DNA from: Pantoea trifolii
Lineage (GTDB): Bacteria; Pseudomonadota; Gammaproteobacteria; Enterobacterales; Enterobacteriaceae
Direction of reading: 5' to 3'
Assembly (NCBI RefSeq): GCF_024506435.1
Contig: NZ_JANIET010000001.1
Location: 3,100,001 to 3,164,000, forward strand
Length of the DNA stretch: 64,000 nt
In this document: one piece after another, positions 1-64,000 of the stretch
Layout: every line of letters starts with the position of its first letter
Numbering within the stretch: position 1 is the stretch's first letter
Translations under genes and position numbers: made by a program
Notes under the pieces: generated by a model
Seen by the model: only the letters and a program-made list of their open reading frames with translations
The model's database searches: none
Told to the model about the DNA's origin: nothing

Positions 1-3000
1 TCGCAATCATCGGTGCCGCAACATCTTCTTCTGGCTTGAAGGTCAGATGAACGTTCAGACCTGGGTCGTTATCGTCTTTTTTCGCTGCATGCTCCTGATC
101 GGCACAGGCTGGGTTATCACGCAGACGCTGCATCTGCCAGGTGGTTTCTGCCCACCAGGTACGCAACGTGGTACGGCTTTCGCTGTACACCGCGCTGTCG
201 CCAGAACGGATCACGAAGCGATCGCCCGGCAACGCTTTACCAATCACATGCAGGTTAGCGCTCAGGCCGTGGTCAGCAAACACCTTCTCGACTGCTGCAC
301 GATCCGCTGCATTGATCTGCAACACTGCGCCGAGCTCTTCGGTGAACAAGGCGGCTAACGCATCGCTGCCCAGCGCGGCGATATCGGCTTCGATACCGCA
401 GTGACCGGTGAAGGCCATCTCCGCCAGCGTGACCAACAGGCCGCCGTCAGAACGGTCGTGGTAAGCCAGCAGTTTCTGCTCAGCCACCAGCGCCTGAATG
501 GCGTTGAAGAAGCCCGCCAGCTGCGTGGCGTCACGCACGTCGGCAGGCTTGTCGCCCAGCTGACGATAAACCTGCGACAGCGCGGTCGCGCCAAGCGTGT
601 TCGCGCCGTTGCCGAGATCCACCAGCAACAGCAGGTTGTCTTGATCCGCTTGCAGCTGTGGCGTCACGGTGAGACGCACATCTTCAACGCGCGCAAAGGC
701 GGTGATCACCAGCGACAGCGGCGAGGTCATTTCGCGCTGTTCGTTGCCATTCTGCCAGCGGGTTTTCATCGACATCGAGTCTTTGCCTACCGGAATGGTG
801 ATACCCAGCGCCGGACACAGCTCTTCGCCGACCGCTTTCACCGCAGCGTACAAGCCGGCGTCTTCGCCCGGGTGACCAGCAGCGGCCATCCAGTTTGCGG
901 ACAGCTTAACGCGTTGCAGCGAACCAATTGAGGTTGCAGCGATGTTGGTTAGCGCTTCACCGACGGCCAGACGACCTGAAGCGGCGAAGTCGAGCAACGC
1001 CACTGGCGCGCGCTCGCCGAGGGAGAAGGCTTCACCGTGATAGCTATCGAGGCTGGCGGTGGTGACGGCGCAGTTCGCAACCGGAATCTGCCACGGACCT
1101 ACCATCTGATCGCGCGCGACCATGCCGGTTACGCTGCGGTCACCAATGGTGATCAGGAAGGTTTTTTCTGCCACGGTCGGCAAGTGCAGCACGCGATTTA
1201 CCGCATCCGCCACGCTAATGCCGTCACGCTGCAGCGCATCACCTTTAGCCTGCTGGCTGGCAACATCACGCGTCATCTTCGGCGTTTTGCCCAGCAGCAC
1301 GTCAAGCGGCATGTCGATTGGCTTGTTGTCGAAATGGCTGTCGGCGAGGTTCAGATGCAGCTCTTCGGTGGCTTCACCGATAACGGCATAAGGTGCGCGT
1401 TCACGCTTACACAGCTCGTCAAACAGCGCCAGTTGTGCAGGGGCAACCGCCAGTACATAACGTTCCTGCGACTCGTTACACCACACTTCCAGCGGGCTCA
1501 TGCCTGCCTCATCGCTGAGGATGTCGCGCAGGTTGAAGTTACCGCCACGATTACCGTCGCTCACCAGTTCAGGCATCGCGTTCGAAAGTCCGCCCGCGCC
1601 GACGTCATGGATAAACAGAATCGGGTTGGCTTCGCCCAGCTGCCAGCAGCGGTCGATCACTTCCTGGCAACGACGTTCCATTTCTGGGTTGTCGCGCTGT
1701 ACTGACGCAAAGTCGAGATCGGCATCCGATTGGCCAGATGCCATCGAAGATGCCGCGCCGCCGCCCAAACCGATGTTCATCGCCGGTCCACCCAGCACGA
1801 TCAGTTTGGCGCCCACCACGATTTCGCCTTTCTGCACGTGATCGGCACGGATGTTACCGATGCCGCCCGCCAGCATGATTGGCTTGTGGTAGCCGCGCAG
1901 CTCCACGCCATTGTGGCTGTTGACGCGCTCTTCATAGGTACGGAAGTAGCCGTTCAGGGCAGGACGACCAAATTCGTTGTTGAACGCCGCGCCGCCCAAT
2001 GGGCCTTCGGTCATGATATCCAGCGCGGTGACAATGCGATCCGGCTTACCGAAATCCTCTTCCCACGGCTGTTCAAAGCCTGGAATACGCAGGTTCGATA
2101 CCGAGAAACCGACCAGACCGGCTTTTGGCTTCGCACCACGTCCGGTTGCACCTTCGTCACGGATTTCGCCACCAGAACCGGTCGCGGCACCCGGCCACGG
2201 TGAAATGGCGGTTGGGTGGTTATGGGTTTCAACCTTCATCAGGATATGCGCGTCTTCCTGATGGAATTCGTATTCGCCCTTCTGCGCATCGGCGTAGAAG
2301 CGGCCAACTTCAGAACCTTCCATTACTGCAGCGTTGTCTTTATAAGCAGACAGCACGTGCTCAGGATTATGTTCAAAGGTGTTTTTGATCATTCTAAACA
2401 GCGACTTCGGCTGCTTTTCGCCGTCGATAATCCAGTCGGCGTTGAAGATCTTGTGACGACAGTGCTCGGAGTTTGCCTGCGCAAACATGTAGAGCTCGAT
2501 GTCGTTCGGATTGCGGCCCAGCTTAGTAAAGGCATCAAGCAGGTAATCGATCTCATCATCGGCCAGCGCCAGGCCCAGCGTGGTGTTGGCCTGCTCCAGC
2601 GCGCTGCGACCGGCGCCCAGCACGTCAACGCTCTTCAGCGGCTGCGGCTGATGGTGAGCAAACAGCTGCTGCGCATCATTGAGGTCAGCGAACACCGTTT
2701 CCATCATGCGGTCATGCAGCAGGCTCGCCAGCTGCTGCCACTGTGCTTCCGTCAGCTCAGGTGCCTGCACATAGAAGGCCATACCGCGTTCAAGACGCAA
2801 GACCTGTGGCAGATCGCAGTTATGGGCGATGTCGGTGGCTTTCGATGACCACGGTGAGATGGTGCCGGGACGCGGCGTTACCAGCAACAGACGCCCTTGT
2901 GGCGCGTGTTCGGCGAGAGAAGGACCGTATTTCAGCAGGCGTTGCAGGCGGGCTTGCTCATCCGCGCTGAGCGGTGCACTAACATCGGCAAAATGGACGT

Positions 3001-3109
3001 ACTCGGCGTAAATATCACTCACCGGAAGGTGAGCGTCCTGAAAGCGGGTCAGCAGTTTGTTTACACGAAATGCCGACAGAGCGGGCGAACCACGCAGAAT
3101 TTCCATCAT
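1..3109 (-). CDS. purL: Phosphoribosylformylglycinamidine synthase, 3' end outside window
   Basis: PurL converts FGAR, glutamine and ATP to FGAM, the fourth step of purine synthesis, in the cytoplasm. The reverse-strand translation starts [20 protein letters not shown] and stays collinear with the long enterobacterial PurL through the N-terminal PurS-like part, the linker and both AIR-synthase-like halves. Recognisable stretches are [35 protein letters not shown] and the glycine-rich [20 protein letters not shown]. About 1036 of roughly 1295 residues lie in the window, so the C-terminal class I glutaminase domain is missing only because the window ends. The start at 3109 is the first of two ATG codons and matches the family start. 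A PurR operator lies 91 bp upstream, so purine repression is expected. The track splits this gene because no single reverse ORF was listed, but the frame reads through. Confidence 0.97.
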
Positions 3110-3199
3110 TAAAGATCTCTCGTCTTTGAAGTGCCGGGCGACGCTTCATTGGGCGCAACAGGGGAAAACGGGCGGTATTATAGAGAAACAGCACGGGTT

Positions 3200-3215
3200 A
3201 CGAAACCGTTTGCGC
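3200..3215 (-). promoter_or_regulatory. PurR operator of purL
   Basis: Read on the minus strand the 16-mer is GCGCAAACGGTTTCGT. It fits the PurR consensus ACGCAAACGTTTGCGT with three differences and is nearly the purL operator known in E. coli. It sits 91 bp upstream of the purL start. The match is seen directly; repression by PurR with hypoxanthine or guanine is inferred from the family. Confidence 0.85.
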
Positions 3216-3379
3216 ATAAATTCTGGCACCTGGCGTTTGGCTGAATTTTGCACAATTCTTGCTATAAAAGTTGCCCTGCCCCTTTTTGTTGCGCAAAATG
3301 CCCCTCGCTCTGGGAGTTAAAACAACATAAATACTGCCTTTAAAAGACAGAGGCCTGTGAGCCATTACGAGACAACTAT

Positions 3380-5361
<1,982 letters not shown>

Positions 5362-5392
5362 TTATAGCGATGCTGCTGCCGGAATCGAAGCG

Positions 5393-6031
5393 TTATTCCA
5401 GCTGTTGCAGCTCACCGCTTGGCGTGACGCGCCAGCGGTGCTGACAGAAGAACAGCAGCGGGTTGTCCTGTTTGCTGTCGCTGTAGCCGCTATACAGTTG
5501 CAGCGGCGTGCCGATTTTCTCCTCCAGCTGCGCCACCTTTTCATGGCCGAGGCAGCGCATTGACAGCAAACGTCCGCCACGGCCCGGTTTCATCTGGCTA
5601 GCGATCAACTGCACGCGCGGTAAGAAGGCCGAATCGAAATAGACTTGCTCCACCAGCGACTGCGGCGAACCGGTAATCAGCCAGACATCGGCATCGTTAC
5701 TGCTGAGGTAGTCGGTAAGCCGCTGCTGCACCACCGGAAATGCGGTAACACGCTGGCGGAACCACTCGGCGAATTCAGCCTCACGCTGGCGCAGACGTGT
5801 TTCGCTGTGGCCGAAAGTGATCGCCCACAGTAATAAACTCATCGGCCAGCGTGCGGCGCGGCCTTTGAACAACATGCCGAGACCGATCACCGGCAACAGC
5901 GGCACCACCAGCAGCAGATTGATCGGCTGACGTCGCAGCAGATAGCGCATAAAGGTGCCAAACATGTCTTGCTGATGTAGCGTGCCATCGAGATCGAAAA
6001 ACACCACGCGTCGTTGTGTACCCTTTGTCAA
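5393..6031 (-). CDS. pgpC: Phosphatidylglycerophosphatase C
   Basis: PgpC (YfhB) is an HAD-family phosphatase that dephosphorylates phosphatidylglycerophosphate in phosphatidylglycerol synthesis at the inner membrane. HAD motif I is VFFDLDGTLHQQD, motif II is WLITGSPQ, and the C-terminal part has GYSDSKQDNPLL as the metal-binding loop. A hydrophobic stretch near residues 35-55 anchors it. I chose a TTG start at 6031 because AAGGAG lies six bases upstream and the resulting 212 residues match the 211-residue E. coli protein. A longer open frame to 6121 exists but has no conserved sequence. It is divergent from yfhH. Confidence 0.93.
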   Translation of the reverse strand: MTKGTQRRVVFFDLDGTLHQQDMFGTFMRYLLRRQPINLLLVVPLLPVIGLGMLFKGRAARWPMSLLLWAITFGHSETRLRQREAEFAEWFRQRVTAFPVVQQRLTDYLSSNDADVWLITGSPQSLVEQVYFDSAFLPRVQLIASQMKPGRGGRLLSMRCLGHEKVAQLEEKIGTPLQLYSGYSDSKQDNPLLFFCQHRWRVTPSGELQQLE

Positions 6032-6198
6032 ACAGCACTCCTTCTCTATCCTTCGCGGTTTCTGCACTACAGTGTAGCCAGCTTCGGCGTTCGAGGCGAA
6101 AGCTGCTATTTTTAATTCCAATGACTACAATGCCATTTGAATAGTTTATTCTTCGCGTTTACGCGCTGTTTGCGGATAAAGGAATTAAGGATCGAACC

Positions 6199-7038
6199 AT
6201 GAGTTCATTGCTGCGCATTCGTCAGCTCTACCCGCGACTGGCGCTAAATGAGCGTCGGCTGGCGGATTTTTTGCTGTCGCAGCCGGATCGTGCACGGCAT
6301 CTCAGTTCACAAAAACTTGCCGAGGAATCGGGCGTTAGCCAATCCAGCGTGGTGAAGTTCGCCCAGAAGCTCGGCTATAAAGGCTTTCCGGCGCTAAAGC
6401 TGGCGCTGAGCGAGTCGATGGCCGATCGCGATGCGATTACCGTGCATAACCATATTCTCAGCGACGATCCGCTGAAAGTGGTTGGCGAAAAGTTGCTGAC
6501 CGAGAAGATCTCGGCGATCCGCGCCACGCTGGATATCAACAGCGAAGAGAAGCTGCTGCTAACCTTGCAGCTGCTGAAAAACGCTAATCGTATTTTGCTG
6601 GTCGGCATCGGTGCGTCCGGTTTAGTGGCGAAAGATTTTTCGTGGAAGCTGATGAAGATCGGCATCAATGCGGTGGCGGAACAGGATATGCACGCCTTGC
6701 TCGCCAGCGTGCAAGCAATGGCGCCAGGCGATGTGCTGCTGGCGATCTCCTATACAGGCGAACGCCGCGAAATCAATCTGGCGGCGCAGGAAGCCGCGCA
6801 GGTCGGTGCCGATGTGCTGGCTTTCACCGGTTTTACGCCGAATGCCCTGCAGCAATGCGCCACGGTTTGCCTCTACACCGTGGCGGAAGAGCAAAGCACG
6901 CGTAGCGCGGCGATCTCGTCGACCAGCGCGCAGCTGGCGCTGACCGATTTGCTGTTTATGGCGCTGGTACAAAACGATCCCGAACGCGCCTCCAGCCACA
7001 TTCGCCACAGCGAAGAGTTGGTGAAAAAGCTGGTCTGA
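6199..7038 (+). CDS. yfhH: MurR/RpiR-family transcriptional regulator YfhH
   Basis: This is an uncharacterised DNA-binding regulator of the RpiR family: an N-terminal HTH_6 domain (residues 1-77, with EESGVSQSSVVKFAQKLGYKGFPALK) and a SIS sugar-phosphate isomerase-like domain (about 125-260, with LVGIGASGLVAKDFSWKL and ISYTGERREI). Members of this family sense phosphosugars, but the ligand of YfhH is not known. Length (279 residues) and position between pgpC and yfhL match E. coli. The upstream sequence AAGGAATTAAGG gives a strong ribosome binding site. Confidence 0.93.
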   Translation: MSSLLRIRQLYPRLALNERRLADFLLSQPDRARHLSSQKLAEESGVSQSSVVKFAQKLGYKGFPALKLALSESMADRDAITVHNHILSDDPLKVVGEKLLTEKISAIRATLDINSEEKLLLTLQLLKNANRILLVGIGASGLVAKDFSWKLMKIGINAVAEQDMHALLASVQAMAPGDVLLAISYTGERREINLAAQEAAQVGADVLAFTGFTPNALQQCATVCLYTVAEEQSTRSAAISSTSAQLALTDLLFMALVQNDPERASSHIRHSEELVKKLV

Positions 7039-7093
7039 TGAGATCAGGCGCGTATAATACCCGCGCCTTTTCTGCTGTTATTGGACTTCCGCT

Positions 7094-7342
7094 ATGGCCC
7101 TGCTCATCACCACTAAATGCATCAATTGCGATATGTGCGAACCTGAATGCCCAAACCAGGCAATCAGCTTAGGCGATGCGATCTATGAGATTGATGTCGA
7201 CCGCTGCACCGAGTGCGTGGGCCATTATGATGTGCCGACCTGCCAAAGCGTCTGCCCGATTGATAACACCATTATTCTCGATCCACAGCACCCGGAAAGC
7301 CGCGAGGCGCTGTGGGAGAAGTTCGTGGTGTTGCACCCTTAG
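7094..7342 (+). CDS. yfhL: Ferredoxin-like [4Fe-4S] protein YfhL
   Basis: A small 2x[4Fe-4S] ferredoxin of 82 residues. Cluster cysteines are visible as C9, C12, C15 and C19, then C38, C41, C50 and C54, with an insertion between C41 and C50 typical of the Alvin-type ferredoxins. Its electron-transfer partner is not settled. It lies 55 bp after yfhH in the same direction and its end overlaps the convergent acpS by four bases. Confidence 0.95.
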
Positions 7343-7719
7343 TTCTCGATAATCACCGTTGCGCAGGCGTAATGGCGTTCATCCGCTAACGTCACATGCA
7401 CGTGCTTCACGCCGAGCTGGCTGGCAATCACTTTGGCCTGCTCAAAGAAACGTAATCCCGGCTTGCCCAGCGCATCGTTGTAGACTTCGAACTGATTGAA
7501 CGCCAGCCCACCGCGAATGCCGGTGCCGAAGGCTTTTGCTGCCGCCTCTTTCACCGCAAACCGTTTGGCAAGAAAGCGCACCGGTTGCTGGTGCGCCTGA
7601 TATTGTTGCCACTCGGCTTCGCTTAATACGCGGCGCGCCAGACGGTCGCCGGAGCGCTCAATGACGCCCGCAATGCGCTCGATCTCTACGATATCGCTGC
7701 CGAGTCCGAGAATGGCCAT
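7339..7719 (-). CDS. acpS: Holo-[acyl-carrier-protein] synthase
   Basis: AcpS transfers 4'-phosphopantetheine from CoA to Ser of apo-ACP, activating fatty acid synthesis. The 126 residues carry the family magnesium-site motifs: D9 in [12 protein letters not shown] and the glutamate of [17 protein letters not shown]. It is the last gene of the rnc-era-recO-pdxJ-acpS operon; its ATG overlaps the pdxJ stop codon by one base, suggesting translational coupling. Confidence 0.97.
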
Positions 7720-8450
7720 TAGCGACGCGCTTCCCGTATCAGCTGCTTCATTTCGCTGACCGCATCTGCCAGACCGCTGAACAGCGCACGACCAATAATC
7801 GCATGGCCGATATTCAGCTCGTGCATTTCCGGCAGTTCAGCAATCGGCTGCACGTTGTGGTAGGTCAAACCGTGGCCGGCATTCACTTTCAGGCCAAGGC
7901 TGGCGGCGAAAGTCGCGGCTTTACGAATGCGTGACAGCTCTGCCTGGCGCGCGAGACCTTCGGGCGCTTCGGCATAGGCGCCGGTATGAATTTCGATGTA
8001 AGGCGCGCCGCTGGCAACCGCTGCTTCAATCTGGCGGTGATCGGCATCAATAAATAACGAAACCAGAATGCCGGCATCGCTCAACAGGCGCACCGCAGCA
8101 TTGATTTTATCCTGCTGGCCCGCCACATCCAGCCCGCCTTCGGTCGTCACTTCCTGACGCTTTTCCGGCACCAGACAAACAAAGTGCGGCTTGATTTCGC
8201 AGGCAATGTCGATCATCTCGTCAGTGACCGCCATCTCCAGATTCATGCGCGTCTGGATGGTGTCACGCAGAATGCGCACATCGCGATCGGTGATGTGGCG
8301 GCGATCTTCACGCAGATGCACGGTAATGCCGTCGGCGCCGGCCTGCTCAGCTACAAACGCGGCCTGCACCGGATCGGGATAGTTTGTGCCACGTGCATTA
8401 CGTACGGTGGCAATGTGGTCAATGTTGACGCCTAACAGCAACTCAGCCAT
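7719..8450 (-). CDS. pdxJ: Pyridoxine 5'-phosphate synthase
   Basis: PdxJ condenses 1-deoxyxylulose 5-phosphate with 3-amino-2-oxopropyl phosphate to make pyridoxine 5'-phosphate, the last ring-forming step of the DXP-dependent vitamin B6 pathway. The 243 residues form a TIM barrel. Conserved segments include [16 protein letters not shown] at the N-terminus, the [13 protein letters not shown] substrate loop and [13 protein letters not shown] at the C-terminus. It is in the rnc operon and coupled to acpS. Confidence 0.97.
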
Positions 8451-8520
8451 GACAATCCTTAAATGTGTTCAGTGTGTTTGCAGTGTACCGCGCTGAATAT
8501 ATCAGGCGGTACGACCAGCG

Positions 8521-9249
8521 CTAGCCGTTTGCCACATCGGGTTTCTTTTTTGGCACAAACTGGCGAAACAGTTCCTGACTCTTCAGCGGCTTACCGCCAA
8601 GATAGGGCTTCAGCGCCATACGCGTAAAGCGTTTGGCGGCGCGCAATGTATCGGCATCGGGGAATTCGCGTTCCCACAACGCCCGCAGTTGGCGGCCGGT
8701 AAAGCTGCGCTGATTGACCACCAAACTGGCGATAAAGCCCTTCTCTTCGCGGTAGCTGTAGGTCATGCCGTCAGCGACCTCTTCGCCACTGCCGGCACAA
8801 TGCAGAAAATCCACGCCGTAGCCGAGATGCCCAAGCAGCGCCAGCTCAAAGCGGCGTAGTGCCGGTTCAGGCGAGCCGTTGCCTGCCGCCAGCGTTTGGA
8901 TGCAATTCAGGTAATCGAAGAACATGTCAGAGAAGGGAATTTGCTGCTCCAGCACGCGCGATAGCAGCTCGTTGACGTAGAGTCCGCAATAGAGCGTGAT
9001 GCCGCTGAGCGGCAATGCCAGCGAAACGGCTTCGGCACTGCGCAGCGTTTTGACGTCACCGCGTCCACCCCAGCGCACCAGCAATGGCGTAAAGGGTTGC
9101 AGTGCACCTTTTAATTGAGAGCGGCGCGAGCGGGCGCCTTTGGCAAGGACGCGGACGCGCCCTTCACTTTCGCTGAACAGATCGAGGAGCAGGCTGGTTT
9201 CGCTGTAAGGGCGACTGTGCAGCACAAAGGCGCGTTGCCAGCCTTCCAT
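8521..9249 (-). CDS. recO: DNA repair protein RecO
   Basis: RecO works with RecF and RecR to load RecA onto SSB-coated single-stranded DNA. The 242 residues show the N-terminal OB fold (about 1-80) and a helical C-terminal domain; the zinc-binding cysteines of some RecO proteins are absent, as in other enterics. I chose the ATG at 9249 ([11 protein letters not shown], as in E. coli) over the in-frame TTG at 9252. Only three bases separate this start from the era stop. Confidence 0.95.
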
Positions 9250-9252
9250 CAA

Positions 9253-10158
9253 TTAACCTTCGTCAGAGTAACCTAAGCTGCGCAGCGCACGTTCATCGTC
9301 CGCCCAGCCAGATTTCACTTTAACCCACAGTTCGAGATGCACTTTCGCTTCAAACATCTCTTCCATGTCTTTACGCGATTCAATGCCGATGGTTTTGATC
9401 TTGGCGCCTTTATTGCCGATGACCATCTTCTTCTGGCCTTCGCGCTCAACGAGGATCAAGCCATTGATGTCGTAACCGCCGCGATCGTTAGACACAAACT
9501 GCTCAATTTCTACAGTAACGGAGTAAGGCAGCTCAGCACCAAGGAAGCGCATCAATTTTTCACGGATGATCTCAGACGCCATAAAGCGCTGTGAGCGGTC
9601 AGTGACATAATCTTCCGGGAAATGGTGCTCAGATTTTGGCAGGCATTTGCGCGCAATTGCTGCAATAGCATCAACGTTTTTGCCGCTTTCCGCAGAGATC
9701 GGTACGATTTCGAGGAAGTTCATCTGCTGGCTGAGGAACTGAAGATGCGGCAACAGAATGCTCTTGTCCTGAATGTTGTCGACTTTATTGATCGCCAATA
9801 CCACAGGAACTTTGTTATCACGCAGCTTGTTGAGCACCATCTCGTCGTCTGGTGTCCAGCGCGTGCCTTCAACTACAAAAATCACCAGCTCAACGTCACC
9901 GATGGAGCTACTGGCGGCACGGTTCATCAGGCGGTTGATCGCCCGCTTCTCTTCCATGTGCAGCCCTGGCGTATCTACGTAGATCGCCTGATAAGCGCCT
10001 TCGGTGTGGATGCCCATGATGCGGTGACGCGTGGTTTGCGGCTTGCGTGAAGTGATCGACACTTTCTGCCCCAGCAACTGGTTCAGCAAAGTGGATTTAC
10101 CGACGTTTGGTCGGCCTACAATCGCGATAAAGCCGCTATATGTTTCGAGTTCGCTCAT
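9253..10158 (-). CDS. era: GTPase Era
   Basis: Era is an essential Ras-like GTPase that binds the 3' end of 16S rRNA and helps 30S maturation. It has 301 residues: G1 motif GRPNVGKS (15-22), switch II DTPGLH, NKVD base-recognition motif, and a C-terminal KH domain with [18 protein letters not shown]. It follows rnc and is followed within three bases by recO. Confidence 0.98.
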
Positions 10159-10207
10159 TCGAGTCCTGACTTGGGCAGCGTCGCTGTCGACGCTGCGATG
10201 TGACTAT

Positions 10208-11002
<795 letters not shown>

Positions 11003-11006
11003 CTAA

Positions 11007-11978
11007 TTAGTGAATCCCACCAATGCGGCTAAAGCGCACGCCGGTCGGCCACTGTCCTTCTTGTTTTTCGAAGCTCATCCAGATAGCCACCGCTTTGCCG
11101 ACCAGATTCTTCTCGGGCACAAAGCCCCAGTAGCGGCTGTCGGCGCTGTTATCGCGGTTATCGCCCATCATGAAATACTGCCCTTGCGGCACAATCCAGG
11201 TCGATTGCGGCTGGCCCGGCTGCTGATAATACATGCTTGCCTGACTTTGCGCTTCGTTTACCAGCAAGATATCGTGCGTTACGTTGCCCAATGTCTCTTT
11301 ACGGGTGCCGAGACGCAGGCCGCCCTTCATGGTTTCGCCCTGCGGCGCCTGGAAGAAGCCGTTGCCGGTTTCATTGCCATCAAAGCCGCTGAAGGTCTGA
11401 ATGAAGTTGCTTGGCTCAACGTTAGTGTAAGTCACCGGCAGCGCCGTGTCGCAATTGCCGCTGCTGCAACCCGGATTGATGGTCAGGGTTTTGCTGTAAG
11501 GATCAAACACCACTTTGTCGCCCGGCAAGCCAATCACGCGCTTGATGTAATCCACGCTGGGATCTTTCGGGTATTTGAATACCGCGACATCACCGCGCTG
11601 CGGATGGCCAGTTGGGATCAGCGTGGTTTGGGTAATCGGATCTTTAATGCCGTAAGCAAACTTCTCCACGAGGATGAAGTCGCCAATCAGCAGCGTTGGC
11701 ATCATTGAGCCCGATGGAATCTGGAACGGCTCAAAAATAAACGAACGTACGATCAATACCACCGCCAGCACCGGGAACACCGATGCGGTGGTTTCTACCC
11801 AACCCGGCTGCGCCGCTACTTTCGCCAGCGTTTTACTGTCGAGTGCGTTGCCAGCCTGCGCTTGCGCAGCAGCCTGCTTCGCACGACGCGCCGGTGCCCA
11901 TTTAAAGCGATCGATACACCAGATAACGCCAGTGATCAGTGTGGCGATCACTAAAACCAGGGCGAACATGTTAGCCAT
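11007..11978 (-). CDS. lepB: Signal peptidase I
   Basis: LepB removes signal peptides from exported proteins on the periplasmic side of the inner membrane. The 323 residues contain two N-terminal membrane segments (about 3-21 and 62-80), the nucleophile S91 in IPSGSMMPTL and the general base K146 in VDYIKRVIGLPGD. The C-terminal GDNRDNSADSRYWG motif (box E) is intact. It lies nine bases after lepA, in the classical lepA-lepB operon. Confidence 0.98.
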   Translation of the reverse strand: MANMFALVLVIATLITGVIWCIDRFKWAPARRAKQAAAQAQAGNALDSKTLAKVAAQPGWVETTASVFPVLAVVLIVRSFIFEPFQIPSGSMMPTLLIGDFILVEKFAYGIKDPITQTTLIPTGHPQRGDVAVFKYPKDPSVDYIKRVIGLPGDKVVFDPYSKTLTINPGCSSGNCDTALPVTYTNVEPSNFIQTFSGFDGNETGNGFFQAPQGETMKGGLRLGTRKETLGNVTHDILLVNEAQSQASMYYQQPGQPQSTWIVPQGQYFMMGDNRDNSADSRYWGFVPEKNLVGKAVAIWMSFEKQEGQWPTGVRFSRIGGIH

Positions 11979-11987
11979 TAAAAATCC

Positions 11988-13787
11988 TTATTTGCTGTCT
12001 TTACCGACATGCAGAATGGCAAGGAATGCTTCCTGCGGCAGCTCAACGTTGCCGACCTGCTTCATTCGCTTCTTACCGTCTTTCTGCTTCTGCAACAGTT
12101 TCTTCTTACGGCTCACGTCACCGCCATAGCATTTCGCCAGGACGTTTTTACGCAGCTGTTTTACCGTTGAGCGAGCGATAATGTGGTTGCCGATTGCCGC
12201 CTGAATCGCAATATCAAACTGCTGACGTGGGATCAGATCTTTCATCTTCTCCACCAGATCGCGGCCACGATATTGTGAGTTATCACGGTGAGTAATCAGC
12301 GCCAGCGCATCAACACGTTCTGAGTTAATCATCACGTCGACACGCACCATGTCAGAGGTCTGGAAACGTTTGAAGTTATAATCCAGCGAGGCATAACCGC
12401 GCGAGGTTGATTTCAGACGGTCAAAGAAGTCGAGAACCACTTCTGCCATCGGAATCTCATACGTCAGCGCAACCTGCTTGCCGTGGTAAACCATGTTGGT
12501 TTGCACGCCACGTTTTTCGATACACAGCGTAATGACGTTGCCGAGGAACTCCTGCGGCAGCAGCATGTGACACTCCGCAATCGGCTCACGCAGCTCAGCA
12601 ATATTGTTCAGCGGTGGCAGCTTCGACGGGCTATCAACGTAGATAGTTTCGCCGTCGGTGGTTTCCACTTCATACACGACGGTTGGCGCGGTGGTGATCA
12701 GATCCAGATCGTATTCACGCTCCAGACGCTCCTGAATGATCTCCATGTGCAGCAGACCGAGGAAGCCGATGCGGAAACCGAAGCCCAGCGCCGTTGAGCT
12801 CTCTGGTTCGTAGAACAGTGACGCATCGTTGAGGCTCAATTTGCCAAGCGCATCACGGAACGCTTCATAGTCGTCAGAGCTGATCGGGAACAGACCGGCG
12901 TAAACTTGTGGCTTCACTTTCTTGAAGCCTGGCAACACGTTCTCCGCCGGATTGCGCTGCAAGGTCAGGGTATCGCCCACTGGCGCGCCGAGGATGTCTT
13001 TAATCGCACACACCAGCCAGCCTACTTCACCGCAGTTCAGTTCATTGCGATCAACACGCTTCGGCGTGAAGATGCCGAGACGGTCAGCGTTGTAGCTTTG
13101 ACCGGAGCTCATGACTTTAACTTTGTCGCCTTTGCGCAGCGTGCCGTTCTTAATACGAATCAGCGATACCACACCCAGGTAGTTATCGAACCAGGAATCG
13201 ATGATCAGCGCCTGCAGCGGACCTTCCGGATCACCTTCTGGCGGCGGGATGTCACGCACCAGACGTTCCAGCACGTCGGGCACGCCGACGCCGGTTTTCG
13301 CCGAGCAACGCACCGCATCGGTCGCGTCAATGCCGACGATATCTTCAATCTCTTCCGCTACGCGCTCTGGATCGGCGGCAGGCAGGTCGATTTTGTTCAG
13401 TACCGGTACCACTTCCAGATCCATTTCCATTGCGGTGTAGCAGTTTGCCAGCGTCTGCGCTTCAACGCCCTGCCCTGCATCGACCACCAGCAATGCTCCT
13501 TCACACGCCGCCAGCGAGCGGGAAACTTCATAGGAGAAGTCAACGTGACCGGGAGTATCGATAAAATTGAGCTGGTAAGTTTCACCGTTCAGCGCTTTGT
13601 AATCGAGCGTCACGCTCTGCGCTTTAATGGTAATGCCGCGCTCACGTTCCAGATCCATGGAGTCCAGAACCTGCGCCGCCATCTCACGATCGCTCAGGCC
13701 ACCACAAATTTGAATCAAACGGTCAGAGAGCGTTGATTTGCCGTGGTCAATGTGAGCGATGATGGAGAAATTTCGTATGTGCTTCAT
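11988..13787 (-). CDS. lepA: Elongation factor 4 (LepA)
   Basis: LepA is a ribosome-binding translational GTPase that can back-translocate and aids 30S biogenesis. The 599 residues have G1 AHIDHGKST (11-19), [17 protein letters not shown]-like domains II, III and V, and the LepA-specific C-terminal domain ending in a lysine-rich tail. The length equals the E. coli protein. It is the first gene of the lepAB operon. Confidence 0.98.
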
Positions 13788-13972
13788 TTATATGAATATC
13801 TTCACGTAGAAAATCAGTGGGAAACTTGAGCACGGACACATTCAGGAAAGTGAGCTTTACCCGGAACCCTGTCGGCCTCATTAATGACGACGCATATTAC
13901 ACTGTTAACGCCGCGCGTTAAAGAATGGAACTGTGGGGAATCGCAACAGATTTCAGCGGTTAAGCCGATTGA

Positions 13973-13996
13973 GAAAGGCCGCATCAAATGCGGCCT
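13973..13996 (-). terminator. Intrinsic terminator of the rpoE-rse operon
   Basis: A nine-base-pair inverted repeat (AGGCCGCAT / ATGCGGCCT, three-base loop) ends ten bases before the rseC stop on the coordinate scale. On the minus strand it is followed by TTTCTC, so it can terminate rseC transcription. Confidence 0.7.
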
Positions 13997-14005
13997 GGAC
14001 GGGGA

Positions 14006-14470
14006 TCACGCTTCGCTTTCCACGCGCAACGCATCAGGCGGTAACGCAACGCTAAGAATCACCGGCTGGAAAGCCTCGCGATCGCCGAAGAGTTTGGATA
14101 CACCTTTAGCTACGATAAAGCCGCCAATGCCGCCTAAGAGCGCGCCACAGGCCGCAGCCAGATCGCTGGCAAACAGCATCTGAAAGATGCCCGCCACTAA
14201 AAACAGGCCAAACAGCGGCGTCATGTAAACCAGCAAAGCGGAACCCAACAAGCTGCTTTCGCGGATGCCTAACTCGATGCGCTGGCCGGGTTGCAACGGC
14301 TCCGCACTGGCGATAGTCATCACGTGGGCATTTTTCGGCCCCAGCTGATTAAGCGCGTGGCTGCCGCAGCCTTTACGCGCTGAGCAGCTGTTACAAGACG
14401 TTTTCGCTTCCGTGTGCAGGGTGGCAATGCCTTCTTTCCACGCCACCACGGTGGCCCATTCTCTCATCAT
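14006..14470 (-). CDS. rseC: SoxR-reducing system / sigma-E regulator protein RseC
   Basis: RseC is an inner-membrane protein that modestly raises sigma-E activity and takes part with the Rsx complex in reducing SoxR. Its 154 residues include an N-terminal cysteine cluster (CNSCSARKGCG) that could hold a metal or cluster, then two adjacent membrane helices at about 78-120. It overlaps rseB by four bases (ATGA-type) as last gene of the operon. Confidence 0.95.
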   Translation of the reverse strand: MMREWATVVAWKEGIATLHTEAKTSCNSCSARKGCGSHALNQLGPKNAHVMTIASAEPLQPGQRIELGIRESSLLGSALLVYMTPLFGLFLVAGIFQMLFASDLAAACGALLGGIGGFIVAKGVSKLFGDREAFQPVILSVALPPDALRVESEA

Positions 14471-15423
14471 TTTGGTGAACCCGAATCTATGCTGTCCGCA
14501 ATACGTTTAGCAGTGGCTGGCGGTAACTCGCCCACCACCGTGATTTCGTTATTATTGCGTACTTCTGTCTGCACCGTACGACGCCCAGTGCGCAATGCCT
14601 GCACGCTGCTGCTTTTATCGGCTGGCGTAACGTTGATGGCGAAGCTAAACAGACCATCGCTGTACAGGCGCGATTCGACAGTTTTATTCATCGATGGGAT
14701 ATCGCGGCGACTTTGTGAGATCAGTTTCATGCCCGCCGGGAGCCAGCCAGGCTGCCAGCTGAGTTCAACTTTGTCGCCCGCCGGTAAAGACAACGATGGC
14801 GGCAAGTTGGCCTTCTCCAGCCCTTGCATCAAGTTGCGCACGCCTTCATCGACGGCAAAGCTGATGACGCGGAACTGCTCCAGCGTTTCACCATCACGAT
14901 CGAGCAGATCGATGCGCAGCGGCAATTTGGTATCCACATCCAGCCACACGACATAGCTGTAGCGCGTGCCATCACGTGACACGATGCGCACCACTTCGCA
15001 CATTTGATCGGCCATGCGCGAGCGACCAACAGGAATGAAATCATAGGCTTCACCCAAACGGGAGAAGTCGGCGAACATCAAACCGGGTAACGCATCGATG
15101 ATGTGATTGCCCGGCAGCGAGAAGGGATCTAATCCCGGCTCGAAATAGCTGATGTCGTTTCCACGCTGGATCACTTCACGGCGCGGCCCGTCCATCTGCA
15201 ACAGTTGGGCGAAGATACGATTGTCGATAACCGCGTGGCGATAACGCAGGGATTCAATGCCGAGACGCGAGACATTGATGTAGGCAAATTCGTAGTTGAG
15301 GTTCTGGCTTGCCTGCTCCATCTGTTGTAACAACACCCCGGACGCAGAGGTCTGCGCCGAGGCGATAGATGAGCAAAACAGGCTGCCTGCCAGCAGGCTA
15401 ACGGCACACCAAAGCTGCTTCAT
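14467..15423 (-). CDS. rseB: Sigma-E regulatory protein RseB
   Basis: RseB is a periplasmic protein that binds RseA and protects it from DegS; it senses mislocalised LPS or lipoproteins. The 318 residues start with a signal peptide cleaved near SIASA-Q24. The MucB/RseB N-terminal lipoprotein-localisation-like fold and a smaller C-terminal domain follow. It abuts rseA, with the rseA stop and rseB start sharing a base. Confidence 0.96.
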   Translation of the reverse strand: MKQLWCAVSLLAGSLFCSSIASAQTSASGVLLQQMEQASQNLNYEFAYINVSRLGIESLRYRHAVIDNRIFAQLLQMDGPRREVIQRGNDISYFEPGLDPFSLPGNHIIDALPGLMFADFSRLGEAYDFIPVGRSRMADQMCEVVRIVSRDGTRYSYVVWLDVDTKLPLRIDLLDRDGETLEQFRVISFAVDEGVRNLMQGLEKANLPPSLSLPAGDKVELSWQPGWLPAGMKLISQSRRDIPSMNKTVESRLYSDGLFSFAINVTPADKSSSVQALRTGRRTVQTEVRNNNEITVVGELPPATAKRIADSIDSGSPK

Positions 15424-16079
15424 TACTGCTGCTGAGTTCCTAACGACTGATTTCCGGGAACATTAGCCTGAGCCTGTTGCGGATCGTTTTTCTCAAACTG
15501 AACCTGATCGGCATGCAGACGACGTTGCAGTTCATAATCCTGTAGCATGGCATTGACGCGACGACGCTGCTCCTGCACCTGCTGATTAGAGCTGTTGGTG
15601 TCAAAGGCTTCAGAAGGCACGCCTAAGCTAACCGGAGAAGCTTTACCCATCATCGGCAAGGTATTGAATGCCGGTGAATCGGACGCTTCAGTCGCGCTGC
15701 CGGTGGGTGAACTGTTGTAGTGCTGAACACCGACAATCACCGCCAGTGAAACACAAGCAGCAACACCGACTTGCGTCAGCTGTGCCGCCCAACTGCCACC
15801 GCGACGCCAGAACGGCATCTTCTCGTAACGTGACGGCTCAGGCTGCGCTTCAGGGATCAGCGGAGTGACTTTGCGTGCCGGCTCGTTTTCGATGGCCGCA
15901 GCCACACGTGCGGAGATATCAAAATGCAGCACTTCTCCGATATCACCTCGTAAGGTGTCGCGGATGAGATGGTAGCTTTCCCAGCTTTGCTGAAGATCCG
16001 CATCCTTAGATAACGACGCCAACAGCTCGTTATCTAATGTTTCACCATCCATTAAAGCGGAAAGTTTTTCTTTCTGCAT
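15423..16079 (-). CDS. rseA: Anti-sigma-E factor RseA
   Basis: RseA holds sigma-E inactive at the inner membrane and is degraded stepwise by DegS, RseP and ClpXP under envelope stress. The 218 residues have the N-terminal sigma-binding domain (MQKEKLSALMDGE onwards, 1-90), one membrane segment at about 99-122, and a periplasmic tail rich in Gln. The tail lacks the E. coli YVF end and finishes in QQQ at the mature C-terminus, which is not a problem because DegS recognises porin ends, not RseA's own. Confidence 0.95.
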   Translation of the reverse strand: MQKEKLSALMDGETLDNELLASLSKDADLQQSWESYHLIRDTLRGDIGEVLHFDISARVAAAIENEPARKVTPLIPEAQPEPSRYEKMPFWRRGGSWAAQLTQVGVAACVSLAVIVGVQHYNSSPTGSATEASDSPAFNTLPMMGKASPVSLGVPSEAFDTNSSNQQVQEQRRRVNAMLQDYELQRRLHADQVQFEKNDPQQAQANVPGNQSLGTQQQ

Positions 16080-16106
16080 GCCTTGGTACCCTTCCAGTAG
16101 CCGTTA

Positions 16107-16685
16107 TCACTGACGTTGGATAAGCGGTTGAACTTTATTATCAATAGCCTCTCGTGCACGGAAGATACGCGAACGTACGGTACCGACCGGACAATCCATG
16201 ATGACGGCAATCTCTTCGTAACTCAGGCCATCCAATTCCCTGAGGGTAATGGCCATGCGAAGATCTTCGGGAAGCGCCTCAATGGTACGAAAGACGATTT
16301 GTTTCAGTTCCTCAGACAACATTAAGTTCTCAGGGTTCGAAATTTCTTTCAGTGCACCTGCACTTTCGAAATTTTCCGCATCAATTGCATCCACGTCACT
16401 GGATGGCGGACGTCGCCCCTGAGCAACCAGATAATTTTTCGCTGTATTGACCGCGATGCGGTACAGCCATGTATAAAAGGCGCTGTCGCCACGGAACGAT
16501 TCCAGTGCGCGATACGCTTTAATAAAGGATTCCTGAACCACATCAGGCACATCGCCTGACGGAACATAGCGTGAAACCAGGCTCGCCACTTTATGCTGGT
16601 ATCGAATCACCAGTAAATTAAAGGACTTTTGATCTCCCTTCTGAACCCGCTCAACGAGAACCTGATCCGTTAACTGCTCGCTCAT
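16107..16685 (-). CDS. rpoE: RNA polymerase sigma-E factor
   Basis: RpoE directs transcription of envelope-stress genes. The 192 residues show sigma region 2 (DVPDVVQESFIKAYRAL, FYTWLYRIAVNTAKNYL) and region 4 (LSYEEIAVIMDCPVGTVRSRIFRAREAI). It lies in the rseD-rpoE-rseA-rseB-rseC operon. A sigma-E-type promoter is found 80-107 bp upstream, consistent with positive autoregulation. Confidence 0.98.
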   Translation of the reverse strand: MSEQLTDQVLVERVQKGDQKSFNLLVIRYQHKVASLVSRYVPSGDVPDVVQESFIKAYRALESFRGDSAFYTWLYRIAVNTAKNYLVAQGRRPPSSDVDAIDAENFESAGALKEISNPENLMLSEELKQIVFRTIEALPEDLRMAITLRELDGLSYEEIAVIMDCPVGTVRSRIFRAREAIDNKVQPLIQRQ

Positions 16686-16712
16686 CCGAGGTAATATCTC
16701 CCCAAAACTTTT

Positions 16713-16832
16713 TTATGCGTAAGTGAACTGCCAGCACATCTCATTGTTCTGAGCAAGCATGCGCTTAGAGTGACCTAATGGTCTGAAGTTCACTACGACC
16801 AGAATTTTTCCGTATCGGAACCACGACATCAT
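16713..16832 (-). CDS. rseD: rpoE leader peptide RseD
   Basis: A 39-residue open frame starts MMSWFRYGKILVVVNFRPL, ends in CWQFTYA, and stops 28 bases before the rpoE start. Position, size and character match the rseD leader peptide described upstream of rpoE in E. coli, whose translation is coupled to rpoE. The frame is too short for routine gene calls. The internal sigma-E promoter at 16765-16792 lies inside it, so transcripts from that promoter would lack the rseD start. Confidence 0.7.
   Translation of the reverse strand: MMSWFRYGKILVVVNFRPLGHSKRMLAQNNEMCWQFTYA
16765..16792 (-). promoter_or_regulatory. Sigma-E-type promoter of rpoE
   Basis: The minus strand reads TGAACTT, 16 bases, then TCTAA. 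This matches the sigma-E consensus GGAACTT-N15/16-TCnAA. It allows sigma-E to transcribe its own operon. Confidence 0.78.
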
Positions 16833-17106
16833 TGTTGTTGATTGTCTTTCAGTGTAGCGACTTGCCACGCTGGTGGTGTCTTTTGCGGCACCGATAATCG
16901 CTGGCAGAGTACCTTATGACGCCGTCATTTTCACCTTTATTACCTGAATTTTCAGAGTGTTTGATATAAAAAACACATTGTGCGCAATTTCAGAGTTAAC
17001 TTACTGAATTCACGTTATTATCTTCCTTTGCTGAATAATTTTTCCGCGCAATTTGTTCAAAATACTTCACAGCATCCCCATCCGGGCTTATGCTCAAGCC
17101 ACCTTT

Positions 17107-17124
17107 TGTTTAGTAAATTAAACA
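17107..17124 (+). promoter_or_regulatory. NadR operator of nadB
   Basis: The 18-mer TGTTTAGTAAATTAAACA is a perfect palindrome at its outer six bases, the form of the NadR (NadI) operator TGTTTA-N6-TAAACA. It ends two bases before the nadB ATG, so it occupies the position where a Shine-Dalgarno would be. Confidence 0.85.
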
Positions 17125-17126
17125 CC

Positions 17127-18764
17127 ATGACTTCTCTCCCGGAATATCAGTGTGATGTCCTCATCGTCGGCAGCGGTGCGGCAGGTTTATCGTTAGCGCT
17201 GCGCTTAGCGCCGCATTATCAGGTTACCGTGCTGAGTAAAGCGCAGGTGAATGAGGGCTCAACGCTGTATGCGCAGGGCGGGATTGCGGCGGTGTTTGAC
17301 GAAACAGACAGCATCGAATCACACGTTGAAGACACGCTGGTTGCTGGCGCAGGCTTATGCGACCGCGATACGGTGAGCTTTATCGCCAGCAACGCGCGTC
17401 ACTGCGTACAGTGGCTGATTGATAACGGCGTCGCCTTCGACAAAGAGCCGCAGGCTGATGGCGAAGCGCGTTATCACCTTACGCGCGAAGGTGGACACAG
17501 TCATCGCCGCATTCTGCACAGCGCCGATGCCACCGGCCGCGCGGTAGAAACCACGCTGGTAAGCCAGGCGTTGAGCCATCCGAATATCCGCATTATCGAG
17601 CGTACCAATGCGGTGGATTTAATTCTCTCCGATAAGCTTGGCCTGCCCGGCAAGCGTCGCGTGGTTGGCGCGTGGATCTGGAATCGCAAGCGTGAACAGG
17701 TGGAAACCTGTCGCGCGCGCGCCGTAGTGTTAGCCACTGGCGGCGCAGCGAAAGTCTATCAGTACACCACCAATCCGGACGTAGCGTCTGGCGATGGCAT
17801 TGCCATGGCATGGCGCGCCGGTTGCCGCGTGGCGAACCTCGAATTCAATCAATTCCATCCCACCTGTTTATTTCATCCGCAGGCGCAAAACTTCCTGCTG
17901 ACCGAAGCACTGCGCGGTGAAGGCGCCTGGCTGTTGCGTCCTGACGGTACGCGCTTTATGCCTGACTTTGATGAGCGTGCCGAGCTGGCGCCGCGCGATA
18001 TTGTGGCGCGCGCCATCGATCATGAGATGAAACGGCTGGGCGTCGATTGTATGTATCTCGACATTAGCCACCAGCCGGAAAGCTTTGTGCGCGCGCACTT
18101 CCCGATGATTTACGAAAAGTTGCTGACCTTCGGCCTCGATCTCACCAAACAGCCGATCCCAATTGTGCCAGCCGCGCATTACACCTGCGGCGGCGTGATG
18201 GTCGATCGGCAAGGCCGCACTGACGTAGAAGGGCTGTATGCGATAGGCGAAGTGAGCTACACCGGCTTACATGGCGCAAACCGTATGGCGTCTAACTCCT
18301 TGCTCGAGTGCCTTGTTTACGGTTGGTCAGCGGCTGAAGATATGATCGCACGCTTGCCAGACGTCGCGGCGGTAGAACATCTGCCCGCGTGGGACGAAAG
18401 CCGCGTTGATGATGCCGATGAACGCGTAGTGATCCAGCATAACTGGCATGAACTGCGGCTATTCATGTGGGATTACGTGGGCATTGTGCGCACCACTAAG
18501 CGTCTGGAGCGCGCACTGCGGCGCATTAATTTGCTGCAACAGGAGATCGACGAGTACTACGCGCACTTCCGTCTCTCTAACAATTTGCTCGAGCTGCGCA
18601 ATCTGGTGCAGGTCGCCGAACTGATGGTGCGCTGTGCGCTGGAGCGTAAGGAGAGCCGAGGGCTGCACTTTACCCTCGACAATCCCGATTTGCTGGATGA
18701 AGCGTTACCAACCATCCTGCAGCCCGAAGTTAGCGGAATAGGTAAAAGTCTTTCACGAGGCTGA
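17127..18764 (+). CDS. nadB: L-aspartate oxidase
   Basis: NadB oxidises L-aspartate to iminoaspartate with FAD, the first step of de novo NAD synthesis. The 545 residues open with the Rossmann motif [17 protein letters not shown], then [15 protein letters not shown], the active-site region [12 protein letters not shown] and the C-terminal succinate-dehydrogenase/fumarate-reductase-type helical domain. The open frame extends to 16980 but the ATG at 17127 fits the family start ([15 protein letters not shown]). No clear Shine-Dalgarno is seen because the NadR site lies there. It is divergent from rseD-rpoE and its end overlaps the convergent trmN by 35 bp. Confidence 0.95.
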
Positions 18765-19479
18765 GCCAGTCGGCTGAATAGCTTTTATCTTCATCACGAA
18801 TGGCGAGACGTTCCAGCAACGTTTCGCCGGCGGAGGGCGAAAAGCCCAATACCACGCGATTCGGCGGGCGCTGCGCATAGGCGGCGACATCGTAGCGATA
18901 ACGCAGATGCCAGCCATCCGCCAGCGCCAGTGAAATCAATGCTTCGCCCGCTTCAGCCGGCAGCACCACACAAAATAGCCCTTCCTCTTCAATCAACTGG
19001 GCGGCACAGCGCAGCAGCGTGAGATGGTCGAGTGTGGCGGTGCTGCGTGCGGTATCACGCGCGACACTGCCTGTTGCCATGCCGGGCGCAAAAAACGGCG
19101 GGTTGCTAACGATGAGCGAAAAGCGTTTTTCACACTGCTCGCTCCAGCTGACAATATCCTGATGGTGCACATGAATGCGATTTGCCCACGGCGAGGCCTG
19201 CATATTTTCCTGCGCCTGTTGCGCCGCACTGGCTTCCAGTTCGACCGCATCAATCTCTACCGAATCGGGCGTGCGTTGCGCCAGCATCAGCGCTATCAAC
19301 CCGCTGCCGCAGCCAATATCGAGGATACGACGCGCACCTGCCACTGGCGCCCAGGCCCCGATTAACACGCCATCGGTGCCGACTTTCATCGCACAGCGAT
19401 CGTGCGCCACGAAAAATTGCTTAAAGGTAAAACCATCTTTTCTTAACGTCGGCCGCACCTGCGGCTGGTCCTGAGACAT
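18730..19479 (-). CDS. trmN: tRNA1(Val) (adenine-37-N6)-methyltransferase
   Basis: TrmN6 (YfiC) methylates A37 of tRNA-Val(cmo5UAC). The 249 residues contain the SAM-binding motif [16 protein letters not shown] and the N6-adenine methyltransferase motif IVSNPPFF. The family start [22 protein letters not shown] is well placed. It is divergent from srmB, as in E. coli. Confidence 0.95.
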
Positions 19480-19620
19480 ACTTCACTACCATTGAATTTT
19501 TTACTGCCGGAAGTGTAACGTGGTGGCGATGGGAATTCACCTGCGCCTGTAATACCTACACAAACAGATGAAGATTATATTCGTTCTGTCTATAATCAGC
19601 GCCCCAAACTGAGGTAGACC

Positions 19621-20949
19621 ATGACCGTAACCACATTCTCCGAACTCGAACTCGACGAAAGCCTGCTACAAGCTTTGCAGGAAAAAGGCTTTACTCGCCC
19701 TACTGTTATTCAGGCCGAGACCATTCCTGCCGCGCTGGAAGGCCGTGACGTTCTGGGTTCGGCTCCAACCGGGACGGGGAAAACTGCAGCGTTTTTGCTG
19801 CCCGCTTTACAGCATTTGCTCGATTTCCCGCGCAAGAAATCAGGCCCACCACGCATTCTAATCATCACCCCAACGCGCGAACTAGCGATGCAGGTTGCCG
19901 ATCACGCGCGCGAACTGGCTAAACACACGCATCTGGATATCGCCACCATCACCGGTGGTGTGGCGTATATGAACCATGCCGAAGTGTTCAGCGAAAACCA
20001 GGACATCGTTGTCGCGACTACTGGCCGTTTGCTGCAGTACATCAAAGAAGAGAACTTTGACTGCCGCGCAGTAGAAACGTTGATTCTTGATGAAGCTGAC
20101 CGCATGCTCGATATGGGCTTTGCGCAGGACATCGAAACCATCGCCGCAGAAACCCGCTGGCGCAAACAGACGCTGCTGTTCTCAGCGACGTTGGAAGGCG
20201 ATCACATTAAAGACTTCGCCGAGCGCTTGCTCAACGAGCCGGTGTTTATTGAAGCCGACCCAAGCAAAAGCGAACGTAAAAAGATTCAGCAATGGTATTA
20301 CCGCGCCGACGATCTGCAGCATAAAAACAAGCTGCTGATTCACCTGTTGAAACAGCCAGACGCCACGCGCGTCATCGTGTTTGTGCGTAAACGTGAGCGT
20401 CTGCATGAGCTGGTCACCTGGCTTCATGAAGCCGGCATTCGCACCAGCTATCTCGAAGGCGAAATGGTGCAGGTTAATCGTAACGAAGCGATCAAACGTA
20501 TGAATGATGGCCGCGTTACGGTGATGATTGCCACTGACGTTGCTGCGCGCGGTATCGACATTGACGATATCTCGCACGTGATTAACTACGATTTGCCGCG
20601 CACCGCCGATACCTATCTGCACCGCATCGGCCGTACCGCGCGTGCAGGCCGTAAAGGTACCGCCATCTCGCTGGTTGAAGCGCACGATCACGTGCTGCTG
20701 GGCAAAATCACCCGTTACATCAACGAGCCGTTGAAAGCGCGTGTGATTGATGAGCTGCGTCCGGAAAGCCGTGCGCCAAGTGCTAAAGTGACGGGAAAAC
20801 CGTCGAAAAAAGCCCTTGCGAAGCGTCAAGAGCGTAAAGAGAAAGAACAAGAGAAACCGCGCGTCAAACAACGCCATCGCGATACCAAAAATGTGGGTAA
20901 ACGCCGCAAGCCAAGCGGTAGCGATACACCCGAGTCTGGTGCGGAATAA
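19621..20949 (+). CDS. srmB: ATP-dependent RNA helicase SrmB
   Basis: SrmB is a DEAD-box RNA helicase acting early in 50S ribosome assembly. The 442 residues show the Q motif, Walker A APTGTGKTAAFLLP, LDEADRMLDMGF, SAT, and the helicase C motifs TDVAARGIDI and HRIGRTARAGRKGT. A basic C-terminal tail (about 390-442), rich in Lys, Arg and Glu, binds RNA. A strong GAGG site precedes the ATG. Confidence 0.97.
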   Translation: MTVTTFSELELDESLLQALQEKGFTRPTVIQAETIPAALEGRDVLGSAPTGTGKTAAFLLPALQHLLDFPRKKSGPPRILIITPTRELAMQVADHARELAKHTHLDIATITGGVAYMNHAEVFSENQDIVVATTGRLLQYIKEENFDCRAVETLILDEADRMLDMGFAQDIETIAAETRWRKQTLLFSATLEGDHIKDFAERLLNEPVFIEADPSKSERKKIQQWYYRADDLQHKNKLLIHLLKQPDATRVIVFVRKRERLHELVTWLHEAGIRTSYLEGEMVQVNRNEAIKRMNDGRVTVMIATDVAARGIDIDDISHVINYDLPRTADTYLHRIGRTARAGRKGTAISLVEAHDHVLLGKITRYINEPLKARVIDELRPESRAPSAKVTGKPSKKALAKRQERKEKEQEKPRVKQRHRDTKNVGKRRKPSGSDTPESGAE

Positions 20950-20968
20950 AACAGCACTCGCTGTAATT

Positions 20969-21000
20969 AATCGCCTCTTTTGAGGCGATTTTTTTGTTTT
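20969..21000 (+). terminator. srmB intrinsic terminator
   Basis: The hairpin AATCGCCTC / GAGGCGATT with a three-to-four base loop is followed by TTTTTTGTTTT, 19 bp after the srmB stop. Confidence 0.9.
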
Positions 21001-21066
21001 AAGCGTAGCGAAAAAGCACTTTCGCTATCAAACGCCCTCAAGCAGCTTTCTTTTAAACTCGGCCTA

Positions 21067-21102
21067 TAAAAAAAGCCGCGCCAATCAACATTGGCGCGGC
21101 TT
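21067..21102 (-). terminator. grcA intrinsic terminator
   Basis: A 12-base inverted repeat (AGCCGCGCCAAT / ATTGGCGCGGCT) lies downstream of grcA; on the minus strand it runs into TTTTTTTATAG. Confidence 0.9.
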
Positions 21103-21135
21103 GTATTGCTGTGTGTCTTTTCGTCAGCGCTGCAA

Positions 21136-21519
21136 TTACAGGCTTTCGGTGAATGTACGTGTAATCACGTCACGCTGCTGCTCTGGCGTCAGCGCGTTAA
21201 AGCGCACGGCATAGCCCGATACGCGAATGGTCAACTGCGGATATTTTTCCGGATGATTGACGGCATCTTCCAGCGTTTCGCGACGCAGCACGTTGACGTT
21301 GAGATGCTGACCACCTTCGATGCGCACCTGCGGCTTCTGCTCAAGTGGAATTTCACGGTAAGCGATTTCGCCGAGGTCGCTGATAGCAACAACCTGATCT
21401 TCTGAGAAATCGCCTTTGGCGCACAGGCAGCGCGCTTCGGCTTTATCATCGTCCAGCAGCCAGAATGAGTTCAACAGCTGTGGATTATTTGCCTGAGTAA
21501 TTTGAATACCGGTAATCAT
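21136..21519 (-). CDS. grcA: Autonomous glycyl radical cofactor
   Basis: GrcA (YfiD) replaces the damaged C-terminal part of pyruvate formate-lyase after oxygen exposure. The 127 residues equal the E. coli length and the C-terminus carries the glycyl radical motif RVSGYAVRF with G102. It has its own terminator and an upstream pair of FNR-like sites, so anaerobic and microaerobic control is expected. Confidence 0.98.
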
Positions 21520-21614
21520 AGTAGGTCTCCAGGGCTTTACGCTGTCGCAACCGGACAGCGAGGTTCATAAGGTTATGGAATGCTGTGGTATATCACTACA
21601 AGAAACCCGCCGTT

Positions 21615-21628
21615 TTGACCTGTATCAA
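21615..21628 (-). promoter_or_regulatory. FNR-like site proximal to grcA
   Basis: Minus-strand TTGATACAGGTCAA differs from the FNR consensus TTGATNNNNATCAA at one position. Its centre is 102 bp from the grcA start, placing a promoter with a GATATA-like -10 near 21590 downstream of it. Confidence 0.7.
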
Positions 21629-21667
21629 TTTCGTCCAGTTACTATTGCAAGCTGAAAACCTAACAAC

Positions 21668-21681
21668 TTGATTCATAACAA
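21668..21681 (-). promoter_or_regulatory. FNR-like site distal to grcA
   Basis: The sequence TTGATTCATAACAA on the plus strand matches the FNR palindrome except for one base. Its centre lies exactly 53 bp from the centre of the proximal site, the same spacing as the -40.5 and -93.5 FNR sites of E. coli yfiD. Confidence 0.65.
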
Positions 21682-21784
21682 CTTCATTCGCTAACTTTTT
21701 ACGTAAATATTCAAATTATTTTTACCCTTCTGCTGTTGAGTGCGACACGTTAAGCTAGGCGCACTATTTTGCAGGGAGTCAATG

Positions 21785-22462
21785 ATGGCTGAGAAGCTGA
21801 CCTGGCACGACGTGCTGGCTGAAGAGAAAGAGAAACCTTACTTCGTGGAAACGCTGAAAGCGGTGGCCAATGAACGCGCTGCTGGCGTAACGGTGTATCC
21901 GCCGCAGAAGGATGTGTTTAATGCCTTCCGGCTGACCGAACTGGGCGATATCAAAGTAGTGATTTTGGGCCAGGATCCTTATCACGGCCCAAATCAGGCG
22001 CATGGTCTGGCCTTTTCTGTGCTGCCCGGCGTGGCGATCCCGCCGTCATTACTGAATATGTACAAAGAGCTGGAGCAGGATATACCCGGCTTTGTGCGCC
22101 CTACGCACGGTTTTCTTGAAAGCTGGGCAACGCAAGGCGTGATGCTGTTGAACACCGTGTTAACGGTGGAAGCCAGCAAGGCCCATTCGCACGCGCGCTT
22201 CGGCTGGGAAACTTTCACTGATAACGTCATTAGCGCCATCAATCAGCATCGCGAAGGGGTGATTTTCTTGCTGTGGGGTTCGCATGCGCAGAAGAAAGGC
22301 AGCATCATTGATACGCAACGCCATCATGTATTGAAAGCGCCGCACCCTTCCCCGCTCTCCGCGCATCGCGGCTTTTTTGGCAGCAAACACTTCTCGCAGG
22401 CGAATGCGCTGCTGAACCAATCAGGCCAGTCACCGATCGATTGGATGCCGGTGCTGCCTTAA
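21785..22462 (+). CDS. ung: Uracil-DNA glycosylase
   Basis: Ung removes uracil from DNA as the first step of base excision repair. The 225 residues have the water-activating loop LGQDPYHGP (D64) and the DNA-intercalation loop [11 protein letters not shown]. Two ATG codons are adjacent; I take the second at 21785 because AGGGAG lies six bases before it and the protein then begins [10 protein letters not shown] like E. coli MANELTWHDV. It stands as a single gene between grcA and grpE. Confidence 0.97.
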
Positions 22463-22467
22463 AAACA

Positions 22468-22490
22468 AACGGCCGCATTAAGCGGCCGTT
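22468..22490 (-). terminator. Terminator between ung and grpE
   Basis: The inverted repeat AACGGCCGC / GCGGCCGTT lies between the two convergent stops. On the minus strand it is followed by TGTTTTTAAG, so it should stop grpE transcription; in the plus direction the tract is weaker. Confidence 0.75.
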
Positions 22491-22507
22491 GTTATGATAG
22501 CGACGGA

Positions 22508-23086
22508 TTAGCCTTTGGCTTTGGTCACTGCCACCATCGCCGGACGCAGCAGGCGACCGTTGAGGGTGTAACCGCGCTGCATCACCATCAGCACGTGATT
22601 GGGTGCCATCTCTTCTGATTCCATCATCGACATCGCCTGATGAATCTCTGGATTGAATGGCACATTGGTTTCGCCAACCACTTCCACGCCAAACTTGCGC
22701 ACCGCGCCCAGCAGCGACTTCAGCGTCAGCTCGATACCTTCAATCATCGAAGCCAATTCAGCGTTATCTTTGTTTGCGACTTCCAGCGCGCGCTCCAGGC
22801 TATCGATCACTGGCAGCAGCTCGTTGGCAAATTTTTCCAGCGCAAATTTATGCGCCTTTTCCACATCCATTTCAGTACGACGACGGATATTCTCGATTTC
22901 CGCCTGCGCACGCAGTTGTGCATCACGCACGCCGGTTTGCGACACGGCTAGCTCGGCTTCCAGTTGCGCGATACGCTCATCACGCGGATCCACCTCAGCG
23001 GTTGTCTCTGCGTCCACGTGCTGCTGATCCTGTTGAATTTCGTCTGAGACTTGCTCGTTTGGGGTGTTCTGTTCTTTACTACTCAT
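22508..23086 (-). CDS. grpE: Nucleotide exchange factor GrpE
   Basis: GrpE releases ADP from DnaK in the Hsp70 cycle. The 192 residues comprise a disordered acidic N-terminus, a long coiled-coil helix (about 45-100, [24 protein letters not shown]) and a beta-wing domain ending [16 protein letters not shown]. The ATG at 23086 ([12 protein letters not shown]) is the family start; the longer open frame to 23113 is not. A heat-shock promoter lies 44-71 bp upstream. Confidence 0.96.
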
Positions 23087-23129
23087 GAATTTCTCCGCGT
23101 TTTGCACATTCATCTCGCTGGTTGGCTTA

Positions 23130-23157
23130 TTATGGGGATCAGTTTGACGGTTTCAAG
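23130..23157 (-). promoter_or_regulatory. Sigma-32 heat-shock promoter of grpE
   Basis: The minus strand reads CTTGAAA, 13 bases, CCCCATAA. This fits the sigma-32 consensus CTTGAAA-N13/14-CCCCATnT almost perfectly. Confidence 0.9.
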
Positions 23158-23208
23158 TAAACCCATCACATTGCCTGGCCGTTTTGGCTTATAAGGAACT
23201 CGCGCTAA

Positions 23209-24087
23209 ATGAACAAACACTTTAACTGCATCGGGATTGTCGGCCATCCGCGCCATCCTACTGCGTTAACCACCCATGAAATGCTCTGGCGCTGGCTAAC
23301 GGCAAAGGGTTATGAGGTGATTGTCGAGCAGCAGATTGCGCGCGAACTGGATTTGAAAAATGCCGAAACCGGCAGCCTTGCGGATATTGGTCAACGCGCT
23401 GATTTAGCGGTTGTAGTAGGTGGCGATGGCAACATGCTTGGTGCTGCCCGCGTGCTGGCGCGCTATGACATCAAAGTCATTGGCATTAACCGTGGCAACC
23501 TCGGTTTTCTTACCGATCTCGATCCGGACAACGCGCAGCAGCAGCTGGACGATGTGCTGCAGGGCGATTACTTCGTTGAAAGCCGCTTCCTGCTGGAGGC
23601 ACAGGTGTGCAAAGAAGATTGCTCGCCGCGTATTGGAAGTGCTATCAATGAAGTGGTGCTGCATCCCGGTAAAGTCGCGCACATGATTGAATTCGAAGTC
23701 TATATTGATGAGGTGTTTGCCTTTTCACAGCGCTCCGATGGTTTGATTATCTCCACGCCAACCGGTTCAACCGCCTACTCGCTCTCGGCGGGCGGTCCCA
23801 TTCTGACGCCGTCACTGGATGCCATTACGCTGGTCCCGATGTTCCCGCACACGCTCTCTGCGCGCCCGCTGGTGATTAACAGCAGCAGCACCATCCGCCT
23901 GCGTTTTTCTTCCCTGCGCAGCGATCTGGAGATCAGCTGTGACAGCCAGATTGCCTTGCCAATTCAGGAAGGTGAAGACGTTCTGATTCGCCGCAGCGCT
24001 AATCACCTCAATCTTATCCATCCAAAAAATTACAACTATTTTAATACCTTAAGTTCAAAGTTGGGTTGGTCTAAAAAATTGTTCTGA
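23209..24087 (+). CDS. nadK: NAD kinase
   Basis: NadK phosphorylates NAD to NADP. The 292 residues match the E. coli length and contain the GGDG motif ([15 protein letters not shown]), the NE motif ([11 protein letters not shown]) and the [15 protein letters not shown] substrate loop. AAGGA lies upstream of the ATG. It is divergent from grpE and followed by the SOS-controlled recN. Confidence 0.98.
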
Positions 24088-24106
24088 AAATCAGCACTGA
24101 CTACTT

Positions 24107-24126
24107 TACTGTATAAAAAACCAGGA
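24107..24126 (+). promoter_or_regulatory. LexA box 1 upstream of recN
   Basis: CTG-N10-CAG core (CTGTATAAAAAACCAG) with flanking TA, matching the SOS box TACTGTATATATATACAGTA in its essential bases. It overlaps the likely promoter. Confidence 0.8.
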
Positions 24127-24146
24127 TATACTGTATGTAAAACCAT

Positions 24147-24166
24147 ATCTGTTTTTACATACAGGT
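24147..24166 (+). promoter_or_regulatory. LexA box 2 upstream of recN
   Basis: A second CTG-N10-CAG core (CTGTTTTTACATACAG) lies 40 bp after the first and just before the recN start. A weaker third copy (CTG-N10-CAT) lies between them at 24131-24146. Multiple boxes agree with the tight SOS control of recN known in E. coli. Confidence 0.8.
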
Positions 24167-24172
24167 GATTCT

Positions 24173-25834
24173 ATGCTGGCACAACTGACCATCAGTAACT
24201 TTGCTATCGTTCGTGAACTGGAGATCGACTTTCATCGTGGTATGACCGCGATCACGGGTGAAACCGGCGCAGGTAAATCTATCGCCATCGATGCGCTAGG
24301 CCTGTGTTTAGGCGGACGCGCTGAAGCAGATATGGTGCGTCAGGGTGCCAGTCGCGCGGATATCTGCGCCCGCTTCCAACTCAAAGCTTCGCCTTCCGCA
24401 CAGCGCTGGCTGGTCGAGAATCAGCTGGATGAAGGCAATGAGTGTCTTCTGCGTCGTGTTATTAGCGCGGATGGTCGTTCGCGTGGCTTTATCAACGGCA
24501 CGTCGGTGCCGCTGTCGCAGCTGCGTGAACTCGGTCAATTATTGATTCAGATTCACGGCCAGCATGCCCATCAGCTGTTGCTCAAATCCGATCACCAAAA
24601 ACATCTGCTGGATGCTTATGCAGCCCACGATGATTTGCTGTCTGAAATGCGCCAGCACTATCAGCGCTGGCATCAGAGTTGTCGCGCGCTGGCGCAGCAT
24701 CAGCAGCTCTCGCAAGAGCGTGAGTCCCGTCGCGAGCTGCTGCAATATCAGCTGAAAGAACTCAATGAATTTGCCCCGCAGCTGGGCGAATTTGAACAGA
24801 TTGATGAAGAGTACAAACGTTTGGCGAACAGCGGCCAGTTGCTGTCCACCAGCCAGCAAGCATTGCAAATTCTCGCCGATGGTGATGACACCAACCTGCA
24901 GAGCCTGCTGTATAGCGCCCGTCACATGCTGGGTGAACTGGTGACGTTGGATAATAAAGTCAGCGGCGTGTTCAATCTGCTGGAAGAAGCCGCAATTCAG
25001 CTCAGCGAAGCCAGCGATGAATTGCGTCACTACTGTGAACGTCTGGATCTCGATCCCAATCGCCTGCATGAGCTGGAGCAACGTCTGTCACGGCAGATCG
25101 CGCTGGCGCGTAAGCATCATGTCTCACCTGAAACCTTGCCGGTGCTTTATCAGCAGCTGCTGGATGAAGCAGAACTGCTTTCGCAGCAAGAGAGCGATCA
25201 GGAAACCCTGCAATCTGAAGTCGTCGCGCACCATAAAGCCGCGCTAGCAAGTGCTGAAAATCTGCATCAATTGCGTGAACACTCTGCTCAAGAGTTGAGC
25301 CAGCTGATTACGCAAAGCATGCGCACGCTGGCGATGCCGCACGGCCAGTTTGCAATTGTGCTGGAGTTCAATGCCGATCAACTTACCGCAGATGGCGCAA
25401 CGCGTATTGATTTCCGTGTCACGACTAACCCAGGCCAACCGCTCCAGCCGCTGGGTAAAGTGGCATCCGGCGGTGAGCTGTCGCGTATTGCGCTGGCGAT
25501 TCAGGTGATCACCGCACAGAAAATGGAAACGCCAGCGATGATCTTCGATGAAGTGGATGTCGGTATCAGCGGCCCAACCGCCGCAGTTGTAGGCCAAATG
25601 CTGCGTCAGCTGGGTGAGTCAACCCAGGTGATGTGTGTGACGCACCTGCCGCAGGTTGCTGGCTGCGGTCATCAGCACTTCTACGTCAGCAAAGAGACGG
25701 ATGGCGCGATGACAGAAACCCATATGCAGCCGCTGGATAAACGCGCGCGTCTGCAAGAGTTGGCGCGTTTACTGGGCGGCAGCGAGGTGACGCGCAACAC
25801 GCTGGCCAACGCTAAAGAACTTTTAGCCGCCTGA
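24173..25834 (+). CDS. recN: DNA repair protein RecN
   Basis: RecN is an SMC-like ATPase that helps repair double-strand breaks and holds sister DNA together. The 553 residues have Walker A GETGAGKS (29-36), long coiled coils (about 150-380), the signature [15 protein letters not shown] and the Walker [13 protein letters not shown]. The C-terminus ends ANAKELLAA; in E. coli the LAA end is a ClpXP degradation signal, and it is conserved here. Confidence 0.98.
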
Positions 25835-26021
25835 TACCGCACTTTTTTCCCGGCTGGTGGTCATATGCTTGCTCTGTAGAGGTTTCAAATAGCGAAAAGG
25901 TTTATTATCATCGGCAGTTATGTCGTCTGAGTAATAAAGCCTGCCGCAGGCAGAGTTCAGAATTTGATGGCAAAAAAATAGCCTGCTGAAAGGCGTTTGG
26001 CCCCAGAAAAGGAATGTATAG

Positions 26022-26369
26022 ATGCGCTGTAAAACGCTGACTGCCGCGGCAGTAGTAATGTTGATGATGACCGCTGGATGTTCCACCCTTGAGCGCGTTG
26101 TGTATCGTCCGGATATCAATCAGGGGAATTACCTGGTCGCCAACGATGTGTCGAAGATTCATAACGGCATGACGCAGCAGCAGGTTGCCTACACGCTCGG
26201 TACGCCGATGATGCGCGATCCATTTGGCAGCAATGTTTGGTATTACGTGTTCCGCCAGGAACCAGGTCATGAAAGTGTGAAACAGCAAACTCTGACGCTA
26301 ACCTTTGACAGCAATGGAACGCTGACCAACATCGACAACAAGCCGAAGCTCACTGGCAAAGAAGGCTAA
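26022..26369 (+). CDS. bamE: Outer membrane assembly lipoprotein BamE
   Basis: BamE (SmpA) is an outer-membrane lipoprotein of the BAM complex. The 115 residues have a lipobox MTAGC with lipidated C20, the mature start [19 protein letters not shown], and the conserved [19 protein letters not shown] segment. It stands alone after recN and ends at a bidirectional terminator. Confidence 0.97.
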
Positions 26370-26381
26370 GTGAACGGCAAT

Positions 26382-26407
26382 AAAAAAGGCGCTTAAGCGC
26401 CTTTTTT
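26382..26407. terminator. Bidirectional terminator between bamE and rnfH
   Basis: AAAAAAGGCGCTTAAGCGCCTTTTTT is a symmetric hairpin with A-tract on one side and T-tract on the other, between convergent genes. Confidence 0.93.
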
Positions 26408-26423
26408 AGTTTTTACTTTCTGA

Positions 26424-26714
26424 CTATTTCTTTTCAGCTGAACGCTCTGCGCGTTGACGCCGCAACTCTTTCGGATCGGCAATCAGCGGACGATAAATCT
26501 CAATGCGATCACCATCCTGCACGACATCAGCCAATTTTACCGGGCGGCTATAAATCCCGACCTTGTTCGAATTCAGGTCAATATCTTTACGCAGTGACAA
26601 CAAACCCGACGCCTTGATAGCTTGCTCAACGGTTGCGCCTTCCTCAAGCGTGACGGCTCGCAAATACTGCTTATCCGGCAGTGCGTAAACCACTTCCACG
26701 CTAATATCAGGCAC
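26424..26714 (-). CDS. rnfH: RnfH-family ubiquitin-like protein
   Basis: A 96-residue protein of the RnfH/YfjF family, with a beta-grasp fold. Its role is not firmly known. The conserved segments are [26 protein letters not shown] and [26 protein letters not shown]. It overlaps ratA by eight bases, as in other enterics. Confidence 0.92.
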
Positions 26715-27141
26715 GATAAACCTCTTTCGCGCGCTGGCTGAATGCCTGCACCATGCTGTTCGCCAGCTCTTTAAAGATGCGGCCGAACGCCATTTCTACC
26801 AGCATATTGGTGAACTCAAAATCGAGGTTCAACTCAACTTTGCAGGCATCATCACCCAATGAGGTGAAATGCCAGCCGCCTGTCAATTTACGAAACGGGC
26901 CATCAACCAACTGCATCAATATGCTTTGGTTGCTGATCAGCGTATTGCGCGTGGTGAAAGTTTTACTGATGCCGGCTTTCGAGACATCAACGGCCGCGGT
27001 CATTTGATCTCCGCTGTTATCCAGCACGCGACTGCCGGTGCAGCCCGGCAGAAATTGAGGATAAGCATCCACGTCATTTACAAGACGGTACATCTGCTCA
27101 GCGCTATAAGGGACCAGCGCTGAACGACTAATCTGGGCCAT
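26707..27141 (-). CDS. ratA: RatA-family START/coenzyme Q-binding protein
   Basis: A 144-residue protein of the Coq10/START-like fold (SRPBCC). In E. coli it is called RatA and was reported to bind 50S subunits, while homologues bind ubiquinone. Conserved segments are [25 protein letters not shown] and the [21 protein letters not shown]-terminal helix. It is divergent from smpB. Confidence 0.93.
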
Positions 27142-27300
27142 AATGGTTCCTGTTCATCACAAAACCATTGAATAATACCATTTTCGGTCACCAAACAAAA
27201 ATTCACGACTTTGCTTGCTGTGCTAAAATGGAGTGTTTTTTACCGCCCTGCAGGACAGGGGATGCGCCCATAAACTGAGTGATGTAGACTACGCCGCACT

Positions 27301-27783
27301 ATGACAAAGAAAAAAGTTAACAAACCCGGTTCAGCCACTATTGCCCTCAATAAACGCGCACGTCATGAATACTTCATTGAAGAAGAGTTCGAAGCGGGTA
27401 TGTCGTTACAAGGATGGGAAGTCAAATCACTGCGTGCCGGTAAGGCAAACATCAGCGATAGCTACATTCTGCTGCGTGATGGTGAAGCTTACCTTTTCGG
27501 CTCCACTTTCCAGCCGCTAGCGGTGGCTTCAACGCATGTGGTGTGTGATCCCACCCGAAGCCGCAAGCTGCTGCTAAAGCAACGCGAACTCGATTCGCTG
27601 TATGGCCGCGTCAACCGCGAAGGCTTTACCGTGGTTGCGCTGTCGATGTACTGGAAAAATGCCTGGGCCAAACTGAAGATCGGTGTGGCGCGCGGTAAGA
27701 AAGAGCACGACAAGCGTGACGACGTTAAAGAGCGCGAATGGAAGATGGATAAAGCGCGTATTATGAAGAATTCAAAGCGTTAA
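27301..27783 (+). CDS. smpB: SsrA-binding protein
   Basis: SmpB binds tmRNA and carries it to stalled ribosomes for trans-translation. The 160 residues have the OB-like core ([28 protein letters not shown]) and the basic C-terminal tail ([21 protein letters not shown]) that enters the mRNA channel. The gene lies 44 bp before ssrA, its RNA partner. Confidence 0.98.
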
Positions 27784-27827
27784 GCGCTGGATTTTGCCGT
27801 CACTTGTCTGTAGTATTGAAATTTCTT

Positions 27828-28191
27828 GGGGCTGATTCTGGACTCGACGGGATTGTGAAGCCTTAGGAGCATGCCGAGGGGCGGTTTGCCTCGTAAAAAG
27901 CCGCAAAAAAAATAGTCGCAAACGACGAAAACTACGCTTTAGCAGCTTAATAACCTGCTTTGAAGCCCTCTCTCCCTAGCTTCCGCTCTTAAGACGGGGA
28001 TCAAGAGAGGTCAAACCCAAAAGAGATCGTGTGGATGCCTTGCCTGGGGTTGAAGCACTAAATCTAATCAGGCTAGTTTGTCAGTGGCGTGTCTGTCCGC
28101 AGCTGGCCGGCGAATGTAAAGACTGACTAAGCATGTAGTGCCGACGGTGTAGTAATTTCGGACGCGGGTTCAACTCCCGCCAGCTCCACCA
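27828..28191 (+). ncRNA. ssrA: Transfer-messenger RNA
   Basis: The 364-nt RNA starts GGGGCTGATTCTGGACTCGA and ends in CCA (28189-28191), with the TTCAACTCCC T-loop near the 3' end and the acceptor stem pairing of start and end. The tag frame at 27918-27950 encodes ANDENYALAA followed by TAA, identical to E. coli. The 3' end is the attachment site of the island that follows, so its last bases may be supplied by the element. Confidence 0.98.
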
Positions 28192-28276
28192 AAATCCTTC
28201 GAAGATGATTCCAGAGTCATCCGTAGAAGTCCTGAAAGCCCGCACGGCACAAGCCCTGCGGGCTTTTTTGTGTCTG
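28174..28276 (+). repeat. Left attachment region (attL)
   Basis: CTCCCGCCAGCTCCACCAAAAT and the following hairpin region recur in diverged form at 55911-56010. Shared blocks include CCAGAGTCAT, GAAGTCCT and the GGGCTTTTTTGT terminator end. The two copies are about four-fifths identical by eye, so this is an old or hybrid duplication and the exact crossover core cannot be fixed. Confidence 0.7.
28235..28269 (+). terminator. ssrA terminator
   Basis: AAAGCCCGC and GCGGGCTTTTTT pair around a 14-base loop, 43 bp after the CCA end of ssrA. Confidence 0.88.
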
Positions 28277-28311
28277 TAACCTTCCGAGACGATACGCCTG
28301 AATCCAGAGAT

Positions 28312-28366
28312 AATTGGTATACGAATTGGTATACGCTAGAATGTATGCCAATTACGTATACCAATT
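28312..28366. repeat. Integrase arm-type repeats at left end
   Basis: The 12-mer AATTGGTATACG occurs twice in tandem (28312-28323, 28324-28335), a one-mismatch inverted copy follows (28343-28353) and an exact inverted copy CGTATACCAATT lies at 28355-28366. The same 12-mer reappears at the right end of the island. They precede the integrase ATG by 18 bp and so could serve both recombination and int autoregulation. Confidence 0.72.
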
Positions 28367-28384
28367 CAGGGAGGAAATGCAGAC

Positions 28385-29590
28385 ATGGCAAGGACTACAC
28401 GCCCGTTAACTAACACAGAAGTTCTGCGCGCTAAGGCAACAAATAAAGACATTACCTTGCATGATGGTGAAGGGCTTTTTTTAGTGGTTAAAACTACCGG
28501 AAAAAAACTTTGGCGCTTTCGCTACCAACGTCCGTCCACAAAAAACCGTACAATGGTTGGGTTGGGGGGCTTCCCCGCCCTTTCACTTGCAGACGCGAGA
28601 CGTATGCGCGCAGAATACCTCTCATTACTTGCTAACGGCATTGATCCACAGACACTGGCCGAAAAAGCCTCAGAGCAGCAGCAGATCGAGTTAGACAGCA
28701 TTTTCTCAACTGTGGCAGCTAACTGGTTTACTTTGAAGCAAGCCAGCGTTACACCGGATTACGCAAAGGATATCTGGCGCTCTATTGAGAAAGATGTTTT
28801 TCCTGCCATTGGTGAGATCCCCGTTCAGGAAATCAAAGCTCGCAAGCTCGTTGAGGCACTGGAGCCAATTAAGGCCCGTGGTGCTCTTGAAACCGTTCGC
28901 CGTCTGGTGCAACGCATTAACGAGATCATGACTTATGCGGTTAATACAGGACTGATCGATGCTAACCCAGCTTCAGGTATTGGTATGGCATTTGAGAAAC
29001 CTAAAAAACAGCATATGCCGTCGCTGAGGCCGGAGGAACTGCCAAATCTTATACACTCTTTAGCAAATTCCAATCTATCCGTTCCAACTCGCTGTTTAAT
29101 TGAATGGCAGCTTCTGACTCTTGTGCGCCCCTCTGAAGCTTCTGGTGCGCGATGGGAAGAAATTAATCTTGATTTAAAGCTCTGGACGATTCCAGCCGAA
29201 CGAATGAAATCAAAACGCGAACATATCGTCCCTATATCGCCTCAATCTTCAGAGCTACTTGAGATGATGAGACCTATAAGTGGTCACCGTAAACATATTT
29301 TCCCAAGTAGAAACGATCCTAAAAGCCCAATGAATAGTCAAACTGCTAATGCTGCTTTAAAAAGGATTGGTTATGGGGGGAAACTCGTTGCTCATGGACT
29401 ACGTTCTATCGCTAGCACTGCATTAAATGAAGCAGATTTTAATTCAGACATAATTGAATCAGCGCTAGCTCATTGTGATAAAAATGAAGTTAGAAGAGCA
29501 TACAATCGCTCAATTTACCTTGAACAAAGAATAAAAATGATGGCATGGTGGGGAAATTTTGTTGCTTCCGCCAAAAAAATATCTAATTGA
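28385..29590 (+). CDS. int: P4-family tyrosine integrase
   Basis: A 401-residue site-specific recombinase that inserts and excises the island at ssrA. An N-terminal DUF4102-like arm-binding domain (about 1-90, GEGLFLVVKTTGKKLWRFRY), a core-binding SAM-like domain (100-200) and the catalytic domain (215-390) are visible. The catalytic residues are R248 (LVRPSEASGARW), H337-x-x-R340 (HGLR), H363 (ALAHCDKNEVRRAYNR) and the nucleophile Y373. All are intact, so the enzyme should be active. AGGGAGGAAATG-like sequence gives the ribosome site. It ends 11 bp before the next start. Confidence 0.95.
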   Translation: MARTTRPLTNTEVLRAKATNKDITLHDGEGLFLVVKTTGKKLWRFRYQRPSTKNRTMVGLGGFPALSLADARRMRAEYLSLLANGIDPQTLAEKASEQQQIELDSIFSTVAANWFTLKQASVTPDYAKDIWRSIEKDVFPAIGEIPVQEIKARKLVEALEPIKARGALETVRRLVQRINEIMTYAVNTGLIDANPASGIGMAFEKPKKQHMPSLRPEELPNLIHSLANSNLSVPTRCLIEWQLLTLVRPSEASGARWEEINLDLKLWTIPAERMKSKREHIVPISPQSSELLEMMRPISGHRKHIFPSRNDPKSPMNSQTANAALKRIGYGGKLVAHGLRSIASTALNEADFNSDIIESALAHCDKNEVRRAYNRSIYLEQRIKMMAWWGNFVASAKKISN

Positions 29591-29601
29591 GGTCAAGTTA
29601 T

Positions 29602-31683
29602 ATGAAGCTAAATGCAGACAGAGATAAGCTTTCTAAGAACGTTGAAGCTGGAAGACTTTTCAATTGGCTCAACGAACTGGATCAAGAACAAAAAATACAT
29701 TTATATGAATCAGAATTATATTATGATTTCCCTCTTTATAAGGATGATGAAGATAGGTTAGTAATATCACCATTAATGCTAGTTTCACGCATGTATGGAA
29801 TAATTATATTTTACCTATCAGATACTCATGAGAGAGATGCACACGCAACTTTAGCAAAAAATGACTCTTCCTTAGAAAACGTTTACAGCCAAATTTATTC
29901 ACGACTGTTAAAGCAAAAAAACTTAAGGAAAAATCGTAAGGATTTGAAGCTTAATGTCGAATCAGCAATTTTTGCACCCTATGCTGACCCATCTGTTGAG
30001 TATCAAACTGAGAGTAAGGTAATTGTCTCAAAAGCTTCATTAGAAAGCTTCATAGAAGAATTGGAAGAACCTATCGATGAAGATATTTATAGCGAAGCAG
30101 CATCAACAATTGAAGGTGGAAAAGGCCTTATAAGGCTAAAGCCACGTGATATCGATGGTTTTCCTGATGAATCAAAGGTTCAAGTTATTAGTAAACTTGA
30201 ATCGGCTATAGCCCGATTTGATAGTAATCAACTGGGTAGCTGCGTCAATGAAGTAGAAGGTATTGAACGCATAAGGGGATTAGCTGGTTCTGGAAAAACT
30301 GTAGTATTAGCTATGAAGGTCGCCATAACTCACTTACGCCATCCTAATAAGAAAATATTATACACCTTCAGTACCAAAGCTTTATACCAACATGTTAAAA
30401 GGCTTATTACTAGATTTTATCGCCAGTTCGACGATTTAGATCCTGACTTTGAAAACTCGATAGACATCTTACATGCATGGGGCGGTGGGAATACGCCCGG
30501 AGTTTATTATAATGCATGCCTGAACAATTCAGCAAATTACCTAAACTTTGCTGAGGCGAATAGAATTTCGCCGAAAGATCCTTTTTCATATGCATGTAAG
30601 TCTCTCCTAGAGAAAAGTGAAATCATTAAACAGTATGATTATGTTTTTGTTGATGAGGCCCAGGACTTCGATAGTCCATTTCTTCAGCTTTGTCTAAAGC
30701 TGGCTATAGAAGACAAAATGGTTTTTGGCTTGGATGTATTCCAAAACATATTCCAAACCACCGCCCCTTCAATCGAAGATATATTGGGTGAAGGTAAATC
30801 ATTAAGCTTAGATAAGTTTCTGAATAGTTGTTATAGAACACCATGCGCAACTTTGGTTTGCGCACATGCAATAGGCTTAGGAATTTATCGAACGCCGGTA
30901 CAAGCAATTAAGACGACTGAAGACTGGAAAAATCTTGGGTATCAAGTGGAAGGGCAACATGCCGAGCGCTTCAGATCTGGAGAGGTTATTTCAGTTTTAA
31001 GAACTGAAGAAACGTCACCAACTCTTTATCATGCAGATAAAGACAAGATTATTATAACGCAAGCCTTAGAAAACATAATTGATGAATGTAGCTGGGTGGC
31101 TAATAGAATAAATAATGACATTAAGTCCGAAGGATTAAATGCCTCTGACATACTTATAATATGCGCAGATGATAAACACTATAAGAACTATTACAACCAG
31201 ATTTCATATTTCCTCTCACAAAATGAAATTGATGTTAATAATGTCAATGCAGATAAATTTAACATAAGTGATTTCTCGATTGATAACAAAGTAACTTATT
31301 CTACAATCCACAAAGCAAAAGGTAATGAAGGTTATAGTGTTTATATAATTGGAAGTGAATCACTATATAACAATCCAAATGTAAAAAATAGAAACTTGTT
31401 GTTTACAGCGATGACAAGGACTAAAGGATGGCTAACTATGACGGGTATTGGAGTAGTTGCATTAGAGTTATTCGACGAAATCCAAGATGCAAAGAACAAT
31501 GTTCCTCATCTTAAGTTAACCTATCCATCAGGTGAGTTATTAAATAAAATTGAGGTTGATCTTCAGCGATTTGAAAACAATGAAGAGCCTGATGACTTCA
31601 AAAAGGTTCTGGAGGCGCATGGTATTGATGCGCTTAAAGCTATGATTCGAGAGCATGAAGCTAAAAGGACTAAAAAATCATGA
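29602..31683 (+). CDS. SF1 (UvrD/DUF2075-like) helicase, candidate defence protein
   Basis: This 693-residue protein has a superfamily 1 helicase core: Walker A GLAGSGKT (226-233, K232), Walker B VFVDEAQDF (D351-E352), a YRTP motif, a VTYSTIHKAKGNEGYSV motif V and LLFTAMTRTKGWL as motif VI. The first 200 residues are not helicase; they have strand-rich sequence (LVISPLMLVSRMYGIIIFYLSD) resembling a NERD/PD-(D/E)XK-like fold in which the expected E-x-K is absent, so activity there is doubtful. I chose the ATG at 29602 over a TTG at 29587, using GAGG upstream. Its stop overlaps the next start as ATGA, so the two are translated together. Its position between int and the cos-like site is the cargo slot of P4 satellites. 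The gene is AT-rich. Function is not established; defence is inferred from context. Confidence 0.8.
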   Translation: MKLNADRDKLSKNVEAGRLFNWLNELDQEQKIHLYESELYYDFPLYKDDEDRLVISPLMLVSRMYGIIIFYLSDTHERDAHATLAKNDSSLENVYSQIYSRLLKQKNLRKNRKDLKLNVESAIFAPYADPSVEYQTESKVIVSKASLESFIEELEEPIDEDIYSEAASTIEGGKGLIRLKPRDIDGFPDESKVQVISKLESAIARFDSNQLGSCVNEVEGIERIRGLAGSGKTVVLAMKVAITHLRHPNKKILYTFSTKALYQHVKRLITRFYRQFDDLDPDFENSIDILHAWGGGNTPGVYYNACLNNSANYLNFAEANRISPKDPFSYACKSLLEKSEIIKQYDYVFVDEAQDFDSPFLQLCLKLAIEDKMVFGLDVFQNIFQTTAPSIEDILGEGKSLSLDKFLNSCYRTPCATLVCAHAIGLGIYRTPVQAIKTTEDWKNLGYQVEGQHAERFRSGEVISVLRTEETSPTLYHADKDKIIITQALENIIDECSWVANRINNDIKSEGLNASDILIICADDKHYKNYYNQISYFLSQNEIDVNNVNADKFNISDFSIDNKVTYSTIHKAKGNEGYSVYIIGSESLYNNPNVKNRNLLFTAMTRTKGWLTMTGIGVVALELFDEIQDAKNNVPHLKLTYPSGELLNKIEVDLQRFENNEEPDDFKKVLEAHGIDALKAMIREHEAKRTKKS

Positions 31684-32351
31684 TTTCGACAGCTAATTTT
31701 ACTATATCTAAACAAGAAGCAGTTAAGTTAGTTAGAAATGCAAATCTTTTGGGCAATTTCAATAATCAAATTGTATACCCAGACAATATGCCATCAGAGC
31801 TTCGTCCATTAAGTTATGAGAAGGCTTGGGAGAAATGCACTGTTCAACAATGGTTCAACATACAACTTGAAGACGGTTCATTGCTCATTTTTAAATACGG
31901 AAGCTATTCTTACCTAATGACACCTTTGAAAACTTTAGATTATGATGAGTATATTAAAGCGTTTTATCCAGAGGATGAATGGAGTGATTCAGAAGAGTAC
32001 AGAGTCATGATCTCTCAGGAATATGATAATTATATAATCACACATACTAAAAACCATCCAGCCATGCCTGTAAGATTTGATATTGACGACATCCATTATT
32101 GTGAGCACTCTCACCCATATTGCCACTTACATTTTGGGTCAGACAATGATGGAAGAATTGCAACAAAAAAAATATTAACACCTTTAGCTTTCACCGCATT
32201 CATATTGAGATCTTTTTACCCCAAACTTTGGAAAATCTATGCAGAGTCACACTTGATGGAAGAGCATTTGCCTCATTTTAAACGTAATTTACAGGCTCCC
32301 GAAAATTTACTCTGGAAGGACCACGAAGATAATTTCCTTTTTGTGGGCTAG
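31680..32351 (+). CDS. DUF2290-like protein coupled to helicase
   Basis: A 223-residue protein whose start overlaps the helicase stop by four bases. The most conserved-looking part is the histidine- and cysteine-rich CEHSHPYCHLHFGSDNDGR (about 142-160), with H-x-H spacing that suggests a metal or nucleotide site, followed by a helical C-terminal part (LAFTAFILRSFYPKLWKIY). I think it belongs to DUF2290, from memory of the HP...HLHFG motif; this needs a profile search. No transmembrane segment or signal peptide is seen. Tight coupling implies a shared complex or toxin-like partner. Confidence 0.7.
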   Translation: MISTANFTISKQEAVKLVRNANLLGNFNNQIVYPDNMPSELRPLSYEKAWEKCTVQQWFNIQLEDGSLLIFKYGSYSYLMTPLKTLDYDEYIKAFYPEDEWSDSEEYRVMISQEYDNYIITHTKNHPAMPVRFDIDDIHYCEHSHPYCHLHFGSDNDGRIATKKILTPLAFTAFILRSFYPKLWKIYAESHLMEEHLPHFKRNLQAPENLLWKDHEDNFLFVG

Positions 32352-32375
32352 CTCTATTCATATACGTTGCGCGCG

Positions 32376-32394
32376 CTCGTACCCCCGCCACGCC
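32376..32394 (-). other. cos-like site of P2/P4 type
   Basis: CCCCGCCACGCC at 32383-32394 matches 11 of 12 bases of the conserved part of the P2/P4 cohesive end (complement of GGCGAGGCGGGG). It lies between the int-side cargo and the delta-like gene, which is where cos lies in an integrated P4. The flanking bases fit less well. Repeated CATGCGC/CATGCAG words at 32418-32535 next to it are unexplained. Confidence 0.5.
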
Positions 32395-32597
32395 TGCCCG
32401 CTTTATGTAGCAGTTTTCATGCGGCTGCATGAGTCCCTTCAGGCCGCGCCACTGCTGGCCTCAATAGCATAAACTCAGCAGCATTTATTCATGCGCTTTC
32501 ATGCAGCATAGGCATGCACTCATGCGCTTCAGGCTGGCCAGAGAAAAGGGATGTAAAAAAACCGGCTCGATGGCCGGTAAAGTGTGGCTGATAAAAC

Positions 32598-32867
32598 TCA
32601 GCATGAGGCGTTCTGACGGTTCGAAAGCCTGCTGGCTGATCCATAACGGTTTAGCGTCTGCCGTGGTGGCGGTAATTCTTTTTCTGGGACGTCTTCAGCT
32701 ACCTTCTGTGGTTTCATGATAATGGTGTCCAGACTCTCCAGCGTTGTGAACGTGCAGGAGCAGTCGATATTACGACACTGATACCACGTCTTTTTTAACG
32801 TACCTGTCTGATATTCGCTGGTACGCGTGTGTGCGGTCATGCTGCATTCAGGGCATTTCATTGCCAT
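32598..32867 (-). CDS. Ogr/Delta-type zinc-finger activator
   Basis: An 89-residue protein with the Ogr/Delta fold signature: C-P-E-C (MKCPECSMTAHTRTS) and C-x4-C (YQCRNIDCSCTF), which bind one zinc. P2 Ogr and P4 Delta switch on late phage promoters of the helper. The C-terminal tail of about 45 residues is proline- and charge-rich. Start choice: the ATG at 32867 has AAGGAT eight bases upstream; a GTG at 32870 is an alternative. It reads toward the cos-like site, as delta does in P4. The neighbours sid and psu are missing. Confidence 0.85.
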   Translation of the reverse strand: MAMKCPECSMTAHTRTSEYQTGTLKKTWYQCRNIDCSCTFTTLESLDTIIMKPQKVAEDVPEKELPPPRQTLNRYGSASRLSNRQNASC

Positions 32868-32870
32868 CAC

Positions 32871-33496
32871 GTTTTATCCTTCTGTTTAGCGCCAGTTCCC
32901 CGTTCAGGGTGGAGTTAACGGTTTATTAAAGCCGTTATCGTTAGCTTTCTTTGTTGGGGAGAGCCAATGGCGGCTCCGGTGAATGCATTGTGCCGTTGCT
33001 GGCACAGGCGAGCTATCGGATGGCGTTGTGTGATGGCCCAGACAAAGTGACCTTCTTCTGGCTGGCAGCAAGGTGACATATTGGCTATCTGCTCAACTTT
33101 TAGATTTATATATATCCTTCACCATTCTTCACCTTAATAAAAAAGAGAGTAAATACAATACATTAAAGGATGAACTATTAATGGTTATCCCTTCACCCAG
33201 TGTTCACCATGCTTCACCTGGGTTTTTATGCAGATAAACTTTATCGAGTGTTTATTTCGATTGTTTTAATGAAAATCAATCATTAAAAACGATTTGCTTA
33301 ATTCATCTCAGCACTATTGGTCTATATTGCCCTATATTTACCTGTGCAAAAAACAGCCGGCTAATTTTTACGCGCTTGTGCCAGCCGCAGCACCATTTTG
33401 CCTTGTTGCTTTGGCAGTAAATATGCTGAGAATAAAGAGCTACCCGACTCCGGACGTATCTGTCCGTATCACCACGGACTCAATAAGAGGTAGCTC
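32871..33496 (+). other. Gene-free control region with TTCACC iterons
   Basis: No convincing gene lies here. TTCACC (GGTGAA on the other strand) occurs at 33118, 33128, 33192, 33203 and 33213. It matches the core of P4 type I iterons (GGTGAACA), which bind the alpha primase at ori. The stretch is AT-rich and precedes alpA, and could hold the replication origin or the promoter of the alpA operon. Confidence 0.5.
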
Positions 33497-33763
33497 ATGC
33501 ACACCGTATTATCCGCAAACTCTTCCGCTCCTGCGGCTCCGGCTTTACCCGTAAACCCGGCGCTGAACGATCGCTTCCTGCGACTACCGGAAGTCATGCA
33601 CGTCTGCGGCCTGTCCCGCTCCACCATTTACGACCTTATCAGCCGTAACGCCTTCCCGGCGCAGGTGTCGCTTGGCGGCAAGAACGTGGCATGGCTCGCC
33701 AGCGAAATCAGCGTCTGGATGAACGATCGCATTGCAGCACGCGGTCAGGAGCGCACCGCATGA
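33497..33763 (+). CDS. AlpA/Vis-type excisionase regulator
   Basis: An 88-residue protein with an MerR-like winged helix: RFLRLPEVMHVCGLSRSTIYDLISRNAFPAQVSLGGKNVAWLASEI (about 26-72). AlpA-family proteins act as transcriptional activators of integrase or as excisionases. The ribosome site AAGAGGTAG lies just upstream. Its stop overlaps the next start as ATGA, and it starts the alpA-ash-primase operon. Confidence 0.93.
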   Translation: MHTVLSANSSAPAAPALPVNPALNDRFLRLPEVMHVCGLSRSTIYDLISRNAFPAQVSLGGKNVAWLASEISVWMNDRIAARGQERTA

Positions 33764-33972
33764 GGTTTTTGAACCGTGCCGGTAAATCACGCCAACCCTT
33801 TGTCGCGCATACAGTGCCGCCTGTGCATGCGACTGGCGCCGGGAAGGGTAAACCGCTACAGACGCAGCGTTCCGGCACAACGCAGCCAGCCTTAAGCCTG
33901 CAAAGCACAGGCGTCCCACCCTCCGGTATCCGGACTTTTTCCCGTGGCGAGATTCATCCCGCCAGCTGCTGA
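33760..33972 (+). CDS. Small hypothetical satellite protein
   Basis: A 70-residue basic protein starting in the ATGA overlap with alpA. It has no recognisable domain; it is rich in Gly, Pro, Thr and Ser and ends in a lone cysteine. It is kept because the coupling and the ATGA chain of its neighbours are typical of satellite operons. It could be a chance open frame in GC-rich DNA. Confidence 0.45.
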   Translation: MRFLNRAGKSRQPFVAHTVPPVHATGAGKGKPLQTQRSGTTQPALSLQSTGVPPSGIRTFSRGEIHPASC

Positions 33973-33981
33973 GGTTGACTG

Positions 33982-34521
33982 ATGTCATTTTTAACTGCTG
34001 CCTCCGGCTTGCGCGCCGGGGCCATTCCCTGGTACAGTAAATCCGCTGTCGCAAAATCGGCAGCCGGGCGTAGGAACCCGAGTTACTCAATGGCGACACC
34101 AGACGCGCCATGCGTCTTTTTTTGTGTCCAAGCCTCAGTGCACCCATTTTTCGGGCAACGGTTCTGTATCCGTTGCGCCGTCTGCGTAATGGTGGCCCGG
34201 GCGGGGCAGCCTTCGGGCTGGCCGGTATCCATTGAGGCCGGTATTCCTACCCCCGTTCGGGCTACCACCCATGAGTGTAGGAACTCCGGTGGTAGCGATA
34301 ACCGCTACTCTTTGGAGACTGCCATCATGGCTACGGTCCTTAATTCCCCATACCCTCAGTTTGTTTTCGTCTTTGCCGCCGTGCGCCGCTGCGAGCGCCA
34401 GCAGCATATTCATATGCTCCGCACCGTTGCCGCCGATGAGCGCGCCGCCCGCCTTTTGCTGGCCCGCGACTACGTGCTGTCCTTTGCCGCCCGCCTGCCG
34501 GTCCGGGAGGTGCGCGCATGA
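33982..34521 (+). CDS. Ash / Icd-like satellite protein
   Basis: The C-terminal 65 residues ([49 protein letters not shown]) have the sequence pattern of the phage Ash/host cell division inhibitor Icd-like family of P4-type elements. The long frame is 179 residues, but the first 115 are low-complexity and contain an intrinsic terminator at 34101-34123. An internal in-frame ATG at 34327, with GGAG eight bases upstream, would give a 64-residue protein containing the whole conserved part. The short form may be the real product. The end overlaps the next gene as ATGA. Confidence 0.75.
34035..34117 (+). ncRNA. Possible CI-like immunity RNA
   Basis: Within the ash leader, TGTCGC (34047-34052) can pair with GCGACA (34093-34098), enclosing a GC-rich arm, and the terminator hairpin follows. 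P4 controls lysogeny by a small processed RNA (CI) from just this place that acts by premature termination. The likeness is in position and fold, not in a checked alignment. Confidence 0.4.
34101..34123 (+). terminator. Terminator inside the ash reading frame
   Basis: AGACGC and GCGTCT pair around a five-base loop and are followed by TTTTTTT. It sits between the alpA part of the operon and the short ash start, as expected of termination-based satellite immunity. Confidence 0.75.
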
Positions 34522-34742
34522 CTCACGCCACGATTTCTCACGCCGACCTGGTACGCCTTGAGCACCTGCGTAACGCCGGGCGCTTCGTCAGCGACATGAC
34601 CGCCTTTCAGGAGTGCCACGAACTGCCGCAGCCCGCTCAGCGCGCGCAGCTGGCTTCGCTGGTCTTTCTCATCACCGAGCAGCTGGATGACGTGGTGACG
34701 CGCTGCCAGAACAACTGGATGAACGCGGAGGATGAATCATGA
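34518..34742 (+). CDS. Small hypothetical satellite protein
   Basis: A 74-residue acidic, helical protein ([21 protein letters not shown], then [23 protein letters not shown]) typical of small genes before the primase in P4-like elements. It overlaps both neighbours by ATGA. No function is assigned. Confidence 0.8.
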
Positions 34743-35062
34743 AAGACCGCACCCTTTCGCCTGAACTGCGCGCCGCGCTTTCTCGCCGCGCCGTCGCCTG
34801 CGCGTGGCTGACCGTCTGCCGCGAGCAGCAGCGCTACCCCGGCCTGACGCTGGCACGCCTTGAGCACGTCATCGAAACCGAGCTGGAGGGCTTTTACCTG
34901 CGCCAGCACGGACGCCTGCGCGGTCAGGAAATTGCCTGCGCGCTGCTGGATGACCTGCTGTCCAGCGGGCCGCTGAAGTCGGCCCCGCGCCTGAGCTTTC
35001 TCGGTCAGGTGATGATGGATGAACTCTGCGGGCGCATGACAGACGCGCCGGTGCTGCACTGA
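34739..35062 (+). CDS. DUF5375-like satellite protein
   Basis: A 107-residue protein ([46 protein letters not shown]) that resembles the DUF5375 family found immediately before the alpha primase in P4-like prophages. The family name is from memory. It is 14 bp before the primase and coupled to the previous gene by ATGA. Confidence 0.75.
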
Positions 35063-35076
35063 GGGAGAACAGAACG

Positions 35077-37401
35077 ATGAAAATGACCGTATCAGAGGCG
35101 GCCACCGCAGCCCGGGGCCACTGGCCCCGCATACTCCCCGCGCTGGGCGTGAAAGTAATCAAAAACCGCCACATGCCGTGCCCGGTCTGTCAGGGAACGG
35201 ACCGCTTTCGCTTCGACGATATAGACGGGCGCGGCACGTGGATTTGTAATCAGTGCGGAGCCGGTGACGGCATGGACCTGGTGAAAAAGGCGCTCAGCAT
35301 TACGTTCATAGAGGCCGCCGCGCGCGTAAACGACCTGACCGGCAACCTGCCGCCGGTGGCTGCCGGCAACAGTACGGCAGCCGGTCCCGAAACGGACGAG
35401 GCCTCCCGCGCCGCAGCTGCTGCACTGGCGCAGCAGCTGGTCAGCACGGCAAAGGAAGCGGCGGGTAACGCCTACCTGTCGCGCAAAGGCCTGCCAGAGC
35501 AGACGTGCCTTACGCTTTCGAAGGCGCATAAGGTGGCGTTAACGACCTACCGCACCGGCGATGTGGTTGTGCCCCTGCACGACATGAGCGGCCAGCTGGT
35601 TAACGTGCAGCTTATCAATGCCAGCGGAGAGAAGCGCACGCTCAAGGGCGGCCAGGTGAAAGGCGCCTGCCACGTTCTCAGCAGCGCTAAGCCGGCAAAG
35701 CGCATCTGGCTTGCCGAGGGCTACGCGACCGGCCTGACGGTGCACAACCTGACCGGTGATGAGGTGTGGGTTGCGCTCTCATCGGGCAACCTCCTTTCTC
35801 TGGCTGGCCTTGCCCGTGAAAAGCACGCCACGCTGCAGCTGATGATTGCCGCCGACCGCGACCTTAACGGCAACGGTCAGGACAAGGCGAAGAAGGCCGC
35901 CGATGTCAGTAACGCCGTCGTCGCGCTGCCGCCCGTGTTCGGCGACTGGAACGACGCCTTTTTGCAGCTCGGCGACGTCCCGACGAAGCAGGCGCTTGCT
36001 GAGGCCGCCGCGCCCGCCACCGCCAGCCCGTTTGACGTGATGAGCGAAGCGGAGTTTTCGGCGATGAGCGCCAGCGAAAAGGCGGAGCGCGTTGCTGAGC
36101 ATTTCCGCAATGCGCTTGCGGTGGATGCCAGCGGCGAAATCCTGTCACGCTACAGGGCGGGCGCGTGGAAGGTCATTTCGGGTAAGCAGTTTGAGCGCGA
36201 CGTGGCGAAGCTGTTCCAGCGGCTGCGCGCGCCGTTCTCGGCGGGCAAAATTTCAGGCGTGGTGGATACGCTGAAGCTGATGCTGCCGCAGCAGTCCGAC
36301 CCGGCGCGCCGCCTGATAGGCTTTCGCAACGGCGTACTGGACACGCGCACCGGCAGCTTCAGCCCGCACAGCAAACGCTTCTGGCTGCGCACGGTCAGCG
36401 AGGTGGACTTTACTCCGCCGGTTAAGGGCGAGACGCTGGCAGCCCACGCGCCGCACTTCTGGCAGTGGCTGGACCGCGCCGCCGGACGCGACGCGGCAAA
36501 GCGCGATATTATTCTCGCCGCGCTGTTTATGGTGCTGGCGAACCGCTACGACTGGCAGCTGTTTCTGGAGGTCACGGGTCCCGGCGGCAGCGGTAAAAGC
36601 ATCATGGCCGAAATTGCCACCATGCTGGCCGGAACGGACAATACCGCCTCCGCGACCATCGAGACGCTGGAGTCATCGCGCGAGCGCGCGGCGGTGATTG
36701 GCTACTCGCTGATAATTCTGCCCGACCAGGAGAAGTGGAGTGGCGACGGTGCGGGCATCAAGGCGATTACCGGCGGCGACGCGGTTTCCGTGGACCCGAA
36801 ATACCGCGATGCCTACTCAACGCACATTCCGGCGGTAATCCTGGCGGTAAACAACAATCCGATGCGCTTTACTGACCGCAGCGGCGGCGTATCACGCCGC
36901 CGGGTCATCCTGCACTTCCCGGAAATCATCCCGGCAAACGAGCGGGACCCGCAGCTGAAGGAAAAAATCAGCGGCGAGCTGGCCGTTATCGTGCGCCAGC
37001 TGATGCAGCAGTTCAGCCAGCCGCAGGACGCAAGGGTGCTGCTTCAGTCGCAGCAGAACTCCGATGAGGCGATGCGCATCAAGCGCGACGCGGATCCGAT
37101 GGTGGACTTCTGCGGCTATCTGTTCACCACGCCGGAGCCTACTTCGCTTTATATGGGGAACGCCAGCATCAGGCCCTTACAGCCGAGACGCTATCTTTAT
37201 CACGCCTATCTGGCTTATATGGAGGCGAACGGCTACAGGAATCCACTCAGCATGAAGATGTTCAGTCTTTCGCTGGAGAGCATTATGCGCGAGTACGGGC
37301 ATCATTATCTGAAGCGGCGCACGAAGCTGGGGATGCAGACCAATCTCGATCTGACTGAGGAAAGCAGCAGCGACTGGCTGCCTAAGTGTGATGCCACCTG
37401 A
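35077..37401 (+). CDS. P4-type alpha primase-helicase
   Basis: The 774-residue replication protein combines primase, helicase and origin-binding functions. The N-terminal zinc ribbon has C35, C38, C57 and C60 (PCPVC, WICNQC). A Toprim-like primase part follows (IWLAEGYATGLTVHN; MIAADRDLNGNG). The C-terminal SF3-type helicase has Walker A GPGGSGKS with K507 and the motif ILPDQEKWSGDGA. The C-terminal 90 residues form the origin-binding part. All motifs are intact. A terminator follows 17 bp after the stop. The 3' end recurs as a relic at 54666-54894. Confidence 0.95.
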   Translation: MKMTVSEAATAARGHWPRILPALGVKVIKNRHMPCPVCQGTDRFRFDDIDGRGTWICNQCGAGDGMDLVKKALSITFIEAAARVNDLTGNLPPVAAGNSTAAGPETDEASRAAAAALAQQLVSTAKEAAGNAYLSRKGLPEQTCLTLSKAHKVALTTYRTGDVVVPLHDMSGQLVNVQLINASGEKRTLKGGQVKGACHVLSSAKPAKRIWLAEGYATGLTVHNLTGDEVWVALSSGNLLSLAGLAREKHATLQLMIAADRDLNGNGQDKAKKAADVSNAVVALPPVFGDWNDAFLQLGDVPTKQALAEAAAPATASPFDVMSEAEFSAMSASEKAERVAEHFRNALAVDASGEILSRYRAGAWKVISGKQFERDVAKLFQRLRAPFSAGKISGVVDTLKLMLPQQSDPARRLIGFRNGVLDTRTGSFSPHSKRFWLRTVSEVDFTPPVKGETLAAHAPHFWQWLDRAAGRDAAKRDIILAALFMVLANRYDWQLFLEVTGPGGSGKSIMAEIATMLAGTDNTASATIETLESSRERAAVIGYSLIILPDQEKWSGDGAGIKAITGGDAVSVDPKYRDAYSTHIPAVILAVNNNPMRFTDRSGGVSRRRVILHFPEIIPANERDPQLKEKISGELAVIVRQLMQQFSQPQDARVLLQSQQNSDEAMRIKRDADPMVDFCGYLFTTPEPTSLYMGNASIRPLQPRRYLYHAYLAYMEANGYRNPLSMKMFSLSLESIMREYGHHYLKRRTKLGMQTNLDLTEESSSDWLPKCDAT

Positions 37402-37417
37402 AATTCATAATATTTAG

Positions 37418-37440
37418 AACCGGCGAAAGCCGGTTTTTTT
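37418..37440 (+). terminator. Primase terminator
   Basis: AACCGGC-GAAA-GCCGGTT with a U-run of seven. The same hairpin, slightly decayed, follows the relic primase at 54903-54924. Confidence 0.92.
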
Positions 37441-37618
37441 GCGCTAAAGGTGGCCGTTAAATTTAGTAGGCCACCAATAGATCTATTCTCATCCTTTGTA
37501 AAAGTGCTAGGACAATCAGATTTTATTAATATGATATAAGGCTACTATGAGCGCTCAAAAGACATTCAAAATACATGTTTTATTGTCCTGTGTTATAGAT
37601 GAGTCATTCAAAAAAACA

Positions 37619-38299
37619 TCAATAAAAGGTGGCTAGACTAACAATTTTGGAATTGTCACCAGTTATGGCCGTTACCCTGTAATTTAAGCTATTTCCCTTA
37701 GAAGATTCCACCAAGTATCCGCCGCCTTCAAACTGCTTGAGCTGAACTTTATTCCCTAATAAATCGATGCCGTTTTTATAATAGCAAAATCTTACATTGC
37801 CAAATCCTTCATTTTTAAGATTAGCGGATTTAATTCTTTTGAAGCAGGAGGAAACCTCCTCACCATAATAAATTGGAATGTTTATTCGTAGCTCTATTTT
37901 TTTTACTGAGTGCTCTGCGATAGTAGTTGGGGTAAGTAAATTGTCTGTTGTTTTTTGGTCTAAAGGGTTGAACATACTAGCGTAACTCACAGCAGTACCG
38001 TCCTTGACTAATTCGACTTGGATTTTTTTTATCGTAACAGGCCTGCTCATGTTATTTGACACCTCAAGGATTATCGAGGCGGGGCCAGCAAATCTAGTGC
38101 TATCTCCATATAGTGCTCTAGGCACAGCAATATCTTTGTTTAGTTCTAATTCGGAACTAGCTACAAAACCTGTATTAACGGCTACATCAAGCTTATCTGT
38201 TTCAGGTTTAAATTGATTGTAGTAGCTACATGCAGCAAGAACTAGCCCCAACGTAGCTATTATAGTGTTTATATTTTCACGTTTCATTAATATCTTCAC
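37619..38299 (-). CDS. Putative lipoprotein of unknown function
   Basis: A 226-residue protein with an N-terminal hydrophobic helix ending in LGLVLAACSYY, a plausible lipobox with C24. The rest is beta-rich (VRFCYYKNGIDLLGNKVQLKQFEGGGYLVES) with no family I recognise. A shorter start at 38287 (MKRENINTIIATL) is as likely, giving a more usual signal peptide length. It is AT-rich and lies opposite to the primase. Unknown cargo. Confidence 0.65.
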   Translation of the reverse strand: MKILMKRENINTIIATLGLVLAACSYYNQFKPETDKLDVAVNTGFVASSELELNKDIAVPRALYGDSTRFAGPASIILEVSNNMSRPVTIKKIQVELVKDGTAVSYASMFNPLDQKTTDNLLTPTTIAEHSVKKIELRINIPIYYGEEVSSCFKRIKSANLKNEGFGNVRFCYYKNGIDLLGNKVQLKQFEGGGYLVESSKGNSLNYRVTAITGDNSKIVSLATFY

Positions 38300-38642
38300 G
38301 ATTTATTAAATTCTAAAAATTAATTTTTAAAAGCCATTATATATCAAAGCTGTAACTTTCCTAGATGACATGCCCATCCTTGGCACGACGGGGCCAAACT
38401 GGCTGAACTAAAGGTCCGCTGTGAGTAAAAAGCGCACGTCAAAATGATAGCTACAGGAATGTTCTCCACATTAAACATAATAACCCAATGCCGAACCGAT
38501 AAGCGATTACACTTACTGCCACGATAGTTAGCATGATCACAATGCCATAACTTATTGTGAAAAATCTAATCGTAACCTTAATTATTATGATCTCATCGCA
38601 AGCAAACACGCTTTCAACCATAAAAACTAAGGAATAAAGATT
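38300..38642. other. Gene-free stretch
   Basis: AT-rich, with no coding frame of note. It separates the lipoprotein-like gene from the DUF1471 gene and probably holds both promoters. Confidence 0.5.
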
Positions 38643-38858
38643 ATTAAAACCATTAAAGCTATGTCTATCGCCGCCGTTGCCGCTCTTTCAATGATGTCAG
38701 CAGCCAGCATCGCGAAGAGCGTGACCGTAAGATCTCTGACTAAGGACGGTACCGAGGCCAAAATCGCAGCGCAGGCCCAGCAGCAGAGCGCGCAGTACAA
38801 AATCATTGAAGCCAGCAACGGCAACGTCGTTCATATGACTGCTGAGCTGTACAAATAA
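38643..38858 (+). CDS. DUF1471 (YhcN/BhsA-like) periplasmic peptide with ATT start
   Basis: The frame from 38643 encodes 71 residues with a signal peptide (KAMSIAAVAALSMMSAASIA, then KSVTVRSLTKDG) and the DUF1471 fold (EAKIAAQAQQQSAQYKIIEASNGNVVHMTAELYK). DUF1471 proteins are small stress-induced exported proteins. Family members start MKTIKAMS; here the codon in the Met position is ATT, exactly eight bases after AAGGAA. The next ATG at 38661 would cut the charged n-region and has no ribosome site. Either ATT serves as a rare start or the gene is poorly expressed. Confidence 0.75.
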   Translation: MKTIKAMSIAAVAALSMMSAASIAKSVTVRSLTKDGTEAKIAAQAQQQSAQYKIIEASNGNVVHMTAELYK

Positions 38859-38887
38859 CGGATGGTCACAAAAGGAAGTGCCAATGA

Positions 38888-38912
38888 AGGTCGCACGCAG
38901 GCGGCCTTTTTT
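38888..38912 (+). terminator. Terminator after DUF1471 gene
   Basis: AGGTCGC and GCGGCCT pair with one G-U and are followed by TTTTT. Confidence 0.65.
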
Positions 38913-38963
38913 GTATCTGAACCGTTATACAGGCAAATTGAACAGAACATCTAAGCAGCAAGC

Positions 38964-39319
38964 CTAAGCAGTGCCTTCAGCTAGCGTTCTCTGGTGAAAA
39001 ATCAGAGTCCATTGTCCATTATTCGAATACAGCCAGCAGGAAGAACGTAATGCAGGACGATTGCCGTCAGCATAAGACGTACGGTAATGAAGCGTGGCGC
39101 AGCCTCCCCCACTCCGGTGAGTCGGAAATTACTGCTGATAATAGACGATGACGTTTTATCGCTTAATAGTGACGAGATCGTTTCTGAAAGTTCAACCATC
39201 ACGCGTGAACGAGTGATCTCCCTAAAATCAGGATGGAGAAGCTGCTCAAGCCACTCCACATCATTGCGCCTATCACCGTGAATGCTCCATTCGAGCAAAA
39301 TGAGCTTATCCAGAAGCAT
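38964..39319 (-). pseudogene. Frameshifted DUF4440-like gene
   Basis: The first frame (MLLDKLILLEWSIHGDRRND, EQLLHPDFREITRS) is the start of a DUF4440/NTF2-like protein. The expected continuation ATLHYRTSYADGNRPALRSS and LYSNNGQWTLIFHQRT is in another frame, ending at 38964. A one-base indel around the run GTGGGGGAGG near 39110 explains this. Together they make a normal-length protein of about 118 residues. A sequencing error would look the same. Confidence 0.65.
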
Positions 39320-39579
39320 CCAACTTATCCTCCAGTAATCATGCCGGATGTTCAAATTACCATAACAGTTCATGCGCTACTTCTTCTCTTAGATCTGGGC
39401 GGACTGATTCGTAGAGCGATGTCCGCTCTGAGCGAATTTCGGACGTTTGAATTCGCGACCTTACGAGGTAGAGTGGCATGCAAGGAAGCCGACCCTGCAC
39501 GATCGGTATAGTAAGTTGTTAGACCCATTGCATCCTCATTTGCTCGAATGAAAATACACATTGGATAGGAAGAAAAGGA

Positions 39580-42500
39580 ATGCAATTTATCATCAACGGC
39601 CCTGACATTCCGGATGCACTTTTACAGGCGCACGAGGAAGGCCGCGTGGTGTTCTTCTGCGGAGCAGGAATTTCCTACCCTGCCGGTTTGCCGGGTTTTA
39701 AGGGGTTGGTGGAACAGATCTATCGGCTGACCGGAACAACACTTTCGGAAATCGAGCGGGAGGTCTTCGAGCGAGGGCAGTTCGATGCCACACTTGATTT
39801 GCTAGAACGGCGCTTACCGGGTCAGCGTATGGCCGTTCGCCGCGCGCTGGCAAAAGCCCTGAAGCCAAAGCTACGTCGCAGAGGTGCTATTGATACACAA
39901 GCGGCGCTGTTGCGCCTGGCGCATAACCGCGAAGGCGCAGTTCGGTTGGTCACTACCAACTTTGATCGCACCTTTCATGTGGCAGCAAAACGTACAGGCC
40001 TAACGTTCAGCGCTTATGCAGCGCCAATGCTGCCAATTCCAAAAAACAGCCGCTGGGACGGGTTGGTCTATCTGCATGGCCTGCTTCCTGAAAAGTCTGA
40101 TGATACCGCCCTGAATCGCCTTGTGATCACTAGCGGCGACTTTGGCTTGGCCTATCTCACTGAGCGCTGGGCAGCGCGCTTCGTAAGCGAATTGTTCCGT
40201 AACTACATAGTCTGCTTCGTGGGCTACAGCATAAACGACCCGGTACTGCGCTATATGATGGATGCGCTGGCAGCCGATCGGATGCTTGGTGAAGTCACGC
40301 CGCAAGCATGGTCACTAGGTGATTGTGAGCCCGGGCAGGAGCACCGGAAAACCATTGAGTGGGAGGCTAAAGGCGTCACACCCATCCTTTACACCGTACC
40401 GGCTGGCACATACGATCATTCAGCGCTACACCAAACGTTGCACGCTTGGGCAGATACTTATCGCGATGGTGTGCAGGGCAAAGAAGCCATCGTTGTCAAA
40501 CATGCACTGGCCCATCCACAGGATAGCACTCGGCAGGACGATTTCGTTGGCAGGATGCTATGGGCTTTGTCAGATAAATCAGGTTTACCGGCAAAACGCT
40601 TTGCGGATCATAATCCAGCCCCACCGCTGGACTGGCTGCTGGAAGCTTTCTCGGACGAACGCTTTCAGTACAGCGATTTGCCACGCTTCCAAGTGCCTCC
40701 GCACATAGAGGTAGACACCAAACTTCGATTCAGCCTGATTCGGCGGCCTGCATCCTATGACCGTGCGCCGCAGATTCTGCTTGCTTCTGGAGGCGCAATT
40801 AATAGTCAGTGGGATGACGTGATGTTTCATATAGCCCGTTGGCTGGTTCGTTATCTGGACGATCCAAGATTGATCATCTGGATTGCAGAACGTGGCGGGC
40901 AAATGCACGACCGTTGGCCGTTTTTAATCGAGCACGAGCTGGATCGCTTCTCAGCGCTGGAGCAGGATCGCAAGACCTCCGAGCGGGATGAAATTCTTTT
41001 GCATGCCCCCAAGGCTATTCCCGGCTCCCTGATGTCCACCTTATGGCGGCTTCTGCTCAGTGGTCGTTTGAAATCGTCATGGCGTGACCACGACCTGTAT
41101 CGCTGGCAACGTCGTCTGAAGCGCGAGGGCTTGACCACAACATTGCGCCTGGAGTTACGCGAGTTACTTTCTCCTATGGTGGCGTTGAAAAAGCCGTTTC
41201 GCTTGAGCGGGGACGACCAGAACAGCCTCTATGGACCCATGCGAATTAGGCAATTGGTGGACTGGCAGCTAGTGCTAGCCGCCGATCACGTGCATTCAGT
41301 CCTGATTGACCTTGCCGACGAGTCGTGGAAATTGGCTTTGCCGTACTTAGTTGAAGATTTCCAGCTGTTGTTGCGTGATGCACTGGACCTGCTGCGGGAG
41401 ATGGGCGATGCCGACGATCGTAGCGACCGCTCGCATTGGGATCTGCCATCCATCACTGAGCACTGGCAGAATCGAGGTTTCCGAGACTGGGTGAGCCTGA
41501 TTGAATTGCTGCGCGATGCATGGCTGGTAGTTCGATCCAATGACAGCGCTATCGCTACACGCATCGCTCTGAATTGGTTTGAATTACCATATCCCACCTT
41601 CAAACGTTTGGCTCTGTTTGCCGCGAGCCAAGATAACTCAATACCACCCGAGCAGTGGGTCAATTGGTTGCTGGCGGAAGGCGCGTGGTGGCTGTGGTCC
41701 ATAGAAACCAAACGGGAGGTATTCAGGCTGTTTGTTTTACAGGCTCAGCATTTGACAGGAACTGCACAAGACAATCTAGAAGCAGCCATCTTGGCAGGAC
41801 CTCCACACGAAATGTACCGGGATGACCTGGATGCAGAACGTTGGCAAGACTTGGTGACACATTCCGTTTGGTTGCACCTGGCCAAGCTAAGCACATCGGG
41901 CCTTGATTTGGGTGCATCTGCCGCGGCACGTTTGGCGGAAATATCCACCGCCTACCCACAATGGCAGATGGCAACTAATGAGCGTGACGAGTTCTCTCAC
42001 TGGATGAGCGGAACCGGTGACCCAGACTTCGAGGACAGTAAAGATGTCGACATTGCGCCCCGTAAGCGGCAGGAACTGGTGCAATGGCTAGCAAAACCGA
42101 TGCCACATCATCATCCTTTATACGAAGACACGTGGTGTGACGTTTGCCGCACGCGCTTTTTTCACAGTATTTCCGCGTTACATAAGTTATCACAAGATGG
42201 TCTGTGGCCAGCGGGCCGATGGCGTGTAGCTTTACAGACTTGGGCCGAAGAAGGGATGGTGTTGCGTTCTTGGCGGTATGCCGCACCGCTGGTACAGTCG
42301 ATGCCCGATGAAGTACTTCAGGAGATTGAGCACTCTGTTACTTGGTGGATGAAGGCGGCCTCCAATTCCATCAGTCGCCACGAGGAGATTCTGCTGAGCC
42401 TTTGTCGCCGTGTTCTGGAGCTGGAAACAGGATCTGGATCTTACGAAATCGAGACTTATCACCCAGTAGGGTCGGCGATCAACCATCCTATTGGGCATAT

Positions 42501-43395
42501 AACGCAAGCATTGTTCAGCCTGTGGTTTAAGCAGAACCCGAATGACAATGATCTGCTTCCTATTGAATTGAAGACCATATTCACAAAGCTGTGCGATTTA
42601 CAGATAGATCAATTCCGCCATGCCCGGGTGCTGCTGGGTTCACGGCTTATCGCATTTTTCCGCGTGGATCGCCCGTGGACCGAACAGCACCTGTTGCCCT
42701 TGTTTAGCTGGAGCAATCCCGTCGAAGCAAAAGCCGTGTGGGAAGGTTTCCTCTGGTCGCCGCGCCTGTATCAGCCTTTGTTGACAGCCTTCAAGTTGCA
42801 GTTCCTGGAGAGCGCAAACCACTATGATGATCTTGGCGAGCACCGCCAGCAATTCGCAACCTTACTAACTTACGCTGCACTGGGCCCGACCAAGGGTTAC
42901 ACCGTGGAAGAGTTCCGAGCAGCGATTGGCGCGCTTCCACAAGAAGGTCTGGAGGTATGCGCGCAAGCGCTCTACCAAGCGCTTGAAGGTACTGCCAATC
43001 AGAGTGAGGACTATTGGAAAAATCGTGCCCAGCCATTCTGGCAACAGATCTGGCCAAAATCCCGTGACCTGGCTACCCCACGCATCTCCGAGTCATTAAC
43101 TCGTATGGTCATTTCAGCCCGTGGTGAATTCCCGGCGGCTTTGAAGGCGGTGCAGGACTGGCTGCATCCGATCGCACACTCGGATTACGTCGTTCACCTT
43201 TTGCATGAGTCTGGGATATGCAGCCGGTATCCTGCCGACGCACTGGACCTGCTGAATACAGTGATTGCCGACCAACAGTGGAGTCCCCAGGAATTGGGAC
43301 AGTGCTTAGATCAAATCGAGCAAGCTGCAATCCAGCTTGGGCAAGATGCCCGTTACCATAGATTAAGGGAATACCTACGAAGGCGCGGCAGGTGA
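39580..43395 (+). CDS. Large SIR2-domain protein, candidate antiphage NADase
   Basis: A 1271-residue protein with an N-terminal SIR2_2 domain: GAGIS (28-32), TTNFD (N127, D129), catalytic His H166 in VYLHG, and IVCFVGYSINDPVL. The other 1000 residues are helical and probably form the sensor; the C-terminal family may be DUF4020, from memory. In defence sirtuins (DSR1, DSR2) the SIR2 domain depletes NAD+ when a phage protein is sensed. The length is close to that of DSR1. AAGGAA precedes the ATG. The GC content is nearer to the chromosome than that of the surrounding genes. It appears to be a single-gene system. Confidence 0.83.
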   Translation: MQFIINGPDIPDALLQAHEEGRVVFFCGAGISYPAGLPGFKGLVEQIYRLTGTTLSEIEREVFERGQFDATLDLLERRLPGQRMAVRRALAKALKPKLRRRGAIDTQAALLRLAHNREGAVRLVTTNFDRTFHVAAKRTGLTFSAYAAPMLPIPKNSRWDGLVYLHGLLPEKSDDTALNRLVITSGDFGLAYLTERWAARFVSELFRNYIVCFVGYSINDPVLRYMMDALAADRMLGEVTPQAWSLGDCEPGQEHRKTIEWEAKGVTPILYTVPAGTYDHSALHQTLHAWADTYRDGVQGKEAIVVKHALAHPQDSTRQDDFVGRMLWALSDKSGLPAKRFADHNPAPPLDWLLEAFSDERFQYSDLPRFQVPPHIEVDTKLRFSLIRRPASYDRAPQILLASGGAINSQWDDVMFHIARWLVRYLDDPRLIIWIAERGGQMHDRWPFLIEHELDRFSALEQDRKTSERDEILLHAPKAIPGSLMSTLWRLLLSGRLKSSWRDHDLYRWQRRLKREGLTTTLRLELRELLSPMVALKKPFRLSGDDQNSLYGPMRIRQLVDWQLVLAADHVHSVLIDLADESWKLALPYLVEDFQLLLRDALDLLREMGDADDRSDRSHWDLPSITEHWQNRGFRDWVSLIELLRDAWLVVRSNDSAIATRIALNWFELPYPTFKRLALFAASQDNSIPPEQWVNWLLAEGAWWLWSIETKREVFRLFVLQAQHLTGTAQDNLEAAILAGPPHEMYRDDLDAERWQDLVTHSVWLHLAKLSTSGLDLGASAAARLAEISTAYPQWQMATNERDEFSHWMSGTGDPDFEDSKDVDIAPRKRQELVQWLAKPMPHHHPLYEDTWCDVCRTRFFHSISALHKLSQDGLWPAGRWRVALQTWAEEGMVLRSWRYAAPLVQSMPDEVLQEIEHSVTWWMKAASNSISRHEEILLSLCRRVLELETGSGSYEIETYHPVGSAINHPIGHITQALFSLWFKQNPNDNDLLPIELKTIFTKLCDLQIDQFRHARVLLGSRLIAFFRVDRPWTEQHLLPLFSWSNPVEAKAVWEGFLWSPRLYQPLLTAFKLQFLESANHYDDLGEHRQQFATLLTYAALGPTKGYTVEEFRAAIGALPQEGLEVCAQALYQALEGTANQSEDYWKNRAQPFWQQIWPKSRDLATPRISESLTRMVISARGEFPAALKAVQDWLHPIAHSDYVVHLLHESGICSRYPADALDLLNTVIADQQWSPQELGQCLDQIEQAAIQLGQDARYHRLREYLRRRGR

Positions 43396-44109
43396 AAGTG
43401 ACACGCGTCGAGCAGCTTGTTCATCGCTATATAACTTTTATCTGCTGGTGATATTCGCCATTAATGGTCCGCTTCTAGCACTGAGCGGACCTGCTAGCTA
43501 AAGGGTACGCAATGAGCTAAGAGCGGAAGTGCCATGCAAAACCCTTAATATTAAGAAAAATTGTAAGCTCGATAATAATTGGGTCTAACGATTTATTTTC
43601 ACAATCTTTTATGATTACCAGTCGTGGTATTTTTATTTTTAGCCCATAGCCGAAATAATCATCTTTGCATTTCGAAATAAAAAATGACCAATAAAATCAG
43701 CCTCCTAAAAATGATTAGCAAGCTAATGTTTGTGAATAAATTAAATAGTCTTTTTATAAACAATGTTATGTTAAAATTCATTAGATGAACTTACTAAAAT
43801 TAAAATCAAAACATACTATTAAATTACAGTGTTACATTTTTTCTCATTCAGTTTAGGTTTTGTTGTAATGCTAAATACAACTTCAATAAAGCGCTTAATT
43901 TCATTAAGGTGTATACACGCAGTGGAAAAAATTGATGAGTAAATATTAGTTACATGTGGTGTTTATATCTGGTTAAATCTCGCCCCTGATTTACTTCTCA
44001 CTTAAAGTTAAAATGCCATCCAGATGGATTTCTTTAAAACAAACGTTCCATTGTTACTGGATTTTTAATAATTTAATTTTATTATTGTAATTTCAAAAGC
44101 GAGATTTAT
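43396..44109. other. Gene-free AT-rich stretch
   Basis: I see no gene, repeat or RNA that I can support in this 700-bp segment between the SIR2 gene and the next small gene. Confidence 0.5.
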
Positions 44110-44409
44110 ATGAGTAACATTGAAAATGTGAATAAAATCGAATCAGCACTAAAAGCAATAGATGACCTTGAAATATTAGCTAAATCAACAAGGCCAGCTG
44201 ATTTAAATGGTTTTTGTGGAGAGTATAATTACAAATGGAAAAATAAAGTCGATGAAGCAGTCGCTATAGTTGATGGGCCACTTAGCCCTGTTATTTTAAA
44301 GCTCGTGCCCTACTTACCCATCTTGCTTTCGATAATTAAATCTCTTCAACTGGGTGTTGAACAATCTTGTCAGGTTACAAATGCCGTCGAACATCCCAAA
44401 AGTGAGTGA
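44110..44409 (+). CDS. Small hypothetical protein
   Basis: A 99-residue protein (SNIENVNKIESALKAIDDLEILAK) with amphipathic helices and one hydrophobic segment (LSPVILKLVPYLPILLSIIKSL, about 59-80) that could enter a membrane. Not recognised. The ribosome site is weak. Could be an island effector or a chance frame in AT-rich DNA. Confidence 0.45.
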   Translation: MSNIENVNKIESALKAIDDLEILAKSTRPADLNGFCGEYNYKWKNKVDEAVAIVDGPLSPVILKLVPYLPILLSIIKSLQLGVEQSCQVTNAVEHPKSE

Positions 44410-44727
44410 ATAGTATTTCTTTTGGATGTGTATGGCTATAGTTAACTAGTAAGTTTTCTTTAGGTTTTTTCAATAATTTATTCATTCCTAACGAAATAAA
44501 ATAAGTTGCTTTTTATTGATTTTACATCAAAGAAAAACAAGGAGTTCTCTTTATTAATAAAATTATCCTATGATTAAAGGTTGATGTGGTTTCCAGAGCA
44601 TTGACACATGCAAAAAAATTAATAATTCATAAGTTGCGGCAAAGTAAAAACCAAAAAGAACTTTGAAGGAAACTAAACTTTACTTAGCAGTTTTCTTCAT
44701 TTTTAAAATACATTACTGGGATTTATC
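44410..44727. other. Gene-free AT-rich stretch
   Basis: No coding frame or structured element that I can support; it probably holds the promoter of the broken gene that follows. Confidence 0.45.
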
Positions 44728-45661
44728 ATGGCTCTCAATAAGTATTTTCACTTGAAAATTTTGACATTTACGCTGCTTTTACGGGGAGCTTATGTTCTTG
44801 GGCAGCTAAGTGTGACCTTTAGGAGGGCATAAGTACTTCGCTTGAACATTCTGGACTTTGTAATTTTAACGTCAAAAACAGATCTTTTAAGGTAACACCA
44901 ACCCAACAGGCAGCTTGCCTGACTAGAGAAGTGAAGCGACTGGGCATTATAGGTAACGAAACTATATCCCGTTTCTCAAAGAGCTATTTAGCGGGTCAGT
45001 GCCTTCAATTTCGAGGATGCAAGCTCTGCTTGATTCTCAGCAAATCAAAGCAGAAGATGTTGGCGGAGACCTCAATAGGCCCATTTCAGCTAACTACTTT
45101 ATAATCCACGACACCAGTGCTCCTAATTGCTCAGACATGGGAAAGTTAGCTTCTTGCGAAATACGCGGTGAGTTCCCATCAGATAGAGGTAATGCCAATT
45201 GGAACTACAATATTAATAATGGTGGTCATCCTAAAAAGTATCCGAATCGAGTGGATCATGTATTTACGAATCATATTGGCTCTTCAATTACCGAGGTGAA
45301 TTTAGCTGAACATATAGCAACGACGAAATTTGAATCATGTGTTGATGTGTCAGAAAAACTAAATCTTTTAGTAAGCGTGAAAAATATTCAACCTCGTGTA
45401 GGTGATCCCAAAATTCCCGACTCGGGAGCGAAAGTGAATGATTTTGAATCACCAAACCTAGGATTTACGAATCCGCAATATGAACGGCTAGCATTGATAT
45501 ATATAGTTGCGAGTTCACGCCGTGGTCAATGGTTGATCCCTGCCTTTCATGCAGAACTAGATCAGCACTACAAAGATGGACATGATGACCCACAAAAATT
45601 CAAGATGGAGGAGTTTAGCAAAGCAGGTCAGAAATATATAAAAAGTGTAACCTCACTTTAG
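44728..45661 (+). pseudogene. Broken amidase-like exported protein
   Basis: An ATG at 44728 begins a signal-like sequence (MALNKYFHLKILTFTLLL). The homologous continuation (CNFNVKNRSFKVTPTQQACL) lies in a second frame after an in-frame TAG at 44820, and the rest (SRMQALLDSQQIKAEDVGGD, from 44999) in a third. The long final piece has YFIIHDTSAPN and PAFHAELDQHYKDGHDDPQKF, in which the His, His and Asp could be the zinc ligands of an amidase_2/PGRP-type peptidoglycan amidase. The gene has therefore at least two frameshifts and a stop. Amidase identity is tentative. Confidence 0.6.
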
Positions 45662-45914
45662 GTTAGTGCAAACCTACAAAGATATCTGCAACTACTGCTT
45701 TTGGCACTCAGATGTCGCAGGCAATATCAAGAGTGCGGCAATGAGCGAAGAGCTGCCGTTCTTAATTGCCCTATAAGTAAATTGAGGAGTTGCCGACATG
45801 CTTTAAAGTTAATCAAAGCGGAGTTGTCCAATTTAAAAATCAGAAGATAAATTTAGGCCGGCGTAGTCAGATATGCCAACCTAAAGCTTATACTATCAAC
45901 TTATATTTTTTAGA

Positions 45915-47120
45915 TCATCTGCGTGGATAGCGAGGCAATTTTTTTTGCGCGATTAAAGTATCTATTGCGGACTGGGCGAGCCTATTTGAGATTGTCAGAT
46001 TAGCAGCTATGCTTCTATGTATGCCTTTTCCCCAGTTAGTTTTATTTCCTTCAGGCATTAAATCATAAACTTCATTAAGTAGCTTAGGGTTTATGATAGT
46101 TTTATGTGATACAATAATTTCACTCAACCGTTCCTGCATCAGTCTTTTTATTTTTCTTATCCCCACCAACAAACTGTCATTGTCATTATATTCTTTTGTG
46201 GCTGTGATGTTTTCCAGCTTATTATATATAAATAATCTTACGAGATTATAAACAGTAACTAAGGAAGAAAGTGATCTAGGATTGACTTCTTTTGAGGGTA
46301 ATTTATTTTTAACTTTGATGAGGAGTGCATCGGTGTAACCATAACTTTTCATTGAGCGCACATGCAATTTATACATAATACTAATTAATGAACAACTTCT
46401 TTTTGCAAGTGCTAAACTACGATTAAATATCAACTCGTCAGGAAAAGACTGTTTATGTGTTTGAATTGTGTGGCAACTTTCCTGAATCAGATTAAGTACA
46501 TGGTAAAATTTCATAAGTACAGAATCATTGCCAAATCCCGTCAAGTCAGACTGATTAGCATGAAAAATAATATAATTAGAGCTAGCTTCAAATCGTGATG
46601 TTATTGTTTTCAATGTAGATTGTGTTAGCGGGACATTCTGTGCACTAAATGCACTTATGAGCTCATCATTGAGCTTATAAAGCTCAATACAAAAGGCATC
46701 AATGCGTCTCTGGCAGTCGCTTGTGTGTATTAAAAGCAGCATGGCTTGCTGCCGTTCAGATGCAAATTTACCTATCAATAATGATGTGAAAAGCAATCCA
46801 CTTAATGTAAGTAATACTGATATAAAACGAGCAAACCCGACAGGAGTAAGATCCCCATAACCTAGCGTTGTAAATGTCACAAAACTGTAATAAATCGAAT
46901 CGATAAAGCCATCGGAATTATTTAACTTTCCAAAAAGCGTGATTAAAGTCGAAGCCAGCAATATAGCAATTATAGCACCTATAATTAAGTCAATGTATGT
47001 GGCCTTTTGAATTAACTTTCCGATCGTAGATGACAGTTCATATTTAACATCTGGTGGGTTGACTGATGATTCGTCATCATCAGAAATGAGATGTTCTGTT
47101 TGTAGTGGCATTTTTTTCAT
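45915..47120 (-). CDS. Two-TM potassium-channel-like protein
   Basis: With the start at 47120 (MKKMPLQTEHL) the protein has 401 residues: TM1 about 43-63 (LIIGAIIAILLASTLITLF), a pore helix and the selectivity filter TTLGYGD (84-90), TM2 about 96-118, then a 280-residue cytoplasmic helical domain that is not an RCK domain and that I do not recognise. The longer frame to 47228 adds a hydrophobic stretch without a start signal. Potassium channels with odd cytoplasmic sensors could act as effectors that depolarise the cell, but nothing in the sequence shows what opens this one. The gene is AT-rich, with no close partner. Confidence 0.8.
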   Translation of the reverse strand: MKKMPLQTEHLISDDDESSVNPPDVKYELSSTIGKLIQKATYIDLIIGAIIAILLASTLITLFGKLNNSDGFIDSIYYSFVTFTTLGYGDLTPVGFARFISVLLTLSGLLFTSLLIGKFASERQQAMLLLIHTSDCQRRIDAFCIELYKLNDELISAFSAQNVPLTQSTLKTITSRFEASSNYIIFHANQSDLTGFGNDSVLMKFYHVLNLIQESCHTIQTHKQSFPDELIFNRSLALAKRSCSLISIMYKLHVRSMKSYGYTDALLIKVKNKLPSKEVNPRSLSSLVTVYNLVRLFIYNKLENITATKEYNDNDSLLVGIRKIKRLMQERLSEIIVSHKTIINPKLLNEVYDLMPEGNKTNWGKGIHRSIAANLTISNRLAQSAIDTLIAQKKLPRYPRR

Positions 47121-47499
47121 AAGTAAAAAATTCCTTTTTAGAGATGAGTTATAAAATAGATAATGAAAAACCAGAACGAAAAGCAACTGTTCAAATTCAT
47201 TATGTGTTGACAGGGTCAAAATTGCCAAGCTCTGTTTAAGTTAATAACTGCCCAACCAATCCATTAAAAGCTTAAAGAGAGACCTAACGCAATCAACCAT
47301 CCACAATTTCCAGATGTTGTCAAACTGCGTTAGAAAACATTAAATATACATAATCGCACCGCATAAAAAGGGATATCGTGTCGATGCGGTTACGGTCTGA
47401 TGTCATGCATGCTTAAACTAGGCTTATTGTACTAATAACGCATTTTCTTCATGACAGTCAATACGCCAAAGAATACCATAATAGACTTAAACACGTGCC

Positions 47500-47727
47500 T
47501 TACAGCCGCCAAATCAAACTCATTCTGCCTTTAAGAATCACGCAAATCGCTATTGAGGTATCCCCATTCAATACTGAGCCATCTTCGTTCGATGGTTTCT
47601 GCAACGCATTCTTCGTAAATTTATTGTTCAACTCCCAAGTCGGTATCGGAAGGTTAAGTGCAATGTCGAGCCGGTCAAAACATTGGCGGCCTAGCCAAAC
47701 CCAGAATTGTGGATCAATATGCTTTGG
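47500..47727 (-). pseudogene. Coding relic, unidentified
   Basis: The minus strand holds 75 codons without ATG, ending at TAA: HIDPQFWVWLGRQCFDRLDI, then LNLPIPTWELNNKFTKNALQ and ICVILKGRMSLIWRL. Composition looks like real protein, unlike the overlapping plus-strand frame. It has a stop upstream at 47728 and no start, so I read it as the 3' remains of a gene. Not recognised. Confidence 0.35.
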
Positions 47728-48093
47728 CTAAAACAAGCTACTCCAGAAACTTCGGCTTTAGGCATGAAGCGGACGCGTAAGTTAGAAGAGCTATGAGCGA
47801 ACAGCTACTGTCCGCAGTTATTCTAAATAGATGGAGAATCAGCTAATGAAGCCGCGGATTTGCTAACACGGAGCAGGCTACTTCATATTCTATGATTTAA
47901 CACCTTTTACCGCCTCTATTTGAAACTGACGATGTTGACGGATTTAACATGGGTCACTCCCTTGAATAGTTATCTCAGACGATGGCACATGAGCGCGTTG
48001 GATTATCTATCCTGCCTGATTGAATCACTTTTTTGCATGCATTTCATTAAAGGTATTGCTCATTCTGCCGATTCAACGATGAGAGCTATGTAA

Positions 48094-48219
48094 TTAATCG
48101 GAGCGCCGGAACCAGTTAACAACTGGTGGGCGCCGGGAGACGCGGATGCCGATGGTGAAGGGGTTTATCTTGGCCTTAACCACCCACGCCGCATGTTACA
48201 GCCACGCCAGACGGATTGA
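48094..48219 (+). pseudogene. 3' relic of a gene before leoBC
   Basis: A 41-codon open frame without a start ends GLNHPRRMLQPRQTD and begins GAPEPVNNWWAPGDADADGE. Its GC content and composition are those of a conserved protein end, and differ from the AT-rich DNA before it. It stops 17 bp before leoBC and shares the higher GC with it, so it may mark the edge of a transferred segment. Not recognised. The rest of 47728-48093 shows no gene. Confidence 0.4.
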
Positions 48220-48236
48220 TTTGAAAAGGATGCTGA

Positions 48237-50435
48237 ATGTCTGTTGCCAGTGAGACCTCCGCACAGGTCTATAAAAAAATCTCGCAGGAAGTAGAACGGA
48301 TTATCGACAACCTGACTCTGCCTGTAAATGACCCTTCCCTAAAAAAAGCTAATAGCAATGCCCGCCTTCAACTGGGGTGTTTCCAGACGCGGCTGGACGA
48401 GGCAATCGACAGCCTGAGTTCTAACGCCGAGTGGGAAACTTTCACCATCGCCTTTTACGGGGAAACAAATGCGGGGAAATCAACGGTCATCGAGGCGCTG
48501 CGCATCCTGCTTAAAGAGGAAACCAAACTCGCCAGGCAGGCAGATTTTCGTCAGTTTCAGCAGCAGCACGATCTCTCACCTGAGGCGCTTGAAAATGCTG
48601 ACCGGGCTTTAAAAGAAAACGAAGCATTGGCAATCTCTCTCAGTCAGGCTCTGGCGGAGGTGCGAGGGCGATATTTAGATCGCGAAGCTGAACTCGGGAA
48701 AGAGTTGTCGCAGCTGAGCGTGTTGATTGAGGATCAGAAGAAGCGCTGGTCCGTGATACGCCGGCTGCTGGCTCTGTGGATATCATCACCAGAGCAAAAG
48801 CAGCAGCTACAGGTGAAGAAACAGCAGCAGGCATTAGAGGCAGAAATTCGTCAGGAGACACAATCGCTTGCCGTGCAGCAAGCGGACTGTGATGCACAAC
48901 GGCAAACGATGTTGAAGCAGCGCGCGCGGTTGGATGAAAAGTTTGCCGAACTGAACGCGCTGGCGGACGGTGAAATCATCGGTACGGGTATGTCCGATTT
49001 CACCTTAGACGCCACTCTCTATCCTTTTGAGTCATGCGGTCATCGCTTTGCCCTGCTGGACGTACCCGGTATTGAAGGTAAGGAGAGCAAGGTGCGCGAG
49101 CAAATACAGCGGGCGGTCGAGAAAGCGCACGCCGTTTTTTACGTCACTAGTAAAGCCACGGCGCCACAGAAAGGTGATGAAGCCAATCCCGGGACACTGG
49201 AGAAAATCAGGACACATCTCAATGCGCAGACTGAAGTCTGGACGCTGTTTAATAAGCGTGTAACGAATGCTATGGCCCTCGGAAGTTCCCTGGTTAACGA
49301 GGATGAAGCGCAGAGTCTTCAGGATCTGGACGAGAAAATGCGCGAGCAGTTGGGTGACAACTATCGTCAAACGCTGGTTGTCAGCGCCATGCCTGCGTTT
49401 CTCAGTCTGGCCGAACATTTGGTCCCCTGCGGGTCCAACGCGAAGAGTCGCGATAAGTTCCTGAAAGCCTTTACCCCGGAAGAATTGCTCGAAAAAACGG
49501 GCATTTCAGCGCTTGCGCGCGTTCTGACCCAACAGCTTGTCGCCGACAGCAAGGCAAAAATTACTCGATCGAACACACAGAAAACCAGCGTTGTGCTGGA
49601 TGATATTGCTGCACAGGTAAGTGCGCTGCAGTCGGACACCTACGCAAAAATTGCCCGACAGCTTAATGAGGACAAAAACAGCGCACACAAGCAGCTTGAT
49701 CACGCACTGAAATCACTGCGGCAGCGTCTGATTGACCGCGCGGAGGAGAGCGTTAGCCGGTTCCGCAACCAGGCGCGCGAACGTATCTATAAAGTGATTG
49801 ACGGTGATATCAGTAATGATCGCTTCAAAAGTGAGCTGGAGGCATCGATCAGCCTGGAGCACGGTTCGCTTGAAAAGTTGCTTCCAGGAGTACTGAAAGC
49901 CGAACTTGAGCGCTTTCAATTAGAGATCAGTGACATTGTTGCGCAATTTCAGCAGCACGCCCGCGGGATCCTCAAAACTTTCTCACGCCTCCTGACGCAC
50001 AAATTCAGCAGCAATATTCCCCTCACGATTGATATCGATAACGGCATCAATGTCACGGGCCTTCTGGCGACACTCGCGGGCGGCGCGCTGCTTTTCTGGA
50101 ATCCCGCCGGATGGCTTGTCCTTGGCCCGGCGCTGGCGAACCTGGCATTTGCGGCCTACAAAGCCCTGCGCAGCATGATCAGCTCCAGTTACAAAATGTC
50201 GCAGCAGAAGCAGTCCGCTGACAAAAATCTCAGCAACGTGGCGGCCCACATGAACGATGCCATTGTCGACGGCATTCAGAAAGCCTTCCCGGAGCTGCAG
50301 GAGAAGATCGCTGAGATTAAAGACATGCTGGAGGAGCCTGTGAAACAGGTATCGGGCATCAATAAGATCCTGATCCAGGCCGCGGCCGGATTACGCCTTT
50401 TATCCACTGAAATTGATTTTTCTGGAGCGAAATAA
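48237..50435 (+). CDS. leoBC: Dynamin-like GTPase LeoBC (Eleos system)
   Basis: A 732-residue dynamin-family protein. Walker A is GETNAGKS (75-82, K81) and switch II is DVPG starting at D275; a long coiled coil (about 100-250, rich in Gln and Glu) is inserted between them, which is unusual. The base-binding motif is FNK. A hydrophobic paddle (LLATLAGGALLFWNPAGWL, about 610-630) suggests membrane binding. The partner LeoA starts in the stop codon. LeoA with a fused LeoBC forms the Eleos antiphage system, recognised here from gene order, lengths and the LeoA sequence. Mechanism is not settled; membrane action is inferred from the family. Confidence 0.83.
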   Translation: MSVASETSAQVYKKISQEVERIIDNLTLPVNDPSLKKANSNARLQLGCFQTRLDEAIDSLSSNAEWETFTIAFYGETNAGKSTVIEALRILLKEETKLARQADFRQFQQQHDLSPEALENADRALKENEALAISLSQALAEVRGRYLDREAELGKELSQLSVLIEDQKKRWSVIRRLLALWISSPEQKQQLQVKKQQQALEAEIRQETQSLAVQQADCDAQRQTMLKQRARLDEKFAELNALADGEIIGTGMSDFTLDATLYPFESCGHRFALLDVPGIEGKESKVREQIQRAVEKAHAVFYVTSKATAPQKGDEANPGTLEKIRTHLNAQTEVWTLFNKRVTNAMALGSSLVNEDEAQSLQDLDEKMREQLGDNYRQTLVVSAMPAFLSLAEHLVPCGSNAKSRDKFLKAFTPEELLEKTGISALARVLTQQLVADSKAKITRSNTQKTSVVLDDIAAQVSALQSDTYAKIARQLNEDKNSAHKQLDHALKSLRQRLIDRAEESVSRFRNQARERIYKVIDGDISNDRFKSELEASISLEHGSLEKLLPGVLKAELERFQLEISDIVAQFQQHARGILKTFSRLLTHKFSSNIPLTIDIDNGINVTGLLATLAGGALLFWNPAGWLVLGPALANLAFAAYKALRSMISSSYKMSQQKQSADKNLSNVAAHMNDAIVDGIQKAFPELQEKIAEIKDMLEEPVKQVSGINKILIQAAAGLRLLSTEIDFSGAK

Positions 50436-52141
50436 TGGAAAAAACGCTGGATATTTTTAAAGCGCAGCAGTTCCGCAATGTTCACATTCTGGATGAACTC
50501 ACCGCCTTTCTTGAGCAGGGTGAAAAGGTCGGCGTCCCGGTCGATGTGCAGCTCATCAATAAAATTGAGGCTGCCAAAGAGAATGCTACGAACGGGAAAT
50601 TAAAAATCGCGCTGATTGGAGGATTCTCTGAAGGGAAAACCTCAATAGCTGCCGCCTGGATGGGGCGTCTAGATAAAGCCAGCATGAATATCAGCCATCA
50701 GGAATCCTCCAACGAAGTCAAAGTATACGACGTGGGATCGGACTTTGTCCTGATTGACACGCCCGGGTTGTTTGGCTTCAAAGAGCAGTTCAACGAAGAC
50801 ACCCGGGCGGTCGAAAAATACAAGGACATGACCAAAAAATACATCAGTGAGGCGCATTTGATCCTCTATGTCATGAACTCCACCAACCCGATAAAAGAGA
50901 GCCATAAGGCCGATCTTGAATGGCTGTTCCGCACCCTAAACCTGCTTGACCGTACGGTGTTCGTTCTAAGCCGCTTCGATGAAGTCGCGGACGTTGAGGA
51001 TGAGGACGATTACGCCGCCAACGTAGAGGTGAAGCGCCAGAACGTGCACGCGCGCTTGGACGACCTGATCGCGCTCACCCAGTCGGAACATGATGCGCTC
51101 AATATCGTTGCCGTCGCGGCTAACCCTTTTGATATGGGGACCGAATACTGGCTAGATAATCCGGAGAAATTCCGTGCGCTGTCTCATATCAGTGAACTGC
51201 AAGACGCGACGAGCGGCAAGATTGAAAAAAGCGGGGGAGCACTGGCGCTGAGTGAAGAAACGAAAAAAAGTGTTATCAGGGATATCCTGACACGGAAGCT
51301 GCCGGAAGCCATCGCAAATGATGTGCGTATCCGACAGGAAGTTGAAGATCTCTCATCCATTCATGTCCGGCTCAGCAAAGAACTGCTAATCATGCAGCGC
51401 GATATCGCGGAAGCGCGTGTCAGTCTCAATAACTTTGTACTCGACTACTTTAAAGATTTGATACTTCGCGCCCAGGGCCTGAGCCTCGAAACCTATATGG
51501 AGTTTTTCGAGAGTGAAATCGGTGAGCAAGGCATCATCATTGATACCCGGTTGGACAACGAGTTCGCCCGCCGCGTGCAGTCCGTTAACAATGCCATCCA
51601 GAAGATACATCTGGGCTACAACGCTGAAATCAATCACTACAACGGCAATATGGCGGCCATGGGGAAGCAGGGACTGAATTATGTCGTTAAGAGTAATTTC
51701 ATTAACAGTGCAACAGTGATTGCCGCTCGTGATGGGGTGGTGTCCGTTGGCAGAATGGCCGGGTTAGAGCTGGGAAAACTACTGAAGTTTAAACCCTGGG
51801 GGGCCATTAAATTTGCTAAAGGCTTGAACGGGGCGCTGGTGTTTGCCGGCGTGGCGCTGGAAGTGTGGGATACCTACAACCAGGCAAAGCGTGAGGCGCA
51901 GTTCAAAAAAATGATCGACGCCATGATTTCGAACTTTAAGCAGCAACGCGATGGGGTGATCAGTGTGCTGGGAGGAAGTGATTTCGCACGCGATTATTTT
52001 ACTGGTTTCGCACTGATGCAGGATGAAATGGCGAGCCTTGAACGCGCAATGCTGGCGATCCAGGAGCAGCAGTCTCTCTTTGCCCGCTGGCGTGCGGATG
52101 CGGAAGCGATTGACGCGGAATACACGCGTTTGAACGATTAA
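50435..52141 (+). CDS. leoA: Dynamin-like GTPase LeoA (Eleos system)
   Basis: A 568-residue protein closely resembling ETEC LeoA, the bacterial dynamin once linked to toxin output. It has Walker A GGFSEGKT (62-69, K68), LIDTPGLFGFKEQ, a long conserved stretch ISEAHLILYVMNSTNPIKES, and SRFDEVADVED in the base-recognition place. A helical stalk follows, with LKFKPWGAIKFAKGLNGALV as the likely membrane tip. The end AIDAEYTRLND also fits LeoA. The start codon shares one base with the leoBC stop (TAATG), showing translational coupling. Confidence 0.9.
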   Translation: MEKTLDIFKAQQFRNVHILDELTAFLEQGEKVGVPVDVQLINKIEAAKENATNGKLKIALIGGFSEGKTSIAAAWMGRLDKASMNISHQESSNEVKVYDVGSDFVLIDTPGLFGFKEQFNEDTRAVEKYKDMTKKYISEAHLILYVMNSTNPIKESHKADLEWLFRTLNLLDRTVFVLSRFDEVADVEDEDDYAANVEVKRQNVHARLDDLIALTQSEHDALNIVAVAANPFDMGTEYWLDNPEKFRALSHISELQDATSGKIEKSGGALALSEETKKSVIRDILTRKLPEAIANDVRIRQEVEDLSSIHVRLSKELLIMQRDIAEARVSLNNFVLDYFKDLILRAQGLSLETYMEFFESEIGEQGIIIDTRLDNEFARRVQSVNNAIQKIHLGYNAEINHYNGNMAAMGKQGLNYVVKSNFINSATVIAARDGVVSVGRMAGLELGKLLKFKPWGAIKFAKGLNGALVFAGVALEVWDTYNQAKREAQFKKMIDAMISNFKQQRDGVISVLGGSDFARDYFTGFALMQDEMASLERAMLAIQEQQSLFARWRADAEAIDAEYTRLND

Positions 52142-52156
52142 GTCCCGGGAGAAGAA

Positions 52157-53236
52157 ATGGACATATTAGCGCTGGAAGCGTTGCTGAACCAGATGAAAAA
52201 CCTTCCCCAGCCACGTAAAACGGAAGCGAACATTTTTTCCTCAGGTGCCCGCGGGCACTATGAAAATCCGGTCAGCGATTTGCTGGCCTTCTTTCTCGAT
52301 CCCGATGGTGGTCATGGGCTGGGGCCGCTGGCGGCAGAGGCGCTGTTCAGCTGCTTGGGGCTGGCAGATACGTTCAACGCCGAACTGTCCGCACCGCCTC
52401 AGCGTGAGGTCAGCACTGAAAGAGGGAACCGGATCGACATCCTGCTTGAGGGTGATGACTGGGTGATGATCATCGAAAACAAGGTCTGGCACCTGCAGAA
52501 TAACCCCTTTGGCGATTACCTCACCTGCCTGCAACAGGGGGCATATCAGGGCAAAACGCCCCTTTGCGTGGTGTTATCACCCAACGGTTCTGCGCCTGAG
52601 GGATGGGTTGGGGCCAGTTACCGGCAGCTTACCGATGCATTGTCTTCGCGGATCGGGGAAGCCTACATGGCTTCATCATTAAACAAATGGCTGGTCATAC
52701 TGCGCGAGTATGTTCTGCATCTGGAGTCACTTGTGAGCCACCCTGCTGTTACAACTGAAACCGAAGCGTTTGTTCTGACGAATCTCCACCGCATTGCAGA
52801 AATAGAAGAGCTTAAGAAAACCGTCATTAAAACGTTGTCAGGAGAATGCCAGCGTTATCTTACTGAACATTTCAGCGACAGGGGCTATGAGATCAAAGCC
52901 CGTCTGACTAACTGGTATGGCTTTCCGGTGCTGCGATTTAAATGTTCCCACTGGCTCTCACCCTCAGATGTGGTTCTTTATCTGAACGGAACGGTGGATG
53001 AGTGGTTTGAAGTGATCACTTACGCCTGCGATCTTGAAAATGAGCAGATGCGTGAACAAGCAATCGCGATGCTCAACGTTGAGGGGAGTGAGGAAGAGTA
53101 TGAGGAAGAAGCCAACGGAAGAATTTTAGGTTTCTTTTCCTGCCATGCCTCGCAGGAAACACTTAAATCTGAGTTGCTTTCGGATCTGGCAAAGCGGATG
53201 ACGTTACTGGATAACTTTGAGCGTGAGCACCGCTGA
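52157..53236 (+). CDS. PD-(D/E)XK nuclease-family protein after leoA
   Basis: A 359-residue protein of the PDDEXK_4 type. The active-site set is E36 (HYENPVSDLLAFFLDP), D94 (NRIDILLE) and E107-N-K109 (IIENKVW), all present. A helical middle and an alpha/beta C-terminal domain follow. It starts 15 bp after leoA with a GGAGAAG site, so it is in the same transcript. The published two-gene Eleos does not require it as far as I recall; it may be an added effector or an independent passenger. Confidence 0.85.
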   Translation: MDILALEALLNQMKNLPQPRKTEANIFSSGARGHYENPVSDLLAFFLDPDGGHGLGPLAAEALFSCLGLADTFNAELSAPPQREVSTERGNRIDILLEGDDWVMIIENKVWHLQNNPFGDYLTCLQQGAYQGKTPLCVVLSPNGSAPEGWVGASYRQLTDALSSRIGEAYMASSLNKWLVILREYVLHLESLVSHPAVTTETEAFVLTNLHRIAEIEELKKTVIKTLSGECQRYLTEHFSDRGYEIKARLTNWYGFPVLRFKCSHWLSPSDVVLYLNGTVDEWFEVITYACDLENEQMREQAIAMLNVEGSEEEYEEEANGRILGFFSCHASQETLKSELLSDLAKRMTLLDNFEREHR

Positions 53237-53421
53237 CCACTGTGGCCTGAGGAAACCCCGGCATATTTTTCGTTAGGGTTTAATAGGCAACGGATGAATA
53301 ACAGTGTGGCACCGGCTCAACGCTCATCAAGTTGCTTTGCCCGGATACGTTTTCAAATGATACTTTGAAGATGGCGTAGGGCTTATTTTTTTAAGTTGTA
53401 TATTTCTAACATGGAGAATGT

Positions 53422-54414
53422 ATGGGGTTGTTCACCTTAGAAGAGCAGGAATTTCGGGAAGTTTCGAAAACGACATTTGTGCGCGAATCAATTCTTGAAC
53501 GCAGAGATATCCAGTCGGCCTTAGCCAGAAAGATCGGCCATTTTGTTCCTGACTGCATGGTCATTCAAGAAGAGTTTAATAACTGGGAGGACAGTCATCG
53601 CAGGATCGATTTGCTCTGCATCGATAAAAACTTCAACCTGGTCGTTGTTGAGCTTAAACGTGATGAACAGGGCGCCCATATGGAGCTTCAGGCATTAAGG
53701 TATGCTGCTATGGTTTCGCAAATGACTTTTCATGAAACTGCTGAGTGCTACCAAAAATATCTCGATAAAGAAGGTGTCGAGAAAAATGCAGAGAATGAAA
53801 TCCTCAATTTCTGTGAGAGAGAAGAAAACGAAATCGCTGACTTTAATACCCAAGTACGGATTGTATTAATATCAGCTGATTTCTCTAAAGAGATCACCAA
53901 CACAGTCCTGTGGCTTAACAACAATGGCCTTAATATCAGCTGTTTCAGGCTAAGTCCATATCTTCATCTAAACAAGCTGCTGGTGAATTTCGAACAAATA
54001 ATCCCGTTGCCAGAGGCAAAAGATTTCCTTGTCCGACAAAAGCGCAAAGAAATAGAAGCCATGAAGGCAAATGAAAAATCGGAGAAGGATTACTCTAAAT
54101 TTGTCTTTAAAGGCGCTATATATAATAAGCGTAACCTGGCTTTTGAGCTAATGAGCGACTGGATATCGGAGAATGAGCCTGAGAATATAACTTCTATAGT
54201 ATCGATCTTTGGAAAGGATATTCATCGCAGTCTTATAAAATCGGAACCCGACGTAACTCAGTCACGGCTAAAGCGTTTCCACGAGGCTTCTGTTGAGCTT
54301 GCATCCGGCGAGACGGTACTGATTACCAACCAATGGAGTATCGGCTCCATACAACGACTGATTACAAAATTTGAGACGTTTGGTTATAAAATAATCGCGC
54401 AACGACCTGAATAA
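53422..54414 (+). CDS. Second PD-(D/E)XK (DUF91/NucS-like) protein
   Basis: A 330-residue protein whose N-terminal half has D63 (RRIDLLCID), E77-L-K79 (VVVELKRDEQG) and the following helix MELQALRYAAMVSQMTF, the arrangement of NucS/EndoMS-like and related nucleases. The C-terminal 120 residues (KDYSKFVFKGAIYNKRNLAFE onwards) resemble the substrate part of DUF4268/DUF5655-like proteins but I cannot place them. It has its own upstream gap of 185 bp and a moderate GC content. It could be a defence nuclease. Confidence 0.8.
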   Translation: MGLFTLEEQEFREVSKTTFVRESILERRDIQSALARKIGHFVPDCMVIQEEFNNWEDSHRRIDLLCIDKNFNLVVVELKRDEQGAHMELQALRYAAMVSQMTFHETAECYQKYLDKEGVEKNAENEILNFCEREENEIADFNTQVRIVLISADFSKEITNTVLWLNNNGLNISCFRLSPYLHLNKLLVNFEQIIPLPEAKDFLVRQKRKEIEAMKANEKSEKDYSKFVFKGAIYNKRNLAFELMSDWISENEPENITSIVSIFGKDIHRSLIKSEPDVTQSRLKRFHEASVELASGETVLITNQWSIGSIQRLITKFETFGYKIIAQRPE

Positions 54415-54665
54415 ACTAAATGAAAGCTGGGAGCCAACATTGGCATCAAAAACACCTGATGTGTAAACCAAATGTTCGGCTGAAATAATTATGAACTGAG
54501 CCCCTAAAACTATGATGCTAAGCTGCAAGCGAAGTGCGCTATTGGCGCAAGCAATTAGCAAGTTAGGCACAAAAGGTACCCATGATCTAGCCTCGGAAGC
54601 TGTAGTGCCCCCTATCCCCGACTCGCAAGTGGCTGGATTACTCCTGGCGATTCATTAGGCAACGC
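54415..54665. other. Gene-poor stretch before primase relic
   Basis: A 48-codon frame from 54511 is present but has no recognised sequence and no convincing ribosome site. The last part is probably decayed primase sequence as well, because GGCAACGCCAGC before 54670 resembles the GNAS codons of the intact primase. Confidence 0.4.
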
Positions 54666-54894
54666 CAGCCTAAGCGCTACTTCTACCAGCATATCTGGCC
54701 TCCATAGAGGCCAACAGCTATGAGAGTCCGATTAGCATCAAGATGTTTGGTTTTTCGCTTAAGAGCATCATGCGGGAGCAAGGAATCACTACCTGAAGTG
54801 TCGTACTAAGCTGAAGATGCAAACCAATATTGAAATGACTGAAAAAAGCAGCAGCGAGTGGCTGCCAAGATGTGACGATCCAATAGCAATATGA
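54666..54894 (+). pseudogene. Relic 3' end of a second P4-type primase
   Basis: Three frame pieces match the C-terminus of the intact primase: QPKRYFYQ, then SIKMFGFSLKSIMRE, then TKLKMQTNIEMTEKSSSEW and LPRCD. They are equivalent to QPRRYLYH, SMKMFSLSLESIMRE, TKLGMQTNLDLTEESSSDW and LPKCD at 37180-37390. Frameshifts and the loss of everything upstream make it dead. It shows a second satellite once lay here. Confidence 0.85.
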
Positions 54895-54902
54895 CTTACC
54901 AG

Positions 54903-54924
54903 AACCGGCGAAAGCCTGTTTTTT
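54903..54924 (+). terminator. Relic primase terminator
   Basis: AACCGGC-GAAA-GCCTGTTTTTT, a one-mismatch copy of the terminator after the intact primase. Confidence 0.7.
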
Positions 54925-55096
54925 ACGGCCATGCTTCACCAGCGATGAATGATATCTCTCATCATTCATAGATAAATAATCACTCAAAACCTTGTTTTTA
55001 TTTACAAAAAACAAAAGGTGAACATTGTGAAGGATAAATCCAAAAAAAACTTTTTTCACGTATTATGAAATGATGATTTTTATAGAAGGGATTCAA

Positions 55097-55789
55097 ATGA
55101 AAGCCACAAAAAAATTCATCTTAGATGGTTTAGCTGAATTTGGCTTAAGCGATCTACCAGGAAGGCCTTACGACAGTGCCTTTGAACTTTTAGCATCTCC
55201 TCCAGATCGAAAGCGCGTAATAATGATGGGATTCAATGGTTCCCTCGTAGATGCTCACATTACCAACGCGCAATCCATTGAGAAAGATTTCGAGTCCCCT
55301 ACCATCTCAAATGTTCAGAACGGAATCGAAGGTGCCTGGGGAATAACTCACCTCGCGAAGAGGTTGCAACAAATCCCTGTTGGGCTTGGTTATGATTGGC
55401 AGGATGTCGTTTACACCAACGCTCTTATGATGTGTTCCCAAAATGCAGCATCCATACAAAAGGAAGCATTGAAGCAGAATCTAACCGTTGAGCAACTGGT
55501 GAAAAACTCAATGGGTTTCTTTGAGAATGTAACGCTACAGCTTTGCAACCCAGAGGTGATTATCGCTTACAGCAATGGGCTGACTTCACTGTCCGCCGCC
55601 AGTTTGTTGCTCAAATATTTTGGCGAGGCTGGTACGTTGAAGTATTCCCATCCTAAAGGGTATTACACCACATACGCCTTTTATGCTAAATTCCACACCC
55701 ACCGGGTTCCGGTTGTGTGTGTGCGGCATATGTCGAGGTTTAAACCTCATGAAGAGTATATTAAATCAGCTATTTCGCTGATGAGATAA
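55097..55789 (+). CDS. Hypothetical protein with weak UDG-superfamily likeness
   Basis: A 230-residue protein from the ATG at 55097, which has AAGGGA five bases upstream; a start at 55070 is possible. The order of segments RVIMMGFNGSLVD, DVVYTNALMMC, LCNPEVIIAYSNG and VVCVRHMSRF follows the uracil-DNA-glycosylase fold (first loop with Asn, central strand, and an H-x-S-R motif in place of HPS). This is a pattern argument only. It has no obvious partner and lies last in the island, 40 bp before the right arm-type repeats. Confidence 0.6.
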   Translation: MKATKKFILDGLAEFGLSDLPGRPYDSAFELLASPPDRKRVIMMGFNGSLVDAHITNAQSIEKDFESPTISNVQNGIEGAWGITHLAKRLQQIPVGLGYDWQDVVYTNALMMCSQNAASIQKEALKQNLTVEQLVKNSMGFFENVTLQLCNPEVIIAYSNGLTSLSAASLLLKYFGEAGTLKYSHPKGYYTTYAFYAKFHTHRVPVVCVRHMSRFKPHEEYIKSAISLMR

Positions 55790-55827
55790 GATGGCCCAAT
55801 TTCGAGTTTTGACCTGTTACTTTCCTG

Positions 55828-55851
55828 AATTGGTATACGTTTAGGTATACG
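55828..55851. repeat. Integrase arm-type repeats at right end
   Basis: AATTGGTATACG (55828-55839) is identical to the 12-mer next to int, and a partial copy (GGTATACG) follows at 55844-55851. The pair lies 60-80 bp inside attR. Confidence 0.7.
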
Positions 55852-55910
55852 ATGGAAACTTGAATTGAATAAAACATTTTGTTTTCATAGGGTTATATTG
55901 CTTTTTCAGA

Positions 55911-56010
55911 CTCCGCCAGCACCAAAATTCTCCATCGATGATTACCAGAGTCATTCGATGAAGTCCTAAGAGCCCGTATGGCGCAAGCCTTACGGGCTTT
56001 TTTGTATCTG
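55911..56010 (+). repeat. Right attachment region (attR)
   Basis: CTCCGCCAGCACCAAAAT matches the ssrA end with a four-base loss, and the next 80 bases follow the attL flank with scattered changes, through the terminator to TTTTTTGTATCTG. It does not carry a complete ssrA 3' end. Confidence 0.7.
55971..56003 (+). terminator. Diverged copy of the ssrA terminator
   Basis: AGCCCGTA and TACGGGCT pair around a 12-base loop and are followed by TTTTT. It ends 29 bp before the RIO kinase start. Confidence 0.8.
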
Positions 56011-56031
56011 GACTCTTTCAAGGCGACTCGC

Positions 56032-56886
56032 ATGAAAATCCCAAACCGACTCCAGCCTCTCGTCGATGATGGCCTGGTAGATGAAGTACTACAGAGACTA
56101 AGAAGCGGCAAAGAAGCTGACGTTTATACCGTGTTAACGGGCGGCAAAATCCAATGTGCCAAAGTGTACAAGGACGCCACGCAACGAAGTTTTAAGCAGG
56201 CCGTGCATTATCAGGAAGGACGTAAAGTCCGTAACAGCCGCAATTCACGTGCGATGCAAAAAGGGTCGAAATTCGGGCGTAAGCAGCAAGAAGAGACCTG
56301 GCAAAGTGCCGAAGTGGATGCGTTATTCCGTCTGGCGAATGCCGGCGTACGCGTCCCACAGCCCTACATTTGCATCGATGGCGTATTGTTGATGGAGCTG
56401 GTCACAGATGCAGAAGGCCTGGTTGCGCCACGCCTGAGTGATGTGTTCCTCTCCAAAGAGAATGCCATGAAGGATTTCGATACCATGATCCGCAATATCG
56501 TGCGCATGCTGTGCGCCGGTATTGTTCATGGCGATCTGTCGGAATTCAACGTGCTGCAGGACGCCAACGGACCGGTCATTATCGACTTGCCACAAGCTGT
56601 CGATGCCGCCGCAAATAATCACGCAGAATCGATGTTTGAGCGCGATGTGAATAACATCACCGCCTATTACGGGCAATACGCTCCTCAAATTTTGCAAACG
56701 CGCTATGCGAAAGAGATCTGGCAGTTATATGAAGACGGAAAGCTAACGCCAGAAACGCCGCTTACCGGTCTCTTCGTAGAAGAGTTGCATGAAGTGGATA
56801 TGAATTCGCTGATGGATGAGATCATCGCCGCCGAGGATGAGTTCTACGATCGTCAGCGCGCGGCTAAAGAACGCGACGAGGAATAA
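56032..56886 (+). CDS. RIO1-family serine protein kinase
   Basis: A 284-residue atypical kinase. The P-loop-like part is GKEADVYTVLTGG, the ATP Lys lies in CAKVYK, the catalytic loop is VHGDLSEFNVL (D168, N173), and the metal-binding Asp is D185 in IIDLPQAVD. RIO proteins of bacteria have no settled substrate. I chose the ATG at 56032 (MKIPNRLQPLVDDGLVDEVL) because the upstream codons to 55978 are the terminator hairpin. The gene starts right after the island end. It overlaps the convergent LysR gene by 34 bp. Confidence 0.9.
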   Translation: MKIPNRLQPLVDDGLVDEVLQRLRSGKEADVYTVLTGGKIQCAKVYKDATQRSFKQAVHYQEGRKVRNSRNSRAMQKGSKFGRKQQEETWQSAEVDALFRLANAGVRVPQPYICIDGVLLMELVTDAEGLVAPRLSDVFLSKENAMKDFDTMIRNIVRMLCAGIVHGDLSEFNVLQDANGPVIIDLPQAVDAAANNHAESMFERDVNNITAYYGQYAPQILQTRYAKEIWQLYEDGKLTPETPLTGLFVEELHEVDMNSLMDEIIAAEDEFYDRQRAAKERDEE

Positions 56887-57770
56887 ATGCGGCTCCACAG
56901 CTCGGGCAGGCTGGCAATAAACGCCTCGGCTATCGCATGTTTATTGCCCCCGGGATTCCATAACGTTACCAGCGTAACATTCAATCCCTGATTGCCGACT
57001 TCGGTGGGCAATAGCTGCACATTGCGCCACTGCTGAGCCTGAAAATGCATCGGCAGGAATCCCCAACCCGCACCACTTTCCAGCAAATGCTGCAGGATGG
57101 CGCGATCGTTAACGAACAGGCACTTGCCAGAAATTTGCAGGCGTCGGCTAATCTGTTCATCGTGGTGGGGATGCATTAGCAACTGCGGAATCAGTGACAG
57201 ATCGAGCAGCGTCACCGGTTGCTGCTGTTCGCGGAACAGCGTGTGGGCGGCGAAAAAATTAAGTTCGATGGTTCCGAGCGCCTGCCATTCCATCTCATTT
57301 CCCAACGTACGATGCTGCGCCTGGCAGATAGCAACATGCGCCGTCCCATTTTTGAGCGCCGCTTCAGCCTCATCACGCGTACAACTCCATGCGTTAAAAC
57401 GGATGTTCTTCTCAGCCATATATTCAATCACAGCGTGAAGAAAAGCGTGCGGAATAAAAGGATCGTAAACCAGCACCAGTTCCTGCTCGACGGCAACAGG
57501 CAATGCACGCGCGTAGGATTCAAATGCCTGCGCCTGACGCAGAAAAAGATGCGCCTGACGATGCAGCTGTTGGCCTTTTTCCGTTAGCAGTAACCTGCGC
57601 CCTTCCCGTAAGAACAGCGTGTAACCCAACGCATCTTCAAGATAATCCAGAAGGTCACGCACCGTGGTACGATCCTTCCCCAGCAACAGGGCAGCTTTCG
57701 AAATGCTGCCGGTTTCAGCAATCGTGGCAAAGGCTTCAATCTGCGAAAAAGAGTAGCGCAACGCGGTCAT
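56853..57770 (-). CDS. LysR-type transcriptional regulator
   Basis: A 305-residue regulator with the LysR winged helix (FSQIEAFATIAETGSISKAALLLGKDRTTVRDLLDYLEDALG-type, 7-50) and a periplasmic-binding-like effector domain (about 90-295). It is divergent from the secreted hydrolase with 106 bp between the starts, so this hydrolase gene is its most likely target. The effector is unknown. Confidence 0.9.
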   Translation of the reverse strand: MTALRYSFSQIEAFATIAETGSISKAALLLGKDRTTVRDLLDYLEDALGYTLFLREGRRLLLTEKGQQLHRQAHLFLRQAQAFESYARALPVAVEQELVLVYDPFIPHAFLHAVIEYMAEKNIRFNAWSCTRDEAEAALKNGTAHVAICQAQHRTLGNEMEWQALGTIELNFFAAHTLFREQQQPVTLLDLSLIPQLLMHPHHDEQISRRLQISGKCLFVNDRAILQHLLESGAGWGFLPMHFQAQQWRNVQLLPTEVGNQGLNVTLVTLWNPGGNKHAIAEAFIASLPELWSRIYSSSRSLAAR

Positions 57771-57876
57771 AGCAGACTCCAGAATTGAGAGGGATTTTCC
57801 CCCATTAAGTGATTTTATCAGGGGATTAACCGTTCATATACTGCTGCGTAATCACTCCTCAAGCGCAGAGAAAAAA

Positions 57877-59196
57877 ATGCATAAACGTCTTTTACAACCG
57901 ATCCTGATGGCCGCATCGCTGAGCGCGATCGCCCTTTCCTTCACCTCACACTCCTTCGCGGCGGAAACACAGAATTGCGGTGGCGTAATGCTGCAATCTT
58001 GTCCGCAGCCTTTTGATAAGAAGCTGCCGGATCCGCATCAGATGCTGAGCTGGAGCCAGGCCGAGCGTGTGGTGGGATTCCGCAATGATTATCGCAACTA
58101 TGCGGGCGATGTATTTCATCATGGCGATTCAACGGCTTTGAAAGCCGCCAGTAAGCCGCTGACCGACGCCTCTTACACCTTCAACGGCAAACGCTATTCG
58201 TTGTCCGACTACCTGAAAAGGGAAAATGTCAGCGGCATGCTGGTGCTGAAGAACGGGAAAATTGCCTATAAGTATCTCGGCGCAGGCAATACCGACCAGA
58301 CATTATGGACGTCTCGTTCAGTGGGTAAATCGGTGGTTTCCACGCTGGTAGGTATCGCCATCAAGCAAGGTAAAATCCATTCGCTTGACGATCGGGTAAC
58401 GGATTACGAGCCGGATCTCAAAGGCACCGCCTGGGATGGCGTCACGCTGAAGCAATTGATCCAGCACACTTCCGGTGTCGCCTGGAACGAGGATTACACC
58501 AATCCTAACTCTGACTTTGCGCATCTGACGCAGTGTGAAGCGCGCCCTGGCACCTACGATTGCGTGCGCAATATCATCAGGCAACTGCATCGCGCACATC
58601 CGGCGGGAGAATCCTGGTCGTACTCATCCGGCGGTGCGTGGTTGCTCGGCGATGTACTGGAGAAAGCCACCGGCATGTCAATCGCCTCCTGGCTGGAGCA
58701 ATCCATCTGGAAGCCTTACGGCATGGCCAGCGATGGCGTATGGCATGCTTATGCCAAAGGCCAGCACGACGTTGGCGCACATGGCTTTAACGCCACGCTG
58801 GAAGATTGGGGCCGCTTCGGCTTGTTCATCATGAATGAGGGTCGTTTGCCAAATGGTCAGCAGATGTTGCCCGATCACTGGCTGGATGATGCATCCAACT
58901 GGACGCAGGCGCGCAACTCGCTATCCGCCGCTCATCCTGAAGGCACTTATGGCTATCAATGGTGGAACAACGCGGTTGCCGCCAATGCGCAACATGTCGC
59001 TCCCACCGCCGATAAATCGTTGAAAAATTCACTGTGGGCGCTGGGTATTTATGGTCAGGTGATTATGGTGAACCGTGCTGAAAACCTGGTGATCGTGCAA
59101 TGGTCAACCTGGCCTGAAGCTGAACCAAAGATGAATGCTCAGCCACTTGAAGCCGCGCTTATGTTCAGCGCAATTGCGCAGCAGCTGGCAGATTAA
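57877..59196 (+). CDS. Secreted SxxK serine hydrolase (class C beta-lactamase-like)
   Basis: A 439-residue protein with a signal peptide cleaved near SHSFA-A29. The nucleophile is S148 in SVGK (148-151), the YxS-type element is WSYSSGGAWLLG, and NALWALGIYGQ-like sequence takes the place of the third box. The family includes 6-aminohexanoate-dimer hydrolases, esterases and penicillin-binding-like enzymes, so the substrate cannot be named. Cysteines near the N-terminus of the mature protein (NCGGVMLQSC) may form a disulphide. The divergent LysR gene may regulate it. Confidence 0.87.
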   Translation: MHKRLLQPILMAASLSAIALSFTSHSFAAETQNCGGVMLQSCPQPFDKKLPDPHQMLSWSQAERVVGFRNDYRNYAGDVFHHGDSTALKAASKPLTDASYTFNGKRYSLSDYLKRENVSGMLVLKNGKIAYKYLGAGNTDQTLWTSRSVGKSVVSTLVGIAIKQGKIHSLDDRVTDYEPDLKGTAWDGVTLKQLIQHTSGVAWNEDYTNPNSDFAHLTQCEARPGTYDCVRNIIRQLHRAHPAGESWSYSSGGAWLLGDVLEKATGMSIASWLEQSIWKPYGMASDGVWHAYAKGQHDVGAHGFNATLEDWGRFGLFIMNEGRLPNGQQMLPDHWLDDASNWTQARNSLSAAHPEGTYGYQWWNNAVAANAQHVAPTADKSLKNSLWALGIYGQVIMVNRAENLVIVQWSTWPEAEPKMNAQPLEAALMFSAIAQQLAD

Positions 59197-59378
59197 CGCT
59201 GCGGGGCCACTGTTAAGGTGGCTCCCTTCACTCTCTGTAACAACCTAAAATGCTATCTGGTGTCGATTTAACCAACGAAACTAGACCTTTTTCATTCCTG
59301 GTTTATTCTTAAATCTTTCCATCCCGGCCTATGCCAGGATGAATACCTGAGACGACATATTTCATGAAAGAGGGAATT

Positions 59379-59735
59379 ATGAAAAAGACCATTATTGCAC
59401 TGTCAGCCATTCTGATGGCTTCTTCGGCTTTTGCCGCGACCACACATGCAACTGATGAGACTGTCGCTAATGCGCAGGCCGGTGCTAACACCGCTAAAGA
59501 AAAACTGCATCAGGCGCAGAACGAAGGTAAAGAGCAGCAGCTCAAAGCCAAGCATGCTGCTGAAGGTAAAAGCGACAGCATGACCAGCAAAGCCAGCGAA
59601 GGGACGCAGAAGGCCTGGAACAAAACCAAAGAAGGTTCTGAGAAAGGTTGGGATGCTACCAAAGAAGGCACGCAGAAAGGCTGGAATAAAACCAAAGAAG
59701 GTGCCAGCGATTTGAAAAAGAAAGTGACTGAATAA
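59379..59735 (+). CDS. Small exported LEA-like repeat protein
   Basis: A 118-residue protein with a signal peptide (MKKTIIALSAILMASSAFA) and a hydrophilic helical mature part. From about residue 70 an 11-residue motif of type EGxxKGWNKTK is repeated four times: GTQKAWNKTKE, GSEKGWDATKE, GTQKGWNKTKE, GASDLKK. The 11-mer pattern resembles LEA group 3 desiccation proteins. A periplasmic stress-protectant role is an inference. The ATG at 59379 has AGAGGG upstream. A terminator follows. Confidence 0.8.
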   Translation: MKKTIIALSAILMASSAFAATTHATDETVANAQAGANTAKEKLHQAQNEGKEQQLKAKHAAEGKSDSMTSKASEGTQKAWNKTKEGSEKGWDATKEGTQKGWNKTKEGASDLKKKVTE

Positions 59736-59754
59736 CTCTCTTTGCTGAACCAAG

Positions 59755-59778
59755 AGGCCGCGTTTGCGGCCTTTTTTA
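59755..59778 (+). terminator. Terminator after the repeat protein
   Basis: AGGCCGC-GTTT-GCGGCCT followed by TTTTT. Confidence 0.9.
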
Positions 59779-59858
59779 ATGCCAGTATTTCCTCAACTTT
59801 GCATCTTCCGCGCTATCCCCTTAGACTTTACGCAACACTCCATTAACCAATAATTCTT

Positions 59859-60518
59859 ATGTCTGACACCTTTACCCGCCAGCCGCTGCCTTTACCCAAC
59901 GGTCACAACAAAGTGCTGCTGCACTCCTGCTGTGCGCCCTGTTCGGGCGAAGTGATGGAAGCGATGCTGGCTTCCGGCATCGATTACACCATCTTCTTCT
60001 ACAACCCAAATATTCACCCGCTGAAAGAGTACGAGCTGCGTAAAGAGGAGAATATCCGCTTTGCCGAGCAGTTTGGTGTGCCCTTTGTTGATGCCGATTA
60101 CGATAAAGACAATTGGTTTGAGCGGGCGCGCGGCATGGAGTGGGAACCGGAACGTGGCGTGCGCTGCACCATGTGTTTCGACATGCGCTTTGAACGCACC
60201 GCGCTGTATGCACATGAAAACGGCTTCCCGGTGATCACCAGTTCACTCGGTATTTCGCGCTGGAAGAATATGCAGCAGATCAACGACTGCGGCGTGCGTG
60301 CGGCGGCGCACTATCCGGATATGCTTTATTGGGAATTTAACTGGCGTAAAGGTGGCGGCTCGTCACGCATGATTGAGATCAGCAAGCGCGAACGCTTCTA
60401 TCAGCAAGAGTATTGCGGCTGCATATATTCGCTGCGCGACAGCAATCGCCATCGCGTAGCCAGCGGCCGCGAGCGCATTGAAATCGGCGTGCAGTATTAC
60501 CAGCCAGACGAAGAGTAA
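59859..60518 (+). CDS. queH: Epoxyqueuosine reductase QueH
   Basis: QueH reduces epoxyqueuosine to queuosine in tRNA anticodons, as an alternative to QueG. The 219 residues have the DUF208 cysteines: C24-C25-A-P-C28, CTMCFDMR and EYCGCIYS, which hold the iron-sulphur cluster and its partner iron. Conserved [20 protein letters not shown] is also seen. The gene stands alone with its own terminator. Confidence 0.95.
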
Positions 60519-60520
60519 AG

Positions 60521-60547
60521 AAAAGGGCAGGAAATCCTGCCCTTTTT
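60521..60547. terminator. Terminator between queH and the mgtB transcript
   Basis: AAAAGGGCAGG-AAAT-CCTGCCCTTTTT has A- and T-tracts on its two sides, so it can serve both converging transcripts. Confidence 0.9.
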
Positions 60548-60549
60548 CG

Positions 60550-60636
60550 TTAACGAAACACCAGCGTTAACACCACGATGACGATCATCATCAGTATCAG
60601 GTGAAACACCACCTTATTGAGATTGCGGTTACGCAT
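60550..60636 (-). CDS. MgtR-like small membrane peptide
   Basis: A 28-residue peptide, MRNRNLNKVVFHLILMMIVI then VVLTLVFR, with a basic N-terminus and one membrane helix. GGAGG lies four bases before its ATG. It follows mgtB by 15 bp, the place of mgtR in the Salmonella mgtCBR operon. MgtR of Salmonella (30 residues) has the same plan and promotes proteolysis of MgtC and MgtA. The sequence likeness is in pattern only, and no mgtC is seen here. Confidence 0.6.
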   Translation of the reverse strand: MRNRNLNKVVFHLILMMIVIVVLTLVFR

Positions 60637-60651
60637 TTCGCCTCCATGTGT

Positions 60652-63375
60652 TTAAAACCACTGACCAAAACGCTTGATGTAGAGCATTTTCATGCCCTGC
60701 GCGACCACGCAATAACCGAGCAGCGTTGCGACCAGCCATGGGAAGTAAGACCACGGCAGCGGCACCAATCCCACCATCGCGCCCAGCGGTGAGAACGGCA
60801 GCAGAATACCGGCGATCATCACACACGCAGTGGTCAGCAGCACCGGCAGCGCTGCACGGCTCTGGATAAACGGAATCTTTTGCGTGCGCAGCATGTGCAC
60901 CACCAGCGTCTGCGACAGCAGGCCTTCAATAAACCAGCCGGACTGGAACAGCGACTGCATTTCTGGCGTATTCGCCGCGAACACGTACCACATCAGCGCG
61001 AAGGTGGTGATATCGAAAATTGACGACGTTGGCCCAATCCACAGCATAAAGCGTTTGATATTACGCGCGTCCCATTTACGCGGTTTGCGCAGGAACTCGC
61101 GGTCCATTTTGTCCCACGGCAGCGCCAGCTGGGACAGATCGTACATCAGGTTCTGAATCAGCAGATGAATCGCCAGCATCGGCAGGAACGGAATAAAGGC
61201 GCTCGCCACCAATACCGAGAACACGTTGCCGAAGTTGGAGCTGGCGGTCATGTTCAGGTACTTGATGATATTGCCGAAGGTTTCGCGTCCCTTCATGACA
61301 CCCTCTTCCAGCACCATCAAATCTTTTTCCAGCAGGATGATATCGGAGGACTCTTTGGCGATATCCGCCGCGCTATCCACGGAAATCCCAACATCGGCAT
61401 CGCGCAGCGCCGGGGCATCATTAATCCCGTCGCCGAGGAAGCCCACGGTATGCCCTTGCTGTTGCAGCGCGCGCAGAATGCGTGATTTTTGCAGCGGCGT
61501 GAGTTTAGCGAATACCGAACTCTGCGCGGCGGCATCGGTCAGCTGCTCGTCGCTCATCAGGGCAATCTGGTCGCCGGTGATGATGGCGCCGCTGTCGATG
61601 CCAACCTGCTGGCAAATGCGCGCGGTGACCACCGGATTATCGCCGGTCAGCACTTTGACGCTGACGCCATTGTCGCGCAGCGCGCTGATGGCTTTGGCGG
61701 CGCTCTCTTTCGGTGGATCGAGGAAAGTCAGCAGCCCTTCAACCGTTAACCCTTGCTCATCGGCCACGCTCAGCGGCTGCTGCAAACCCGGCTCCGCCAG
61801 CACGCGACTTGCCACCAGCAGCACGCGGAAACCCTGCTCATTATATTGATGTGCCAGCGCCAGCAGTTCTGCGCGACGCGTTTCGTTCAGCGGCTGTACC
61901 AGTTTGCCTTCACGCTCGGCAGTCGCGATGCTCAGCATCTCTTCCACCGCGCCTTTGCAGATCAACATCTGTTGATTGAGACGACGATCGCGCACCACCA
62001 CCGAAACGCGACGGCGAATAAAATCAAACGGCAGTTCATCCACTTTAATATAGGTGTCGCCCACCGCCTCGCTGACGCGGTTTTTGCCGTACTGCAAAAT
62101 GGCGCGATCCATCAGATTCAACGTGCCACTTTGATAGTGGCTGTTGAGCCAGCTCAACATCAGCACGCGAGAATTCTCCACGCCAGCACAATCCAGATGA
62201 TGCTCCAGAATGATGTTGTCCTGCGTCAGCGTGCCGGTTTTATCGGTGCAGAGAATATCCATCGCGCCGAGGTTTTGAATCGCGTTCAGGCGTTTGACGA
62301 TCACTTTACGCCGCGACATGGCGATGGCGCCTTTCGCCAGATTCGAGCTGACGATCATCGGCAACATTTCAGGCGTCAAACCTACCGCCACCGCCAGCGC
62401 AAACAGCGAAGCATCCAGCCAGTCGCCTTTGGTCAAACCATTAATCAGCAACACCACCGGCACCATCACCAGCATGAAGCGGATTAACAGCCAGCTCACG
62501 CTGTTGACGCCGCGGTCAAAGGCGGTTTGTGAGCGGTTACCCACAATCGATTTCGCCAGGCTACCGAAGTAGGTTTCACTGCCGGTTGCCACCACCACCG
62601 CTTTGGCGCTACCGCTGGACACGTTAGTGCCCATCAGGCAGACGCTGCCGAGTTCCAGCAGCGATGTGCCCTGCTCGCTGGCACCGCTGCTTTTACTGGT
62701 GACGTGGCCGGTGACGTCATATTTTTCAACCGGTAACGATTCGCCGGTCAAAATCGCCTGGCTGATAAATAGGTCGCGTGAATCCAGCAGCCGCACATCG
62801 GCAGGCACCAAATCCCCCGCCGACAGATAGATGATGTCACCCGGCACCAGCGTGGCGATATCCACTTCCTGTTTGAGCGGCGCTTGCTGCGCTGACTCAC
62901 GACGCAGCACCGTTGCGGTGGTGCGCACCATTGATTTCAGCGCCTGCGCCGCTTTGTTGGTGCGGAACTCCTGCCAGAAGCGCAGCAAACCGCTGAGCGT
63001 TACCATCGTCACAATGATGATGACACCGGTCAGATCGGTCTCCTCGCCGTTGCGCAGCGGCAGCCAGAAATCAGTGAAAAAGCTCACCAACGCCAGCGCC
63101 ATCAGGACATAGATAAACGGATTGTTGAACGCCTGCAGCAACTGCAATAACGCCGGTGGCGCTTTGTCGTGTTCAACCTGATTGCGGCCATACACGTCTA
63201 AACGTGCCTCGGCTTCACGTTCACTCAGGCCAAGCGCATCGCTGCGCAGACGCACCAGCGTTTCGTCGGCAGTGAAGCCGGCTTCATCTTCAATCAGGTA
63301 ACGCGGTGTTTTTTGACGCGGCTGGCGCGTGGTATTCCAGGCTTTTTTTTCCTGGTTGAGTTTCATGTCAGTCAT
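60652..63375 (-). CDS. mgtB: Magnesium-importing P-type ATPase MgtB
   Basis: A 907-residue P3-type ATPase that imports Mg2+ at the inner membrane. Visible are the TGES dephosphorylation motif (LTGESLPVEKYD), the phosphorylation site CTDKTGTLTQD, KGAVEEM nucleotide-binding segment, GDGINDAPALRDADVGI, and about ten membrane segments. The C-terminus YIKRFGQWF and length favour MgtB over MgtA. I chose the ATG at 63375 (MTDMKLNQEKKAW), with GAGG nine bases upstream; the longer frame to 63429 lacks a site. Low Mg2+ control by PhoPQ and a leader peptide is expected. Confidence 0.93.
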   Translation of the reverse strand: MTDMKLNQEKKAWNTTRQPRQKTPRYLIEDEAGFTADETLVRLRSDALGLSEREAEARLDVYGRNQVEHDKAPPALLQLLQAFNNPFIYVLMALALVSFFTDFWLPLRNGEETDLTGVIIIVTMVTLSGLLRFWQEFRTNKAAQALKSMVRTTATVLRRESAQQAPLKQEVDIATLVPGDIIYLSAGDLVPADVRLLDSRDLFISQAILTGESLPVEKYDVTGHVTSKSSGASEQGTSLLELGSVCLMGTNVSSGSAKAVVVATGSETYFGSLAKSIVGNRSQTAFDRGVNSVSWLLIRFMLVMVPVVLLINGLTKGDWLDASLFALAVAVGLTPEMLPMIVSSNLAKGAIAMSRRKVIVKRLNAIQNLGAMDILCTDKTGTLTQDNIILEHHLDCAGVENSRVLMLSWLNSHYQSGTLNLMDRAILQYGKNRVSEAVGDTYIKVDELPFDFIRRRVSVVVRDRRLNQQMLICKGAVEEMLSIATAEREGKLVQPLNETRRAELLALAHQYNEQGFRVLLVASRVLAEPGLQQPLSVADEQGLTVEGLLTFLDPPKESAAKAISALRDNGVSVKVLTGDNPVVTARICQQVGIDSGAIITGDQIALMSDEQLTDAAAQSSVFAKLTPLQKSRILRALQQQGHTVGFLGDGINDAPALRDADVGISVDSAADIAKESSDIILLEKDLMVLEEGVMKGRETFGNIIKYLNMTASSNFGNVFSVLVASAFIPFLPMLAIHLLIQNLMYDLSQLALPWDKMDREFLRKPRKWDARNIKRFMLWIGPTSSIFDITTFALMWYVFAANTPEMQSLFQSGWFIEGLLSQTLVVHMLRTQKIPFIQSRAALPVLLTTACVMIAGILLPFSPLGAMVGLVPLPWSYFPWLVATLLGYCVVAQGMKMLYIKRFGQWF

Positions 63376-63619
63376 GGTGACATTCCTCTTTATTACGGCA
63401 ATAAAAATCCCTGCGTGCGTGGCACACAAATTAAATTAACGGCAATGCTTTTTTAAATTAAAAATAACCTGTCGGGAATTTCCATATCACCTCCCGGAAA
63501 TTAAAGACGAAAAGAGTCGCTCGAAAAATAACGAGTAATAAATAAAGACGAAGGTAAACACCACGCAATCGAACAGCGAAAAGCTGTCTAATGCGCAGCG
63601 CAAATCAGCACGCTGAGGT

Positions 63620-63670
63620 TCAGCGCGCGTATCGAGGCGGAGGGAAAAGTGTGTTAAAAATCATGTGCAT
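63620..63670 (-). CDS. Proline-rich leader peptide of mgtB
   Basis: A 16-residue frame, MHMIFNTLFPPPRYAR, is preceded by GGGAAG six bases before ATG. Three consecutive proline codons (CCT CCG CCT) make it a ribosome-stalling leader like MgtL (mgtA) and MgtP (mgtCB), which sense proline, Mg2+ and EF-P-dependent translation. Its stop lies 245 nt before the mgtB start, leaving room for alternative hairpins and Rho-type control. Confidence 0.65.
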   Translation of the reverse strand: MHMIFNTLFPPPRYAR

Positions 63671-63950
63671 GATGATCTTCCCACGGGTTTTGGCCCGTTA
63701 CAGTGTCGTTTTAAGGGAACAATCATCAGAAAAGGGAGGATTGCTGCCCGCCAGGATGGCAAGCAGCGACAAAAAAGTTCGCGCGTCAGCTTGCCTTGTG
63801 ATGCCAACTAAAAGGGTGACTGTCCAACTGAACTCTCCTGCTTTGAAATTGCGGCCATTATATTCCCGGAAGGAACGAAGTAAAGTTAATTATCGGTTAA
63901 TCACAGAACATTTATATTTCGTTGCAGTTGAGTTGATATATCCCATTTCG

Positions 63951-63968
63951 GTCGCCATAAATGGCGAC
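63951..63968. repeat. Perfect palindrome at window edge
   Basis: GTCGCCAT-AA-ATGGCGAC, extended by GG/CC-like flanks. The look is that of a short dispersed intergenic palindrome in Pantoea/Erwinia genomes, but one copy in the window is no proof. Confidence 0.4.
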
Positions 63969-64000
63969 CCTACGACGGCCATGCAGCCTACCTTCCTTAT

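Follow-up and report, generated by a model that had tools for sequence, protein, structure and literature searches.

Between an integrase gene and a cos-like site of Pantoea trifolii lie two adjacent genes, at 29602-32351 of the window (the whole 64,000-nt stretch of DNA that was analysed). This locus raises the question of whether the two form an antiphage system and, if so, whether that system is new and how its two parts might cooperate. The original prediction was of an undescribed two-gene system, a helicase with a DUF2290-like partner, that matched no named one.

The pair is cargo of a P4-like satellite

The genes and sites that define the setting of the pair are as follows.

27828..28191, + strand: tmRNA gene (ssrA; ARAGORN), probable integration target of the satellite
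28385..29590, + strand: tyrosine integrase of a P4-like satellite (Pfam Phage_integrase, 5e-30)
32367..32458, no strand assigned: cos-region block conserved with other P4-like satellites (alignment to L018 and L017)
32598..32870, - strand: Ogr/Delta-like zinc-finger protein (PF04606, 7.7e-15)
33497..33763, + strand: AlpA-like regulator (PF05930, 4.1e-20)
35077..37401, + strand: P4 alpha-type primase-helicase, satellite replication (Pfam Zn_Ribbon_Prim, D5_N and Pox_D5)

The element is a P4-like satellite integrated at ssrA. Its order is tmRNA, integrase, helicase, DUF2290, Ogr/Delta, AlpA, DUF5375 (a gene between those for AlpA and the primase-helicase) and primase-helicase. Parts of window 28170-38400 were matched in 2,116 of 5,426 E. 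coli genomes, and two of these matching loci, L017 and L018, served for comparison. Both are P4-like satellites that likewise lie directly 3' of ssrA, in the order tmRNA, integrase, cargo, psu, Ogr/Delta, a further gene, a helix-turn-helix regulator, DUF5375 and primase, with other small genes. Compared with L017 and L018, the window satellite lacks psu as well as any gene corresponding to the one beyond Ogr/Delta (the sid-position gene); its Ogr/Delta-like protein shares 46.7% identity with Delta of L017 across 60 residues.

The cos-like site was identified by alignment to the cargo-psu interval, where the cos site is placed by Rousset et al. (PMC9122126). Window 32367-32458 is 75% identical to this interval of L018 over 92 bp, and window 32383-32458 is 76% identical to that of L017 over 76 bp. 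The pair between integrase and cos-like site is AT-rich, as had been noted, with a GC content of 35.9% for the helicase gene and 35.4% for the DUF2290 gene; window 1-27827 has 54.5%, and the gene of the P4-type primase 62.7%. To locate the distal end of the element, an attachment repeat was sought. A 24-mer pattern from the tmRNA 3' end matched only the tmRNA itself, and a 15-mer pattern matched the tmRNA and, with two mismatches, 61233-61247 on the - strand; the latter falls within a long ORF (60652-63429) and was rejected as an attachment site.

In the slot that the helicase pair occupies here, L017 carries a retron St85 pair and L018 a SIR2 and ATP-binding pair. The earlier description of this slot as a home of defence systems is right. 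Since the satellite cargo slot is known for defence, the window pair is probably antiphage.

The two components match a described system

The helicase gene and its motifs are located as follows.

29602..31683, + strand: SF1 (UvrD-like) helicase of the Helicase+DUF2290 system, 693 aa (PADLOC, Pfam, AF2 model)
30277..30300, + strand: Walker A / motif I GLAGSGKT, residues 226-233, with K232 (sequence)
30652..30669, + strand: motif II DEAQDF, from residue 351 (sequence)

The start was placed at ATG 29602, which has a GAGG stretch 5' of it; the mechanical ORF runs from TTG 29587. The PADLOC model PDLC03002 'Helicase', assigned to Helicase+DUF2290 from its model name and the neighbouring accessions, matches the protein with 411.5 bits (E 1.5e-123) over residues 12-652, covering 11-655 of the 707 profile positions. 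The second-best PADLOC match, C3a187 'NERD+UvrD', reaches 56.6 bits over 344-614. UvrD_C_2, UvrD_C, UvrD-helicase and Viral_helicase1 of Pfam are all above their cut-offs. The helicase meets the description of SF1A (UvrD/Rep/PcrA-like) enzymes: Walker A, DExQD and motifs V and VI are intact (TIHKAKGNE from residue 568, FTAMTRTK from 601), the domains are those of UvrD, and the fold is UvrD-like. All four motifs lie where they had been reported. Most residues of motifs I and II, among them K232, D351, E352, Q354 and D355, are invariant in A4, an alignment of 73 rows made up of the window protein and 72 of the 120 relatives listed. The AF2 model (pLDDT 84.8) is close to UvrD and Schlafen helicases. 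NCBIfam gave matches below cut-off only (best, the STM2767 family with 158.6 bits against 550); in PHROGs it hit a DNA-helicase family with 71 bits and one of exonuclease V with 20.5 bits, besides families whose function is unknown. No match to the helicase protein was found in 50,697 phage records.

The second gene overlaps the first by the four bases ATGA, which join the helicase stop and the DUF2290 start on the same + strand, as first described.

31680..32351, + strand: DUF2290 protein, 223 aa, probable effector (PF10053; PADLOC)
32073..32126, + strand: conserved DUF2290 core R132-x-D134 ... H145-P-x-x-H149 (alignments)

The label 'DUF2290-like' can be made exact, as PF10053 matches with 52.2 bits against a curated cut-off of 25. 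The PADLOC DUF2290 models PDLC02998 (5.2e-18) and PDLC02999 (7.3e-18) also match and are the only PADLOC models to do so; Pfam adds a sub-threshold lipocalin, and NCBIfam and PHROGs gave nothing for this protein.

In 2022 Rousset et al. (PMC9122126) described and tested a Helicase + DUF2290 system made of two components. According to that report, the pair, which was cloned from the P4-like slot that psu and int enclose next to cos, specifically inhibits T7 in MG1655 and recurs in further prophage hotspots. The DUF2290 search query given there is from K. pneumoniae SB5961, presumably the source of the tested system. Rst Helicase+DUF2290 is named among the DefenseFinder systems in PMC12278908, and Rst_HelicaseDUF2290 appears in PMC11811056. 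The window pair shares with the published system both components, their order (helicase first, then DUF2290, on one strand) and the P4-like int-cos slot. It differs in being diverged, in a satellite without psu and the sid-position gene, and in being known here from sequence. On these matches we regard it as almost certain that the pair belongs to this system. The claim of an undescribed system thus fails, because the PADLOC models and the literature both lead to a named one, an outcome that the original prediction had itself listed as telling against it.

Two other helicase systems were set aside. Gabija (GajA and GajB) had been offered as a comparison; it also has two genes with a UvrD-like SF1 helicase, but the likeness ends at the helicase superfamily. 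No GajB model scores above 40.3 bits, where the Helicase model has 411.5, and the partner, DUF2290 here, has no GajA match in PADLOC or Pfam. Hachiman was set aside likewise, its partner being HamA (DUF1837), for which the window partner has no match in PADLOC or Pfam. HamB of Hachiman is an SF2 helicase, whereas the window helicase is SF1. The layout of Hachiman, two genes with a helicase sensor and a nuclease effector, is nonetheless similar (PMC12278908).

The helicase and DUF2290 genes form a unit

Co-occurrence was surveyed with thresholds of E 0.001 for PF10053 and E 1e-60 for PDLC03002. Both genes were present in the same five of 392 genomes of the family, the window's own included, and neither was present in the other 387; the four other genomes of the same genus among those listed had no DUF2290. 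In the phylum, DUF2290 was found in nine of 398 genomes (own included). The helicase lies directly upstream in eight of these nine loci and the ninth ends at a contig edge, so that the worry that the genes might rarely co-occur is not borne out.

Among plasmid records, 51 match the helicase and three the DUF2290 protein. The neighbourhoods of 11 of the 51 were examined, and DUF2290 lies downstream of the helicase in nine (eight annotated, and one, L042, located by tblastn); as two of the records, L002 and L003, came from the DUF2290 search, the fairer helicase-only count is seven of nine. The two records without DUF2290 are haloarchaeal (L036 and L037), and their helicases are annotated as carrying a nuclease-related domain, with the NERD ECK motif intact. 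Distance matrices of helicase and DUF2290 across 19 pairs correlate with r = 0.965, a value reached by none of 5,000 permutations, although the set includes some near relatives and common ancestry alone can inflate r. The helicase and DUF2290 genes are a real two-gene unit, paired beyond chance, as the original prediction had supposed.

The window copy is diverged

On two other loci of the family PDLC03002 reaches 988 bits, on the window 410. A word-based search reached, as closest DUF2290 relatives, twelve at 61-74% identity and nine at 45-50%, and beyond these five at 32-35%, one at 24% and a 114-aa fragment at 73%. A near search with the DNA of the pair found no match in 20,395 E. coli records. 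Judged by sequence, the window pair is a diverged branch of the Helicase+DUF2290 family.

A scan of genome contigs yielded a single locus, L008 of Raoultella ornithinolytica. It carries the same tmRNA-integrase-helicase-DUF2290-cos block, with 73.7% DNA identity over 4,474 bp.

The helicase carries a degenerate NERD-like domain

The haloarchaeal NERD helicases have a helicase core about 32-33% identical to that of the window helicase, and their N-terminal domain is homologous to the following part of it.

29704..29988, + strand: N-terminal degenerate NERD-like domain, residues ~35-129 (hhalign; catalytic residues lost)

Aligned by hhalign with the NERD region of L036 and L037, a profile of 18 verified-pair helicases gave a probability of 94.7 and a score of 48.7, against a maximum score of 21.2 in 50 column-shuffled control runs on the same profile; the 72 A4 rows gave 63.1 and 32.6. 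Pfam NERD scores 26.9 on L036, above its cut-off of 22.1, and gave no hit on L037 up to E 1.

The catalytic columns were compared in 90 rows (88 distinct) comprising the 18 verified pairs and the 72 A4 rows, the latter with pairing unchecked. The NERD Lys is kept in none of these, the Glu in five and the Asp in 14. At the Asp, Glu and Lys columns the window helicase has P, Y and S, and thus lacks the intact D and ExK of an active NERD nuclease-helicase. All 14 Asp rows belong to more distant pairs, and 11 of the 18 pairs have a Glu no more than three columns away from that of NERD. From these columns, the lysine is absent everywhere examined and the distant branch keeps part of the site; in the window's branch the domain is very probably dead. 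In L036 and L037 the ECK motif is intact and DUF2290 is absent from the stretches examined, whereas the window helicase has lost the catalytic residues and has DUF2290 beside it. A fused nuclease whose cutting residues have been lost is the apparent ancestor of the helicase. A Pfam survey in PMC10952713 assigns NERD to Mokosh type I and Nhi-like, not to Helicase+DUF2290. That paper was the only source found to join DUF2290 with 'nuclease-related domain' or 'schlafen', and the wider literature may hold more.

The DUF2290 partner has a conserved core

Across 19 diverse pairs, D65, P82, R132, H145, H149, R159, F171 and Y180 of DUF2290 are kept in every one, and D134, P146 and E216 in 18. R132, D134, H145 and H149 are also invariant in A3, a 40-row DUF2290 alignment. 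The set of D, R-x-D, H-P-x-x-H and R looks catalytic or metal-binding. Fold searches (PDB, VIA and viral models) gave nothing beyond the common background, a result that does not by itself prove a new fold, and the best match of the DUF2290 profile to PDB sequences was at chance level (E 1.6). One of the 40 members matched Cas6 (E 0.00064), which was set aside as probable chance.

Discussion

Available data are reasonably well accounted for by a diverged Helicase+DUF2290 member carried as satellite cargo, with the helicase as sensor and DUF2290 as effector. This account as a whole we consider fairly probable; the assignment of sensor-motor to the helicase and effector to DUF2290 is its tentative part. 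In this scheme (i) the SF1A helicase would load onto DNA structures of phage or plasmid replication (ssDNA, ends, forks); (ii) its ATP-driven movement would activate DUF2290 bound to it in a putative complex; (iii) DUF2290, as effector, would act on nucleic acid through D65, R132, D134, H145, H149 and R159, presumably as a nuclease; (iv) the dead NERD fold at the N-terminus would now probably be a docking or structural domain. The decayed nuclease of the helicase, with its catalytic Lys in none of the 90 rows, suggests, short of proof, a trans-acting effector role for DUF2290. With the helicase as sensor-motor, this would be the simplest model and would resemble Hachiman. The role of the helicase domains of the system is described as unexplored in PMC10952713.

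Some support for sensing of replication may come from plasmids. In P. aeruginosa PAO1, PA1372 (the helicase) and PA1371 have been assigned to Helicase+DUF2290 (PMC11637435). Loss of PA1372 is reported to abolish the cost of plasmid pNUK73 and the accompanying expression changes, including SOS, a cost that the original authors explain by expression of rep (PMC4410645). These data, which are reported for the helicase gene, fit a system that senses DNA replication.

The roles could be reversed, with DUF2290 as a sensor or inhibitor that restrains or recruits the helicase, and the helicase as the effector that strips or unwinds phage replication intermediates. Conservation of D65, R132, H145, H149 and R159 in all 19 pairs, and of D134 in 18, would seem to exceed the need of a plain regulator, and we judge this arrangement rather unlikely. 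A more specific history, in which a one-gene NERD nuclease-helicase was the ancestor, its nuclease decayed, and DUF2290 is a nuclease of novel fold with a D/R-x-D/H-P-x-x-H/R site that docks on the dead NERD domain as trans effector, is unlikely as a whole; the partial retention of the site in the distant branch slightly lowered our estimate of it.

It is very unlikely that the pair is an RNA-targeting, Schlafen-like system, in which an SF1 helicase related to Schlafen group III would detect replication stress and tRNA or other RNA would be cut by DUF2290. In Foldseek the helicase model matches the group III proteins SLFN11 and SLFN14 best, but UvrD ties with them in VIA and the window helicase has no Schlafen core domain; the resemblance may reflect the common SF1 core alone. 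That the pair serves satellite replication, maintenance or helper competition and not defence against third-party phages is highly improbable: it adjoins int in a copy that lacks psu and the sid-position gene, but in L017 and L018 this slot holds unrelated modules, with replication genes of the same kind alongside, the satellite already encodes its own alpha primase-helicase, and the pair is also found on plasmids and at chromosomal loci where no satellite genes are visible.

As the system is already described, the window contributes a further member to it, a rather diverged one that sits in the satellite slot where it would be expected. Its possible value lies in mechanism, for which concrete mutants can be designed from the decayed NERD domain, the DUF2290 residues that never vary and the strictness of the gene pairing. 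Through PA1372-PA1371, the pair also connects phage defence with plasmid cost, two fields that encountered the system separately.

Satellite gene content and downstream defence genes

In two E. coli P4-like satellites used for comparison (L017 and L018), psu and a gene at the sid position lie on either side of Ogr/Delta, whereas a tblastn search of the whole window with three L017 proteins found neither for the Pantoea satellite, which at 32352-33497 keeps Ogr/Delta as the sole remaining gene of this trio. A short distance 3' of the satellite lies a known defence gene, matched to Dsr1, and further genes follow it.

Genes downstream of the satellite (window coordinates)
39580-43395: SIR2-domain protein, 1271 aa; PADLOC Dsr1, 2507 bits, nearly full-length match
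45915-47228, minus strand: ion-channel protein; Pfam Ion_trans_2, 5.7e-15
48237-52141: two dynamin-like GTPases; PADLOC LeoBC (505.6 bits) and LeoA (535.8 bits)
52157-54414: two candidate defence genes; a PD-(D/E)XK protein matching PADLOC PDC-S26, the other matching PDC-S11

Taken together, Dsr1, the Leo proteins and the PDC-S26 and PDC-S11 candidates identify the region from ~39.5 to 54.4 kb as a predicted dense defence island. The ion-channel gene sits within this region, and its product had no match in a PADLOC search to E 0.001.

Surroundings of the pair and of a NERD helicase in other genomes

In a haloarchaeal plasmid record (L036), a DUF1837 (HamA-type) gene (3750-4491) comes after a NERD helicase gene (874-3036), and the two may form a Hachiman-like unit. 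The Helicase+DUF2290 pair itself adjoins, in two related genomes (L030 and L031), genes whose sequence starts read like those of a type I restriction-modification locus. Two further genomes, from the same family as the window's own, carry the pair directly after a small gene (L024, 6070-6639; L025, 11805-12380), which at its start reads like a serine recombinase. Since this recombinase-like gene immediately precedes it, the pair also seems to be mobile outside satellites.
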